From Tubulanus polymorphus (taxonomy: Eukaryota; Nemertea; Palaeonemertea; Tubulaniformes; Tubulanidae), in the NCBI RefSeq assembly GCF_964204645.1, contig NC_134027.1:9102485-9166484 (forward strand): a DNA stretch of 64,000 nt. The letters run 5' to 3'. The notes beneath the pieces are model-generated. The model was not told where the DNA came from. It was given only the letters and a program-made list of their open reading frames with translations, and searched no databases. Both the position numbers and the translations under genes were made by a program. This document shows positions 1 to 64,000 of this stretch, piece by piece (positions within the stretch are counted from its first letter, which is position 1; every line of letters begins with the position of its first letter).

Positions 1-377
1 GCGTTGGGATTAGAAAATGGTCTACTTCATTGTCCTAATTTCACTCAAAAAAGTTTGCTTGAGACTTTTCTACTGAGAAATTCCAACATTTTGTTATGTA
101 ACAGATGTCGAGATACCCGGGGCCCTCCCCTTGTAACAATAAATAAACTTTTTGACAGCCCCTGCCCATACGTGTTACGTAATTGTTGAACAGCCCCTAG
201 CATTTAAAACTTTAAATCAATAAGTAATCCTGCCCCTGAGAGATGGATCATCTTCACAGAAATGTTTATCGATTTTATTTCTTGGTCACTTCGGTTAATC
301 ATTTTCATGTTCATTGAAACCACACCCAGGGTATTTAGTGCAAATGACTGCTTCTCGAAATCGTCACTTAACTGTGG
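1..377. other. Intergenic flank, no gene supported
   Basis: Nothing here can be supported as a gene. A possible terminal exon on the + strand (an AG acceptor near 104, a short frame that stops at an AATAAA-like run near 139-150) could be the 3' end of a gene lying outside the window, but there is no recognisable protein sequence. The remainder is probably the 3' UTR of the minus-strand gene that follows. Confidence 0.3.
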
Positions 378-1489
378 TTAAGACGAGATGGCGGGTCTCG
401 AACGAGCCACGTATTGTTGCGAAACTTGCAGCGTTACGATTAGAGCGAGCAACAATGGACTGAATACACACATATACCACGACGTTCCCGTCACATTTTT
501 AACGAACCAGTTCGAGAACATACCCGTCACCAGCGTCACGGATGCGAGAAAGAACATCAGCGTACCGGACGTGGCGTGGTAAAGTTTCATATCGCCTAAT
601 TTCAGGTTGATGAATTTCTGCACAAGTGAATGGTACAAAAGTCCCGTTCCAGCCATACACTGAAAGCATATGTAGCTGACAGTCATTAAACCTAATATGC
701 CGTGCCAGGTCACGAAGTGCAGTTTGTCATTCAGAATTTTGTTGTAGAATATCACACTGAATCCGGCGACAGCTGAACACGCAGCAATAAGCATTAATAT
801 CCAATGAACGCGTACTTTCAACGATCTCGCAGCCTTCTTCAACAGCGAACTGTCCTGTGAAAATGTAAGGATACCTTCAAATGCTAGAATGGTAAACTGA
901 AAAGAGAAACCAATTTTAGATCAATTTGTCATTCAATTAAAACCGTGTAGATGAGTAAGTGTGGAGGTAGATGTATGATAGATGGTTAGCATATATACTT
1001 ACTGCGATGACCATTAAAGTTGGATGCCAAGAGAAAAGACCTAGTAAAAAGAAAAAAAGTTCTTTTTCAAATTGCGCTGACAAGATCTGTAATAGTAAAA
1101 CGCAGTTACGGTCAATTACATTTTGTTTGGCGGTATAGAATTTTTAAGTAGGGCCAGGTTACAGAGACTGTTTGGGTTGACCACAACCTTACCCCTTAAC
1201 TAGCGCTTTTAACTCTAACCTTATACCGTAATCCCTAATTTCAGCGGTTCAAAAAGCCGCCATTTTGTATTTCAAGTACTACTTCCGTTTCGTAGAAACC
1301 CAGAATCCATATAAACCAGCAGAGCAGAAATGTTCCAGTGAAAATGAATCACTTACTGGACCCAGGCGTTGCGGTATATATTAGAAATCCAGCGAACAAT
1401 ACGGCTATGAAGTGAGCAGCCATAGCTTGAATTCTTTCGATGATAAATTCTATGTAAAAATGACGATTTGTGTTGTCGTCAGCTGTCAT
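378..1489 (-). CDS. CYB561D2: Cytochrome b561 domain-containing protein 2-like transmembrane reductase
   Basis: Three exons on the minus strand: 1489-1357, 1040-1003 and 896-378, giving 229 codons; human CYB561D2 is of similar length. The junctions close in phase and rebuild the family signature PGSSLFSWHPTLM across exons 1 and 2, then FEGILTFSQDSSLL, and later GLLYHSL and KLYHATSG. Cytochrome b561 proteins are six-helix membrane proteins with two haem b groups held by paired histidines; candidate ligands are visible in SWHP, VHWI, TWHG and LYHATSG. They pass electrons across endomembranes, typically from ascorbate to ferric iron or monodehydroascorbate. The start is the ATG at 1489, because it precedes a soluble N-terminus leading into the first helix (MAAHFIAVLFAGFLIY). 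It is divergent to PEDS1. The family assignment is firm; CYB561D1 versus D2 rests on my recollection of the D2 sequence. Confidence 0.92.
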
Positions 1490-1799
1490 GTGTCATGTCA
1501 CTAGGTTCTCCACGCTATCACCACCGATTATTTCTTAACCGCATGTGGATCTCTCGAATGCATATATATATATATGAGCCATCCACGTTCCCGTCTCGAC
1601 CCGTTACTGTCTCGACCCGTTCCCGTCTCGACCCTACCGTACAATAGCGCCACCACAGTCGATTATTTGAACTAAAACACTACGGCGCGTATCGGATTCG
1701 TTTTTCGCATGTGAACCTACCAACAATTTTAAAAAATCAAATTAGATTTTTGAAAACTTTTCATTGAAAAGATCGAATGATGGAAACGGTATAAGCTTA

Positions 1800-1993
1800 A
1801 GTGCAGATCCGCACCTCCCCGCGTAAACGGTTCAATCAATTACATTTAATATCAACACGTATTGCAGATTCAAAATTCAGCAATTCAGTGGTTTGCCATT
1901 GGTTAATTTTTAGATATCTTCACTAGAAAGATTTTAGCCTGGATTCTGTCATTCAGCAGATTGCGTCAATCACAAGAGGTGTGGATCTGCACT
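1800..1993. mobile_element. 194-bp MITE with TA target duplication, inside the fold-back left arm
   Basis: Termini AGTGCAGATCCGCACCTC and its near-perfect inverse (one mismatch) bound a non-coding 194-bp block flanked by TA on both sides (1798-1799, 1994-1995). The matching position of the right arm, near 6570, lacks it. A TA duplication suggests a Tc1/mariner-type family. Confidence 0.7.
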
Positions 1994-2359
1994 TACCAAG
2001 AAAACGCCTCCAATGTCAACAGAAGTAAAAATTCAAGATGCGAAGTAAGCAATTTCCCGTCGAGATTTCCTCCCAGAAATAATATATATTTACTGGTAAA
2101 GCTAAACTAATTTCAAATATAATCTTGAATGAATTACACGAGTGTAATTATTTTGGTTTCTAAAAAATAAAATCAACTTTCTTTAAATCTCTCAAACCGT
2201 TTTTTTCAAAAAACGACCCGGCCCGGGGCATTTTGTTTGGGGCATGTTTATTGCCATTAATCAATTCGAATTCATCAAATTTATGAAGAAAATTAATGTC
2301 TGAATTTTGCAAAAAAAATAAAGATGATTGTTAAATTCATGAAGCGTTATCTTTCTCTA

Positions 2360-2987
2360 CAGATCCCGTGGGTCTTTCTCCATGGACCCTATGTTCCTGT
2401 CTCGACCCTTCAAACCTGTCTCTAGTCTCTACACAGTCCCGTGGACACTATGTTCCTGTCTCGACCCTTCAAACCTGTCTCTACTCTCTACACAGTCCCG
2501 TGGACACTATGTTCCCGTCTCGACCCTTCAAATCTGTCTCTACTCTCTACACAGTCCTGTGGACACCATGTTCCCGTCTCGACCCTTCAAAACTGTCTCT
2601 AGTCTCTACACAATCCCGTAGACACCATGTTCCCGTTTCGACCCTTCACACCTGTCTCTACTCTCTACACAGTCCCCTGGACACCATGTTCCCGTCTCGA
2701 CCCTTCTAACCTGTCTCTAGTCTCTACACAGTCCCGTAGACACCATGTTCCCGTCTCGACCCTTCTAACCTGTCTCTACTCTCTACACAGTCCCGTGGAC
2801 ACTATGTTCCCGTCTCGACCCTTCAAATCTGTCTCTACTCTCTACACAGTCCTGTGGACACCATGTTCCCGTCTCGACCCTTCTAACCTGTCTCTAGTCT
2901 CTACACAGTCCCGTGGAGCCTATGTTCCCGTCTCGACCCTTCACACCTGTCTCTACTCTCTACACAGTCCCCTGGACACCATGTTCC
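2360..2987 (+). repeat. 59-bp minisatellite array, left arm part 1
   Basis: Ten units at a spacing of exactly 59 bp (CTCGACCCTT at 2401, 2460, 2519, 2578, 2637, 2696, 2755, 2814, 2873 and 2932). The core is TTCCCGTCTCGACCCTTC, followed by CTGTCTCTACTCTCTACACA and GTCCCGTGGACACCATG. Units differ by a few substitutions. The array is cut by an insertion at 2988 and resumes at 3544. Confidence 0.95.
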
Positions 2988-3543
2988 TATTGGGGTGATA
3001 AATTAGTAGTTTGCATAGAGGGAGGGAAGCCAGAGTTCAGGGCAGTGGCTGAAGTTAGTAAACAACCTACGTAGATGCTTACGTCGCACACAAGACACTG
3101 AATAGAAGATAGGTGAAAGTGACGTGAGTATCTGCGTAGGGTTGCTGGTTATAGCGGCAGCCTTGAGCTCTGGTATGGCTAGGAAGTAAACAAGTAATAA
3201 ACTCGTGACGTATAACATATGTAGAAGTATACGTCACGAGTAACATGATATAAGATAAAAAGGGAGGGTCAGCACAGTAAGGGGGAGAGAGATGCTAGAG
3301 TGGCGGAGAAGCCTAAAAATACGAGCTGTAGGAAGGAATAAGAATTGTGCGGGAAAATAAAGAAAGAACGTAGACCCACGAGAAGAGTTGTTATTATTCC
3401 GGAGTCAGAGGGATATCACTTATCGGATTAATCGGAACCAACAACGACAACACGAGGGGAGAACGCAACGTGGCCCCCACAACAATTGGTTGAGAAACTC
3501 AACTCCACAACATTGTTGGAGAACCGAAAGCAACCCCACAACA
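2988..3543. mobile_element. LTR-like 556-bp insertion (probable solo LTR) in the minisatellite
   Basis: This block interrupts the 59-bp array between TTCC (2984-2987) and TTCC (3544-3547), a 4-bp direct repeat as left by integrases. The ends are imperfect inverses (TATTGGGGTG and CCCCACAACA). It has features expected of an LTR: a palindromic upstream part, a TATA-like GATATAAGATAAAAAGG near 3248-3264, a polyadenylation-type AATAAAG near 3355, and no ORF. A solo LTR is the simplest reading; a short non-autonomous DNA element is the alternative. Confidence 0.6.
3198..3242. promoter_or_regulatory. Palindrome with two CRE-like cores inside the LTR-like insertion
   Basis: AACTCGTGACGTATA is followed about 14 bp later by its inverse TATACGTCACGAGT. 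Each arm carries TGACGT/ACGTCA, the core of a cAMP-response/bZIP site. Position upstream of the TATA-like sequence suits an LTR enhancer. Binding is inferred. Confidence 0.45.
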
Positions 3544-3850
3544 TTCCCGTCTCGACCCTTCTAACCTGTCTCTAGTCTCTACACAGTCCCGTAGACACCA
3601 TGTTCCCGTCTCGACCCTTCTAACCTGTCTCTACTCTGTACACAGTCCCGTGGACACCATGTTCCCGTCTCGACCCTTCAAATCTGTCTCTACTCTCTAC
3701 ACAGTCCCGTGGACCCTATGTTCCCGTCTCGACCCTTCACACCTGTCTCTACTCTCTACACAGTCCCGTGGACCCTATGTTCCCGTCTCGACCCTTCACA
3801 CCTGTCTCTACTCTCTACACAGTCGTGTGGACACCATGTTCCCGTCTCGA
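3544..3850 (+). repeat. 59-bp minisatellite array, left arm part 2
   Basis: Five complete units and one partial unit in register with the first block (CTCGACCCTT at 3551, 3610, 3669, 3728, 3787; degenerate at 3846). Together with 2360-2987 this is one array split by the LTR-like insertion. Confidence 0.93.
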
Positions 3851-3859
3851 CATTTTTAG

Positions 3860-5575
3860 TGGACACAGGTTTAGTGAAGCCATTAAGATGGTGTTTCGTA
3901 TCTTGTATCAAGATATTTCGATATAAGTAATGATTTGTCATTCACGATTTGTCGGGCTACAACAGGCAGAAACAAGAAAATTAATTTTAGAAAATTATTT
4001 GACGCCTGAGAAAAAAGTGTAGAATTTCTGGGCTAAGCTAATGTGGAATTGCAAATTTGAAATCGAAGTTTTAAGAAATTTGGGGAATGATGAGATTTGG
4101 CGATTGGGTAGATGATACAGGTCTTCGACTCTAGTAGTGGTTTAAATTTTTTTATTGAAAATTCTCAATAATTGATCGCGAACTTGCGACCGACTTCATT
4201 TACTTATGCCTCTAAGCTGGTCTGCAACTTCATTGCCTCCATGGATGAAGAAAGAGCTCTTCTGATGTCTGCTTCATCATGACTTCGAGCATATCGTGTG
4301 GCCTAGCCAGCCGGCCCGGTCCCCGGGCCCGGGCCACGGGTTTGGCTGTCACTCGATATCCTAGAGTCTTGAGTCTGGGTGGGTTGAAGTAGACATTGTC
4401 ATTTAAAATAACATGCTTATGTTGTTCTGTATGAATTACCCGTGTGTCATGTATGTTGTATTAATTTATTTTAAAATTTGTATTTATTGAATTTGGGAAT
4501 TTTATCCCGGAATTTCAATGTAATAAGGATCAATAAAGAATTGAATTGAATTGTCACCTAATACACATGCCATCAGAGGACGCGGAGCCGTATATGACAG
4601 CTATGCTATTATAAATTGCTAATCTCACGAAACTTGCATACTCCTAATATCAAACATATTTTCACAAACGATTGAATATTGAAATTATATGTTTACACAT
4701 TTTCATATTGACCGCTTGTAGCCGCTGATGAAATTCACGCCGGCCCTACACACATCGTAGATAGCTTCGTCATTCCACCGGCATGCCCACGTCAGGGTCT
4801 GACTTTTATATCAGACTTCTGCATCGTGTATACATCCGCCATTTAACCGAATAATCCGATTTACTTATCATTTCTATTTATGCCTGCCGCTTCTGATATA
4901 ATCATACATCCTTTACTATTACAATACGTCTTCTAATGATATTTAATGCAATATAACATTTCGACGTTCAAATATAGGTCATTATATAATCACAGGAAGC
5001 CATTCTACATCTATGTCAATAATATTTTGCCAGACAGCTTGTTTGTGTACACATAAACCTGTGACGTTTTGCACATCGATTTACGGCTGTCGTTTGTAAA
5101 ATGACGCTGAATGGTTAGCATTGTTTAGGTTTCATAATGGTAACGTTTTATAAGGCGTCAAAAAAAAGAAAATTAAGATGAGAATGAAAGCCTTTCGTAT
5201 TGAAGACCATGGGATTCAGCCAAGGAACATTGATTATCGATTATCAAAAATCTAGAATTTCGACTATTAGGACAATGTCGGTTGTAATCTTCTGGTTCTT
5301 TGAGTTCGTTCTAATGAGTTTTCATTGTAATGTGTATGGTGCATATTCCTGAAAATTTCACTGAGTTTGATTGAAAATTGTAGAAATTTTCCTTATGTAT
5401 ACATGTATCAATATTCAGTCCGTCGGCATCGATTTTGTAGATTTCTCATCTTTTTAATCAATGAATATTCGACCAATTTTAATATTAATTTCCATCTTTT
5501 TTAAAGGCTCGTCCCACTGAGTGGAAATATTACAAGCCGATTAGATATGTCAGAGTATCCCAGAAACTGTCTAGA
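3860..5575. other. Central spacer of the fold-back element
   Basis: No credible coding sequence in six frames. Near 4295-4340 is a run of GGCCCGG/CCCGGGCC palindromes. At 4500-4553 the + strand has AATAAAG followed by GAATT-type tandem repeats, like the 3' tail of a degenerate non-LTR retrotransposon. The rest is AT-rich and featureless. Confidence 0.4.
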
Positions 5576-5579
5576 AACG

Positions 5580-6196
5580 GATGTGAAGGGTCGAGACGGG
5601 AACATGGTGTCTACGAGACTGTGTAGAGACTAGAGACAGTTTTGAAGGGTCGAGACGGGAACATGGTGTCTACGGGACTGTGTAGAGACTAGAGACAGTT
5701 TTGAAGGGTCGAGACGGGAACATGGTGTCCACGGGACTGTGTAGAGAGTAGAGACAGGTGTGAAGGGTCGAGACGGGAACATGGTGTCTACGGGACTGTG
5801 TAGAGAGTAGAGACAGATTTGAAGGGTCGAGACGGGAACATGGTGTCCACGGGACTGTGTAGAGACTAGAGACAGTTTTGAAGGGTCGAGACGGGAACAT
5901 GGTGTCCACGGGACTGTGTAGAGAGTAGAGACAGGTTTAAAGGGTCGAGACGGGAACATGGTGTCCAGGGGACTGTGTAGAGACTAGAGACAGGTTAGAA
6001 GGGTCGAGACGGGAACATGGTGTCCACGGGACTGTGTAGAGAGTAGAGACAGGTGTGAAGGGTCGAGGCGGGAACATAGGGTCCACAGGACTGTGTAGAG
6101 AGTGGAGACAGATGTGAAGGGTCGAGACGGGAACATAGGGTCCACGGGACTGTGTAGAGAGTAGAGCCAGATTTGAAGGGTCGAGACGGGAACATG
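5580..6196 (-). repeat. 59-bp minisatellite array, right arm (inverted)
   Basis: Eleven units, same 59-bp monomer as the left arm but reverse complemented (AAGGGTCGAG at 5586, 5645, 5704 and onward every 59 bp to 6176). It is continuous, with no LTR-like interruption. Confidence 0.95.
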
Positions 6197-6854
6197 GTGT
6201 GGGGAACAACGTGATCTAGAAATCAACGCGTCATAAAATTGAACAAGATCTTAATTTTTTTGCAAAATTTATACAATAATTTTTTTTTCATAAATTTGAT
6301 GAATTACATTTGAATTGATAAATGGCACAATGAAACATGTCCCAATTAAAATGCCGCGGGCTGGGTCGTTTTTAGGAACATGGTTTGAAGGATTTGAATA
6401 AAGTTGATTTTATTTCTAAGAAACCAAAATAATTCAACTCGTGTAATTCATTTGAAATTAGTGTAAAGCTTTTAAACAGTGAATATATTCTTCCCAGATT
6501 CTGGGAGGAAATTTCGACGGGAAATTGTTTTTCGCATCCTGAATTTTTACTTTTATTCACATTGGAGGTGATTTCCTCATTCGATCTTTTCAATCAAAAG
6601 TTTAAAGAATCTAATGAAGTTCTAAAATTGTTGGGAAGTGTCACTGATCGTTCTGTGAAAACCGAATCCGATACGCGCAAGTGTTATGGTTCAAATAATC
6701 GACTGTGGTGGCGCTATCGTACGGTAGGGTCGCGACGGGAACGGGTCGAGAGAGTAACGGGTCGAGAGGGGAACGTGGATAGCTCATATGCAACTCCTCG
6801 AATGACTTTGAAGTAGAAACAACAAAAAGGACGGCTCCGACATTGGATCGAAAA

Positions 6855-9259
6855 ATGGCGACCACCACCAGCACTGTGATGACAACGACATGTAGTAGCA
6901 AAAATACGCAGGCTCATAGCGATGAAGACATCTTAAAAAACTCTATGTGCGAGGATGATCCGAACCAAAACAGTCCAGTGAATGTGAGTGAAAAGAAACC
7001 TCGATGGGGACCACAGCACACAGGCGCACAACTACTCGCAGCTCAGTATACACCCGGTACGTTCGTCTAGCATTTTTGGAATTACATAATTTGATAAGAT
7101 AAAAACCCACTATGTACAAATTAAAAGAATTTTGAAATGGAGAATTGATTTATTCAAAGAATCTAAAGTCTAAGATACACAACGTTTCGATCTCACCCTA
7201 GAGATATTGACTAAAACAGGATAAGAGAAGAGTGAATTACATAATTTGATATTTTTGGAAGTGGATATTTTGCCAATGCAAGAATAACAGGAATAATGCC
7301 GCATTAGCAAAATATTACCTGTCAATTTTTACACTGAAATATGCAATCATTATGTAATTAGGACACCTTATTCAGTAATGGTGTACTTTTGATTCTCTTT
7401 TCAATCACTTCGGCTTTCAGCAAGTGGAAACGCATTCGATTGTGTTGACAGAGGTTTTGCCACACTCAGAAGGATATCTAGCCTAAGGCTTAAAATTAGA
7501 CACAAAAACGCCTAATTTTACATTCAGCTACAAGTAACACATACAAAATATTAGTTTGTCCTTCATTTTAGGAAAGTTATTAGGACATTTCTGGGCAATT
7601 CTAATCATTAGTGTCACATGAAACTCCTATTTCCCAAGGCAAATATCTGTAACGCTATGTTACAAGGGTGTATAACAGGCTGTGACGCTATGTGAAACCC
7701 CTGTAACTTAAAGTGAAATATCTGTAACACCCTGTAAGGGTGTAACAGGCTGTAATGCCTGTAACAGTCTGTGGAACCCCCCTGGTAACTCAATATTATG
7801 TAAGGCTTAAAATGGGACAAAGAAATGCTTAACTTTTCATCAAGTTACAAGAGTAAACTCATAACATAATTCGTACTTCATTTTGCTAAGCTGAAAGGAT
7901 ATCTCAGCCATGTAATTCTACATAATCTTTAATGTCCCATGATGCTCCTATTACTGAAGGAGGTAATTATTATTCAAAGTAACCAGTAGACATACAAATG
8001 AAACTACATTGTTTTTCCAGGCATTTATCTGATTGATGGTTGACTTATCAAACAAAAGATTTGAGCCAGCGCCAAACCGTCTGCTGGCCTAAATAGGATC
8101 CTTTTCATTCTTGGCAATAATTTTTGATAATACATTGGATTTATTTTTTCCAGGAAAGCGTTTGCAAGAGACGGTGTGTGTAGGCGTTGCGATTGTCTTC
8201 ATGGTGTTCAATCTATTCCAGTTTGCTAGGCATTTCGATTACCAAAATTGGTATGTCATCATCATTTGTGCTGGTAAGTTGTTTTGCTGATCGAATAGAC
8301 TGTATGAACGTTGGTCTAGAGCCTGATTGATTAAACAGGAATAATGGCAAATTTAAATACATTTAATCATCAATACAATACTAAAGTCTATTTATTAATG
8401 TATGAGACCTGTTTTTCTGGGATATTTTGCTTACTTTTTGGGGTACATACCTCATTTATGTCTTAACAGAATGCCAAAAATCGCGGACAACAACTGAATA
8501 TCCGATATATTTCCAGTTCTGTACCAATTAGATGGATTGGCAAAAAGACTCCTTAAGTCCAGTTGAATGAGAGAGAAAATCCTCCATTTTGTCAAATTTC
8601 TTGGATTTGAACATTGTTACCATGCCTACGCCACCCTGATTTAGTTGTTGAGACCCCACAAGAAAAATAACTTCATTTCGTAGGCATGGTGACAATGTAA
8701 AAATTCAAGAAATTTCACAAAATGGAGGATTTTCTCTCATTCAATTGGACTTAAGGAGTCTTTTTGCCAATCCATCTAATTGGTACAGAACTGGAAATAT
8801 ATCGGATATTCAGTTGTTGTCCGCGATTTTTGGCATTCTGTTAAGACATAAATGAGGTATGTACCCCAAAAAGTAAGCAAAATATCCAAGAAAAACAGGT
8901 CTCATCAATTAATAAATAGACATTAGATCACGGAATTTTCCCAGAATACAATTACATAAATCCCATATACTGAATTCATCTTTTCTTTGCAAAGCACCGT
9001 CATTGTGGCAGGCTCAATCGCACGTTATAAAATCCGCCCCATCAATTATTTCATTGAAAAGCAGGTTTTAAAAGCAAACATTTAGTACATATTGATCATA
9101 ACGAAATACAATCCAGCATAAGCAATTTTCTTTTTCGATTCATCTATCTTCCATCTACTCAAATGACAATAAGAGGCTTTTTTACAGTAAATTATAATTA
9201 TAATTACGGTTGTAATTATTATGATAATAATAATAATTACTATTATTTTCATTATGATT

Positions 9260-9344
<85 letters not shown>

Positions 9345-12262
9345 TATTATTATTTTATTATTATTATTAGCATTAGCATTATTATTATTATTATTAGCAT
9401 TACTATTGTTATCATTACCATCAATCTTCTTTTTTTCTCTAGGGGGCCTGAACGTCCTAGTGATTGTACAGCCTTTAAGGCTCTGTTCAGGTCCCTCATC
9501 ATCAATCTACTTATTTGTTATACATTTTATTTGTAATTATAATTGATGATGAAATAAATTACATTACATACCCTTTTCCACTGATTGCTTGTCATTCCGT
9601 TGAAAAATTAGATAGCTAGGCTGTTACCTTTTGTTTTGGAATTTTGCTTAAATACTGTTATGTAAAGCCTATTGGAACTGTTCTTTTTCAGTACTAGGTA
9701 TAATCACAGCAGATTTTGCCAGTGGTCTTGTACATTGGGGTGCTGATACGTGGGGCTCTGTAGACACCGCTTTTGGAAAGGTAATTACTTAACCCTTTCA
9801 GTGCTGACTAATTAATACCCTATAGTGCTGGAGAAAATTTGAAAATTCTAAAAAATTCCACCCTAGTGTGTTGAACAATGGGAATACCACTATAGCGCGT
9901 CTACACCGCAGTGCGGTGTATCGTTAGTTACTAGTATTTCACTATGTTTGACACTTTCTGCCATTTTTCAATAGAGATAATTACAAATTACTAATTACAT
10001 CAATACACCGCAGTGCGGTGTTCTAGCAAAATCCATCACTGATTTATACACCGCACTGCTGTGTAGACGCACTGAAAGGGTTAATCAATATGAATTATGA
10101 GGAATTTACTTTAACTCGTGTAATGAGTTTGGATTTTTGCAGCGATAACGTAGAAATTGTCCTGAAAGGTTGTCGGGGTAGCTCTTCTATTTCTCGAAAA
10201 AGAGTGGAAAGAATTATGAAAATTGAATTGTCGAAATAATGTAGTTAGTTTTATGCGAAATTTCAGGCTCTTATTCGTCCATTCCGCGAACATCACATCG
10301 ATCCGACGGCGATAACGCGGCACGATTTCATCGAAACCAACGGTGATAACTTCGCGCTAACTATATGCGCGACTGGTCTGCTCACGTATCGGTTTCTGAC
10401 CTGGGAGGCCGAAGAGTTGAGGGCGGCGTATCCGTGGCATTCCTATCTGTTTTTATTAGCTATCTTCGTCAGCTTAACCAATCAAGTAAGTTGCTGTGAA
10501 CAGCTGTGATTTTAATTGAGAAAATGTCTTTTGTTGATTGCGTTAGTTCTGTTGCCTTAAGCGGATCTCGATCTTCTGCCTGGAAATTTTACAAACTATT
10601 GAAAAAGCCCTGAAATTGGGAGTGGAGAAAGTCCTTGTATCAGGGCAAAAAATCAGTCGTGGTCATGTGTCAGTCATGGGTTTTCAATACAGGTGTGAAA
10701 TTTTGAAGAATTGAACAGGGAACGCACATATCTGTCAAATTTATCAGTATTTGTTGTGGAGAGGAACACCACTTACGCTACATTTAACCTATAGACCCTG
10801 TATTTAATTCGATGTCTGTGGAATTTTTTGGGACATAAAGAATCAATTGCTTAATAGTCATAATGTACACATGCAATTGTCTTGAACTTTGAAATTTTGG
10901 TGCGAAATTCTATTATTATAAACACGTTATTAGATAATTTTTCGTAGTTCAAAGATTGCTATGCTAACCTTGACTGCGCGAATATCATTCTCGTGGATAT
11001 TTGCACTGTGTACTTGCATAAATTGCTATTTGTCATTAAAACTGATGTTTGGTGTTTGATTCGATTTGAACTTTGTTCTTTTGCCAAATGTTCGAAAGTC
11101 CACAAAATTTATGATTCAGGATTCGGGTCCACAGTTGTCTGATATAATTCTTATGGAGTCAAAATAAGTTCATTTTCAATCAACCTGTCCACAGTCACGT
11201 CTTAACTCACGGATGTGGAACATGATCTGGAAAATAATCTTATAATTGTACAGGGTCCTGTTTTGGGAATATTATAAAGTCGAAGTCCATTATACCGCCT
11301 GCCTATATAATGCCATGTTCATTCGTTTTATTGCCTGAAAATCGTGTTCAACTAACCGGCTGTGTCTAGAAACATGTGAATTTAGTTGGTTATAATGCCA
11401 TCCGCCATATGCCACGATTTATCTAGTACGTATTGGTATTAAAATGAATAACGGGTTTCGTTAAAACCCATTATTAATTATTGAATATCGTCAGTCTCCG
11501 TACGCTTACCGGTAGATGTATTGATTTACTATTCACACGTAAACGAGATCGACTTTTTCTACCGGTACTTAAATCGATTTCCCGATTGGTGCAATTGACT
11601 GACAGTCGGTCAAACTTCACCTCACTTACACGTCATATCCAGCCATCTGTTATAATGCGGCATTATGCCCAGGGCCAAGTTTCACAAATAGGTTTAACTC
11701 TTAAATCGATTTATTTTCTTCATTTATTCAGTTTATCTTAAATTGATTTACGCCTTAATCCTTATTGTGAAACTGGGCCCAGGTTGTTATAATGCCCAAC
11801 GGTTCGGATGGTAGCGGTAAAATTGACTTTGACTGTGCATTTTATAAACATTTTACGGTAAAATTAATGAAACTTCCAAAAATTTCTCCTCTAAGTTTTT
11901 TGGGTATCATTGTTCTTTGTCATGACTGTGCAACCTGTGAACTATGGCTTATATGCCATTCGAGGTGAATTGAATGAATAGATAAGCTCGTCCATTTTCA
12001 GATACACAAGTGGTCCCATACGTATTTCGGCTTGCCGCGTTATATCACGATATTTCAAGATCTCCACATAATCTTACCACGTCGGCACCACCGCATACAC
12101 CACGTTGCGCCGCACGAAACGTATTTCTGCATCACGACCGGCTGGTTGAACTATCCGCTGGAGTTCATACGATTTTGGCCGACGTTGGAGTACCTTATCG
12201 AACGCATAACTGGCATGAAACCACGATCTGATGACATGAAATGGGCTCAAAAAACCCAATAA
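6855..12262 (+). CDS. PEDS1: Plasmanylethanolamine desaturase (TMEM189/PEDS1)
   Basis: Five exons: 6855-7056, 8154-8273, 9692-9780, 10267-10485 and 12002-12262; total 297 codons, 296 aa, slightly longer than human at the N-terminus. The enzyme introduces the vinyl-ether double bond into plasmanylethanolamine in the ER, the last step of plasmalogen synthesis, and needs cytochrome b5-type electron supply. The protein shows the family's histidine-rich di-iron motifs in order: [55 protein letters not shown], and the C-terminus [13 protein letters not shown]. Membrane segments lie in exon 2 and late exon 4. The start ATG has a good context (AAAAATGG); the codon at 6843 is TTG, so it was not used. 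The N-terminal ~50 residues are Thr/Ser-rich and variable. Introns host several MITEs. The assignment is essentially certain. Confidence 0.96.
7097..7233 (+). mobile_element. Short retroposed element with 18-bp target-site duplication
   Basis: GAATTACATAATTTGATA occurs at 7079-7096 and again at 7234-7251, bracketing 137 bp that begin AGATAAAAACCCACTATG and contain ACGTTTCGATCTC. An 18-bp duplication is typical of target-primed retrotransposition (SINE or LINE tail). The AAAACCC...CGTTTCG motif pair recurs near 35355-35420 and 38465-38560. Confidence 0.6.
8385..8922. mobile_element. Long-hairpin MITE in PEDS1 intron 2
   Basis: Two arms of about 240 bp are near-perfect inverses: from AGTCTATTTATT through GAGACCTGTTTTTCTGGGAT, the block GCCAAAAATCGCGGACAACA, and AAATCCTCCATTTTGT, to a central unpaired loop of roughly 50 bp near 8630-8680. 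There is no ORF. A diverged single arm of the same family lies at 15578-15690. Confidence 0.85.
9185..9425 (+). repeat. ATT trinucleotide microsatellite
   Basis: Long imperfect (ATT)n with interspersed AGC/GAT variants, in PEDS1 intron 2. Confidence 0.95.
9440..9575 (+). mobile_element. Probable 3' end of a non-LTR retrotransposon
   Basis: A block with TACAGCCTTTAAGGCTCTGT (self-complementary) is followed by an AT-rich segment and an AAATAAATTACATTACATA tail, the usual layout of a LINE 3' UTR with a short tandem tail. It directly follows the ATT microsatellite. No coding sequence remains. Confidence 0.45.
9793..10080. mobile_element. piggyBac-type MITE in PEDS1 intron 3
   Basis: TTAA duplicated at 9789-9792 and 10081-10084; ends CCCTTTCAGTGC and GCACTGAAAGGG. 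TTAA targets with CCCTTT-type termini are characteristic of piggyBac elements. Inside are two copies of the palindrome ACACCGCAGTGCGGTGT and a third variant. 288 bp, no ORF. Confidence 0.85.
11668..11783. mobile_element. Short MITE in PEDS1 intron 4
   Basis: Inverted ends CCAGGGCCAAGTTTCACAA and TTGTGAAACTGGGCCCAGG enclose an AT-rich core of about 80 bp. The ends resemble those of the element at 21166-21302 only loosely (GGGCCA[G/A]TT). Confidence 0.65.
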
Positions 12263-13204
12263 GCTTTTGGTTAATGATCTACCGTAAGTAAAAGTGCGAT
12301 CAAACCATATTGTTTGTAGTAAAAACTTTTGCTTGTTTTGTGTATGGAGTATTATTTAATGAAACGAGACAAAACTATTCATGTTAATTGTATGCTTTGT
12401 GCCCTGGGCAAACTGCGGCCATCGGAGTTAGGAGACTATTAGCGAACTGAAACCAAATGTCAGTTAGTCGGAACTGTAGTTCAGAAATGGTCAACCATGG
12501 GATTGAGCAAAGTCGCTGTAGTTGGGACCTAGTTTTAAGACGGCCGATACTGTGTAATATGTTATGAACAAACTAAAGTGCGTTTGGTTATTAGTTCCGA
12601 TCACTATTCGACTTACTATGAAAACCGAAGTTTGCCTTTGCTGAACCTCCTGGGGCCTGTGTCATAAATAGCAAGCCTAACTTATTTATGTTATATGAAT
12701 TGGAAATTCATTTCCATAAATGTATTTCGTTTCTCTTTTCAGTGTTTGCATGTCAATGTATGTATGCATGATGATGAATAGATTTCCGCTAGAATTTTTT
12801 TGTGATAAACGAACAGCCAATAGAACAAAAACACTAATATTGTACATGCGTGAAATATCAAAAAAAATACTGAAAAATGTGTCTATTTAATTCATACGTT
12901 TAAAACCCAGTGTGAAAGGCAATCATGATAAAAAAACGAAACTGTCGGCTTTGGTATCATTAGCTACATTAGCTTCGGAAGAGAGAAAAATTTGAATAAT
13001 CAATTCCTGTGTTGATACTGATCAGAAATCAGAATTTTTACATCTTCATGTTTTATAAATGTACTGCGCAGGGTATGTTGATTAGGGTTAAATGATCTAA
13101 ATGGACAACTACTAAGTACTATGAAATGATGTTCATAGATATGTATATCAATTCCCACCGAAGAATGATTAACCTGTGGATTTCAATGTTCCTCAGTTCA
13201 TTTC
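12263..13204. other. PEDS1 downstream region, likely 3' UTR then intergenic
   Basis: AT-rich sequence directly after the PEDS1 stop. I see no canonical AATAAA close to the stop and no protein-coding frame. The first few hundred bases are presumably the 3' UTR. Confidence 0.35.
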
Positions 13205-13208
13205 TTAA

Positions 13209-13788
13209 CCCTTTCGCTACGTGTGACGTTTTGGAAACGTCATATGAGTGACACTTGCTGTGCGTATGACGTTGTAGAAACGTCATGCACCTATTGATTT
13301 ATAACTCGAACGCGTACACAGCAAACAGTATGGAAACGCATGTAAGACAAGATAGTTAGCTTTCTAAACAACAGATGGCGAAAATGCGTCAGTAGTTGGT
13401 GCTGTCAGCCTGTTGAGCACATGGTAATTTGCGCGGGATTGAGATGGCTCCCCACTTACGTACCTCTACCAGCGGAAAAGGATATCCCATATCAATTGAA
13501 TTTCTTTCATCCACACCGTAGCATCAATCACCAAAGACTGAGATAGGCACTTGGGTGAAAAACTGAAAAAAAAAAAATTTTTAACCCATCCTGACCCCCC
13601 CCCCCCCCAACACGCCCCCCCCTACAGAAAAGGCTGTTGGTATGATTTTTTACTGATTTTCACTAAATAACATCATAATCTTCGATAAAAACGCGAAAAA
13701 TCGGGGTTAAAAACAATTAGAAAAAAATCGAATTTTTCGGAAAATACCTTACGTAGGGGGTGGTGCAAGCGTGTACGCAGCGAAAGGG
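13209..13788. mobile_element. piggyBac-type MITE, 580 bp
   Basis: TTAA at 13205-13208 and 13789-13792; ends CCCTTTCGCTACGTGTGACG and GTACGCAGCGAAAGGG. Near the left end TGACGTT..GAAACGTCAT is repeated twice as short palindromes. A poly-C tract lies at about 13595-13622. Same superfamily as 9793-10080 but a different family. Confidence 0.85.
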
Positions 13789-13867
13789 TTAAGTTAAGCT
13801 ACTTCATCAACCCACAATTATAAAATCATCGGCAAAGATTGGAACTTGATGACATCGCTACACTCAG

Positions 13868-14111
13868 CCACGGCACGAACCAACCCCTGCCACACTAGAC
13901 TGGGTGTGCAGGCATATGCGCAGGTTTACCCCACTAAAACTTGCAGCACCAGTCAGATTGCTCGTAAAATCGCTGAGGCAAATTTAACGAAAGAACAATA
14001 TTTTTGGGAAAACCTGGGCTAAAAAAAAATAAAACGGGATATCTGACTGGCTTATAATGACATTATCTAAGCAGCGCACTTGGTCTAGTGTGGCAGGGTT
14101 TGGTACTGTGG
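13868..14111. mobile_element. MITE with ~40-bp inverted ends
   Basis: CCACGGCACGAACCAACCCC and then TGCCACACTAGACTGGGTG at the left are matched in inverse by CTTGGTCTAGTGTGGCAGGG and TTTGGTACTGTGG at the right. About 244 bp, no ORF. Confidence 0.75.
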
Positions 14112-14965
14112 TTATTTTGATGCCCTTCAGTTGGAATCCCTGCTGTGGAGGATGGTGCCGATGTGGTTTAATCGGTTTTATTTAATGTCTGTATATTTTG
14201 CTTTGCTCTTTGTTTCAATGAGCAATTGATATCATGGTTAACTTATGTCGTAAATGTCGAAGTAAGACGAGTGTGCTGTTTAAGTTCCTTGTAAGAAAAA
14301 AAACATTCTTTAGAATAGAAGTATTTTTGTACTATGGACGATGCTTTTGAAACATTGAATTATTTAAAGTAAGAAATACCGGACCGGGTTTGTTCAAACT
14401 TGCTTTCTTGGCTAGTTTGTGTAAAACTTGTTTATTATAAGCATTTTTATTGATTGATTATAATGAACGACATTCAGTTTCATTGTAACACATACTATTA
14501 TATGATTGAAATCATTCAAATCAAAAGATCTCATTGTTTAGAATACTCTACATGTCCAGTGAATTTGATGTAGAAGCTCAAATTGAATTCATCTGACCGC
14601 CCTGTTATTGGAGCAAAACGGATGACCCCTAGATTGAATTGTAGAGTCTTGAAGCAAAAAAGTTTTACGAGGCTGATAGTGGTCTACTAGTGTGTGCTAG
14701 GCCTTCTTATACGTTATGTCTGCTAGCCGCTACTCTAAGAAATATGCTGATGTACTGATCTGAAGTGGCTTCATCAACATGTTGTTGATGTCGAAAATGA
14801 ATTTATGTTAAAAAAAATTGATACTTAGTTTCTCATTTTCTACTCAGCTTAAAAGTATACTCGGTCCGAAATTACCTGTTATTTAAATCGTAATCAAACT
14901 AAAACTGTTACAGACTTGGCAATTTTATTGCGGTTTACAAAATGACCTGGCCGATTACTAGAAAC

Positions 14966-15105
14966 TGGGCCGGTTCCTCAGTTGGGACTTAAGTCCAAAA
15001 ATGGTCTTGAATTCTAAGGCTGGTCTTAAGTTGTTAGATTGGTTATAGAACTAACATGGTCTTAAATTGGTCTTAAGTCTAAGCAATGACTATGGAACCG
15101 GTCCA
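14966..15105. mobile_element. Short MITE, 140 bp
   Basis: Inverted ends GGGCCGGTTCC and GGAACCGGTCC enclose several GGTCTTAA/TTAAGTC motifs. No ORF. Confidence 0.6.
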
Positions 15106-15477
15106 AGGTGTCATTTTATTTTAGCCCAAAAATAGCGGTAATTGGTGAATCGATATCATTTTCAACATTTTGTCAAAATTGTTTTTTTACTGGTGGAGCT
15201 AAATTCACGTGTTCAGTTGAACAAACCGAACCCATTACAGTATTATAGATATCTCACCGGTTTATATAGATGATCCATTGTGAATGACTGTAGTATTTAT
15301 TTATCTGCAGATTCGTTTTGACGTAACATATATATGTATTTAAATGCGTTGTATTTATTTTATGTGCACAGTGTATTTTGTGGTATTTTAAGGGAACATA
15401 AAGTGTGCGTTGTGTAATTGTGGCAACTGAATGAGAAAAATTGTTACATTGTACATGTAAGATGAAAGATACTGTGC

Positions 15478-15690
15478 TAGTGGAACCTCGTTATGATGAC
15501 CTTGGATATAACGATCTATCGTTATAGTAATATTAAGTGATAAATGACGTATTACAAACCTCGAAATTCGTCCCAACTAAAGTCTATTTATTTTCGGTTG
15601 GCATCGATCTTTTTGGGATATTCCGCTTAATTTTTGGCGTGCAAACCTCAAATACGTCTTAATCAAATCAGTAGGGTTTTGCAGTCCAGA
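15478..15690. mobile_element. Two MITE fragments side by side
   Basis: AGTGGAACCTCGTTATGATG at 15479 matches the end of pogo/Tigger-type MITEs (compare 24039-24214). From 15578, ACTAAAGTCTATTTATT, then GGGATATT, GCTTAATTTTTGG and ACGTCTTAA follow in the same order and spacing as the left arm of the hairpin element at 8385. Both are partial copies. Confidence 0.55.
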
Positions 15691-15699
15691 TAAATCTTT

Positions 15700-16430
15700 T
15701 TTTAGGACATTTTTGATAATTTGATACTCAATGTAGCGAATAATAAGTCTTTTTTCTTGATCTTAGAATAGAGATTGCCCCTGTGTCAGTTGGTTGGAAG
15801 ATTTCGTTCGATTCGTTTTGATTTGCAGTAGTGTCCCTTACAAGACCATCACACCTGCCGGGAGCAGAACAGGCGGTTTGATTTTGAAATCGAAAATCGA
15901 AGTACAGATAGTCGTGTGATGATTGGCGGTCTCGAGTTTACGGAATTTTTTTGTTTAAATCGAAATACGTAATTGGAAATTTCGGTTCCGGTACATTCAA
16001 ACAATCTTCCAACCAGCCCGAATCGGCAAGTGACTGATCTCGAACAATACGGTTTAGCGTACAGATAATGAAGGACAGTCCCCTGAAGTTCGTCATCATG
16101 GGGTTCCACTGCGTTCATAGCAGGCATCCACAATCCGTGTATACAATCTCTCGTTTCTAGTTCACTTTTTATTAGGAAATAAAGCCTTGCCTCCAGGTCT
16201 GGACGATCAAACGTTATCAGAAAAGAGTAAGAAACCATCCGAGGGTTGGCTCCAAGTTGCACGTTGATACTGATATTTGTTGGTGCACTGGTGATGCACG
16301 CGTGATGCCTTAGATTCTCACGTTGTTTTTGGTTGTAATTTATGTATACGAAAGTGTGTTATAACATTCTCTCATTAGCGCTTATAATTTTGTTTTAATC
16401 GAATTGATTCGCGTGATCCGATCATCGAAC
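15700..16430. other. Unassigned sequence; a 137-codon minus frame not accepted as a gene
   Basis: A minus-strand open frame at 16262-15849 begins with GTG rather than ATG, has no recognisable domain and no flanking splice context. TTGGTTGGAAGATT at 15790 and AATCTTCCAACCAG near 16002 form an inverted repeat, suggesting another decayed element. Confidence 0.3.
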
Positions 16431-16431
16431 T

Positions 16432-16744
<313 letters not shown>

Positions 16745-17149
16745 ACATAACACTAGGGCTCACCGATATTTGAACAATAAAATTATATCGTCATCACTGT
16801 GATTGATGCCAGCAGCATTTCTGTGTTTTGTCTTATTTTATTCATCGAATTCAGTGCTATGAGGATACCGAGGAAACCATCGTGGACGTCCAGGGAGAAA
16901 CACACTAGAGGATCGCAGCTATTTAGTTCAAAAAACATGACTGTGCTGCGTAATGTATCTATTTTTCTGAAGAAACTAAACGAGCTTTTTCAACTCTAAG
17001 TAGTAAACTCCGAATTTAAACCGGAACCCTAAAACAGTAATTTGTATATATGTATGTATGCATGTGACAATAATGTATTTTCTTTTCTGTGCTCGAAATT
17101 TTGTTAAAAAAATGGAGAAATAAAGATAATAATAATATTTAAAAAAAAG

Positions 17150-17245
17150 GATGGTCGTATCAAAGCTGTGGGTAGTTGGGTGTCGAATGGGATCGGGATC
17201 TGTGAGCATTTGTGTCCAGCACACAGATCAGAACGATCATAGTTA
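17150..17245. repeat. Dispersed sequence with conserved hairpin, copy 1
   Basis: AAAGCTGTGGGTA, then GATCTGTGAGC, the loop ATTTGTGTCCA and GCACACAGATC (17197-17229) recur in the same order and spacing at 59745-59828, where the hairpin stem is perfect. One stem mismatch here. Not related to the LINE coding sequence next to the second copy as far as I can tell. Confidence 0.6.
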
Positions 17246-17520
17246 GTGTAGTTAATACGTCCAGGGAGAGGTAACATGTGAAATGAGGAAATAAAAAATG
17301 TATTTCCAAACCACATTTTCCAATGCATTCATTTGAAAGAATCAAATGATTTAGATTTCATCTTTTATTTTCGATCACTCATCATCGTACGAGATACTAA
17401 TTGGACGCCGTCTGATCTGATCCAGGACGTATTAACTAAACTACGTTCATAGTCTGATAAGCAGACAGTGGCTGACGATCGATCTGCCTTGAGTCGCGAA
17501 GTGAGGTCTGGGTCACATTC

Positions 17521-17622
17521 GGGGCTCGTATCAGAGTTGTTGTAGGTAGTGTAAAAACAATATTCTGTTAATCCAGTGTACAGATTATCGTTTTTACACT
17601 CTACAACTCTGAACCGAGCCCC
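17521..17622. repeat. Perfect-type hairpin of ~100 bp
   Basis: GGGGCTCGTATCAGAGTTGT, then GTGTAAAAACAAT is mirrored by ATCGTTTTTACAC, CTACAACTCTGAACCGAGCCCC, leaving a short loop at TTAATCCAGTGTACAG. A small MITE or the fold-back remnant of a larger element. Confidence 0.65.
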
Positions 17623-17649
17623 TGTGGTCTGGGCTCATACAGTTTGAGG

Positions 17650-17850
17650 GAGCTCTGATGCAGCAGGCAAAGGACAAGTGCCACAACGGAGAAGGGTCCA
17701 GCCAACACCAGACCAACGGAATTCATTTGTGCATACTGCAGACAGGACTGCCATTCGCGCATCGGGCTTTACAGCCAATGCCGACGCTGTTCAATCCAGG
17801 GCACAACCCCACGATCCTCTGAGAACGAAGGATGCATACTAGCCTGATAG
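17650..17850 (+). pseudogene. Relic of a non-LTR retrotransposon C-terminus (RIGLYS zinc finger)
   Basis: The + frame through 17722-17790 reads FICAYCRQDCHSRIGLYSQC followed by RRC. The pattern C-x2-C-x3-DC[HR]SRIGL[YF]SH is a C-terminal zinc finger that I recognise from many invertebrate LINE ORF2 proteins; here the usual H is Q. A stop in the upstream frame near 17655 and the absence of any reverse transcriptase domain mark it as a fragment. Confidence 0.6.
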
Positions 17851-18369
17851 GGAGGTGCGAGACCCCGAACTGGTGAAGGGTCTTCGTTCTAATGTTTCGC
17901 ACTGCTCCTTGGCTATCAGGAAAAGAAATGGGCCAATTTAAAAAAAAAATTTATCGGCGTGCCTCTAGCTGTACAGAAATACTTATAGTATGTCCCGAAC
18001 CAGCCACCATGGTAGTTAGGTCCATATCACTGATTCTGGTATTTTATCATATACGATCGCTAACCATCTATGATTCCGGGGAAAAACTGTTTTCTTTTCA
18101 TATTTTCACAAGATTCATTTTAAAACGATATACATGTACAATTTAAGAAATCGGTTTGGAAATTGTGCACATTTACTCAGTTTTAACTACTGGAAGTACC
18201 CGGCAAAATCTGCCAAATTCGTCTCCGAATGCGAAGTCGGACAAAAATTACGGTCCCAAGTGTTCGCGTGTTTACTCTACTTGGAATTTTTAAGGTGAAA
18301 TTGAAAGCTAAAGACTAAAGATTCTAACAATTGTTGAACCACAAGGCGTAAGAGCTCTGACAAAAATAG

Positions 18370-21300
18370 TTAATCTGCATTTGGCATTCCATTCATATTC
18401 GTAGCTAGGGGAGACCGTTGCCCGGGCCGTAAACCCAGTGATTTATTTCCCTTCAGAAATTTGGGAATTTGCCCGGCACTTTCGTTATTAGCAGCGCCTA
18501 GCAGCTTGTTGGTGCGTATTGGCATGGCCTCCGTCGATCGCATCAAGTCCGAGCAATCATTTCCCGATTTCATCATATCGACTAAAGTCTCGATGTTCCT
18601 CGCCGACAGGCTCAGATATTGTCCACCGACGGCGCACAACGGGTCCTTGCCGGTGGTGATTTGCGATTTAAGATTCGGCAACTGTTTCAACAGTAATTCC
18701 AGTGCCAGTAAACGTTTTCTGGCTTTCTGATTGAACGAGCACACGGGCCCGCAAACAACCGGTAAAATAATCATGTCTTCGTGTCTAGAATAAAAGAAAA
18801 ATAAGTACTTTCAACTTTATTGAATTCTCCCATCATTTGAATCAAATTCATCACAATCTTTACCCCTTTCTTATTTTTCTCTACAGTCCCGAGGTTATGT
18901 GAATAACACTCAAATAGTAAAAACAAATAATAATATTTCATTTTTTTCCATTCTAAAATGCCTAATATAAAAAGTTGTTATTGGTAATTTTTCCCTTCGC
19001 CCTCCCGTATTTATTGAAAAAAGTAATTTTAAAAAGGCACGAGTAAATTTTTCACCCAACCTGTATTCTGGATCGTCGAGGATACTATGTAGTTCATTCA
19101 GAGCATCCATGGTCAGTCCTGAGTGATGGAGTTCCGGAGCTTCTCGGACATCGCGCGTGACCTAATCATAAAAACCGCCGTGGAACTAATGAAGGTGGCG
19201 ATTATCAATTCCTCGCCTAAAGCAGCGATCATGCGGCGACCATTCGGGCCAAATTGGCACGGATCAGACCCGGTTCAAATTTGGCCCGTGTCTAATTGGA
19301 GAATCCTTCACGTAAACTGCGATATGAAACCAAAGAGAAGTGAGACACTTCCGGAACCAGTTGCAATTCACACGCAGTGATTTGACACGTGTTAAAATTT
19401 GGCTCGGGTCTGTTCCGACGTTTTTGGCCATGGCCAAATTTGGCTCCGGCCAAAAATGCTCGTGTGATCGCGGCTTAAGGATACACCACTTCCCAGTAAG
19501 GTGCACGAGGTAATGCACGAGGCATTTGAAAACTGGAGCTATATACACTATAGCAATATACTCGGCCGAAGAAAAAATGATACAGACCTCCTTATGCTTT
19601 TTCTTTTTAGTGCGTATTTTCTTCTTGGTTTGAACATATCTTTTCGCGTCAGATCGTGGATTTTGCACGGCCAGTGGTCGACGAAATAGATTCGCCTGAC
19701 TTCCTTGTAATGCCCCAATATCTTTCTCGCGCTCGTCCCCCGACAAGGACGAGCAACTACCACCCTGGGATACCGAATCCCAGGTATCTATGACGACAGA
19801 CGACGATGAACCACCACCGTAGCGACAGCCAGTACTTTCCGGTCGAAATTTAGTAATTGAGGGAAGTCTTGACGAAGAAGTAGCTACGTTGCGTTTGCTG
19901 CGATACGTCGGACCAGATCCACACCGCCAAACTCCAGAATTCGAAGGGTTTTGCCTCAAACTGGTCACGGATGTAATCTCAGCTACAAAAGATACCATTA
20001 TCGAGATATCACCATCAAATGAGAATTACATGTTGGGGTGTGCGCGAATTACACAGGCTGCGTACAGTGTAATGCTCTCCAATAATTTTGTACAGTGATA
20101 CTAGGCCAACCCCCGAAGAATCAGTGTAACTAGGACATGCCCAACTCGGACTTTCGATTAACTCGGATAAAAACGAAATCACTTTTGAAATTTTCCAATT
20201 TATCTTTCCTATATTCAACTCAGACTTCGCTTAACGTGGACCGATTTTGCTGGTCCCAGTTTGTCCGAGTTAGGCGAGGTTTACTATGTATTATTCTTCC
20301 AAGAATTGGAGGTTTCAACTTCAGATATATCTACCTTGCTTGTGTCTGCATTTTTGGCTGTCGGTTCCGCCGTCGATCATTCGAAGCGCTATCTCGTGAG
20401 AACTGAGGTGAACATACGAGCCTTGGCTTCGTCTGGCGCCGTTGGTCCTGTAGATATCTTCGATCATGTTTTGCACTCGGCGACTCAGCGGTTGTTTCTT
20501 TTCGTAGTCGAACAAGCGCGATTTAGATTGAATTTTTGATCGCCGCTGAGATAGCGAAGCCGATGAGCTGTGAAAAAGTTGGATAACTTCATTAAGATTG
20601 GCATAAAAGCTATCAATTCTATACGAAGGATGTTTCAGTTCTTGTACGAGTTTGTATGTAGTGATTGGCCGGGATAACTTTTACGTAAACGGTTTAATCT
20701 TAGTTTTATCTTTTAATCAGGCATTCAGTGTTATTCAAGGTTTTGGTAGGTTTTTAGATGGCCCAACCAAAAAATAGACTCCGTTATGAATTCTATTCTT
20801 GATAGATAAAATTTAATTTAAATCTTTAAACTCTGTATGTGGAGTTTTGAACTCCGGTCTCCACGTCTGAGTGAGGCTATATGTTCTACCCCTATATTTT
20901 CATCAAATAACGGGCACACGTAACTAACCTCAGCGAAGCGTTACTCGAGTTTCCACCATCAAATGATTTCTGTCGTGTGGTTGAAAATGAAAAAAAAAAA
21001 CGATCTCATGACGGCACAAAATATGAATGTTTATTCGTTTACTGTTAAAATAAGTGATCGGGATTTCGATGGATCTGATTCGTTGCAGAAATCATAAATC
21101 AACGTTTATCATCAAGCTGTGTAACTGGGCAAACAAGGTAACGGAGTAAAAATATGAAAATTTCAGGGGCCAGTTGCTCAAAAGCTGAGTAGAGTTAACC
21201 AGTGGATAGTTAACATGATATTCGTGACAATTAAAAGTTCATTGTTACTATGGTATTTATCCACCGGTTATCTTTAACCAACGTTTTGCCCCAACTGGCC

Positions 21301-21439
21301 CCAGATGTAAAATTGTTCGCTTACTAATTTAACGTGGCTTTGGGTTTGAGTCTCGTTTGTTCGGGATTTTTTTCTTCTCGTACAACCACCAGACTCCAGT
21401 TTTTGTTCGCTGGTTTTTCTGGCAGAAGAACGCTCGACG
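18370..21439 (-). CDS. Uncharacterised basic/helical protein (5' end not found)
   Basis: Five exons on the minus strand join in phase: 21439-21325, 20567-20335, 19982-19588, 19161-19061 and 18784-18370 (stop). Together they encode about 418 residues. I do not recognise the family. The first two exons are basic and helical (FDYEKKQPLSRRVQNMIEDI). The third is Ser/Arg/Gly-rich and probably disordered, ending in a Lys-rich run (KKKIRTKKKKHKE) that could be a nuclear signal. The fourth and fifth hold a helical segment: MDALNELHSILDDPEYR, then PVVCGPVCSFNQKARKRLLA and LELLLKQLPNLKSQI. The tail is disordered. The exon 3 donor (GAG|GTCTGT) is weak. The first exon found needs one base from an upstream exon, so the start codon lies beyond 21439 and was not located. 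Introns carry MITEs. Confidence 0.6.
19220..19476. mobile_element. MITE with GATCGCGGC-type ends, in an intron
   Basis: Left AGCAGCGATCATGCGG and right GTGTGATCGCGGCT are imperfect inverses. Inside are inverted CCAAATTGGC/GCCAAATTTGG motifs and GGCACGGATCAGACCCGG, also found in the element at 35976-36085. It lies between exons 3 and 4 of the minus-strand gene. Confidence 0.55.
20123..20289. mobile_element. Probable pogo/Tigger-type MITE
   Basis: CCAACTCGGAC...TTAACTCGGA on the left and GTCCGAGTTAGGCGAGGTTT on the right have the wording of pogo-class ends (AACCTCGCTTAACTCG). The left end is degenerate. Confidence 0.45.
21166..21302. mobile_element. Short MITE next to an exon donor
   Basis: GGGGCCAGTTGCTCAAAA and TTTTGCCCCAACTGGCCCC are inverted ends; internal GTTAACCAGTGGATAGTTAA and its inverse around 21260-21280. 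It ends 23 bp from the exon whose donor is at 21324. Confidence 0.7.
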
Positions 21440-23076
21440 CTATTTCATTGAGAAATGAAATTAAAAAATAACATCATACGAAGGTTTTACCTACCGGTAC
21501 CTAGTAAATGATAGGTTTAACAAGAATTTTTCAAAGTATGGGCTTTGCAATGTTGTCATTATCTGTAAGTTAGACCGTGGACTCTAAAACGAACTTCGTT
21601 TTTTAGTTCATGGTTACGTTCGATCTGTTTTCGTCTTCTCGGAATGATAAAATTCGATTACTTAATATTTTCCAATGTCCCACGGCATGGGTTGGAACTC
21701 CTAGATTTACCCATGCAATAAAAGATATTCCATATTAAGGTTTAAAAATGATACCTCATTTCTCCTAATCGGCCGGAACAACTGTAATAAAATGTGTTAT
21801 CAGTTCATTTCTGCTTCCGGGCTGTTATGGTTAACCTGATTCTGATTTTTAAAAAAAAGTAATATTAGGTACAGGGTAGGCGGCCTGGTCAACTTAAAAG
21901 CTCAATAGACGGAGAAACAAGGTATCAATTTTTAGTCTAATATGATGCAAGTTTAATTCCGTAGCTCAAGCCAGGCATTTCGTCAATTAATTTACCTGTT
22001 AGCCATTGTGAAAAATGTCCTCCCCAAGAAGGGATGCGATTAATTGTCTAATTCCCTTAATTACATGCTGTTTGATCACCTCTTGCCACGCGAGTCATCT
22101 ACTGGTTGCTAAACCTGTGTGGAGTGTCGGGTTTCCAAAGTTTCGGTTGTTACGGCTACTCCATGGCAACGATTTGGATGAACTAAATACCATGTGACCA
22201 CAATCCACCCCCTTCCGAATTCCCCGTGTAAGAGCAGAACTTTCCCTCTGTTCTGTTGAACGGTAGTAGGAAAGACCAGAGAATTATTATCTTGGCAGAC
22301 CCTAAGTAGTAAGGTAGCTCAAGTAAATATCCCGACTATCCGTTTATGTATTTTCATAGGAATTCTAAATTGGCCATATGAAACGAAGATTCTAAATTTC
22401 TGAACGCAACCATGCGGAGACAACCAAATTCCTTTCGCGGGAAAAACGCGCAGGCGAAATAAACGACATTTTTTTGTTTCCCAGAGAGAAATTAGTTCCG
22501 TGTTTTCCAGAATCGTGGTCACCGTGAGTTACATTAATTTACACCTAGGTCTACGTAATGGTCGATGAGTGCACATATGAAATGTAGACAAATGTTGGAT
22601 ATGTAGCCCTAGAATATTATAACATGCTATCCCTAATCTTACGTAACTACGTTTCAACGTTTATCATTTTTCTATAATAGAAAATAATACTCCTCGGATA
22701 GAAAATAATACCAAGTGTTATCCAATGAGCTAGCCAGTAATCTTCATATTTGGTAGGGGGCTGAAATGAACAAAACTCGCCACTTTCCACTCAAAATATC
22801 TTCAGGAGCCATAGGGAAGGAAGACCAGGCAATTTAGTTACTTCGACAATACAATGCGTTTCCTTCTTACTTTCACAGCACTTTTCAAGCTCTTTTTGTT
22901 CAGTTGTTACTAATCCTTCTTTAACGATCTAAAGCCAGATACTCTCGGCCATCACAATGATTTCAATAACACCCAACAATAAAAAGTTTGTATTCGTATA
23001 TTTCTTAAACTTCATTTTATTTGAAATGAAAACAACCAATCTCAGAAAGTAGTCATTGAATTGATTTATCTTAATA
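21440..23076. other. Intergenic / unresolved 5' exons
   Basis: Must contain the missing first exon(s) of the gene ending at 18370, but no candidate with the required phase could be justified. GTGGACTCTAAAACGA at 21578 matches one arm of the palindrome at 61576. Confidence 0.3.
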
Positions 23077-26000
23077 CTATTTCTTTCGTTGTAAGAAGCC
23101 CATTACGGCTTTGAAACATTCCTCTGATTGCCATCGTTCTGTGAGTCTCACGCATTCAGCCTTGTTAACGCGGTGTAGAATATCTCGGTCGGCATCGCGA
23201 ATCAAAATCTTTGAATATTTCATACTCTGAAATGTACAATATCATAGTCTTTGTTGGTACCGAGTGCATTTAAACGAAGATCAATATCGTACCTGGTATG
23301 TCACGTCAATGACTACTTAGGGCGTAATCGCATAGACTTACCTGCTTCGGGAATCCTGCACGCTCTGCTAGTTTGGCTTCCACTTCTCTGTCGAATGAAT
23401 CATGAGGGAAGACTTCGGTCACTAATCCAAGATCACAAGCTTCCTTAGCTGTAATCATTTGGTTGAACAGCAAAAGTTCACTGGCCTAAAAAAACGATCA
23501 TCCATACAGTCAATTCTACTTATTCTGTTTCTGATGGACCGACGATTTCGGTAAGGTACATTTCTATAAATGCAGCATTTTTAAAGATGTTTATTTCTTC
23601 ATCAAATGAGTGTTGTTGATACGGAGTTTGTACTTTTTCCTGGGCCGATTTTTTATCGATATTTGAAATCTAATCTTTATTTGTCGAAGCAACACTTGCC
23701 TGGCTTTCGTAATATCAAGATATAATGATAATATGGAAGACGGCTTACAACACTACTAATACAGGATATGTTGTTTTTTAACTACTAACCTTGGCGATAC
23801 CCATGAGTTTTGGGAAAACATAAGACGAACATCCTTCTGGCGATTGTCCCAGTGCACTGAATGGCGTATGAAATGTAGCCTACAAATATAATGAAGACAT
23901 GAGTTACTCATTTCGATGTTTGTCCAGCTTTTGATAAATTCAACACAGTACAATGTGCATAGAAATAGTATTCATTTCCAACCAGCAGAGCCAATATGAC
24001 GCTTTTTAGGTTTCAATACAGTCGAAGTAAATATTTCTACAGTGGAACCCCTGTTTAACAACCTCGGATGCAACAATTTTTCAGATATAAAAAACCTAGA
24101 ATTTTGTCCCAGATATGGCAATATCAATTATTTTCACACTGGATATAACGAACTATCAGTTACAACAAACAAATTTTTTGGTTCCCTGAAGCTCATTGCG
24201 ACGAGGTTCCACTGTTAAGATGATGGGTAGACCTTATCAGTAGCGTATACTGCATCGAATAAGCCGAGCACGGTAACACTGATTCCAACTGCTGGACCGT
24301 TGATTTTTGCGATTAATGGTTTAGGGTGATCTATCATTGAAGCGACGAATCTCCTAAAAATAAGAGAAATAATAAGTTACCAGTAAGGAATATTCCATCT
24401 GACCCCTTTGTTTCATTCTGTTGCAAATTCAACGAGGCACCATGTGCGAATATATTCAAAAGGACACTTTTGTTAAGTGAAGTAAAGTTTGCAATTACAG
24501 TACACAATCATTTCTTTCACTGCATGGATGTTGATATCTTGGGAAAAACGAAAGCTGAATACACATACTCTAATATTTCTGCGCCCTCTTCTGCCTTAGC
24601 TTTTACATTATCTGGTGTGATATTGGCAAAGTTTTCTAAATCATTACCGCTACAATAGAAATCGCCTTTACCTAAAATGATTACAAAATATTTCGATATC
24701 TAACTCTCACTGGTGGTTAGAACAGTACACTGGGTTATCCCAATTCCTACGAGATGTGTCCTATGAGAATGCCAACAATCATTGTCAATATGAAGCCTAT
24801 AGGTTGAAACCTACTTTCCTCACATTCTTCAGACATGAACAAGATCGGATGAAACTAAGATGGCCGCTGACTGCATGAAAATCAACTGATCCAAAAAGCT
24901 GTTTAACTCAAATTTCAATGCAATTCAACAAACCATAAAGAAGCAAGAAGACGCTTACCAATTCAGTACTGAATGACTTTTTTTGGAACAAAAAATGGTC
25001 ACCTGTTATAACTGTAATGGCTGTTTTAGTGTCATTAGCTGCATCCTGTAATGCCTGAGTCCATTGATCATACATCTGTGTAAATAAACTAGACTAGTAA
25101 AGCGAATTGCGTAAAGAATTCACCCAGTAACCTTTCGGGTTATTCCTCAGAAAGTCCTTTGCATACAAGCACTAAATACATGAATAGGTAACTCTTACTT
25201 GAGTGGTTATTGCATTCTTTTTTGCTGGCCGGTTTAGAGTAATACGAAATTGATTGTTTTCAGCTGTGACTTCGATGTCTTGATACTTTGAAGAATCTCC
25301 GCTTTTAGTGGTTGTAGCAGCAGCTGGTTCTTCAGATCCGGCCAAATCATTCACGAGTTTGATATAAGCTGCCATTGCATCGTCCTGGAATAAGAATTAA
25401 TTAATGGAAATCAAGGGACATAACTGACTTAAGTAGAATATCTTACCTTGGACATGTCACCCAAGTTATTCCAGGCTTCCCATTTTACTTTTCCCACAAA
25501 ATCCATCATGCCTGGCTTCTTCTTCGTATTTTTGCCTTCGGTGGCCTGTACAAAAAGACTGCATGTAATATTACACCATTACAATAATCTCTAAGGCAAG
25601 GCTCGATTCATACAGTTCTAGAGAGTATCTTCTCAGGATACAAGCTCCTCCAGTGTCGGTATCCCATGTAAAACTTTAGTATCCCTATTTGCCTTTAAAT
25701 TTCTTTTCACGAAAATACAGTAAAGAATTGAATCAATATGATCCTCTTTATGGTGAAATCAGAAAATTTTTGTATCCTTCAGGATAATTTCATTTCAATA
25801 TTTAGTATCTCAACAAAAAATCTCAGGATACTGTCAAGATTGAGCCCGGTTAGGGTGCCAGTAGGTTAGAAATTGTGAGTGTGGTAATTTGGCCAACCTG
25901 TTTGAAAAGTGAATAGATCTGCAGTTTAACGTCATTTCCGGGATCTTCTTGAAGCGTGTTCAGGCGATCTTTGGCAGCTTGGAAATCTTCATTAATACCA

Positions 26001-26786
26001 CGAAGCACATAACTTGAGCAGAAACTACGTCTAGCCAACCCTGCCAACTGTGGAACAGCACGCCTACTTATCCTAAAATGAATACCAAAAAACACAAGTG
26101 GTTAAGAAACGACCTTAAAAAATTCTGCTTCAGTTTTTAGTTAGGTCTACTCAACGCAAATCTACTACATTTTGCATGTAATGTTTGCATACTCGCAACA
26201 TATCATAATGCCATGATGGACTAGGGATCGTTGGGCCAAATGCCCCAAAAGCTTTTAAGGTTAGAAACATACCAGGTATGTACTACCAATAGCTAGGACA
26301 CCTGACGTCCTTTAAAGTTTAAATAGACTTGTACTGGTGTACTGTTGCTAATACACCAACACTCAACAGGGAAAGGCCGGGTGAATACAGTGAAATTAAG
26401 TGATGGACTGTGCTGACGATCTTAACACTGTAAGGTTAGAGTAGCTTAGATCGTCCAATACTGCATGATTTTAGTTACAGTATGAAATGTAACTTAAATC
26501 ATCCAGTATGACGTTCCTCACCAACCTCTGGGCTCTGTGGTTGCTTGTAAAACATATAGCTGTCAATAAAATTGCATTGAATTTGACTACTCGGTTATAT
26601 TTCTACCGATCAGGGTCTGGATATGATGGAGATATCAAGTCAATTTCTGACTTCAAACAAATAAACCTATCGAGGGCTGTGTCCCGCATCGACTGACAAC
26701 AAATAAAACGAGCGTTATTACCCGTTCAGATGCGATACATGTCGCAGGATTACACCTCCCGAAAGTAAACCGGCGGAAGCTGCCAT
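23077..26786 (-). CDS. ECI2: Enoyl-CoA delta isomerase 2 (ACBP + crotonase), mitochondrial
   Basis: Ten exons: 26786-26755, 26072-25898, 25545-25447, 25384-25199, 25075-25003, 24671-24569, 24353-24233, 23879-23790, 23485-23342 and 23226-23077; 390 aa, close to human ECI2. It shifts cis-3/trans-3 double bonds to trans-2 in enoyl-CoAs during oxidation of unsaturated fatty acids. Residues 1-35 ([16 protein letters not shown]...) are a basic, Ser-rich mitochondrial leader. Residues ~36-120 form an acyl-CoA-binding domain ([44 protein letters not shown]). Residues ~137-390 are the crotonase fold with oxyanion-hole segments [10 protein letters not shown] and [10 protein letters not shown] and the catalytic Glu278 in [10 protein letters not shown]. 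The C-terminus is LQRKK, so a peroxisomal SKL-type signal is absent. It is divergent to CDYL with a 262-bp gap. Confidence 0.95.
24038..24217. mobile_element. pogo/Tigger-type MITE in an ECI2 intron
   Basis: CAGTGGAACCCCTGTTTAAC and GCGACGAGGTTCCACTG are inverted ends of a 180-bp AT-rich element, 16 bp from the exon boundary at 24233. A partial relative lies at 15479. Confidence 0.7.
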
Positions 26787-27048
26787 CTTGACAGCTGGTA
26801 GAGTATACACAGGGAAGCGAGTGTGAGATTGAATTTCGATTCAAAAATCTTACACCGTTTGCGAGTGTAGAAATAACAAATGATAGCAGCAGAATTTACA
26901 TATGATTTTATTTAAACGCAAAGATAAGATAATTAATTGATGTAAAACAATTTTAGGAAAATAATGGCTCAAAAAGCGGAATCCTTTTACGGAATGCGCC
27001 CCGGACTATATAATCCCGTGACGTCATTTTCGTGAAAATCTCTATACA
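26787..27048. promoter_or_regulatory. Shared divergent promoter region of ECI2 and CDYL
   Basis: Only 262 bp separate the two start codons. A perfect palindromic CRE/ATF site TGACGTCA is at 27019-27026, 23 bp before the CDYL ATG, and TATATAAT at 27007-27014 precedes it. The CRE may lie in the CDYL 5' UTR. Transcription start sites are not known. Confidence 0.6.
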
Positions 27049-30000
27049 ATGGAGGATGATCCGAGTAGGGCTGCTGCTGAAACTATTTACGAGGTACGCG
27101 TAGCACACGCGCATTTTCGCTTCGTCGTTGACTGCTGGTGTTTTTATTCTATTCCATATCAAATTGCCCAGCTTTTATCATTGGTGTTGGTATAGCTATA
27201 TACGTCTAATTCTACTAAATAATCGCTCGCCGTGTGCATTTTGATTTGGCTCTTTTTGAGATAAAACTTTTTTATCAGTCATTAATAATAAATCATGAGA
27301 TTGATTAGATTAGATCCGCTCTGTTGATTTTTTTTAGCTGTCTCCATCAAATAATGTTTTCGCAGAAAATGACATTCATTTCACATCCATCCACTCATAG
27401 CGACTTGTCAATTTATTTACTTTTATTTTAGTGAATTCCTACTCACTATATTATTATCCTCTGTATTTGAAAGGGCCTGTTGCCGTTGGCCTTCTTCATT
27501 GAATATATTTTTGTACCTCATTATTTTCAGCATTTAACTAATGAACAGAGTTTTTCTTTTTAATTTATTCACGCTTTATCATTTGCCAACTGCATGTGCT
27601 TTCTGCTGTTTACATTATTTTTCCATCTTTGTGCATTAGCCTAACTACCTTTTCGCTTGAAGCATTACACAGCCGATGTTCGCTGTTCTTAACATTTTCC
27701 AGGCTGTTTCCTATCAAACCACACGAATGAATTATTCAAGAATATGATGGACGAACATTAGAAATACGTAGAAGAGCTCATTTAAACTTTGTTTCTGGTA
27801 AATAGCACAATTTTCTTACAAAGTTTTCCGAGTTGTCGCCTCTGTTCAGTATTTTCTCCGTTTCTAAGCTAAGCATTTTGCGAAAGGTTTTATTGAGTTC
27901 GTCTCTTATTACTAATAAAAGAAAAAAAAGGAACTTATCGTTGAAAATTACATGCCACGCCCAGACTACACCTATAACTCAGTGTACACAATAACCTTAA
28001 ACCTAGATAGAAATGATAAGCATTTCCACAACCACATGATTTAGCATTATCCTTTATCACGCACTGCATGCATGTTCATTATTAATCTGATTCCTACCGT
28101 ACTTACAAAGCTGATGTCACATATGTCCATTTGTGCAATAATTAGAGGAATAGTTCATTAATGAGAGACCCAACCTTGGTGTCATGAAAAAGTTAATTAG
28201 ATGCCTCCATTATTTGATATTAACAGTACCCCCCGTATAATATACCATACCACTGACTAAATTGGTAGGGCCTATATGAGTTGTCTTGTCAGTGACTAAG
28301 CTGTGGTAAAGTTTCATGATTGGACAATGTCACAAACACTGCATGATTATACAATATTATAAAAAGCTTAAGGATAGGGTCATTAAGATAAGGAGTTGTG
28401 TTTCATGTTGTACACTACACTTTCATTCAATGAGATGCCATTTAATTTTCTATCAAAAACTGTAGTATAAATCTTCGGTAATGCCACTGTTTGGACCAAT
28501 GAAAATGATTTAATCTATTCTTAATTTTCTTGTGAAAAACTGGATTGATTTTCCAACAAGTAAATGAATGTGACTTGTACAACATTTATATAGACCTAGT
28601 TCAGCAGATAATAGGCTTAGATCTTGTTTTTTGGGTCTCAAAAATTATGTCATATCTGCAAGATATAATTGAAAATGTGACACCATGAATATCTGGGCAG
28701 GTCATATTGGTGTCAGATCCTATCTGCCTTTCGGAATTATTCTAGTAGACCTGTGAACATATGTGAATGGGCTAACATTAATAAATTTCACCTTTGCATT
28801 ATCATCATATCATTTATCATTGAAATGGGCTGCGTGGTTTCTTAACATTTCATTGGCTAACTTTTTAGGCATTTGTTTGGTATGGCAGTGCATGTCTGAA
28901 CATAAAATATATATATATATATTTCATCTATGTGTTTTTAATGTAATCACTTTCTTTAGATTGACGACGTGCTCCAAAAGCGTATTGGCAAACTTGGTAA
29001 ATTGGAATATTTGATTAAGTGGAAAGGCTATGAGAAAAAGTTTAACTCTTGGGAGCCGGGAGCTTCCTTGTTGAACTGTGGAAACGTGCTGAAAAAGTTC
29101 AAAATGGCGAAAGCCTTGTCGATTACGAAAACTGCCGGCCAAACAAAGGCTAAACAGTTAAAAGTAAAAGCACTGAAAGCTGGCATGGTTACGAAAAGCT
29201 CCATTCCTAAAAAACGCAAAATCATACCGACAACAAAAGCTAAAGGCACAAACATTATTAATTCGATTGCGAAACGAGTGCCGATGAATAAACTAGCAGG
29301 ACTTTTACCGGAGAAAACGAAGAAAGCAATAGCAAAAGTTAAAAAAGACACTGTGAAAAATAATGTTGTAGTCAATACAAATCTAGAGTCTCATGTTAAA
29401 GAAGAGGTTACGACAGATGTAGAACAAGTCACCTCGGCTAGTGTTGATGATCTACAGTCTTTAAATAATAGTAATAATAATTTGGATAGTGTAGATGGTA
29501 GCTTCATCTCCATTGAGGAAACCTCTTCAGAGGCTGAAGATGTAGGTGATCACAAAAAAATCAGTGATAATAACGCGAGTAGTATTAGTGGCAATAAACC
29601 TAGTGCTAAATCATTTGCACAGAAGCGGGCTTTGAAAGACAATCGAGCACGCTATAAGTTGAATCCGGCTGCTCTGCGCGAGTTAACGAGACTTGTTGCC
29701 GATGAAAAGGGTAATGCAGATGCCCTGAAACAGATAAACAAACTGGCGAGTAGCACGAAATCGGGATGCGTCAGTTTGAAAGCGTTAACCGAGCTCGTAA
29801 CGAAAGAGGCGGAACTGAAAGAGCGCACTCGCAAACGGAAGCGTGAGGCAAATGCCGCTGCAGCTCTAGCCGCGAAAAAGTCGAAGCCAGCAATGGCCAC
29901 AGCTCGCAAGAAGAAACCTGCAGCCACTGTCGGGTCGTCGGCAAAAAAGCAGCTCACTGGTCAGGCACAGAAACAAAAGTCATCGCCACCTAAGAGTACT

Positions 30001-32386
30001 GCTCGGAAGAAGGATGTTGCTCAGGATGCAAAATCGAAAAAGAAGAAGTCCCCAAGCAGTGCAGCATTTCAGCAGTCCAATCATGATAGAACGACTGCGC
30101 TAAAACTAGGCATGCCAAAAACAGAGGTTGTCAAACCAGGTAATGTTGTTTAAAACTTCACAGTACTTTTGAAGTTGTAGATGCAGAAATTGTATAGAAT
30201 ATGTCTGAGAATGACTACTTAGCCTTGAAATTAAGAGTAAGTAGATAGTAAAAAGAATTGTAACTTCAAAAGTTTTAAACTTACTGGGTTTGCAGGCACA
30301 GCCAGCTTATTTGGTGATTACAATACCAAACTGACCTGCCTGGTGACATGGGTCACTGGTATTTGTAGTGAGTGCTTTATTATAGAAAATGTTCTGGATT
30401 TTTGTGATTTTGTAGTACCTCGTACGACACACGCGAAAACTGGTCCTTCAATGATGCATATCCCGACTCCTACTGAGTTCAGCGCGTTTAAGACACCAGC
30501 TACGACCCCGGCTACAATTGTCCATCAACCCCAGATACTCGTCCTCGACAACGACGCCACTGCTGCCTACTATTCCGATCTGCCGACATGCACACTTCCT
30601 GTTGCGCCAATATTCCCGAGCAGTCCGACGACGGAATCATATCGTTCGCTCGTAATGAACTTGCCGGCGAAATTGCAAGCGAATCGTTTGGTGCGGCGAC
30701 GCAACAGCAAAGAGGAGGATGAAGAGATCATCCAGCGTCGATTGAGCGTTCGGCAGAGTGAAAGTGCATTTAAATACAAGGAAATCGTTGTGAAAAAGTT
30801 TGACAGCTACACCCAAATTTGGCTGTTTACGAACACAAAGCTCGGCAATTCGTTGAATCCTCAGGTAACCAAATTAAAGTCCATGTCCCTCTGTCGTTGT
30901 TGATCAAGATTTGAATGTCGATCATGCGTTTTGCCAATTGCCCACATATGAAAACTTATTCTTTTTCATTTTAATTCGTCAAGGAAAACTTGATACGCAT
31001 CTTCAGAAATATTGTCCTTTTGGTTAATGTCTTAGTTCTTGTGCTGCATGTTATGAGTTGCTTTCTTCTAAAGGAGAATAGAAGTCGTCAATTGTGTACC
31101 ATTTCAAGCTGTTCGTTCCAGGTTTTCCAAGAACTTATCTCGGCATTTAACAATGCTAAGTACGATGAAAGCTCGCTGGTGATGTTAAGCGGTACTGGTA
31201 GTCTGTTCTGCTCCGGAATCGATTTGGCGTATCTCATTAATTCGGAAAATCGCAAAAAAGCCGCTGAAAAAATGGCAGCAACTCTTCGGTAACTATATTT
31301 ACCACAGTCCACCGAATTGAAATATGGCTCAAAGTATTGAGAATATTATGGACATAGGAGTGGATATGTACCGTCTACTTAAGGTTGCAACACAAACAAG
31401 ATCTTGAGGATCGTAGTCTAGATATTGTTGAAAATTTTTGCTGTTTCGATCTTTTAGGGATTTTATACAAACACTGATAGCGTTTCCTAAGCCGGTTGTC
31501 GCCGCGGTGAATGGGCCGGCTATTGGTCTCGGTGCTACTATCTTGCCATTATGCGATGTCGTGTATGCCAGTGACAAGGCATCGTTCTATTTGCCGTACG
31601 CTCGAATTGCTCAAACTCCTGAAGGCTGTTCGTCATTCACTTTACCATCAACAATTGGAATGGCTATGGTCAGTTTTGTCGGGTTCATGAAAATATGCAC
31701 TTTTGCCTATTACCAAATGGCTTTTAAAATCTCGTTTGACTTGACTCTATCTGTTATTTCCATTTGTAAGGCTAATGAAATGTTGTTTGGGGGTCGAAAA
31801 CTGACGGCGATGGAAGCGTATCAAAGCAGTTTGGTATCACAGGTGTTTTGGCCAACAACCATGATGCAAGAAGTTGTGCCAAGGGTTCAACAGATGGCAA
31901 GTCAGTCTGCGCGAGTAAGTATTACTTAACCCCAATATCGTGCTCGAGTTAGAGCTGCCAACAGTTCCTGATTTTTGGTATTTGTTACTCTTTTAAGAAA
32001 TACGGATTTGATTTGTTTGATGCATACAGAAACTGAGTTACAGTTACTGAGGGTCTTACTTTTGATTACTGATTAATTTGAACATTTTCTTTCATATTTC
32101 AATAAAGTGTACTGAAAAAAAATTCAATTTGTTACTGATGGCACTTCAGAGGTTGGCAGCACTAGATATACTGCATAGCATTGAATGTCGGGTGCAAATT
32201 TTCACTCTTGCTTTGGTTTTTTTTTAGGCATTGGAAGCGACCAAACTGATGATACGTAGCCATATCAAGGCCAAACTGGATTATACGAATGATTCTGAGT
32301 GCAATATGTTGAAAGATTGTTGGTTGACGTCCGAATTCTACACTGCAGCAAAAATCTACGTCGAAGAGGAGCAACATTTTCTTTGA
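27049..32386 (+). CDS. CDYL: Chromodomain Y-like protein
   Basis: Seven exons: 27049-27093, 28960-30139, 30416-30864, 31122-31288, 31458-31668, 31771-31914 and 32228-32386; 784 aa. CDYL proteins read methylated histone H3 tails and act as nuclear co-repressors; the C-terminal crotonase-like domain has been linked to crotonyl-CoA hydration and CoA binding. Residues ~13-62 are a chromodomain (IYEIDDVLQKR, LEYLIKWKGYEKKFNSWEP) with the aromatic cage candidates Tyr14, the Trp of IKWKGY and the Phe of KKFNSW. Residues ~65-520 are Lys/Ser-rich and disordered with several nuclear signals (PKKRK). Residues ~527-784 are the crotonase fold (SLFCSGIDLAYL, NGPAIGLGAT, AQTPEGCSSFTLP). Introns 3, 4, 6 and 7-side boundaries match ECI2. 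The second exon is unusually large (1180 nt). Confidence 0.94.
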
Positions 32387-33250
32387 TGTGCTATATCTAT
32401 TCTAGACTTCTAGGTGATAAACGATTTTATACGAGCGAATATTCGGAAAATACGCCGCGAGAATCATTCGAAACCGACTCGCCCTCGAGTCCGATCATTC
32501 TTAGGACTGTTTTTATTTGAATGTTTGTACATTGCCCGATTATGATGAACAGTTTTATACAGTGAATCTTGCCAAGCACTTATGAAGGCATTCAAGCAAT
32601 TACACTCGTTTCTAGGCACGAATAATCGGTTACCCCTCTTTATTCGCTGAAAACACGAGTTGTACTGATTTAAGAAGATATTTAGGCATGGTTTACTTAT
32701 TTTGTTTAATCGAATGTCTCGTATGTATGCAATCGCACGTCTTAATCATGTAGTAGTCATGCGCATTTTTGTGCTAGGAAAACAATTGCACTTTACATGC
32801 TCTTGAAGTGCTTTGTTTGTTGGGTATTGTAAAAGATTTTTTCAGTTACACGAGCATGATATTCCCGGTAATCCGGTTATCTTTACGCATCGTCATTGAT
32901 GTACTATACATGTATAATGCTGAAGAAAAAATCTTAATTCGCACAAAATGTATCTTTCAATGGTGGGAATACAAGAAATAATGATTTTGTTGTCTCATTT
33001 TCCTCTAGTATAGCGAGGTTTTTTCGATCATGTGTATTTCATTAACTTCTAGAAGAAATTGCTCATATGGAAATCGAAGAAAAAGAAAATCTTGTATTTG
33101 ATGTAACATGTCCGAATAGAAGAATTTTAGAAATAGAAATAATACGGTAATCGGATCGTTAGTTGAGGAACCCTCTGAAATGTGCGATGATGTTGAATTT
33201 TAGCGATAAGAAATAGTGATCTTTTTAATAAAATGATCGAATAGCCATAA
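32387..33250 (+). terminator. CDYL 3' UTR and candidate polyadenylation signal
   Basis: AT-rich non-coding sequence after the stop; AATAAAATG at about 33228 is the first good polyadenylation signal. A second candidate is AATAAAGG at about 34673, so a longer 3' UTR is possible. Confidence 0.5.
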
Positions 33251-35318
33251 TCATGTATGCATGTTACTGTACGATAAATGAAGGTATATTTTTGTAAAAA
33301 AAACGGTTCTCATCTGACAAATACGACACTTGTGATAAATGATATCAATCAAATACTATATTATAGCAAAATTAAAGGAAGAAAAATATCCCCCTTGGCT
33401 TTGTATTATTAAGTAAATCATGTTTCTGATTGATGTGGTTGAAAATATTAATAAGTAACTGTAGTTTTGTAAATGAAATAATGTCCATGAATATCAGTTT
33501 GTTGACTATTTAGCCCACTTGGACTTAGTCCTAGCGTTCACTTTTCATCCGTATGTTTGTCTGTCTGTTGATGGAATCAAGTTATTTTTGGAAGTTTTGA
33601 AGATGCTTCAATTGATTGTCTTGATATTTGGTTTGTACATGTGTCTACCATTAGACGCACTTGCAGCCCAAAAATTGGCCCGGTCAGAATCAATATGGCC
33701 GAATTGTGACCATTTAACTTAGTCTTGATATTTGATAATTGGTAGCAATTTCATTGGAAATGTCACCCCACATGGAAATGGTATCATCCATTTTTTTTTA
33801 TAATCCATATTTTTGGTAAGTTTTTAAGGTCATTGGTTCATGTATATGCTCACCACGGGACATTGAGAACTGAAATTTTCTGGTAGTTGAGCGTTTCAAA
33901 GCACTTCCCAAGTGGGCGTGGTGTCTTTGGACCCATAGTTCCTTATCTAACTATTGTCGACGCTTACTCGGAGCACTGGGACCGTAAATGTTGCGCCGAT
34001 TTGGCCACGTTATTGAATTGAGATATTCATGTCTTGTCGTGTTAGCTTTTTGTAAATATGGATTTTAATTTATTTTGTAACGCTTTCGTCAAAATACATT
34101 ATCATCAATTCGACAATTAAATATTTGTCATGGCTGTAGTTACTGTAAGCAGGATAATGCACGCAGACCTAACGCAACGCTTGTCTCGCTCCCAAATTCG
34201 TGTTTTATGTGAACGATTGAGGATTCTGGGAGTGGCACTTGCGCTAGTTACGGAGTTCCAACTAGAAACGGCGTAATCGATGCTCTTCGCTGTCGATTTT
34301 GGTCGGGATGTCTTCTTCGTAGTAAGTTTTCCGACCACAATCATTTCAATGGGTAATTCATATAGTTCTGTTATACAATGTATCATTTTTGCGGAGAATC
34401 AAAGGGAATGCCCGCGCCTTTAGTTGAGAATTTTTAAAAGAATGTCATCATCACGCTGTATATTGTATGACTAGTGATTTCTAGTATATTTCTTAGGTTC
34501 GTGAATTCCTCGTCGTGCATGCATCGTGTGGGTGTTATAAATGTATATGAACACTTATAATGAATATCAGACAGGTTTAGGCTAAACTCTAGAAATGATG
34601 AAAAATTATCACGTGTGCGAATTATATCGTTAATTCATGATAAAGTGTATGTTGCGAATGATAAGTTCGAATAAAGGTATCTTAATATAACGTAAGTTTG
34701 TTGTTTCTTTGTACTACTGACAAAATAGGCTTACAACGTAACTACGAAAAATCAGCCAAAAATGAAGAAAAATTGTTTGACGCTGGTGATTTTTTTGAAA
34801 GATGAGCGATGTATCCGTCGGACAAGTAGCTTTGGTGTCTACTCAATTTCTTTTTACTCTTGGTAAACCCTGAAATACATCGGGGAAATCCTCCGTTGCC
34901 GCTCCACACGGGTTAATCGTGACCATAAGTGGAGTCGAGGCGGCGTGATAGGTTCGCTTCGATAAACTGTTGAAATTTATTAGCCAGAGAAGTGAACATT
35001 TTTCCCACTATAGTATAGCGAATGTAGGTGATAATTCCGAGGGAATATTCCCCGCGGTTGAATTCCCTCCAGTAAAATCCCACAAGGTCAGAAACTTTTA
35101 AAAAACTTGGGTAACAATCCACGCGGTAAATCCCCCGAAATCCAGTTTTATATCAAACAAGAGAAAAAATACTTTTTACCACGATATCAAGGAACACGTA
35201 TACATGTATATAAATGTTAATTCTTTTATCAGTTTCAAACTATATCATTTCTTCATAGACATTTTCAAAACTACGAAAATGTCAGTTTTGATGCGTGTAG
35301 CTCTCTAAAAGTACTTTA

Positions 35319-35603
35319 TACGGTATACTTATCATTCGGAGGAGTCGGGAAAGTAAGTTTAAAAACCCAATACATACAAAATCAAAAGGTGAATGCGAAA
35401 AAATGTTTCGGACTCCCTCTAGAGACCATCCGACGGTCTCTTGAGACTATCACGCCTGTCTCGACTAGAGAGAGAGAGAGAGATAGTCCGAAACGTCATT
35501 TGTAATTCCTAAAGGAATAGATTTCGCTTTTAAATTTTGTATACAGTGTGTATTAAACTCATTTTCCCCACTCCCCGAATGATACCTAGCCTATACCGTA
35601 CGA
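35319..35603. mobile_element. Inverted-repeat element containing the CGTTTCG motif
   Basis: TACGGTATAC, TATCATTCGGAGGAGTCGGG and GTTTAAAAACCCAATACATA on the left are mirrored on the right by TGTATACAGTGTGTATTAAAC, CCACTCCCCGAATGATA and TATACCGTA. The centre has ATGTTTCGGACTCCCTC and its inverse around a (GA)n run. Confidence 0.6.
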
Positions 35604-35975
35604 AATGCGCTCTAAAAGCCGTGCGATTGATATTGACCAACAAACGGAGAAACACTTGAACATCGCTCACACGTCGATCGCTTTCTTAGTCGAGGGTTAC
35701 AATCTGTACCAAGTGAGCTTCATTTTTCCACTCAATAAATACGTCGTAACCATGTCACATTCCCGCATTGTCGGCTCACCTCCATCTAATATTTATGAAA
35801 CAGATAATAAAACACATCATTCTATATGCTTGTCAAGCGTCAATTACACACATGATATGTTGCCAATTGGCGCTAGACTATATATCTAAAATATATATGT
35901 TCACACTTGACGCACGCGGTTAAAATAAACTAAACAAGAAAGCTAACTTGAAGATTTTTATTGACGCCTGAACAA

Positions 35976-36085
35976 TCACACGGAGACGATTTGGCGAGGG
36001 CCAAATTGGCACGGATCAGGCACGGGCCAATTGTCTCGGGCCTGATCCGTGCCAATTCTGCCCGGGCCAAATCGTCTCCGTGTGA
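35976..36085. mobile_element. 110-bp palindromic MITE
   Basis: TCACACGGAGACGATTTGG and its exact inverse at the ends; a second nested palindrome GGCACGGATCAGGC/GCCTGATCCGTGCC inside. Related by its inner motifs to 19220-19476. Confidence 0.8.
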
Positions 36086-37449
36086 CCGCGTATGCATATT
36101 GCTTTATATTAGCAACAATAGATACACGATTAAGGGATCAATAAGGTTATTTTGAATTTGAATAAATCGTCAACTGAATTGAATTTCCCAGCAACCAGTC
36201 TAGCCCCGATATTGATGGTCTATTCCACGTCATGAAACGTCATGAAATTTATCCTACATTCATTTCGTGGTGCTCTAAGGATTTGATCAGCATGCCATGA
36301 AATATGATCATAAAAACCATAAAAGTAGTCAAATAAGTTCCCTAAAATCCAGTTTATATCTTTCTATCCATTAGATACACACATTTTAATTTTAGATTTC
36401 ATACGGTAAATATATATTGTATCAGTTGAATAATCAACCAAAAAGGGCCAACCGAGGAAGGGTGTTATAATTGGAATTATCCCCGTATAGCATTTTTATG
36501 AGAATTTTAATTGAAGTACACTTAGTAGCCCAAACACTATGCCGAAAAAAGAAAAAGATGTAACAACGGTACATTTCTCTGCAAAGTTGAATTGGAAACC
36601 GTGATATACCGCAAAATATTCAAACGTCTCATTTCAAGTCAAAACTGCAACAACGACTTGCTTACCAGTGGAAACGTTTCGGTTACTTTAATGGGTTATT
36701 TTGGCGTATTCTAACGCGCGGATGATAAAGGCATCTTTTTATCGGTGCTAGGTGTCAAGATACCGTACTTGCGCGTAAAAATATCCGCTGCCAACCGAGC
36801 AGCCTATCAGAAAACTACCCCGCAGTGAAGTGGGATGATCTCTGAAACGGCGAATGGAATGTTGGGACCGCAGAGCAGACGTCAAAATTCCTTTGGTGCG
36901 TTTCAAAATATATAAAATTGACTAGCAAATGGATTAACAGGGATTATCATGGATTAGAGCCGGCATTAACACGACAACAAAACAACATCGCGGATAGTAT
37001 TCTAATTCCGCGAATACCGAACAAACTATGCCTGACCTAACAAATCACGTGCTGGACCATCCTTATTAGAAAAAAAAACTTTCATTAAAACCCTGCGACT
37101 TTTGAAGTCTCAGATAGTTTCCGAAACGCGTTTGTTTGCGTCTCGTGACTGTGAATTATCGAGTTCTTCGGCGAATCTGTTTAAAAGCGGCACTGTTCTC
37201 TTTTCTCTTTATCTTACGTTCGAGTATAGTTTTCGAGATTTTCTAGCGAAAAACCCGCACATTTTCCGCTTACGCACGTTGTTTGTGTGACCGCTATTTC
37301 TCTACAAAATCTTACGTACACGCACACGAGACATTTTCACACGTACGTTGAACGCCTAAGACGCATCCAGCGTTCGAAGTAGTTGTTCGGTGTTTTGTTT
37401 GCAGAACGTTCATTCGCGGGTTGCAAGAAGCGCGTGGGAAGTGAAAATT

Positions 37450-40400
37450 ATGGCAGCGTCTTTACTCAGGTTATCAATTGTATCGTTATTCGTCGTCTAT
37501 ATCTGTTCCCGACTAGAGGAAAAACAAAGGTTCGAGGGGTAAGTTTTTAATCGAAAAATTGAAAGTTTCTCTTTATAGTTTTTTCACCAATACCCGGACG
37601 ATGTTTGTCCATGTGTTTAGAACATTTTGCGTGGCAACCTCACGAATTGATATCTTTTCGAAGTGCTGATAGATGACCGGTTTGAAAAAATACTATCAAT
37701 ATCATATTCACTTTATCGGTTATCGGTTTAGGCGATTGTGGAATATAGAAATATAACAATTGTGAAAATTTAGCGCCCTCTTATATAATCTGTAAATGAA
37801 TTGAAGAAATCAAGTTTAAAAGTTATTTTTGGCGGGATTTTGGAAGAAATTTGACAAGCGAAAATCCAGAAAACGAGCGAAAAATAGAGAGTGAGTTATA
37901 TAACTTATGAACTGACAGTTATAAACGTCGATTAACCAAGCAAGTTGAAAATGATATAAATGAATCGGAAGAAATCAAGTTTGAAAGATAATTGTTTTCT
38001 CGAGATTTTGGAGGAAATTTGAAGGGAAGATCCAGAAAACGAGGGAAAAATATAGTGAGTTCTCATTACCCATGAACTGACAATCCAAAACGTCGATTAA
38101 CTAAGTATATAAGTTGTTGAATGATATTGATTAAACAGAAAATCCGGGAACATTTGCGCTTGCGTGAAAACATTTTGCATTTGACCGGTTCATTTAGCTG
38201 ATAAGAAGTAAATATTTGTAATCTGCTTACCGCAGAGTTATGTGGCTACTTCCTTGTGTTTATATTATGGCGATTCAAAACGTATACGAGTAAAATGCCG
38301 ACTTTAAACAATCGGAAATACTTTCGATGTGCGCACGTCGTTGGTCGTACCTATTTCAAAATCAGTCCGAGGATAATTCTCGTTTAACTTGGATATTGAT
38401 CAAATGAAATCACTACTGACATACTAAATGATTGATAATTTGAAGTGGAGAACAGATAACAAGCGTAAAACCCTCTATACAGAATTTATACAGAATTTAA
38501 TTGATCAAAAACGAATTTCAGTCATCAATAATTAAACTCAAAACAGACGACGTTTCGAACTCTCACTACAGATCATCGTCACAACTGGTATAATCTTTTA
38601 AATTCTGTATATAGCGGGTTTTACAATTATCAATAATTTGAAAAGTCTGAAAGAATTTTAAAGTTTTTCGTCGCGTAATTTTCGCTGTAACATTCCTTTG
38701 TAGTCGATGTTACATCATTGGTTGTAGCATCAAATCTAGTTTATATAATACTTTCTACCAGTAAACAGTCTCGTCAGTAGCATTTTTGTGTACGGAATCA
38801 ATTCGACGTCACGATCTGTCATTTAGTCATGTCGGTTTGTAATATAACCCCTGCAGATGATTAGCATATAAACCTGTTCATTTGGACTGTTGTGACGTCA
38901 TTTGACCCGGAACACCGCGCTTTCATTCACCGTAACCTAATACGTAATATCAGTAGCTGTTTTTAGAAGTTAGTGACTGGCCACAAAACTCTTAACATAC
39001 TAAAACCTGGACGGAGAACATTCCCTACGCAACATCAATGATTCATTGGGCGAGGAAAATATCAAAATCACCTGCTACGAATCCAAGGTCAATGCAGGGC
39101 GAAAACAATCGTTTTGTGTCGAGATTAAGCAGCGCATATAATATGTTCAATCAAAATCAGTCTATTTTCGTCATTTTAGACCAAGTCCCAAGGTTCATCT
39201 ATTATGCGCTTCCGAGTTCTTCATTATCGCTCGTTATGATCGACTGACATTTACATAATTGTTATTCGTTGCCATTAATAATTGAGTTGAATATTCCATC
39301 TGCAAGTATTTTGTTATCAAACCCTGTCTCAATATTTTTGTTGAAAGTGTTCGATTTGCACGGAATATTTACAAATATTGGATCTCATAGGCGAACGAAA
39401 AAAATGTATAATCTACTTGTTAATTTATTTGGTTGACCTGAGTTAAACAATCGTAGATCCCCGAGGGAGAGGACCGGCGAGATGGCGTGGGATTTGTCGG
39501 ATCGTGCCGGGGGATTTGTTTGTTACAATTAAAGTAGAGTCAGTGGCTGAGATAGGTGTGCGGATAGGATGTTGTCAGGCATAATCCCACCAGATATGGG
39601 CTGCTATGTCATCATTAGCGGCGTCTTAAAAGAGTCATATAAATCAGATCAGACACCATCAACTCACAAATCAACAATGATCACCGACCCACCGCATCAC
39701 AATCGAGATTACGCTACGCTCCCAAAGCAACCGACTGGTTAAAAAAATATTTCCTATGGACGAAATGGGTAAGCGAAAAGTGGAAGTATCAAACATCAAA
39801 ATATAAACGTATAAAAGATAGGGTTATATATCCCAGATAAAGGTATCGAAATATTTACCGAGCATTTTGCTCTACGCTGATAATTCTATTGTGATATTCT
39901 GTTCAGTAAAAAAATGAATTTTTAAACTTTTAAGTTCTTACTTCATATGTGTACATATATATCTAATATATTAGCTAATGGGTTCCATTATATTGATATT
40001 CCTCCGCAGAATATGCGAAATTTGATATTTCTGAGACGTTGTCATGCGACTCGCGTTAAGTGTGTGAAATTGACCATTATCATAAATCTCATATAAAGGA
40101 AATTATTGGAAAATTATTCAATCGGGAAATATTCGCGAATTCGATATATCTATACCAAAGTAGGCTAAAGTAAAGTAAAGTAAAGCGAATTATGACTGCA
40201 AGGTCTACAAGCTTAATTGCACAAACACACGATTCCATTAGGAACGTTAATATCGCTGCAAAATCTCTCAAGTAAAATTCCAATTAAGATACTTAGACGG
40301 AGGTAAGTTTACTTAGAACTCGTTGTCAATATGATATTCAAATGATTGATAGCGTTCTTCGACAACTCATCCCGCACTTCTAAAGGGTTTGACAAACCGA

Positions 40401-43400
40401 GCCAAAAATGCGAAAGACGACTGACTGATTTTAATCGCATCTCACGCGCACAAAATCTGCAAGTTTTTTTCAGATTTTTCTAAATGCTTTTCTAAGGATT
40501 CATAATTATATTCCATTTCCGTAGCTCCATCGAGTCTGATATTCATCATACAGGTTATTGCGCTTCTCTTCTCACATTTTCGGCATACCTTAATACAAAA
40601 ACTTACGTTCAGATTTGATACAACCAGATAATGAAACCAGAATATCAAAAACGGCCGATAACTTTTTGGTCATTGATTACAGCTGATGTTATCGACAGCA
40701 AAAATTTAAGCCTAATGCCAAAATGTATAAATCAATTCCGATATGAAAAGTGAGCATCAGAGTTAAGGACATGATCAGGATCAGATTAGAAAGCAAACAT
40801 TTATGATTTGATTAGCGTATTTAGATGGAACACTGTGAAAAAGAACGCATAAACAATTAACCGTTTCGAAACCCACGCGCGCATAACTTCACTCATTTAA
40901 CGACCCGGTACAAATTGAATCTCCAATGACGCAATATATTACATAAGATGAGGTATCCGATATTTTCCGTTTTTGTTCGTAAAGTTTCAGAGGAACAATT
41001 CAAACGATTTTAACACAGTTCGCCACGGAGTCAAAATATATATCAGGAGTGAATTCAGGATCAAAGAGGGTAGCACAACTTTAAAAAATAAAGGCATAAT
41101 CCACGAAAAACCCAAACATTTTTGAAAATTGACTGCTTTTTGGGCAATTTCCAAGGGTACAAAACTTTCACAACGGTAAGCGTGTGCATATGGTGCTACC
41201 GTCTGAATGCGCGCCTGTGTATACAGCATTATCTACGCCCATGAGTATGGATACAATTAAAAAGTTCAGACTTGATTCAACGCGGGTTCGAATCTTAATT
41301 GGGCTTCGTATGAATTGCACTTTGCACGCTACTTTGGTATATAAGACTGTCTGAAAATTAGTGGGAAAGGAAATTGCTAAGAAAATGATGAGCTTGTGGT
41401 CCTCGTGAATTTAGCAATTAACCTAGCAGGTTGATGACCATCGCATATCACGCAAGGGTAGGTCATTAAGTGCAGTGCAGGAATAATCACCATATTGGAT
41501 AACAATCATCAGATCTCTATTTCGAGTTGTAATCAAAAGGACCGTCGGCGGTTGCATCTGGTACGCACTTCCGCTGTATATATATATTGAATATTCATAC
41601 TAAAGATCAAGCTTTATCTGTGTAACTGGTTTCTGTTAATTCTAGTATTGTCTGCTTTTACAAGATTCTCCGAGCTCAGATTGGCGATAAATTTATCTTC
41701 GAAAACGGAATGACGGAAATATGAATGTATTGCAATAAGACCTTTGTTTAAAAAGTTGAGCGGTTTAACGAGTCCACCAATATAACCGTAGTTTGACGCA
41801 TTTTCCCTGGCATGAACTTGAAAACCTTGAAATGTTTTTTTTCAATCACGGGAGGTATTCCCGCAGTCTTGAAAGCGTTTGACATTAGCGCGCCATTTTC
41901 GTATTAATTTCTGCGTCTCAGTCAGCTCCCAGCAAAATGGCGGGGGTGTGTTATAAAATAAGCGGAATCATTGTCGGCCTCGTGGTCTGACGCTGGCTTC
42001 GTTCGTCACCTGCTTATTTTTCGCAAAAGTCAACGACAGAAAAAGGTTAATCAATCTATTTTTTTTATATATGAATGTGACTTCCTCGAATATATATATA
42101 TATATACACACACGCAAGAAGTGGGCTGCATTAAGTCTTACAGGCATACACGCCTCAGCAAAGCCTTAAGCCATGCCGTAATTGATCAAATTGTTCTAAT
42201 CTTTCCAAGACGATACTAAATTGACGTAACTTCGTACGGAATAACATACGTAAGTTATTTCCACACCCAACCACTTGTGCGATTTATATCCATTCTTATT
42301 ATTAGGGTGTCGACCAGACGATAGCGTTCGTTTTAGTTCAGAGCTTGAATGAATCTATTTTCGGTCATTTCAAAATGGATTTAACTTCGATAAACGCAAA
42401 AAATTGTTTTACATATATAAACATTTTTTTCAATCCATATATACATATTTCTTTCTCAGAATATGTATATAATATGTTATACATAACCAACAGCTCTTTC
42501 GAAATCGTTTCACTGATAACGTGGATGAACGTTTTAGAGTTTCGAAGAAGTTGCCGTATAGGTCGGTATCGATAATCGATCGACGTTCGGCCACTCATCA
42601 TCGACAAGTTTAATTTGTGAAGTAATTACCGCTACATTCCAAGCAATAACATCTACAGCCAGTTGAATGGGGGTTTGGCAAAGTAAACAAAAACATTAGT
42701 ATTTACAGCAGTTACAGGCATATGCAACTACTAGAATCTATACAAAGGTTATTGAGTAATGTAACGGTGATTAGTGGGTTATCATTAGGCCGCCAACAAC
42801 GATTTTGGCTTCGCAGCCAGGGCTAAATCCAGAGGCAAGGAAGGACATAACAACAAGGATTTTTGTCATGTTTTGTTAATCAAAAATAAATGTATAAATG
42901 TCAGTTGAATAAATGCTCAAAAGTTAATACATAAACAATTCCCACGAAGCGATTCAACACCCATTGAACGTGTATCATGCCATAACGTAATCTCTCAGGC
43001 TATCTCGAAAGTTGTAAGGTGTAATTTCTTACCCCATTACACCAACTTATCCACACTTTTGATAAGAAGCGTGTGTTACATAACCCAGAAACCAGTCGCA
43101 TTTAAAAAATTACAAATGCTTTACAACACAAGTCATATTGAAGTATCATCTCGGTTAGTAAAAAAACTCGTTAAGAAAAAATTTCCATCGTACGATTCCT
43201 GAACCAATATCGGCGTCATAGATTATGTAAATTCAGAGTGGGGGTTCGGGGTAGCGAACGAACCGCCTAAATTTTCTAAGTCCTTGTCAGTGTTAATTTT
43301 GGGTCAAGATTTTTTGAAATTTGGATAGAATTTTCATGTTTTATGTTTTGGAAAATGAAAAGTAATTCATTCTCAAATGATATATTCAGGTACCCCGGGA

Positions 43401-46400
43401 ACTTCATATTTTATAACTGCCCTTTTTCAGTAGGAAAGTGTCCCTTTTCGCAGTGAAAAATGCCCTTATTCTTGAAATAGAATTTGACCCACAAAAAAAC
43501 TCGGCATGAGCCTGATATTTTTACACGAAGATTTATGGTTTCATTGGAAAACACAAAATATAGATCCTTTTACCTTCATGCATAGCCAAATCTGTAGGTA
43601 GATTGTCCATGCTCAAGAATATATGCAATGTAGTGGCGAAATTGTTGATGACGTCAGATATATGCCCTCCGAGGAACGGCTGACACGCGCGCTCGGCGAA
43701 AATAGTGTAGCAATCGATTTACAAGAAATCATATAGTGTTTCATTAAGTCGAGATAAAAGAGCTCGCAATCGAGAGATGAGTGACTGGTATGCAAATGTT
43801 TACGCCGTCGCGGTCTCCGAGCGGCGTTCGATATTCAAAAATAACCTCATCTTCAATAATCTTTAATAGAAATAGAGAGCAAGTTATGCGGAAATGCGCC
43901 AGGTCCAGTTACGCGACTTACAATCACCAGGTGTGAAGTGCTTAGCTTGATCGACATTCGTCTAAATATTGCACAGAGAGTTTGCCTTCGCTCATCATTC
44001 CATCTGTAAATTTTCCATTTCGTTCGTCAGCGCAGGTCGGCGTATCATCTGCATTTCATACTCCCACAAATATTTGTATAAGTCCTATTTGAAGTTGGCT
44101 GTAATTGTCGCTGCAAACGATTAAAGATTCGGAGAATTATCCATTGTGATTTAGTGTTCCCATTTCTGAATAACATCAACTAGGAACAAAATAATCACTG
44201 GCCCGGATGGCGTTCATATTGCAGTATGGGTGTTTGTTTAAACTTATGTACATATGCGTATCATTTGTTGTAATTTGGTAACTGAATTGAGTAGTATACA
44301 GGGCCGTACCTAGCACTAGGGTTGGAAAGGGGGGGGGGCGATAAACTCCAAAAGGGCAGTTCTATAGGATATAACAATAATATTTGCACCTTTCAAAAAT
44401 ATTTCTAGGTGGGGGAACTCCCCTGCCCTGCTGAATACGGCCTTGGAGTATCGTGGTCGGTTCTTACCACGAACTTACGTTGTTGGAACTTTCTGAAAAT
44501 CATTTTCTATGATAACTAACTAAAGACATAAATTGCTGATCCGTTTGGAAGTGACGTAATGGCTCTTTTTATTTTGCGGATATTTAGCTACGGCCGGCTA
44601 ATGTATCACCTAAATTATTGTTTTTACATCCTAGCCTTCTTCCAAATACACCGAAAGATCCTCTTTGCGCTACATTTCAACTGATTATGAAGAAATGAGA
44701 TTGAAAACACGAGGGTTATTAACGCGTGAACTTCATTTTGTACTGCGGCGACAAACGCAGGCAGAAGCCGCTATCAGAGCGGTCGTTGGCGATGTCCCTC
44801 GAGGACAGTTAATTTGTCGGCAGCGTCTCCATAACAATCCAATTTCAGGTTCTTCACATATTTGAAACATTAGCGAAGCTTCGAGAGTTGTCAAATGGAC
44901 GAGCGACGCCGTGAAATGTTAATAAACAGACGACTGCTAGTTGTTAAGTCCACCCTCTCGTGCATAAATATACGTATCGCATTCGGTGCAACAAAATACA
45001 TCGAATATTTTCGAAATAGATTCTCAATTTACACAGTGTGAAAGGTTTCGAGCATGGATAAAATTCGGGTAAGCTAAGAAATGAAAGGAGTTAGTCGCAT
45101 GGCGAAGAACTTGCTCGTTACTTTTCTAAGCTTCGTTTTCGTCCATAAAGGCGCCCGCGGTCAATGAAGGCCAAATGCCCCTTCCTTCTCCCGATATAGA
45201 AATGGAAAGGATACATGAGAGAATAAGAAAAAACCAAATATAAGTGAATTGATGAATTAGGTTCAATCGATTGGAATGTTAATACTTCTAATGCATGTGG
45301 CGTTGAAGTAGTTTGTAAAAAAAGAGAAAAGACAAACGTACCACCGGCACGTGACAGCGAATAGAAATATTCAAATATTGCTCCTGGACCTACGTCATAT
45401 TATGCTGTGACATTTCCAGAAATACAGACGTACGAAGAAGCCCCGCAACGAGTGTTTCTGACGATTTTTTGGTGTGTGTAGAAAATATAAATTCAATTAA
45501 AGGTGAATGCCATTTTGGAAAAACACCGTTTGATCTATTATCGGATTTATGATGGCGACAACAGCAAACAGTTAAAAGGAAATGTCATTTCGTTTGACTT
45601 ATCATGTAATCGGAGGAACTGCTGAAGCGGGTTCGGCAGTGTTTACATCCGCGTACAAACCGTGCGGATCTCAGAACACCAATATCTGTATCATATATTA
45701 GTTAGTTTGCTTATAAGATTTTCCTTAATTCATATACGGAGATGATAAGAAATGGTATAGGGCTGTGAATGAACCAATTTTTAATATCCTAATTCACGTC
45801 CCATAATTTTGAATTAAACATTTCCTTCGTTATTCCCGAAGCTGTGTACCGTTGCTTACGTATGTACAAATCGTCTCAGGTGACGTATTTTCTGATATTT
45901 CTAGATATAAAGTCTTCAGAGTATTTACCAAATCGCCCACTGACGCCGACGTCATCCGAAAACTACTGGAAAACGAGCTGCAAGAGGTATTCAGTTCATT
46001 ATTCGAATCAGAATGTAGTCACCTGATACCAAGACGCTATGTTACACAGAAGTTTCTGAAATTTTGCATTTCTATTGATTCATTCAAAAAGGAATTACGT
46101 TCAACTAGGCTAATACACTAAACGACCAGTCTCAATGTCTAGGATGCGAAAAATCTGAACTAGCTCAAATACACTGCCTTAATGAAATAGAAACAGAATT
46201 CTGAATAAGGTGTTCCTCTTTTACTTAACCATCGGTGGTATTTTTGTTGCGTTTTACAGCAGTTGGACGTCTGGAGCGAAAATGTTGACATCGGCGGCAT
46301 GCTAACGGTCGACATAATGGTACCACGTCATCTGGTGGACTTCGTTAGCGAAACCTTTCAAGATTCTGGAATCAAATATTCAATATTGATCGATGACATC

Positions 46401-49400
46401 CAAAGGTTAGTACCATAGACTCTACTCACCTTGGATTATAGCCTGCTCGAAAATATTTTAAGATTTTTCCTTTTTTTAAATTATTTTCAAATAAAAATCC
46501 GTCATTTGCTTGGCGTCGCTTACGTCGGCTTATCGTTGAGCGCAGTCATATTTCAATGGCGCAATCGGTATTTTCTTTGCTTACCTCGGAGATTCCGTGA
46601 CCGTATGTGTTTTCCAGTGGAGCGGGCGAACAGGGCCTATCGGTTCTCAAAGGTGATCGTCAAAAACGTTTTATCCCGTACAGATCTTCCCTTAAGCTAC
46701 ACGATTCTACGTAGGCATTCATGAACATCACAATTAGACTTTTTGATCATATTAATAATAAGAATATCTATTTCCATCTGAAAAATTGTGACAAAATATA
46801 AAACAATTTTTAGAGATTATAATATGAAGAGGTTATAGGTATTCATTGGATGCAAAATTGGTTATATTGCTTCTATGAGACACTCCTTTTACTGCCTACA
46901 AGGTAAATATGGAGGTCGAAATTTCATTCAAAAAATGTGATAGTGCTCACGACACTCCGGTTGCTAGCTCATCGAAAATCTATTGGTTCCGCGAGATCCG
47001 AGGTATGCGGAGTTTACTGAATTCCCTTTGACCACATCTCTGACCATACTGAGTGTAAGTACGACTCGTCGTCAGGTCGACGGGAGTTCGGACGTTAATG
47101 GAAGCTTATGAAAGCGCTGGCCAGTTTCTAAAAGAAAGACTCAACATCCTTTCGACGGATGTCTACTGCCAATCAGCCGAAGGGGATGTATCTTGTTGCA
47201 GGAATTATTTCCGCCTGCGGAAGCGCGTTGGTAGACGTCAAACTTTTCAGTGTCAATGTCAGACCGAATATTGCAGTCGGTCGGACCTCTTGATGGCGGG
47301 GATCTAGGAAAACTGGAAGACGGGCATCCAAAAGAAAAGAAAAGTCATTTTCGGATAAAGGACTCATGTTTAAGGCAACTTGTGGGGTCTCTCAATTTAA
47401 GGTTATGCAGATTAGGCAGAGATACGTCCTAAAATTTGCCAGGTTGAACAATCTGTCTTGGCGAAAAGGACAACTATCAATGGGAAAGAAAGGGTCCGGG
47501 CCCTGAGACCACCCCCTAAATCCACCGGTGTCATGTGGTCGGTATAGTAGATAACAATGGAAACAACAGCACGTGTAGCACATGCTTCATATATCCTTGT
47601 CTTTGATACCGCGGGTAGACATTGAATGCGTAATTTCATCATATAAAAACCTACAGCCACTTTGATGGATGAACGAAGTACACCTACATGCACGACTAAG
47701 TCCAAGGTAATAACGTTATTTGAAAGTCGGTTACAGCTCTATACGTCGTATATGTATAAGTATGTTGTCGGCGTCTCCTGAAATTTGTATTATGGAATTA
47801 TGGGGATTCATTGTTCATTCTAAACCATAGTTTTCAAATGATTAACTATTTACAGCGTTTGATACATAGACGTTTAAATCGTGTACAATTCAACTGAAGC
47901 CCAACTTTAAACATAATTTCTCAAGAAGATACAACTATCGATTATAGTTCAGATCAGATTTGTCAGATTTGTATAATCATCTAACAATTATTTTACTCGG
48001 GGCTCAACATCTTTAATGCTTTCAGATATGTATTCTTCTAACTTGGCTTTATGGCCTAGTTCAGAATGAAATATTTCAAACGATGCTGGGTCCATTAGAT
48101 TAATTTCATTTTATTCGAATTCATATTCAGTGACCCATATGAATTATGCTGCTTTGACGTGATATCGCGTACCGTGATCTTTACGTTTTTTTTTTCTTAT
48201 AGTTTCCCTCCAAAAATAACAAACGCGGCTATCCCCCAAAGCTGTACTGGTGAAATCCCTTCTCACTCTCGGCCGGGATTAAAGTCATCCGAGTGCAAAG
48301 AAAGTTCAAAGGGATCTCCCCAATTTCATTATAGAAAAATAATCCGCATAGTCCGTAAACATAATCTATTATCATCGAACCAATCCCCTCTATAAAATAG
48401 GCTTTTATCTCTCTGCAATATCAATCTAGATGTTACTTTCATAGTGTTGATGGACGTTTTTTTATTGTTTAATATCTTTGAACACAACCGTTACTTACTT
48501 GATTATTCAGCGGCGGGGGAGAATAGGGTTTTTATATTTCAAACAAAGAAAAAATGTCTACCTCGGTCGTCCTCTTGAATAATTGCTTTCAGCCCGCGAA
48601 CATGGGAGATGTGAGAGTCCATTTTACAAAACTTTTTCTGATTTTCAATGTGACTTACTTTTCATTGTCGGATTATTTTTACTCGAAATTATTTGCAGGT
48701 ACTTATCAGCAATTTGAACGCGATTTATTTTTCATAGCGGAATTATTTTCGATGGAATTAATTTTTTCAAGACGAAATTATTTTCACTTACGAATATATT
48801 ATTTTCACTTACGAATATATTATGATGGAAATCTATTTTTTCATGGACGTGATTACTTTTTTAATTTATTTTTTCATATTTTTCATGTCCCTTATCAGCC
48901 ATCACAGTATAGCATGTAGCCTGTGCACATGTATACTTTTATTCATTTATTCACATGTTTTATTTTTCAGATTAATTGATTTAGAAGCCGAGTCGCTGCG
49001 GCGTAGCAATAAATCTCGGACAAAACGATCTCTGGAAGAAACGAACGAAATCATCCCCGAAAGACCGCTTTACGTGAAAGAAACCGTTCTTGGTCGATAT
49101 CCACGCTACCACGAGGTACGCCGGTATAACACGTCCATTGAAAGTACTAACAAAAGCATCTATAGACAGAGTTACAAAAAGGAGAAATCTGAAAGTTATG
49201 ATTCTTTGGTTCATGGGCTATATATAGTAGTATATGCGATAGGGATCTAATTTCTTGAGTAATTTCACTTTGACATTTAAAAAAATTATAAAATATACGT
49301 TAATGGTATCAACTTACAATGCGGGGCTGAGGCTTTGAAATAGGATCATTCAAAAATTGAAGTAATTTGAATATAACCACGTTTTTCTTGTACATAGATG

Positions 49401-52400
49401 CTAGTCTGGATGTCGAGAGTGGCGGCTCACCATCCTGATATTGCCAGTTTGGTAGATATCGGATATTCGTTCGAAGGAAGAAAACTTCAACTACTCAAGG
49501 TATCTGTCAACTAAATCTACTTCAACAAGTACAAATATCTCTGCCGTAATGACAGTGTATTTTGCAGCTGATTTCGCGCCGAGTCGTTACCGCGGAATCG
49601 ATCTAAAAACATTAGTTTTAACCACGTATTACCACACAGGAGCAAGACTTGGTCGATAGTGAAAGATTCTACTATAGCCAAGGATTTTGAAATTATAACT
49701 TTGAAAATGAATTACTGTTGCTAAAATCGTCGATTTATACATATGACCCAATTTGACTTCGGCTGGCAGATCATGTCTATGCACATCCTCACTTGCCAGG
49801 GCTTGATTGCCTCCCGCGAAGCCAACACAAACACTGGCCGCAAGCCCTTTATTGGTCTATTGCATTACCCCAAGATTTCTTGGGCGGAGAGGTTGTCGCA
49901 AAGCGGCCACCAGTCTATATATTAAGCCAATCAGATGCGTTGTTTTCCACCAGACGATTCGCTTACACATCTGATTGGCTAGATAAATAGTTTGGTGGCC
50001 GCTTATTGGAAACATGTCCGCCCAAGAAATCTTGGGCAGGGTGAGCTTCAGCGGGAGGCAATCAAACCCTGGCAAGCAATGATGGTCTAATCCCGAGCAC
50101 CTGATTTGGTGTTTTTGTTCGAATCGTTACTCATCACTCCACAACATCCCACTTAAACATCGTATTCCTATGTCACCTCTGTCGTATAGATTGGCAGTCG
50201 TTTGCACGAAGATAAACCAGCGATATGGGTCGATGGTGGTACACATGGCCGAGAATGGATTGCGCCGGCCACCGCTTTGTTCATAATTGACCAGGTAATC
50301 AATTGAGCTTTACGTTATGTCTTTGTTTCCCCACTCCATTTCCAATATCGAAATGGACTGCAAAAAAACCTTCTGAATAATCCTCCAGCTTCATTCATTT
50401 ACGTAATACAATTAAACTTGATATTGATGGGCTAGTGGGCGGGATAGCGACCTAGATCCCAGAGACGCATGACTCAGGACTTTACAATCATGATAGATGT
50501 GAACATTTAACCAATCGTTCTTAACACATATATTTCCTTATGCCCACAGTTAGTTTCCAACTACGACAAGAAAAGAGACATCAAAGAACTGGTGGACATT
50601 TATGATTGGTACATTATGCCGGTCTTAAATCCAGACGGTTACGAGTTTTCCCACTCATCGGTAAGGTCCTGAAATTCCAGCTACACAGTTTATAGTTTCC
50701 TATACTAGACAACAAGAACAACAATCGGTATTTGAATATTTCAAATGATCTAACATTGATTGTTCTCAGAATCGTCTGTGGCGAAAAACGAGGAGTTTCA
50801 CTTCAGGAAGTAATTGCAGAGGAGTCGACGCGAACAGAAATTTTGGATACAAATGGAAAGGTGAGAGTAAAGTGTTATACTGTATCGATGATTCTTGCGT
50901 TTCATTGAAATTAGCTTGCAAGTTATCAACTTACAACGGACCTCTGACTGAGTATCTTACTGTTCCTGTTCGTTCTAATGCATAGAATGCGAACGGCGTA
51001 GTTACGGAGGGCGACAGTGCTACAGCGACAACCCTTGCGAATCGATTTATGCCGGTCCTCGACCGTTTTCCGAAAAGGAAACCCGCGCCAAAAGGGACTT
51101 CCTGCTGTCAATAAAAAGAAACGTGAAGATCGTATTCAGCTTGCATTGTTACTCGCAGTTGTGGCTTACACCATGGGCGTACACGAAGACGCAACCAGAA
51201 AATTATAAAAGACTTGTAAGTCATTTTACGATTATAAAGATCTTTAAAACACAAAATATTGTTTGATGGGCTATGACAAGCTTATATTTGGATCACAATT
51301 TCTTCGTATTTACAGCTAACTGTTGCAAGGGCTGGTATCAGAGCTATTAGATTGAAGCATAACAGAGTCTACAACGTTGGTTCACCTGCCAGACTTTTAT
51401 GTAAGTTTTTACACAGAAAATCCCAATTCAGGCTCCACGATACATGGTATAAACGCTTTTGGTTAGAGGTTTAAGATATCGCCCGTCTTACTTTAAACTG
51501 CTTCCAGAATATTAAACTTGATGTAATCAAGTAACTTATTAGAATAAGACTTAGAAAATTGATACATTGTTTCTCATTTCTGGCGAGTTGACCCGGCCGG
51601 CCGCCTATCTACCCTGCACACCTTTTGAAAAATCATGATCAATACCATAACTATGGTGGCTGATAAGGGCCATAGCGTAAAATTCCTGGTATGTAAATGA
51701 GGGCGCCAGAACGCCAGAACGCCAAAACGAAAAAAAACGTCAAATTTTCTCTGAAAGTCCGTTTTTGCGCACCAAAACAAAGAATATTCCGTTTTGGCGC
51801 CCCGCCAAAACAAACATCCATTTTGGCGCCCCGCCAAAACAACGAAAAACGTCGAAATTCCTCAGATGCGGCATATATAGAAATGAACTGTCATAAAGAA
51901 TGTTATTGCAGTTTACAAAAATGACCCGGCTGATAAAGAGATTAGAAACGAGGTATCATTTTTTCTTAGCATAGAGAAATTTTGACAAGATGATTCTTTC
52001 ACAGATGCAGCGGGCGGAAGTGCCCTCGATTGGACGTGGGGTACGTTGAAGGCCGAATATGTTTACACACTTGAATTACCCGACCAAGGTCAACTTGGAT
52101 TTCTTCTTCCGGTCGAAGCCATATATCCCGTAGCCGACGAAACCTTTGAGGGAATAAAAGCTGTCGCTCACTTAACGTCGCCTGAGTTCAAAACGACCGC
52201 CACCCTGAAACCAAATAACGGCCCGCTACACGGATCCAACAGTGGCAGAATCACTGGTCCAAACGACTCGATCGGTGATTTGTCCAACTCGAAAGGCAAA
52301 GGCATTAATGCTGATTCAACGAATGATCCTAATGGTTATCGCGTTGTAGATTCTTCTTTAAACGAAATAAACTCTGAAAATGTGAACGTAAATGCTTTAC

Positions 52401-52822
52401 CCAACGAAAGTCCGCTTGTGGAGGGCTTGGAGGAAATATTTTCACCGAATCAAATGTCTTCGAATGAAGTAACCGAAGATGTTGCTGAGAACAATGCTGT
52501 GGCCACACGGCCACCAGTTGCTGCTGGACAGATAATCGAAGCTATTGAACATGATTTAAACAGCATTAAAGACACGAATAGTAGATCGAATAACGCTTCA
52601 AGCAGGGCTAGGTTCGACGCGTTGGAATCTAACATGGCTATCGTGTCGGACATGGCCGCCGCTCATAGACCGCCTCCTTACGAAGCCAGTGTCGAATCTC
52701 GGAATAGCTCAGTTCCTACAGACGCGCAAGAAACCGCTACAAAATTCAACGAATCGGCCGTGTCTGACACGGAAACGATTTCGACAACGGAAATCGAAGA
52801 CTTTGAAGTCATTCACCACTGA
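37450..52822 (+). CDS. M14A carboxypeptidase zymogen with long C-terminal tail
   Basis: Eleven exons: 37450-37538, 45905-45986, 46260-46405, 48971-49115, 49398-49499, 50190-50294, 50550-50660, 50770-50860, 50986-51215, 51316-51400 and 52005-52822; 667 aa. A secreted zinc exopeptidase. Residues 1-20 are a signal peptide; ~30-105 an activation propeptide (GYKVFRVFTKSP); RTKR125 is a furin-type release site. The catalytic domain (~126-457) has the HxxE zinc motif (GGTHGREW), DANRNF (substrate-binding Asn-Arg), the third zinc ligand in SLHCYSQ, a Tyr248 equivalent (LLYAAGG) and the general-base Glu in YTLELPD. The residue equivalent to 255 appears to be Leu, favouring hydrophobic C-termini (A-type). 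Residues ~458-667 are an Asn/Ser/Glu-rich disordered tail that ordinary A/B enzymes lack. Exon 3 has a CAGCAG tandem acceptor. The first intron is ~8.4 kb. Confidence 0.93.
38465..38633. mobile_element. Inverted-repeat element with CGTTTCG motif, in carboxypeptidase intron 1
   Basis: GTAAAACCCTCTATACAGAATTT is mirrored by AAATTCTGTATATAGCGGG and TTTTAC. The centre carries GACGTTTCGAACTCTC and GATCATCGTC. ATAATTTGAA flanks both sides. Relative of 7097 and 35319. Confidence 0.6.
44299..44445. mobile_element. CAGGGCCGTACC-type MITE, copy 1
   Basis: Ends CAGGGCCGTACCTAGCA and TACGGCCTTG; internal GGATATAACAATAATATTTG. Same family as 54851-54978. CAGGG/CCCTG termini resemble hAT-type elements. 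A G10 run lies inside. In carboxypeptidase intron 1. Confidence 0.65.
48640..48840 (+). repeat. Degenerate tandem repeat, AATTATTTTC monomers
   Basis: GAAATTATTT/GAATTATTTTC recurs every 20-35 bp and the block TTATTTTCACTTACGAATA is duplicated exactly at 48778-48820. In carboxypeptidase intron 3. Confidence 0.6.
49792..50076. mobile_element. Long-hairpin MITE in carboxypeptidase intron 5
   Basis: CTTGCCAGGGCTTGATTGCC plus TCCCGC, then CCCCAAGATTTCTTGGGCGG, GCGGCCACCA and AGCCAATCAGATG are mirrored in order by CATCTGATTGGCT, TGGTGGCCGC, CCGCCCAAGAAATCTTGGG and GGGAGGCAATCAAACCCTGG. About 285 bp, ending 114 bp before exon 6. Confidence 0.85.
51690..51850. repeat. GC-rich hairpin repeats in carboxypeptidase intron 10
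   Basis: TTTTGGCGCCCCGCCAAAAC occurs twice (about 51792 and 51821), a perfect 8-bp stem with a short loop, after three AACGCCA units near 51710-51730. Function unknown. Confidence 0.6.
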
Positions 52823-52884
52823 AATACTAGGCTTTTCTGTACATAGTTATCCTTCATATTATCTGGTGTAAAATATTTGTTGTG

Positions 52885-52890
52885 AATAAA
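52885..52890 (+). terminator. Polyadenylation signal of the carboxypeptidase gene
   Basis: AATAAA 63 bp after the stop codon, followed by GTTTTGTTGG, a GU-rich downstream element. Confidence 0.75.
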
Positions 52891-52907
52891 GTTTTGTTGG
52901 TTCGAAT

Positions 52908-53682
52908 ATTTGTTGATGAAAAATCGATTCATTATTTTATTCTTCATCGTATATTCTATATGACATAATATGTTATGAAATGTATAAACATGATATTTTC
53001 CCTTCTCGACAAACACCGCCATTATTGACATTTTCACCAAATATTTGCTTCAAAAGTATCGACGTTTTTAATTATTTTCATGTCGTATAAGTAGCCACTC
53101 GTCAAATATTATTTCATCACTTATCATAGAAAATGTTCGAATTTTATATTACCAAACGAAAAACGCGAAAAAGTTAGAAGATATGACGAAACTTGGACAA
53201 CGAGAAACAATATAATTATTAACATAAACACATTTACGGTCAATATACTCTTAAAACCTGGACACATTCATACAGTACGACGGTTCCGGTTTAAAGACCA
53301 TACACACGTCTTGGGATCAATTGCGACCTGTCCTTTGCTCAATTCAATTATAAGACACCTACTAGTATAATACACGCAAATATTCATTACGCATAAAGAA
53401 TGCATATCATATCTACCGGACATTATTTCGTACTGATACATCGGACCTAGTAAGTTGATCAAGTTAGTCGATTATCCCAAGGCTTAAGTAGGCCTACAAT
53501 AATACAGGAATTCAACTGTTGCAAGAAAATATATATCTGTTGGTCAGATTATTTGGAAATGAACGAAATACACATCGTTATCAAATCACGCCGTAAACTG
53601 TCTCTGAATGAAAGTTATATCATGTTGCTTGTCAATTTTATCATGAGGATTTGATAATATGTGATGATCGACAAACCCGAAG
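52908..53682. other. Intergenic between carboxypeptidase and ankyrin genes
   Basis: AT-rich, no ORF with recognisable content. Presumably holds the promoter of the ankyrin gene. Confidence 0.4.
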
Positions 53683-56600
53683 ATGGCTTATCAAGAAGCA
53701 ACGCAACCTACAACAACGATGGTCGGAACTGAACCGGACACAGGAGTCCGTCCTAACCCAGATAACGATGATGCAAAGGAAGTAGATGATGACTCAAAAT
53801 GCCTGGTGATTAACTCATGAAACTTTTGTGGCATTATTGAAATAAGTATTTACTATCTAGTAGTGGTAAACGAGCATAACGACATTTAATAGATTAGATA
53901 CGGTAGTTTATTTTGTTCAGCAAAAAGATATTTGCTTAGAGCAAAGAAAAACCTAAAATCTGTAATAATCAAATGTGGATAATAATCAAATATATACATA
54001 GAAATATATGGACATATCTATAGATTAAACTATAAATCTAATTTACTAAAATTAATTAGATTTAAATATGAGTCGACATTGCATATGCATTGTTATTTCA
54101 CCCAAAAACTAGCTATTTTCTTGTTAATAACAATTTTGAATGAATTTTCATAATAAAAAAAAAAATACAATAGAAAATGGAAGCTATATTCCATATGTCC
54201 TTCAGCAAACAAAATCCTTTGATATAATTTGTCTAATATAGGAGTCCCTTATCGAAGCATGCAAGTCAGGAAGATTGTCAGAAATAGAGTACTGTTTGGG
54301 TACCGTCAAGAAAGAGCGTATCAACGAAACTCTCGCTTCATCGGTAAGATTGTTACGAAATACTGATGTATAATTCTAAGACGTGTTAACAATAACATCT
54401 TCATGTATTGAAATTTGATGCAAAAAGACATATAAAAAGTTCGCGATTATATCATTCATTTAAGTTGGGATACGCAGCCATCCATTGTGTCGCAGCATAC
54501 CGAGGCCGAACTTGTGAAAACGCGATAGCAGCTCTGATTGGCGCCGGAGCCGACCCTAATTTACAATCCGCTGAATTACGGGAGACGCCGTTACATCTCG
54601 TTCTAAAAAACACCCGATGCAAATATCCCGAATCGACTATTCTAACTTTACTCGAACTCGGTGCCGATCCATGGATAAAGAATAAGGTACGGGGCACACT
54701 TGATTCACACTTATCACTAAATGTCTTCATAGATCCATACATAATCAATGTATGAATTTGGCATGAATTTTTACAAATATTATCAGAATACTGAGATAAA
54801 TATTATACAGTTGCGGTAATGGAGGACTCCCAAACGCTATCACACGCTTTCAGGGTCGTACCTAGCATTTCGAGGGTCCTGAAAAAGTACAGTCCCATTG
54901 GATATAACAATCATATTTGCAAAAAGGGCACTTTTCGAGAATTTCTGCCGGGCAAAGGCCCCGCTAGATACGGCCCTGGCTTTGAGAGCCCTAATGTATA
55001 CGCGTAATGGCAATGATGTAGATAGCGATGAAAGCCATCGATTGACAGCGTCTAAATGATAAGAATATTCGTTCATATGCGTTTTTCTTTTCAAACGAGA
55101 AGGCGTTGAGAACATCTTACGACGAGGCAACTACACGTGGAGTCGCATCACTTATCGACATATTAGGCTCGACGCACGAACTTCTACGTGACGAGGATGT
55201 AATGTCAATACAGGTATCATTCCTCGTGCCTTAGATTTACTGGAAATTAAGAATATTACATTACTCGTTACTCGCGTAGGATTAGGCGTTTCTCGTGGGT
55301 CAATAACGAGCAATTTTCCCGATTAAAACTGGTTTTAACGGTTGTCGTACAAGTTCGAACACCGGTGACAGCTGCGATCAGTAAAAAACAGGTGCCTTCA
55401 TTACACTCGAATTATTATTACTCGAACAGGTTCAAACAACAGTGACAAATTTTCGAACGACATTTATTTTCGTAAAAACTAAATGAACGCATTTAGGTAA
55501 GACTAGACATACATTGCCGAGAATATATCATCATCGAAGATATGTATTACGAAAGGTAATCATTCCAACAATTAATTCGCTATCTGCCTCGAAACGAAAA
55601 AAAAAAACAACAAACGTCGATCAATCATTCATTGCCTTCATTAACTTACAATCAATTGAGACTACGGTATTTGTTCAAAAGACATACACCATATCTCTTC
55701 ACTTAGACGTTGTTCGTTCGTCGCAATGGTTATATATGGTGGCATGGATTTTCAGATGTTTTGCTGTCTAAGTTGGCATCGTCGTCACAACTGAAAGAGA
55801 GAGGACTATAAGACTGCTTTGGGAGGGGTTTTAGGTTTATTCATTATGTCTAACGGCTTCGGTGTCGTTTTGATTTCAGGATGTGATCAGTAAATATCGT
55901 AAAGCATATCCGAGGATGTTCGATCGAGAAGTAGTAAGTTTGCTTGGGTTTCCGACTGTAATCATTCACCGTTTCTAGCGATTTGAAAAGTTCCCATTCA
56001 GCAGTCTTCTTTTTTTCTGAATTTAGAATCAACTGCATTTGCTCTGCATCGATGGTACTAAAAATGAAATTCAAAGATGCATTTTACAAGACAGGGCCAT
56101 GTTGTTCAGACATAACGAGGTCAGCTATTTCAATATTCAACAACACTGTTTCCGTAAACACGGCAATTCAACTATTTTGCAACGAATCAAAGATAAATTC
56201 AAAGTTGAAATATTTTTAGAATGGACTTCTGCCCATACACGTGGCTGTTCAACGCGAACTGGACGATACATCAGAGATACTGGACCTACTAGTCGAACAT
56301 AAAGCCGACGTTAACGGTAAAACAGTGGTCGATGGAGACACACCGTTACATATCGTTGTCCGGTTAGTCGGTTTACAGAAAGCTATTGAGCTCTCGAAAA
56401 AACTGATGTCGCTTGGGGCCAACACGAAATCTCGAAACCGGGTAGGCCTAAATATTATGTTATTACTAGCCTTTAAAAATCCATTCAGTTGTCATGGACA
56501 CTTGATTATAATTGTATTCCCATTCGATCGTAAAAGTCCTGCGGTACATGCATTTATCTTTGTTTAACTTAAGCCACAACTTATGCTGTATGGTCTTCAT

Positions 56601-59600
56601 CAGCCTCCATATTAAAATAGCTTTTTTTCTTAGTTTATTTCTATGTTTTACAGAATAATATGACGCCTTACGATTACGCTGTAGTGAAGGGTTATCACGA
56701 ACTAGCTGAGATTCTCAGTTCTCCACTTTGGTTAACGGTGAGCGAATTTTTTTTCTTAATTTCATGATTTTTGCAGAATTCTAGGGTTGGGTCTGTAGCC
56801 CAAGTTATTAAATGAATGCCTAATGAATATTGTAGGATCCAATGGCGTTAGTCAACGCGGTTTGCAGAGGTGAACTCGACGATATAAAAACGTGCATAAA
56901 AAAAGGCGCCGATGTGAATATGAAAACCGAGGTAACTTCCCAGAAAATGTTCTTGTAAATTTCTAAATCTAAAATCTCATATCTCTACTTTGTAGCGATC
57001 GTATCCTACCGTTGATAACAAGGCCTTTCCTTTATTACAGATTGGCGCAGCCCCGATACATTATCTGATGACGCACCGAGTATATCAGGATAAAACAGAA
57101 GTGCTGGACGTCCTAACTCGGTCGGGATTACATATCAACTCCGTCAACAGAGATTGGGATACGGCATTAACACTCGCGGTTAGTAACTTCAACGACGGGA
57201 AGGAACTATGTACGCTGGTTTCACGTTTACTCGACGCCGAATGCGACAACGCAATGAAAAATAAAGTATGTATGCATGTAAAAACATATAGAATATCTGA
57301 AAAAAGTGTATTCTACTTTTGCTCTTATCGTAGGAAGGGAAAGATGCGCTGGATATCGCTAAAGAACGAAATTTCGCCGACGTGGTGAAGCTCCTAGAAG
57401 CGGCTAATATCAAGTTGATAAAAGTAGGTTGAGGTATTTCGTAAAAAAGGACCGATCAGATCCAGGAAGAAAGACACTCTAAATGATTTGATTTGATTTG
57501 AACACTTTATTTTTCAAATATAATTTACAGCATAGTGTACAAAGCATAATACAAAATACAGTAAATTAGACCTGGAGGGGCCTGTAGAAACTAAGGAATA
57601 GTTTGTATAAAACAGGTCCCTCAAAAGAGAAAAGAAAAAAAGAGAAATGCAATAAAGAAAATAATATGCTCACAGTCAACCCTTAACACACAAAATGCAA
57701 TCAAAGTAAACTATGATAACAGCTTGATTAAGATATAATCATTTAATAAGCCAGTTATTTTCTGAAATATTCCAAAAACAATAATTTTAGTTCGAATAAC
57801 TGTATGATAAAATCAAGCACAAAGTTGCTTTCTATAATTTCTTAGGAACAGTTTAGAATTTTCCATGTTTTTTAGATTTTCACTGATGTTATTCCAAAGT
57901 AAAGGGCCGGATACTTTTACTGAAAATGTTCTTCTTAGACTATTGAAAGAAAGTGTTTGTAAATCTTGACGTCGCCGAGTATTGTGACTGTGGATTTGAA
58001 AATTTTGGTTCCAATAATTTTCGAATGATTTCGGTAATTCGGAGTGGACAGATCTGTAGATAAAAGTACCTAGCTGAAGTTTATTAATATCTTTGAGCTT
58101 GAGGATATTAAAAGCTTTGAATATAGGGTCAGTGTGCGCCAAATAATAGGAATTAGAAATTAGCCTGATAGCTCTTTTTTGCAATACAATTAATGGCTGA
58201 AGTTTATTTTCAAAATTTCGTCCCCAAACTAAGTTACAATACTGGAGGTAAGGATCAATAAGCGACAAATAAAGGGTACGAAGAGAACTCACTGGCAGCT
58301 TATATCTCACTCTATTTATTATACCAATGCTTCGAGAAACTTTTTTCTCAACTGATTTTATTTGATCGTCCCAGGTTAGATTTCTGTCAATAAAAACTCC
58401 AAGAAAATTTGTGACATTGACTTGTTTGATCTCTATGTTGTTAATTGATATTCTCAAGTTATGTTTCATGTTTCAAGTTATGTTTACCGAACACCATAAA
58501 TGACGTCTTCTTTACATTTAATGACAGCTTGTTTGTTTGAAACCAGGTATACAATTTTGATAATTCAATGTTTACTGTACGTACTAATCTGTCTAAATTA
58601 ATGTCACTATAAAAGGCATTTGTGTCATCGGCAAACAATATAAGTTTTAACACATTAGAAAATTTAATGCAGTCGTTTACATATAATAAAAAAAGCAAGG
58701 GACCTAAAATTGAGCCTTGGGGTACTCCAATTTTAACGGTACATAACGAGGATTTATAATTTTGAATTTGAACAAATTGTTTTCTATTCTTCAAATAGTT
58801 TTCAAACCAGTTGTTAGAGATGCCTCTTATTCCATAAAAACATAATTTTCTTAATAAGATTTCGTGATCAACGGTGTCAAAGGCTTTTGATAATTCTAAG
58901 AATACCCCAATAGTTGATTTGTTTTCTTCTAAATTTTGAGAAATTTCATCAGTTATCAATGTTAAGGCCATGGCAGTTGAATGGTTCTTTCGAAAGCCGA
59001 ACTGGTTTGGTTGAATGATATGAAACTTGTTACAATATTCGGTTAATCGATTATACACTATCTTTTCGAGAATTTTAGAAAAGCAAGGCAGTACGGATAT
59101 CGGTCTGTAATTATCAAAAGAGTCATTATTGCCAGCTTTATAGAGTGGACGTATTCGCGCTACCTTTAGTTCAGCCGGCACTATACCGGAATTTAAGCTA
59201 CAGTTAAATATATGAGTTAGCGGGTATTTTACAGAATCAATTATTTTCTTAACTACTTTTACAGAGAAACCATCAGCACCAGCGCCTTTGCTGGGTGAGA
59301 AATCATTTACAATCTGACTGATTTCATCAGGGTGGGTCGGGAAAAAGAAAAAGTTTTCATTTACTGGATCTGTCAGATATTCACTGAAGTGGGCACCTGT
59401 ATCTGGTATTTGATTGGCTAGGTTGCTACCAATATTTACAAAGAAAGAATTAAATTCATTAGCGATATTTTCATAGCCGTTTACAACGATACCGTTCCTT
59501 TTGAAAGAGCAAGGTAATCTACTCCGATCATTGGAAGATTTTCCAATTAGACTGTTTAAGATATTCCCTGATTTTTTCATATCGGATTTGGCTGCAAGTA

Positions 59601-61194
59601 ATTTAGTCTCATAATACTTTTTCTCGGCATATTTGAGTGTACGAGACAAGGTACGTTTGTAATTCAAATAATTTTTCAAATGTGATCTATTACGCAAAGA
59701 TTTTCTGTACAAGCGATTTTTGTGTTTAATAAATATTTGGATGGATATATGAAAGCTGTGGGTACTGGAGTGTGTAATGGGTAGCGTAGTGTGATCTGTG
59801 TGCATTTGTGGCCAGCACACAGATCACATTGTTCAATGGGGTTTGGTCCAGGACTCGCGAGATTTTCAACACGGAAGTAACGTGTAATAAATGATGACTT
59901 GAATTGCATGACTACCTACCACCCCTCATTATTGTTGGAAAACTAAACGTTCGGCACTGACTACAAATTAGTAATAACATTTTAGAAATGGCCAGAATTT
60001 TAACTTAGGTTCTCATTTTTATTTTACAATTGCGATTGGTATAATTTTTTTTTAAACGGCCGTTAAGGCTTCATGTTTCGTCTGCAATTCACTGCAAATA
60101 GTTACGCAACTATGCACATTTCAGCGTTTTTGGCAGCTGTACACTCAATCGGCACCGTTCGTGACTAGCTTCACTGCGGAATTATCATTAATTAACATCG
60201 CCATATCACATCATCAACTTATATTGTGCCTTAAAACCCTCACAGCCGAAATAATTGAAATGCACACACGATTTCTATCATTGAAAATTGAGAGAGTGGC
60301 CATGTTTGTGTTTGCTGCTTCGCGTAAATCCCGCGCGGTGGCGCAACCGCGCGGAGTGGGGCCGATACGTCCAGAATGATTTTGATACTATCACCCGCTC
60401 TTTTCTTACATATGTCGAGCAGAAGCATTTATTCAAAGCGGTGCAAATCGGAGATGTAAAACGTGTCAGAGAACTGGCCGAAAAAGACGAAGCAGCCACT
60501 CCAATGTTTAACGAGGTTTGTCATGGAATTATATTTCGAATCAAATCCAGGATTCTACCGTTGAGCGTGAACAACGTCCAGTGTTTATCTATCGATTAAC
60601 TGTTGACGTTTACAGGTTCAAGTCAATAATAGGCGATGATTCTTCGCATTTTCAGGATGGCTTTCATTTATTGCACGTGGCTGTGGCGGAAACTAACGAA
60701 CACGACCGAGGCGAAATGATACGCGTACTACTGGACCTAGGCGCAAAGATAAACATCAAATCGAAACGGGTGCGTACCCCGAGATTCTAGAAATTTGGAT
60801 GTTGAAATAGTCATCGATGATCACGATAGACCGTATTATTAATCCCCTTCCTTCTTCTGTAGGAGGTCGATACTCCATTGCACGTAGCAGTCAAAAACAA
60901 CTTCCCAGGGGTAGTGTTACAGCTTTTAGAGAACGGCGCGGACGCGGCGATGACTAATCGCGTATGTATACCCCCTTCGTAAAATCTGTCGAATTTAAAT
61001 AACAGTATAAGCCAAGAGTGTTCAAACTTCGTTATTAGGAAGGTAAAAAGCCGTACGATATAGCCGTCGAGTTGAAGTACGAAAGTTGTCGCGCCATATT
61101 CGAACGCAGGAAGGCCATACGAGAAAAATGGTTGAAAGGAGCGAATAAAGCAAAAAATGTGTCGGTCGCCTCTAAATCATGTACCATATTGTAA
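53683..61194 (+). CDS. Ankyrin-repeat protein with C-terminal CaaX box
   Basis: Fifteen exons: 53683-53805, 54242-54343, 54465-54686, 55100-55213, 55880-55933, 56027-56119, 56220-56441, 56654-56737, 56836-56931, 57041-57265, 57334-57423, 60375-60515, 60656-60769, 60863-60961 and 61039-61194; 644 aa. Every intron is phase 0. After an acidic, disordered N-terminus (residues 1-41) come about 13 ankyrin repeats in three groups (for example ETPLHLVLKNTRC...LLELGADPWIKN, DGDTPLHIVV, EVDTPLHVAVKNN..LLENGADAAMTN), with spacer segments near residues 150-200 and 445-490. The C-terminus is basic (RRKAIREKWLKGANKAKN) and ends SKSCTIL: a CaaX box whose final Leu predicts geranylgeranylation, so the protein is probably membrane-anchored. 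I do not recognise an orthologue. A LINE sits antisense in the 2.9-kb intron 11. Confidence 0.88.
54851..54978. mobile_element. CAGGG-type MITE, copy 2, in ankyrin-gene intron 3
   Basis: CAGGGTCGTACCTAGCA and CGCTAGATACGGCCCTG are inverted ends; internal GGATATAACAATCATATTTG matches copy 1 at 44299-44445. GCTTT flanks both ends. Confidence 0.72.
57484..59735 (-). mobile_element. 5'-truncated non-LTR retrotransposon (LINE) in antisense
   Basis: Minus-strand reverse transcriptase coding sequence from about 59735 to 57813. Visible RT blocks: ARIRPLYKAGNNDSFDNYRP, LPCFSKILEKI, QFGFRKNHST, LELSKAFDTVDHEILL (block A Asp), GVPQGSILGPLLFLLYVND, and the catalytic FADD. The C-terminal domain follows in a second frame (58469-57813). 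The frame breaks near 58460-58490 where a short segment containing AAACATAACTTG is tandemly duplicated. The endonuclease is absent, so the copy is 5' truncated. A 3' UTR of about 300 bp ends in AATAAAG and an (AAATC)n tail near 57484-57500. CR1/Jockey-group by general look. Confidence 0.85.
59740..59860. repeat. Dispersed sequence with conserved hairpin, copy 2
   Basis: TGTGATCTGTGTGC (59790-59803) and GCACACAGATCACA (59815-59828) form a perfect 14-bp stem around the loop ATTTGTGGCCA. Flanking AAAGCTGTGGGTA matches copy 1 at 17150-17245. It abuts the truncated 5' end of the LINE. Confidence 0.6.
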
Positions 61195-61631
61195 ATATAC
61201 TGAAGATTTTTATAGTTAATTTAAAGAAAAAAAAAGAATTTTATCAATACAGCCATTAATACACACCATTGTATTCATCTATCCACGGGTTTTTTGGAAA
61301 CGAATGGTCACGATCAGCCAAGAAAGCTACTACTGGATTGATAATGAGTCAGGGCAACTGTGGATTGTGACTTGACACGTTCGATGAGCTTTTCATTTTG
61401 TGCAATACAATTTTATACAAAGGGAGCATAAGTCCTGTAGGCATGTAGTCTCCTCATGTTCACGTATGAATGTATTTATTTCATTCATTCAATTTCATTT
61501 TTGGTTGCATGCAATTGTCGAAAAAAAACCAAATTTGTATCTATCGAAATCCATTTTATTCATAAGTGAAACCATGGACTCTAAAACGATTTTAGAGTCC
61601 AAGGTGAAACAGAGCTGTGGTCAGATACACA
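61195..61631. other. Convergent 3' region between ankyrin and CUB genes
   Basis: Tail-to-tail gap of 437 bp. Shared 3' UTR space; contains a poly-A-rich run near 61225 and a perfect palindrome at 61576-61600. Confidence 0.5.
61576..61600. repeat. Perfect palindrome GGACTCTAAAA-CGA-TTTTAGAGTCC
   Basis: Eleven-bp arms around a 3-nt loop in the gap between convergent genes. The left arm with its flank (TGGACTCTAAAACGA) recurs at 21577-21591. Confidence 0.7.
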
Positions 61632-64000
61632 TTATGATAGTATACATATTTTGGTACCGATAAAACACATTATCCGATGTTGTTGATGACCGCCATGGCA
61701 GCATCGTAATTTGAGTCGATAATCCAGCGAGTTACTGCAATGAGTAAAAACAGTTTTACTGCAGAAGTAAAAAATGTGAAAGAAATACCATTCATGGTCT
61801 GTCACAATGTACTTACAGTCCGGGTTCGTTTCGGCGAGCTTACATAGGCAGTTGTTGTGCAGAATTAAGCCACACGGACAATCGCCTACTCCCGATGAGG
61901 CACCAGTGGTAGAGTCTGGTAAAACTACAAAGATTTTACCGATAAAATAAGCTCATTAATGCAGCGTGGCGTTACAATATTTTCTCAACGAATTATGACG
62001 GATGAAAAAGTCTCGCGCGGTGGACTGCTGCTTACCAAAAGATGAGTCGACCTGCTTGAACAAAGCCTTATATCCAGATTTGTTTATGGAGCCGTCGGAC
62101 TTAAAGGTGACTTTCACCTTGTTACTTGTCGATAACCAATCAGCGCCTTTCGGACGGGTACCGCACATGTTGCCGGATTTGCGTCCAGAAATGACGTCTT
62201 CGATCTGAGAATGGAAAAAAATCGCCATAGATCAGTAACTGCTTTTAGAATTTCACGGCAATACAATCTTATGATTATCACATGAGAGGGATATCGTGCG
62301 CCTTACCAATACGTAATCGTTTCTGCAACCGCTCCCACCTTCCAAATTGAACTCTTCGAATTTCAAGTGAACGCGCATGCCGGTAGCGGCTTGTATATTT
62401 ATGACGCAATTCCTGTTGTTCGGGTATGATAGCGGGTAACTCGGAGAACTGATTTCACCACTAGTATCACTGAGCGTCTTACCGCAGAGGTCCGGAAGGG
62501 TTGGCACGGTCGTCGTTGGTGCTGGTGTGGTTGTTGTCGTCAAAAGCAGGACTTCTGTTGGGAAAAAAAATTAAACTAAGGATCCCATATATATCCTTAC
62601 TTGATGAAATGCTTGACGATCTGACAAATTCAAAATCCAACCGACAACGACGAACGATGAAAATTCTGAATTGTACCTCGTTCCGAACTGGTCAGTGCTT
62701 GATAATGCAACCAATATCCACGTTCCTCAGAGTTTATTCCTCCTTGCATCCTGAGGATAATGTGCACCTTATTGGAGTCGGACACCCAACGAGTACCAAT
62801 AGCGTCGCTATTCTGACCATTTAACATCCCGGTAGATTTTGACGTTTTTAAATCACGTAGCTATAAAGATACACGTCGAAAACTTAATTCGAAGAAAGTA
62901 TGAATCCCAATCGCATCGAAAACGTGCGTATTGGTATAGACTCTGATATATAGGTGCTGAATACAATATGATATTTTTTTTCTAAATAATTTCATGTACG
63001 TAGACCAATGGTAAAAAGAATGTTTTATCAAGGTGGTCAAGCGATTGTAGAAGATCTTCAACAATTTGATGTATGTACCTCGAGGAAAAACCCAGATGAC
63101 CTAAGACTCAGATCCTTGATGTCAAAGCGAATGGTCAAACCTTCGTCTACCGCCACGATTACGTCACACGATGTATATGGTTCGACTGTATCCGGATAAT
63201 TGGGCGATTTGATGTCACCAGACGGCGCTGTCAAATATCCGCTACACTTGTCGTAATATTCTGAAAACAAAGAACGTATACCGGTATTGAAAGACACGAA
63301 GGATAAACTTGATTCGGAGTGACGTTCGCCTGAATACCGTAAGGTTTATTAGCCGGTACTGTTTTATACTTTGCTTTGAAGCCACGTGAATTGCTCGATC
63401 GGGAATCACTTCTGAACATCAGTTCGACCCTGTTCGAGTCGGACACCCAGGTTTTTCGGTTGAACGCGGAGCCGCACTGTCGTTCACTGGTACGCCTACT
63501 GTTCATATCAATTATCTACAATAAAGAATACATACATTTTTGCTTCAGGTAATATGATACCGGCAATCATGTCTTCGATGACTTCATCACCAGCTTGATT
63601 ACAGATATATACCTCCAAAGAATCCGTGGGACAGTTGGGTAATGCATTGATAAGGTGAAAATCGATGAAATCTATCACAATTTTCTTTCCAGTCGGAACG
63701 TGGATACGTGTTCGACAGAGAGCTTTTTCGTAGAATTCATCCGGGTAGTTCGGTGAGCGCAGTTCACCAGTTTCTGCTCTCAGAAGTCCGTCACAATAAT
63801 CGTAGAATTCTATGAAACCAAGAATGAAAAAATGGTTCAAACTAGGTGAAAAAAATCAGTCTTACCGTCACAGTGTATAGATGTGTATTTCAGAAGTGTT
63901 TCGCGTAATCTTTTGCGTATTACCGTCATCTTTAGGTTCAACTTGTTGATATCTAAGCTTGAAGCCGTTGTATGTATGACTATTATGTTTGCCGCTTATG
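61632..64000 (-). CDS. Multi-CUB-domain extracellular protein (3' part; gene continues past window)
   Basis: Nine exons: (64000)-63924, 63809-63613, 63515-63338, 63260-63079, 62860-62677, 62554-62307, 62204-62036, 61915-61817 and 61735-61632. They encode the end of one CUB domain (YNGFKLRYQQVEP), two complete ones (YDYCDGLLRAETGELRSPNYP...; YDKCSGYLTAPSGDIKSPNYP...), a Thr/Pro-rich linker (TTTTTPAPTTTVPTLP), a further CUB (CGKTLSDTSGEISSPSYP...GYKALFKQV) and a short Cys-rich tail (GDCPCGLILHNNCLC). Each CUB is built from two exons, split by a phase-0 intron and bounded by phase-1 introns, the classic shufflable arrangement. CUB domains bind proteins or glycans outside the cell, often through calcium. 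Without the N-terminal part I cannot tell a protease (tolloid-like) from an adhesion protein. The final exon is the least certain. Confidence 0.85.

Follow-up and report, generated by a model that had tools for sequence, protein, structure and literature searches.

A chromatin factor with an enzyme fold, CDYL (chromodomain Y-like), and a fatty-acid enzyme, ECI2 (enoyl-CoA delta isomerase 2), have genes that start next to each other in the nemertean Tubulanus polymorphus, in the stretch of 64,000 nt analysed here (contig NC_134027.1, positions 9,102,485 to 9,166,484; 'the window'). How did this arrangement arise, and how old is it? We consider it very likely that the pair originated by a local inverted duplication and the capture of a chromodomain before bilaterians diversified, and that the two genes have been kept as neighbours since. 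Elements of this account are already in print: the paralogy (2009, PMC3091328) and, for fly, partly common splice sites (2018, PMC6385973).

The locus and its spacer

The two genes are arranged head to head. ECI2, on the minus strand (23077..26786), has 10 exons (26786-26722, 26072-25898, 25545-25447, 25384-25199, 25075-25003, 24671-24569, 24353-24233, 23879-23790, 23485-23342 and 23226-23077) and encodes 401 aa with an ACBP and a crotonase domain. CDYL, on the plus strand (27049..32386), has seven (27049-27093, 28960-30139, 30416-30864, 31122-31288, 31458-31668, 31771-31914 and 32228-32386) and encodes 784 aa with a chromodomain and a crotonase domain. Both gene models were derived directly from the genomic sequence; all introns are of the GT-AG type (9/9 in ECI2, 6/6 in CDYL), and the internal exon boundaries over both crotonase domains were reproduced by spliced alignment to human sequences, with guides taken from PDB alignments and covering the crotonase domains. 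No human 6p25 gene beyond the pair was recognised among the 138 ORFs of the window, of which 10 proteins (the pair included) were run against Pfam and the others were judged by eye.

The ATG codons at 26786 (minus) and 27049 (plus) are separated by 262 bp (26787..27048), the distance reported in an earlier note on this DNA. This spacer is a candidate bidirectional promoter. Selection on one such promoter, co-expressing the acyl-CoA enzyme with a chromatin factor that uses crotonyl-CoA, could have kept the pair together; this proposal is compatible with an ancient duplication, and we regard it as rather unlikely. The shortness of the spacer would fit, as would its CpG observed/expected ratio of 1.5 (12 CpG; 1.12 for the window) and a CRE-like palindrome, TGACGTCA, at 27019..27026, 22 bases from the CDYL ATG. 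In pig, the distance between the genes is ∼400 kb as compared with 262 bp here, which makes a common core promoter unnecessary there, going by the coordinates printed for that species (PMC11639466). Also against the proposal, the G+C content of the spacer is low (0.35), and the window contains three TGACGTCA sites where 1.05 would be expected, while 11 of 100 window shuffles also had at least three.

Gene neighbourhood

In human, ECI2 presumably lies on the minus and CDYL on the plus strand; the OMIM gene list used for comparison does not follow strict map order all the way, with WRNIP1 and SLC22A23 out of place. The column order in this list is PRPF4B, ECI2, CDYL, RPP40 (PMC7479479). In pig, ECI2 (2,421,054-2,446,319) and CDYL (2,846,090-2,966,240) have no other candidate gene listed between them (PMC11639466). 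Both lists contain OMIM or candidate genes rather than complete gene sets. The two genes are thus neighbours in the pig coordinates and in the human list, in line with the statement of the earlier note on human 6p25. ECI2 and CDYL are adjacent in one protostome, the window species, and, in these printed data, in deuterostomes.

The mammalian pair resembles the one described here in further respects: the human proteins are orthologous by the tree (see below), and linkage markers of the region are on one chromosome in T. polymorphus. The 6p25-p24 markers GMDS, WRNIP1, SSR1 and a FARS2-type domain are all on the contig of the window (C3), which makes up 10.4% of the genome; four of the six markers sought were matched there. 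Their distances from the pair are 2.7 Mb (GMDS), 6.7 Mb (WRNIP1), 7.5 Mb (FARS2-type) and 14.3 Mb (SSR1). GMDS is represented by seven exon-piece matches, all on C3 and below the family's whole-protein cut-off, and the FDX-ACB domain by two matches, both on C3 (1.62 and 21.84 Mb), the stronger of which was taken as FARS2. RPP40, the next gene in pig, had no Pfam match in this genome, and none in 14 control genomes either, which makes this negative uninformative.

According to a figure legend of the fly study, the genes next to the CDYL homologue, Hipp1, are CG3634 and CG3618; as both are absent from that paper's list of HIPP1-like crotonase genes, the pair looks broken in fly (PMC6385973). For the linkage check proposed in the earlier note, the comparison covered mammals, where the printed lists show the genes together, and the fly, where they are apparently apart. 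One could argue that old duplicates were dispersed and then met again by chance, both in this lineage and in mammals. The fly arrangement would agree with this, as would the local gene order, which apart from the pair is not shared, the markers lying megabases away. However, two independent meetings of the same genes would be required, and inheritance is simpler because the linkage group is common to both; we consider a chance re-meeting improbable. Probably, ECI2 and CDYL have been neighbours since before the split of worms and mammals. Among the literature matches listed, no title or abstract dealt with ECI2-CDYL gene order (most subscription journals were outside the scope of the search).

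Introns shared by ECI2 and CDYL

All four introns in the crotonase domain of CDYL occur at the alignment column and in the phase of an ECI2 intron, and the boundaries agree with those listed in the earlier note (the slash marks the intron). The first common intron (ECI2 25076..25198, minus; CDYL 30865-31121, plus) is in phase 0 at TQ/M and PQ/V; the second (ECI2 24354..24568, minus; CDYL 31289-31457, plus) is in phase 2 at IL(E)/R and TL(R)/D; the third (ECI2 23486..23789, minus; CDYL 31669-31770, plus) is in phase 0 at GIAK/A and GMAM/A; the fourth (ECI2 23227..23341, minus; CDYL 31915-32227, plus) is in phase 0 at KQ/S and AR/A. As also noticed earlier, the exon flanked by the third and fourth of these introns measures 144 nt in both genes (ECI2 23342-23485, CDYL 31771-31914), and two introns are present in ECI2 alone: ITG/KG (24672..25002, minus, phase 1) and TDK/ATF (23880..24232, minus, phase 0).

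The chance that four randomly placed introns would all fall on the six ECI2 introns is 1.4e-9 for 720 sites and 3.8e-6 if 100 sites are possible. We made the same comparison for seven crotonase genes of this genome; the names of the paralogues rest on our reading of the sequence and on human guide sequences. No exact coincidence was seen in the 20 other pairs, while 8 near but inexact ones (≤6 nt) were found in 5 of them. The pair counts exclude short, unsafe N-terminal introns of AUH (4/10), ECI1 (3/7) and HADHA (1/6), none of which, in the intron list, exactly matches an intron of another gene; HADHA was aligned over its crotonase part alone. Two more genes stand outside these counts: ECH1, with its crotonase in one open frame, and an ECI-like gene (C3:4246799) modelled in its middle part alone, where, judged by eye, its three introns miss the four common positions.

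Parallel gain of the four introns at favoured sites is, in our estimate, very improbable: the near coincidences indicate that favoured zones may exist, but exact agreement in position and phase is four out of four here against zero in the other pairs, and ECI2 and CDYL are sisters by sequence. The common introns suggest that ECI2 and CDYL are ancient copies of one gene.

Phylogeny of the crotonase domains

In a tree of 28 rows, ECI2 and CDYL formed a sister clade (99/99), within which the window's ECI2 grouped with human ECI2 (99/96) and its CDYL with human CDYL/CDY (100/98). After removal of six long or odd rows the support for ECI2+CDYL was 100/98; a warning of long-branch meeting was given in both trees, in the second one at the ECI2+CDYL stem. 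The tree was built without ECHDC1, ECHDC2, HIBCH and EHHADH, and four of its human rows are sequences entered by hand. A crotonase tree had been proposed as a check in the earlier note: among the families sampled, CDYL is nearer to no other one than to its sister, ECI2. The clade tests rejected a duplication private to this lineage, with the window's ECI2 and CDYL as a clade (p-AU 7.8e-5), and gave p-AU values of 2.2e-5 for CDYL with ECHS1 and, for grouping with bacterial kin, 0.028 (ECI2) and 0.010 (CDYL).

PDB chains ranked as follows: for the window's CDYL, human CDYL scored 259 bits, ECI2 182 and the best chain outside these families 111; for the window's ECI2, human ECI2 scored 297 bits, the CDY family 160 and the next chain 129. 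That a CDYL-like gene unrelated to vertebrate CDYL was copied from its neighbour in this lineage alone is barely credible: adjacency and common introns in one genome would fit, but the window's CDYL resembles its human counterpart (50%) more than the neighbouring ECI2 (33%), and its best PDB match is CDYL for the chromodomain as well as for the crotonase.

These comparisons support a split between ECI2 and CDYL that is older than the divergence of spiralians and human. The genome is spiralian by its Hox genes, which bear Lox2, Lox4, Lox5 and Post2 signatures; COX1 had no match in it. The paralogy of PECI and CDYL was dated to 'Animals' in 2009; the same two families are concerned, and the duplication is placed before the divergence of animals, while the table passage of that paper, unlike the present analysis, is silent on introns, on gene order and on the chromodomain (PMC3091328). 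Outside animals, the closest group recovered for the ECI2+CDYL clade (96/92) consists of bacterial crotonases (L056-L065), 9 of the 10 being from Actinomycetota, several of these from Acidimicrobiales; they were retrieved by motifs picked from the query, so nearer kin may be missed. In viral contigs, 73 stretches had motif matches and none was a relative.

Protein domains and residues

Pfam placed ACBP at residues 50-124 and ECH_1 at 157-401 of ECI2, and, in CDYL, Chromo at 14-63 (49.8 bits, cut-off 25.1) and ECH_1 at 548-781 (136.4 bits, cut-off 27). Among solved chromodomains, that of CDYL isoform b (2dnt, 7n27) matched best with 53 bits, a small margin over the highest-scoring non-CDY-family chain (47 bits). 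The window's chromodomain carries Y14, W36 and Y39, which we take to be cage positions. At the isomerase-type acid position CDYL has Glu (E669), where human CDYL has Asp. ECI2 retains the SPEGCSS glutamate of the isomerase, presumably the catalytic residue, and ends in RKK; in mammals, the ECI2 C-terminus is a peroxisomal signal. CDYL has been described as a reader of methylated H3K9/H3K27, a crotonyl-CoA hydratase and a co-repressor; with the residues in place, binding of methylated H3K9/H3K27 and hydration of crotonyl-CoA are predicted for the window's CDYL.

Drosophila Hipp1 resembles this CDYL in its crotonase, with oxyanion-hole residues I, L and E, and unlike it has no working chromodomain; three splice junctions are common to Hipp1 and Cdyl, and one to Cdyl and a PECI-like fly gene (PMC6385973). 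To look for a chromodomain donor, 150 of 938 candidates were scored with the PF00385 profile. Of the 149 matches listed, many had the same score as others or lay in long open frames, a pattern expected of repeat copies. In the six short pieces read, there was no host gene with the YE/ intron of the CDYL chromodomain.

Origin of the pair

In the origin that we favour, an intron-bearing ECI2-like crotonase gene would have been duplicated locally and inverted at a time when spiralians and chordates had not yet separated. The acyl-CoA-binding domain may have been retained (or acquired) by one copy, which remained the fatty-acid enzyme ECI2, while the other would have been joined to chromodomain exons, presumably by capture, and become the chromatin co-repressor CDYL. 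Both would since have remained side by side on one ancestral linkage group, in the window species as in mammals. The earlier note had proposed such a capture, with survival of the arrangement since an early bilaterian ancestor; the sister relationship of the crotonases (99/99), a split before the spiralian/human divergence and the mammalian adjacency speak for it in part, and the apparently broken pair of the fly, as drawn in the source, speaks against survival in that lineage (PMC6385973).

More speculatively, and with considerable doubt, one may see here the birthplace of CDYL, a locus more than half a billion years old in which an inverted duplicate of an enzyme gene acquired chromodomain exons, the head-to-head arrangement being maintained by a common promoter through which the acyl-CoA enzyme would be switched together with a chromatin factor lowering histone crotonylation.

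For a chromatin regulator built on an enzyme fold, this provides a concrete, testable origin, with gene order, introns and residues that can be traced across animals. The Glu of this invertebrate CDYL, at the position of the human Asp, raises the question of whether CDYL, early on, could still act as an isomerase or hydratase at the time of its move to chromatin.

Gene models and the spacer

Models read from the DNA place ECI2 on the minus strand, 26786 to 23077 (ten exons, 401 aa); CDYL is plus-strand, 27049 to 32386 (seven exons, 784 aa). These opposite-strand models bear out the head-to-head arrangement proposed in the earlier note, with 262 bp between the start codons. All internal boundaries are GT-AG, the frames are open from end to end, and splice-aware alignment with the human ECI2 and CDYL sequences (taken from PDB alignments) placed the internal boundaries of the crotonase domains identically. 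Pfam domains were ACBP and ECH_1 in ECI2, and Chromo and ECH_1 in CDYL. ECI2 ends in QRKK (23077-23091) without the SKL-type peroxisomal signal of mammalian ECI2; its N-terminus has, by eye, a mitochondrial look.

The 262-bp spacer is G+C-poor, with CpG above expectation (1.5 vs 1.12 for the window), and contains a TGACGTCA site; judged from sequence, its CpG content and this site would fit a candidate two-way promoter.

Shared intron positions

We aligned ECI2 and CDYL to further crotonases encoded in this genome. The four introns of the CDYL crotonase domain (columns 36, 104, 181 and 234; phases 0, 2, 0 and 0) each coincide exactly with one of the six ECI2 introns, so that the agreement of four boundaries noticed earlier holds in both column and phase (4/4). 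Among the 21 pairs formed by seven genes (ECI2, CDYL, ECHS1, AUH, ECI1, ECHDC3 and HADHA; unsafe N-terminal introns of the AUH, ECI1 and HADHA models were dropped before counting), the remaining 20 pairs had no exact coincidence, and introns ≤6 nt apart were seen in eight cases, in five of these 20 pairs. The chance of a 4/4 match by random placement is 1.4e-9 for 720 sites and 3.8e-6 when intron-capable sites are limited to 100. The ECH1-like gene L054 (C7:15907000-15914000; named by eye), with its crotonase in a single 352-aa open frame, was left outside the count for that reason; it is possibly a retrocopy.

Crotonase tree and age of the duplication

The tree included 28 crotonases: the window pair, three human PDB chains, six paralogues from this genome, four further human guide sequences and 13 bacterial relatives; ECHDC1, ECHDC2, HIBCH and EHHADH were not included. 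Window ECI2 grouped with human ECI2 (99/96), and window CDYL with human CDYL and CDY1 (100/98). Among the sampled families no other lay closer to the CDYL crotonase, ECI2 and CDYL being sisters at 99/99, and at 100/98 after removal of six long or odd rows. Each tree drew a program warning that long branches meet; in the reduced tree the place flagged was the ECI2+CDYL stem. This clade adjoined (96/92) a group of ten proteins of bacterial origin, all but one from Actinomycetota; of the non-animal relatives recovered, these crotonases (L056-L065) lie closest to ECI2+CDYL.

Placing one gene alone with the bacterial group was rejected more weakly (ECI2, 0.028; CDYL, 0.010) than the other arrangements. 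A duplication private to this lineage is rejected: at a p-AU of 7.8e-5, forcing window ECI2 and CDYL together cost 56 log units. Grouping CDYL with ECHS1 was rejected at 2.2e-5. As the private pair is rejected and each gene groups with its human counterpart, the duplication is older than the split between the lineages of Tubulanus polymorphus and human.

Chromodomain and active-site residues

Among solved chromodomains, the closest to that of the window CDYL was, by a small margin, CDYL isoform b. The window's chromodomain carries Y14, W36 and Y39, presumably the methyl-lysine cage, and its intron after YE seems to lie at the point where human CDYL isoforms a and b part. CDYL reads methylated H3K9/H3K27, acts as a co-repressor and hydrates crotonyl-CoA, with oxyanion-hole residues L, L and D in human and I, L and E in fly (PMC6385973). 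The window CDYL has I591, L638 and E669. The last (TPEGCSS; exon 31458-31668) is the same in ECI2 and fly Hipp1, and Asp in human CDYL; since Glu is found in ECI2 and fly as well, it is probably the older state and the human Asp derived.

Neighbourhood and linkage

Human ECI2 and CDYL are presumably divergent, and the OMIM list used here does not keep strict map order throughout. That list reads, down its column, PRPF4B, ECI2, CDYL, RPP40 (PMC7479479). In pig, ECI2 (2,421,054-2,446,319) and CDYL (2,846,090-2,966,240) are separated by 400 kb with no candidate gene tabulated between them, and RPP40 is next (PMC11639466). Both sources, as far as their listed genes go, have the two as neighbours, as the earlier note states for human 6p25.

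Matches to the human 6p25-p24 genes SSR1, GMDS, WRNIP1 and the FARS2-type FDX-ACB domain were all on C3, the window's contig (10.4% of the genome), at distances between 2.7 and 14.3 Mb from ECI2 and CDYL; RPP40 gave no match in the Pfam genome search, nor in any of 14 control genomes. C3 does not attract everything, because the six other modelled crotonase genes are spread over several contigs (C4, C4, C3, C8, C2 and C7). Gene order is scrambled around the pair, with ECI2 and CDYL kept together.

Other features of the window and genome

Ten Hox genes (L009-L017, L020) form a single run on one strand of contig C6 (5.32-5.63 Mb); a Post1-like gene lies apart, on C7. The Lox5-, Lox2/Lox4- and Post2-like genes in the run place the animal among the spiralians.

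The window also holds a cytochrome b561 domain (378-920, minus strand; Pfam), repeats reading STLYTVPWTPCSRLDP in blocks on opposite strands (2335-3930 and 5630-6250), a lipid desaturase domain exon (11978-12262; Pfam), presumably of plasmanylethanolamine desaturase (PEDS1), and a long (TA)n run with several frames open (16388-16750). By eye we saw carboxypeptidase-A-like exons (50749-52822, plus strand) and reverse-transcriptase-like frames of a non-LTR element (57813-59823, minus strand) adjoined by ankyrin-repeat-like exons; the frame at 57813-58472 had no match in Pfam.

Relation to earlier work

PECI (ECI2) and CDYL were described as paralogues from a duplication before animals diverged (PMC3091328), and Cdyl shares three splice junctions with fly Hipp1 and one with a PECI-like fly gene (PMC6385973). 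ECI2-CDYL gene order appeared in none of the titles and abstracts of the matches listed in a full-text literature search. The ECI2/CDYL finding is real and has good support; it does not represent a new kind of system. What the window adds is the 4/4 intron match, the compact head-to-head pair and linkage evidence for the same place as in mammals.

Follow-up and report, generated by a model that had tools for sequence, protein, structure and literature searches.

The window analysed here, a 64,000-nucleotide stretch of the Tubulanus polymorphus genome (NCBI RefSeq assembly GCF_964204645.1, contig NC_134027.1, positions 9,102,485 to 9,166,484), contains a complete ECI2 gene and a complete CDYL gene arranged head to head. 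ECI2 lies on the minus strand (26786 to 23077; 10 exons, 401 aa) and CDYL on the plus strand (27049 to 32386; 7 exons, 784 aa), and every intron of both genes has GT-AG borders. The ECI2 model is identical at every residue to NCBI protein P0121, and NCBI protein P0001 corresponds exactly to residues 64-784 of the CDYL model. The features of the locus, which come from the exact gene models unless another basis is given, are:

26722..26786, minus strand: ECI2 exon 1, start codon 26786-26784 (protein = NCBI P0121)
25898..26072, minus strand: ECI2 exon 2, in which the ACBP domain begins (exact model; Pfam ACBP)
25447..25545, minus strand: ECI2 exon 3, ACBP
25199..25384, minus strand: ECI2 exon 4, end of ACBP and start of the crotonase, up to TTQ
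25003..25075, minus strand: ECI2 exon 5
24569..24671, minus strand: ECI2 exon 6
24233..24353, minus strand: ECI2 exon 7
23790..23879, minus strand: ECI2 exon 8, carrying the SPEGCSS active-site Glu289
23342..23485, minus strand: ECI2 exon 9, 144 nt, with the same borders as CDYL exon 6 (model and intron alignment)
23077..23226, minus strand: ECI2 exon 10 including the stop codon, C-terminus QRKK
26787..27048, no strand: interval between the start codons, 262 bp, GC 0.35 (sequence)
27049..27093, plus strand: CDYL exon 1, start of the chromodomain, ending at YE (model; Pfam Chromo)
28960..30139, plus strand: CDYL exon 2, remaining chromodomain and basic linker (model; Pfam Chromo)
30416..30864, plus strand: CDYL exon 3, linker and start of the crotonase, up to NPQ
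31122..31288, plus strand: CDYL exon 4
31458..31668, plus strand: CDYL exon 5, carrying the TPEGCSS active-site Glu669
31771..31914, plus strand: CDYL exon 6, 144 nt, with the same borders as ECI2 exon 9 (model and intron alignment)
32228..32386, plus strand: CDYL exon 7 including the stop codon

Like human ECI2 (PECI, ACBD2), the worm protein fuses an ACBP domain (Pfam ACBP, residues 50-124, 98.1 bits, E 3.2e-28) to an enoyl-CoA hydratase/isomerase or crotonase domain (Pfam ECH_1, 124.5 bits) with Glu in the SPEGCSS motif; the activity of the family is that of a Delta3,Delta2-enoyl-CoA isomerase. Exon 1, judged by eye, probably encodes a mitochondrial presequence. The QRKK C-terminus is not a peroxisomal PTS1, and a PTS1-like end is missing from 51 of the 120 ECI2 entries listed, Tubulanus included. 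Worm CDYL has the layout of the CDYL/CDYL2/CDY family, with an N-terminal chromodomain (Pfam Chromo, residues 14-63, 49.8 bits against a cut-off of 25.1, E 3.1e-13), a basic linker and a C-terminal crotonase, and matched the human CDYL structure PDB 2gtr at 256 bits (6.3e-75). Proteins of this family bind methylated H3K9 and H3K27 and recruit co-repressors. The start codons are 262 bp apart, exactly as the initial annotation had it, which is within the <1 kb between divergent starts that marks bidirectional pairs. A TATATAA at position 27007 and a CRE palindrome without mismatch, TGACGTCA, at 27019 lie in the interval, which may act as a promoter common to both genes.

The paralogy itself was published in 2009, when a study of the human mitochondrial proteome placed the duplication behind the PECI/CDYL pair ahead of the divergence of 'Animals'; the relevant part of that study contains nothing on linkage, introns or catalytic residues (PMC3091328). 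In our 64-row crotonase tree, ECI2 plus CDYL were set apart from the other crotonases at 99/99, and the two were reciprocally monophyletic, with support of 100/97 for the ECI2 clade and 96/91 for the CDYL clade. A 65-row tree that included a badly cropped Antedon row (branch 7.98) gave 95/92 for ECI2 plus CDYL, 86/85 for CDYL and 100/98 for ECI2; dropping Antedon left the 64 rows. Both trees drew program warnings that bootstraps were not quite settled and that long outgroup branches lie beside the ECI2-CDYL split. CDYL came out as sister to ECI2, with no grouping with other crotonases tested, and predicted structure, by Z score, likewise put its crotonase nearest ECI2.

The initial annotation had CDYL arise from a duplicated ECI2-like gene. 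The common origin stands, on the strength of the sister placement and four common introns; the role of ECI2 as parent does not stand in the same way, a bare-ECI ancestor fitting equally well. Because ECI2 and CDYL are reciprocally monophyletic, descent of CDYL from ECI2 is matched by a history in which an ECI-type ancestor, bare of ACBP like the fungal and plant genes, was duplicated, one copy gaining ACBP to become ECI2 and the other a chromodomain to become CDYL, so that neither derives from the other. This history is a serious contender that falls just short of probable. Beyond the reciprocal monophyly, it is favored by a search for ACBP remnants in 68 CDYL proteins, which found none that was clear (best E 0.026, versus ≤5e-33 in five ECI2 controls), and by a review whose pertinent section describes ACBP-fused ECI2 as metazoan-only and the fungal and plant homologues as lacking ACBP (PMC7057175). 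On the other hand, an ACBP loss so long ago may leave no trace, and the last part of ACBP and the first part of the crotonase lie together in the ECI2 exon that closes at TTQ, so the two domains may have been joined early. A crude chromodomain regular expression, too strict and applied to some entries without an N-terminus, matched only 33 of 67 invertebrate or unnamed CDYL entries and was set aside.

Linkage outside the window was scored from equal-length contigs in species present in both the ECI2 and CDYL lists (molluscs, a brachiopod, an echinoderm and vertebrates), gene orientation being read in the Tubulanus window only. By this measure ECI2 and CDYL were linked in 22 of 25 other species, comprising 19 of 22 invertebrates and 3 of 3 vertebrates, and hence in most of the species to which the check extended; ECI2 and CDYL2 shared a contig in none of six vertebrate species. 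On this point, as in the crotonase tree, the outcome favored the initial annotation within the range covered. The contigs differed in Babylonia, Lymnaea and Aplysia, and these cases count against the origin favored here, as does the capacity of ancestral linkage groups to keep genes on one chromosome with no further cause. The linkage might reflect macrosynteny only, with one ancestral chromosome retained by default and the 262-bp head-to-head layout a local accident of a compact genome, a reading that we regard as possible, if on the doubtful side. It agrees with the chromosome-sized length of most of the common contigs and with a distance of 0.4 Mb between ECI2 and CDYL in pig, but four of the common contigs measure just 0.34 to 4.3 Mb, the Sinanodonta locus tags are consecutive, and gene lists published for human and pig place ECI2 beside CDYL among the genes listed, the human one in line with the proximity stated in the initial annotation. 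In Pinctada, the locus tags (FSP39_005260 and FSP39_023346) are far apart despite equal-length contigs. None of the human neighbor genes (PRPF4B, RPP40 etc.) appeared among the 10 ORFs scanned of 227 (at least 60 aa) outside the locus, and the matches listed (120 of 786; 120 of 529) held no CDYL of non-bilaterians, ecdysozoans or amphioxus.

Ancient conserved microsyntenic gene pairs, in which neighboring genes are linked across animal phyla, are a known class. ECI2 and CDYL differ from such pairs in being paralogous to each other, with unlike domains at the N-terminus, and for this reason the pair may still occupy its place of origin. Survival of the linkage since an early bilaterian ancestor, as first proposed for the arrangement, agrees with the equal-length contigs of molluscs, a brachiopod, an echinoderm and vertebrates, and the head-to-head layout itself may be as old; the duplication is possibly older than bilaterians, going by the relevant part of the 2009 study (PMC3091328).

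When the two proteins were aligned by MAFFT together with 10 helper proteins, the four crotonase-domain introns of CDYL all coincided with ECI2 introns in both column and phase. The exact models confirm each boundary that had been read from the letters (introns marked by a slash or, within a codon, by brackets): TTQ/M in ECI2 versus NPQ/V in CDYL (phase 0 in both), IL(E)R versus TL(R)D (phase 2 in both), IAK/A versus MAM/A and PKQ/S versus SAR/A (phase 0 in both), along with the 144-nt exon between the last two (23342-23485 and 31771-31914) and the two ECI2 crotonase introns missing from CDYL (VIT/GKG, phase 1; TDK/ATF, phase 0). The chance of four matches out of four among six ECI2 introns over 774 aligned nt is 1e-9, and random intron placement gave at most two common introns in 200,000 draws. 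The comparison was extended to seven further crotonase genes of this genome, labeled by resemblance only (ECI1, ECI1-like, ECHS1, AUH-like, ECHDC3, HADHA and ECH1), which are every locus of the 13 other matches in a six-frame search, one in which ECI2 itself went undetected. As the models of ECI1 and HADHA end before the last common intron site, that site was compared in five of the seven. That the four introns are old crotonase introns that many families have kept at random, or were gained independently at favored sites, and so are uninformative on ECI2 and CDYL, is very improbable: some sites do cluster, in that VIT/GKG (phase 1) shares a column with an ECI1-like intron of phase 0 and a partial ECI1-like model ends at a donor ~2 columns before the KQ/S site, but 0 of the 35 other pairs had an intron matching in column and phase. 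The survival of the common introns suggests duplication at the DNA level, not via mRNA. Tree, bit scores, structure Z scores and introns establish the CDYL crotonase and ECI2 as sisters, and as all of them point to ECI2 and nothing was found in its favor, origin from another crotonase family with convergent resemblance to ECI2 is next to inconceivable.

ECI2 entries had Glu at the active-site column in all 120 matches listed; we take this residue, Glu289 of the PEGCSS-type motif in Tubulanus, to be the catalytic base, a residue that goes unnamed in the ECI2 literature consulted. The same ECI-type Glu is present in worm CDYL and in 51 of 51 named invertebrate CDYL entries among the matches listed. 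A further 16 unnamed CDYL entries with Glu were tallied separately; two unnamed entries with Glu, P0058 and P0061, were in the tree together with P0053, and fell among the invertebrates. In the vertebrate entries examined, by contrast, the column holds Asp in CDYL (Asp483 in human) and Ala in CDYL2, with one Thr, and of these two copies it is the one with Asp that shares a contig with ECI2 in the species compared. The column was tied to human Asp483 and fly HIPP1 Glu812 by the text of the 2018 report consulted and by the 31-residue spacing to Leu; the same text presents HIPP1 as a CDYL homologue that keeps Glu812 and three splice junctions common with Cdyl, and reports its chromodomain as degenerate, unlike that of worm CDYL, which scores above the Pfam cut-off (PMC6385973). 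Human CDYL, with Asp, has been reported to act as a crotonyl-CoA hydratase, so the Glu would be dispensable for some activity (PMC8055951). With its ECI-type Glu, the invertebrate CDYL protein is predicted to act as an acyl-CoA enzyme tethered to chromatin and to shift local enoyl-CoA or crotonyl-CoA pools.

ECI2 and CDYL are thus sister genes that probably arose before the protostome/deuterostome split, when a single enoyl-CoA-isomerase gene on this chromosome was duplicated, introns included. What the data show directly is the domain make-up, the sister placement of the two genes, their four common introns, the active-site Glu and the sharing of contigs in several phyla. After copying, the ECI2 copy, with its N-terminal ACBP and probable mitochondrial presequence, would have had its role in fatty-acid oxidation, and the CDYL copy would use its chromodomain to keep the same kind of crotonase on histones that carry methyl marks. 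The conversion of a metabolic enzyme into a chromatin protein in an early animal likely took place at this locus, which would have moved little since. A bolder version is unlikely as a whole: that a chromatin regulator has its birthplace preserved here, as an inverted duplication of an isomerase gene still at its own breakpoint since before that split and kept there by a common promoter coupling fatty-acid oxidation to chromatin; that every CDYL outside the vertebrates is a functional enoyl-CoA isomerase tethered to chromatin; and that vertebrates broke the chemistry after their own duplication, with Asp in CDYL and Ala in CDYL2, and with CDYL2 freed from the locus. The ECI2/CDYL paralogy (2009) and fly HIPP1 as a CDYL homologue (2018) are already published; the full-text literature searched yielded no report of the linkage, the four common introns or the Glu/Asp/Ala series.

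It is rare for a genome to reveal how a chromatin protein originated. In this ribbon worm, the gene of the enzyme and that of the chromatin protein are neighbors whose introns match, and contigs common to both genes occur in sharks, a sea urchin, a brachiopod and clams. The gene pair allows a direct test of the idea that CDYL started out as an active acyl-CoA enzyme brought to chromatin, and bears on whether human CDYL influences histone crotonylation by catalysis; the residue to compare is the one that varies in the Glu/Asp/Ala series.

The window covers positions 9,102,485-9,166,484 of a 27,807,848-bp contig in a genome of 268 Mb. Exon modelling gave two divergently transcribed genes, each intron bounded by GT-AG:

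Minus strand: ECI2, 10 exons, 401 aa
Plus strand: CDYL, 7 exons, 784 aa

The start codons are 262 bp apart, head-to-head as the initial annotation had described. The ECI2 model is identical to the ECI2 protein of the ribbon worm Tubulanus polymorphus (Nemertea) listed by NCBI (P0121) and has Pfam ACBP and ECH_1 domains; CDYL has Chromo and ECH_1 domains. At window 27049-28959 the CDYL model differs from NCBI's listed isoform X2 (P0001), which is identical to model residues 64-784 and thus has no chromodomain (residues 14-63). A human CDYL variant without the chromodomain is mentioned in a paper on fly HIPP1 (PMC6385973). The ECI2 C-terminus (window 23077-23226) reads QRKK, with no peroxisomal PTS1; counting this one, 51 of the 120 ECI2 entries listed have no PTS1-like end, including many from crustaceans and molluscs. 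Judged from these C-termini, peroxisomal targeting of ECI2 seems to differ between lineages.

Intron positions were compared in one alignment of the crotonase parts of ECI2, CDYL, and all seven further crotonase loci found by a six-frame search of the genome. Each of the four introns in the CDYL crotonase domain has an ECI2 counterpart of the same column and phase, and two of them bound a 144-nt exon in both genes; together with the exon models, this fully confirmed the initial observation of four common boundaries and a common exon. Random placement would share four of four introns with a chance of 1e-9, and 200,000 random draws shared at most two. The remaining 35 gene pairs had no shared intron position, with two of the seven comparison models (ECI1 and HADHA) ending before the last shared site; the terminal donor of the partial ECI1 model falls about two columns short of it. 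One ECI1 intron, of phase 0, occupies the column of a phase-1 ECI2 intron that has no CDYL counterpart. Because the introns were retained, we infer that the ECI2/CDYL copy was made from DNA. Two comparison loci had features of their own. At the ECH1-like locus (L015, G000:C7:15907000-15914000) the crotonase domain lies in one open exon, which sets it apart from the other crotonase models of this genome; it may be a retrocopy or a case of intron loss. At the ECI1 locus (L009, ~4000-4560), the ECI1-like gene has an intronic tandem repeat that translates into SYRVQLCP-like units.

Linkage in other animals was assessed by comparing, per species, the sizes of the contigs carrying CDYL and ECI2, using the 120 matches listed in each protein search. 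Among these, the contigs were equal in length in 20 of 23 invertebrate species (19 of 22 without Tubulanus), among them the brachiopod Lingula, the chiton Liolophura, bivalves, two abalones, Gigantopelta, the limpet Patella, Littorina, and the sea urchin Diadema. They were unequal in Babylonia, Lymnaea, and Aplysia; in the last two the genes could still be linked, because the scaffolds are only 0.7 to 1.7 Mb. Of the shared contigs, four are short, at 0.34, 0.62, 2.4, and 4.3 Mb. ECI2 and CDYL locus tags are consecutive in Sinanodonta and not consecutive in Pinctada. The contigs were also equal in all three vertebrates listed (two sharks and a caecilian); those of CDYL2 and ECI2, which serve as a control, were equal in none of the six listed. 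We take human ECI2 to lie on the minus strand and human CDYL on the plus, a divergent order like the one here. That the two are near neighbours on human 6p25 is borne out by an OMIM gene table, which reads PRPF4B, ECI2, CDYL, RPP40 down its column (PMC7479479), and for pig the distance given is 0.4 Mb, a gap in which no gene is listed (PMC11639466).

The rest of the window includes four gene pieces seen as ORFs:

381-920, minus strand: cytochrome b561
51986-52819, plus strand: zinc carboxypeptidase M14
54396-54752, plus strand: ankyrin repeats
62256-62570, minus strand: CUB domain

None of these is known to lie next to ECI2 or CDYL in human. Two long ORFs at 57816-59823 (minus strand) resemble, by eye, LINE-type reverse transcriptase; no Pfam match was found for the ORF at 57816-58472 (minus strand). 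A minisatellite-like array (2335-3927 and 5633-5983) repeats a motif like VSTLYTVPWTPCSRLDPS in translation in several frames.

The 262-bp interval contains a TATA-like box (TATATAA) at 27007, a common motif with 99 matches window-wide. At 27019 the interval also contains a perfect CRE palindrome (TGACGTCA), of which the entire window has three. Together the two motifs span 27007-27026, which puts them 23-42 bp ahead of the CDYL start codon. ECI2 and CDYL could plausibly share a promoter.

The genes and their kinship were already known; this analysis adds the history of the locus. A 2009 study had named PECI(ECI2) and CDYL as paralogues and placed their duplication earlier than the divergence of animals (PMC3091328), and the HIPP1 paper notes three splice junctions common to fly Hipp1 and Cdyl and one that Cdyl has in common with a PECI-like gene of the fly (PMC6385973). 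A search of full texts found no mention of ECI2-CDYL linkage, of the four introns in common, or of the active-site series described below. As regards paralogy, the inheritance of introns, and deep linkage within Bilateria, the results uphold the proposal that CDYL arose from a duplicated ECI2-like gene and stayed beside it; a chromodomain may have been captured after the duplication, and the head-to-head orientation may be conserved in other phyla too.

All 120 ECI2 entries listed carry Glu in the alignment column of ECI2 Glu289 (motif SPEGCSS), presumably the residue that serves ECI2-type isomerases as catalytic base. The 185 CDYL-family entries listed have Glu (67: all 51 named invertebrate entries plus 16 unnamed), Asp (67: vertebrate CDYL-type where named, except P0083, named CDYL2), Ala (50: vertebrate CDYL2-type where named), or, in P0120 alone, Thr. 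The HIPP1 paper lists human CDYL Asp483 as an oxyanion-hole residue, with HIPP1 Glu812 as its counterpart (PMC6385973). The distance from this position to the neighbouring Leu, 31 residues, is unchanged in the worm CDYL. Human CDYL has been reported to hydrate crotonyl-CoA, to reduce histone crotonylation, and to bind histone deacetylases as well in its CoA pocket (PMC8055951). The Glu/Asp/Ala pattern suggests that CDYL started with an intact isomerase site, which the vertebrate line then altered. ECI2 would shift double bonds during fatty-acid oxidation, and CDYL would bring the sister crotonase domain to methylated histones, there to act on enoyl-CoA or crotonyl-CoA.
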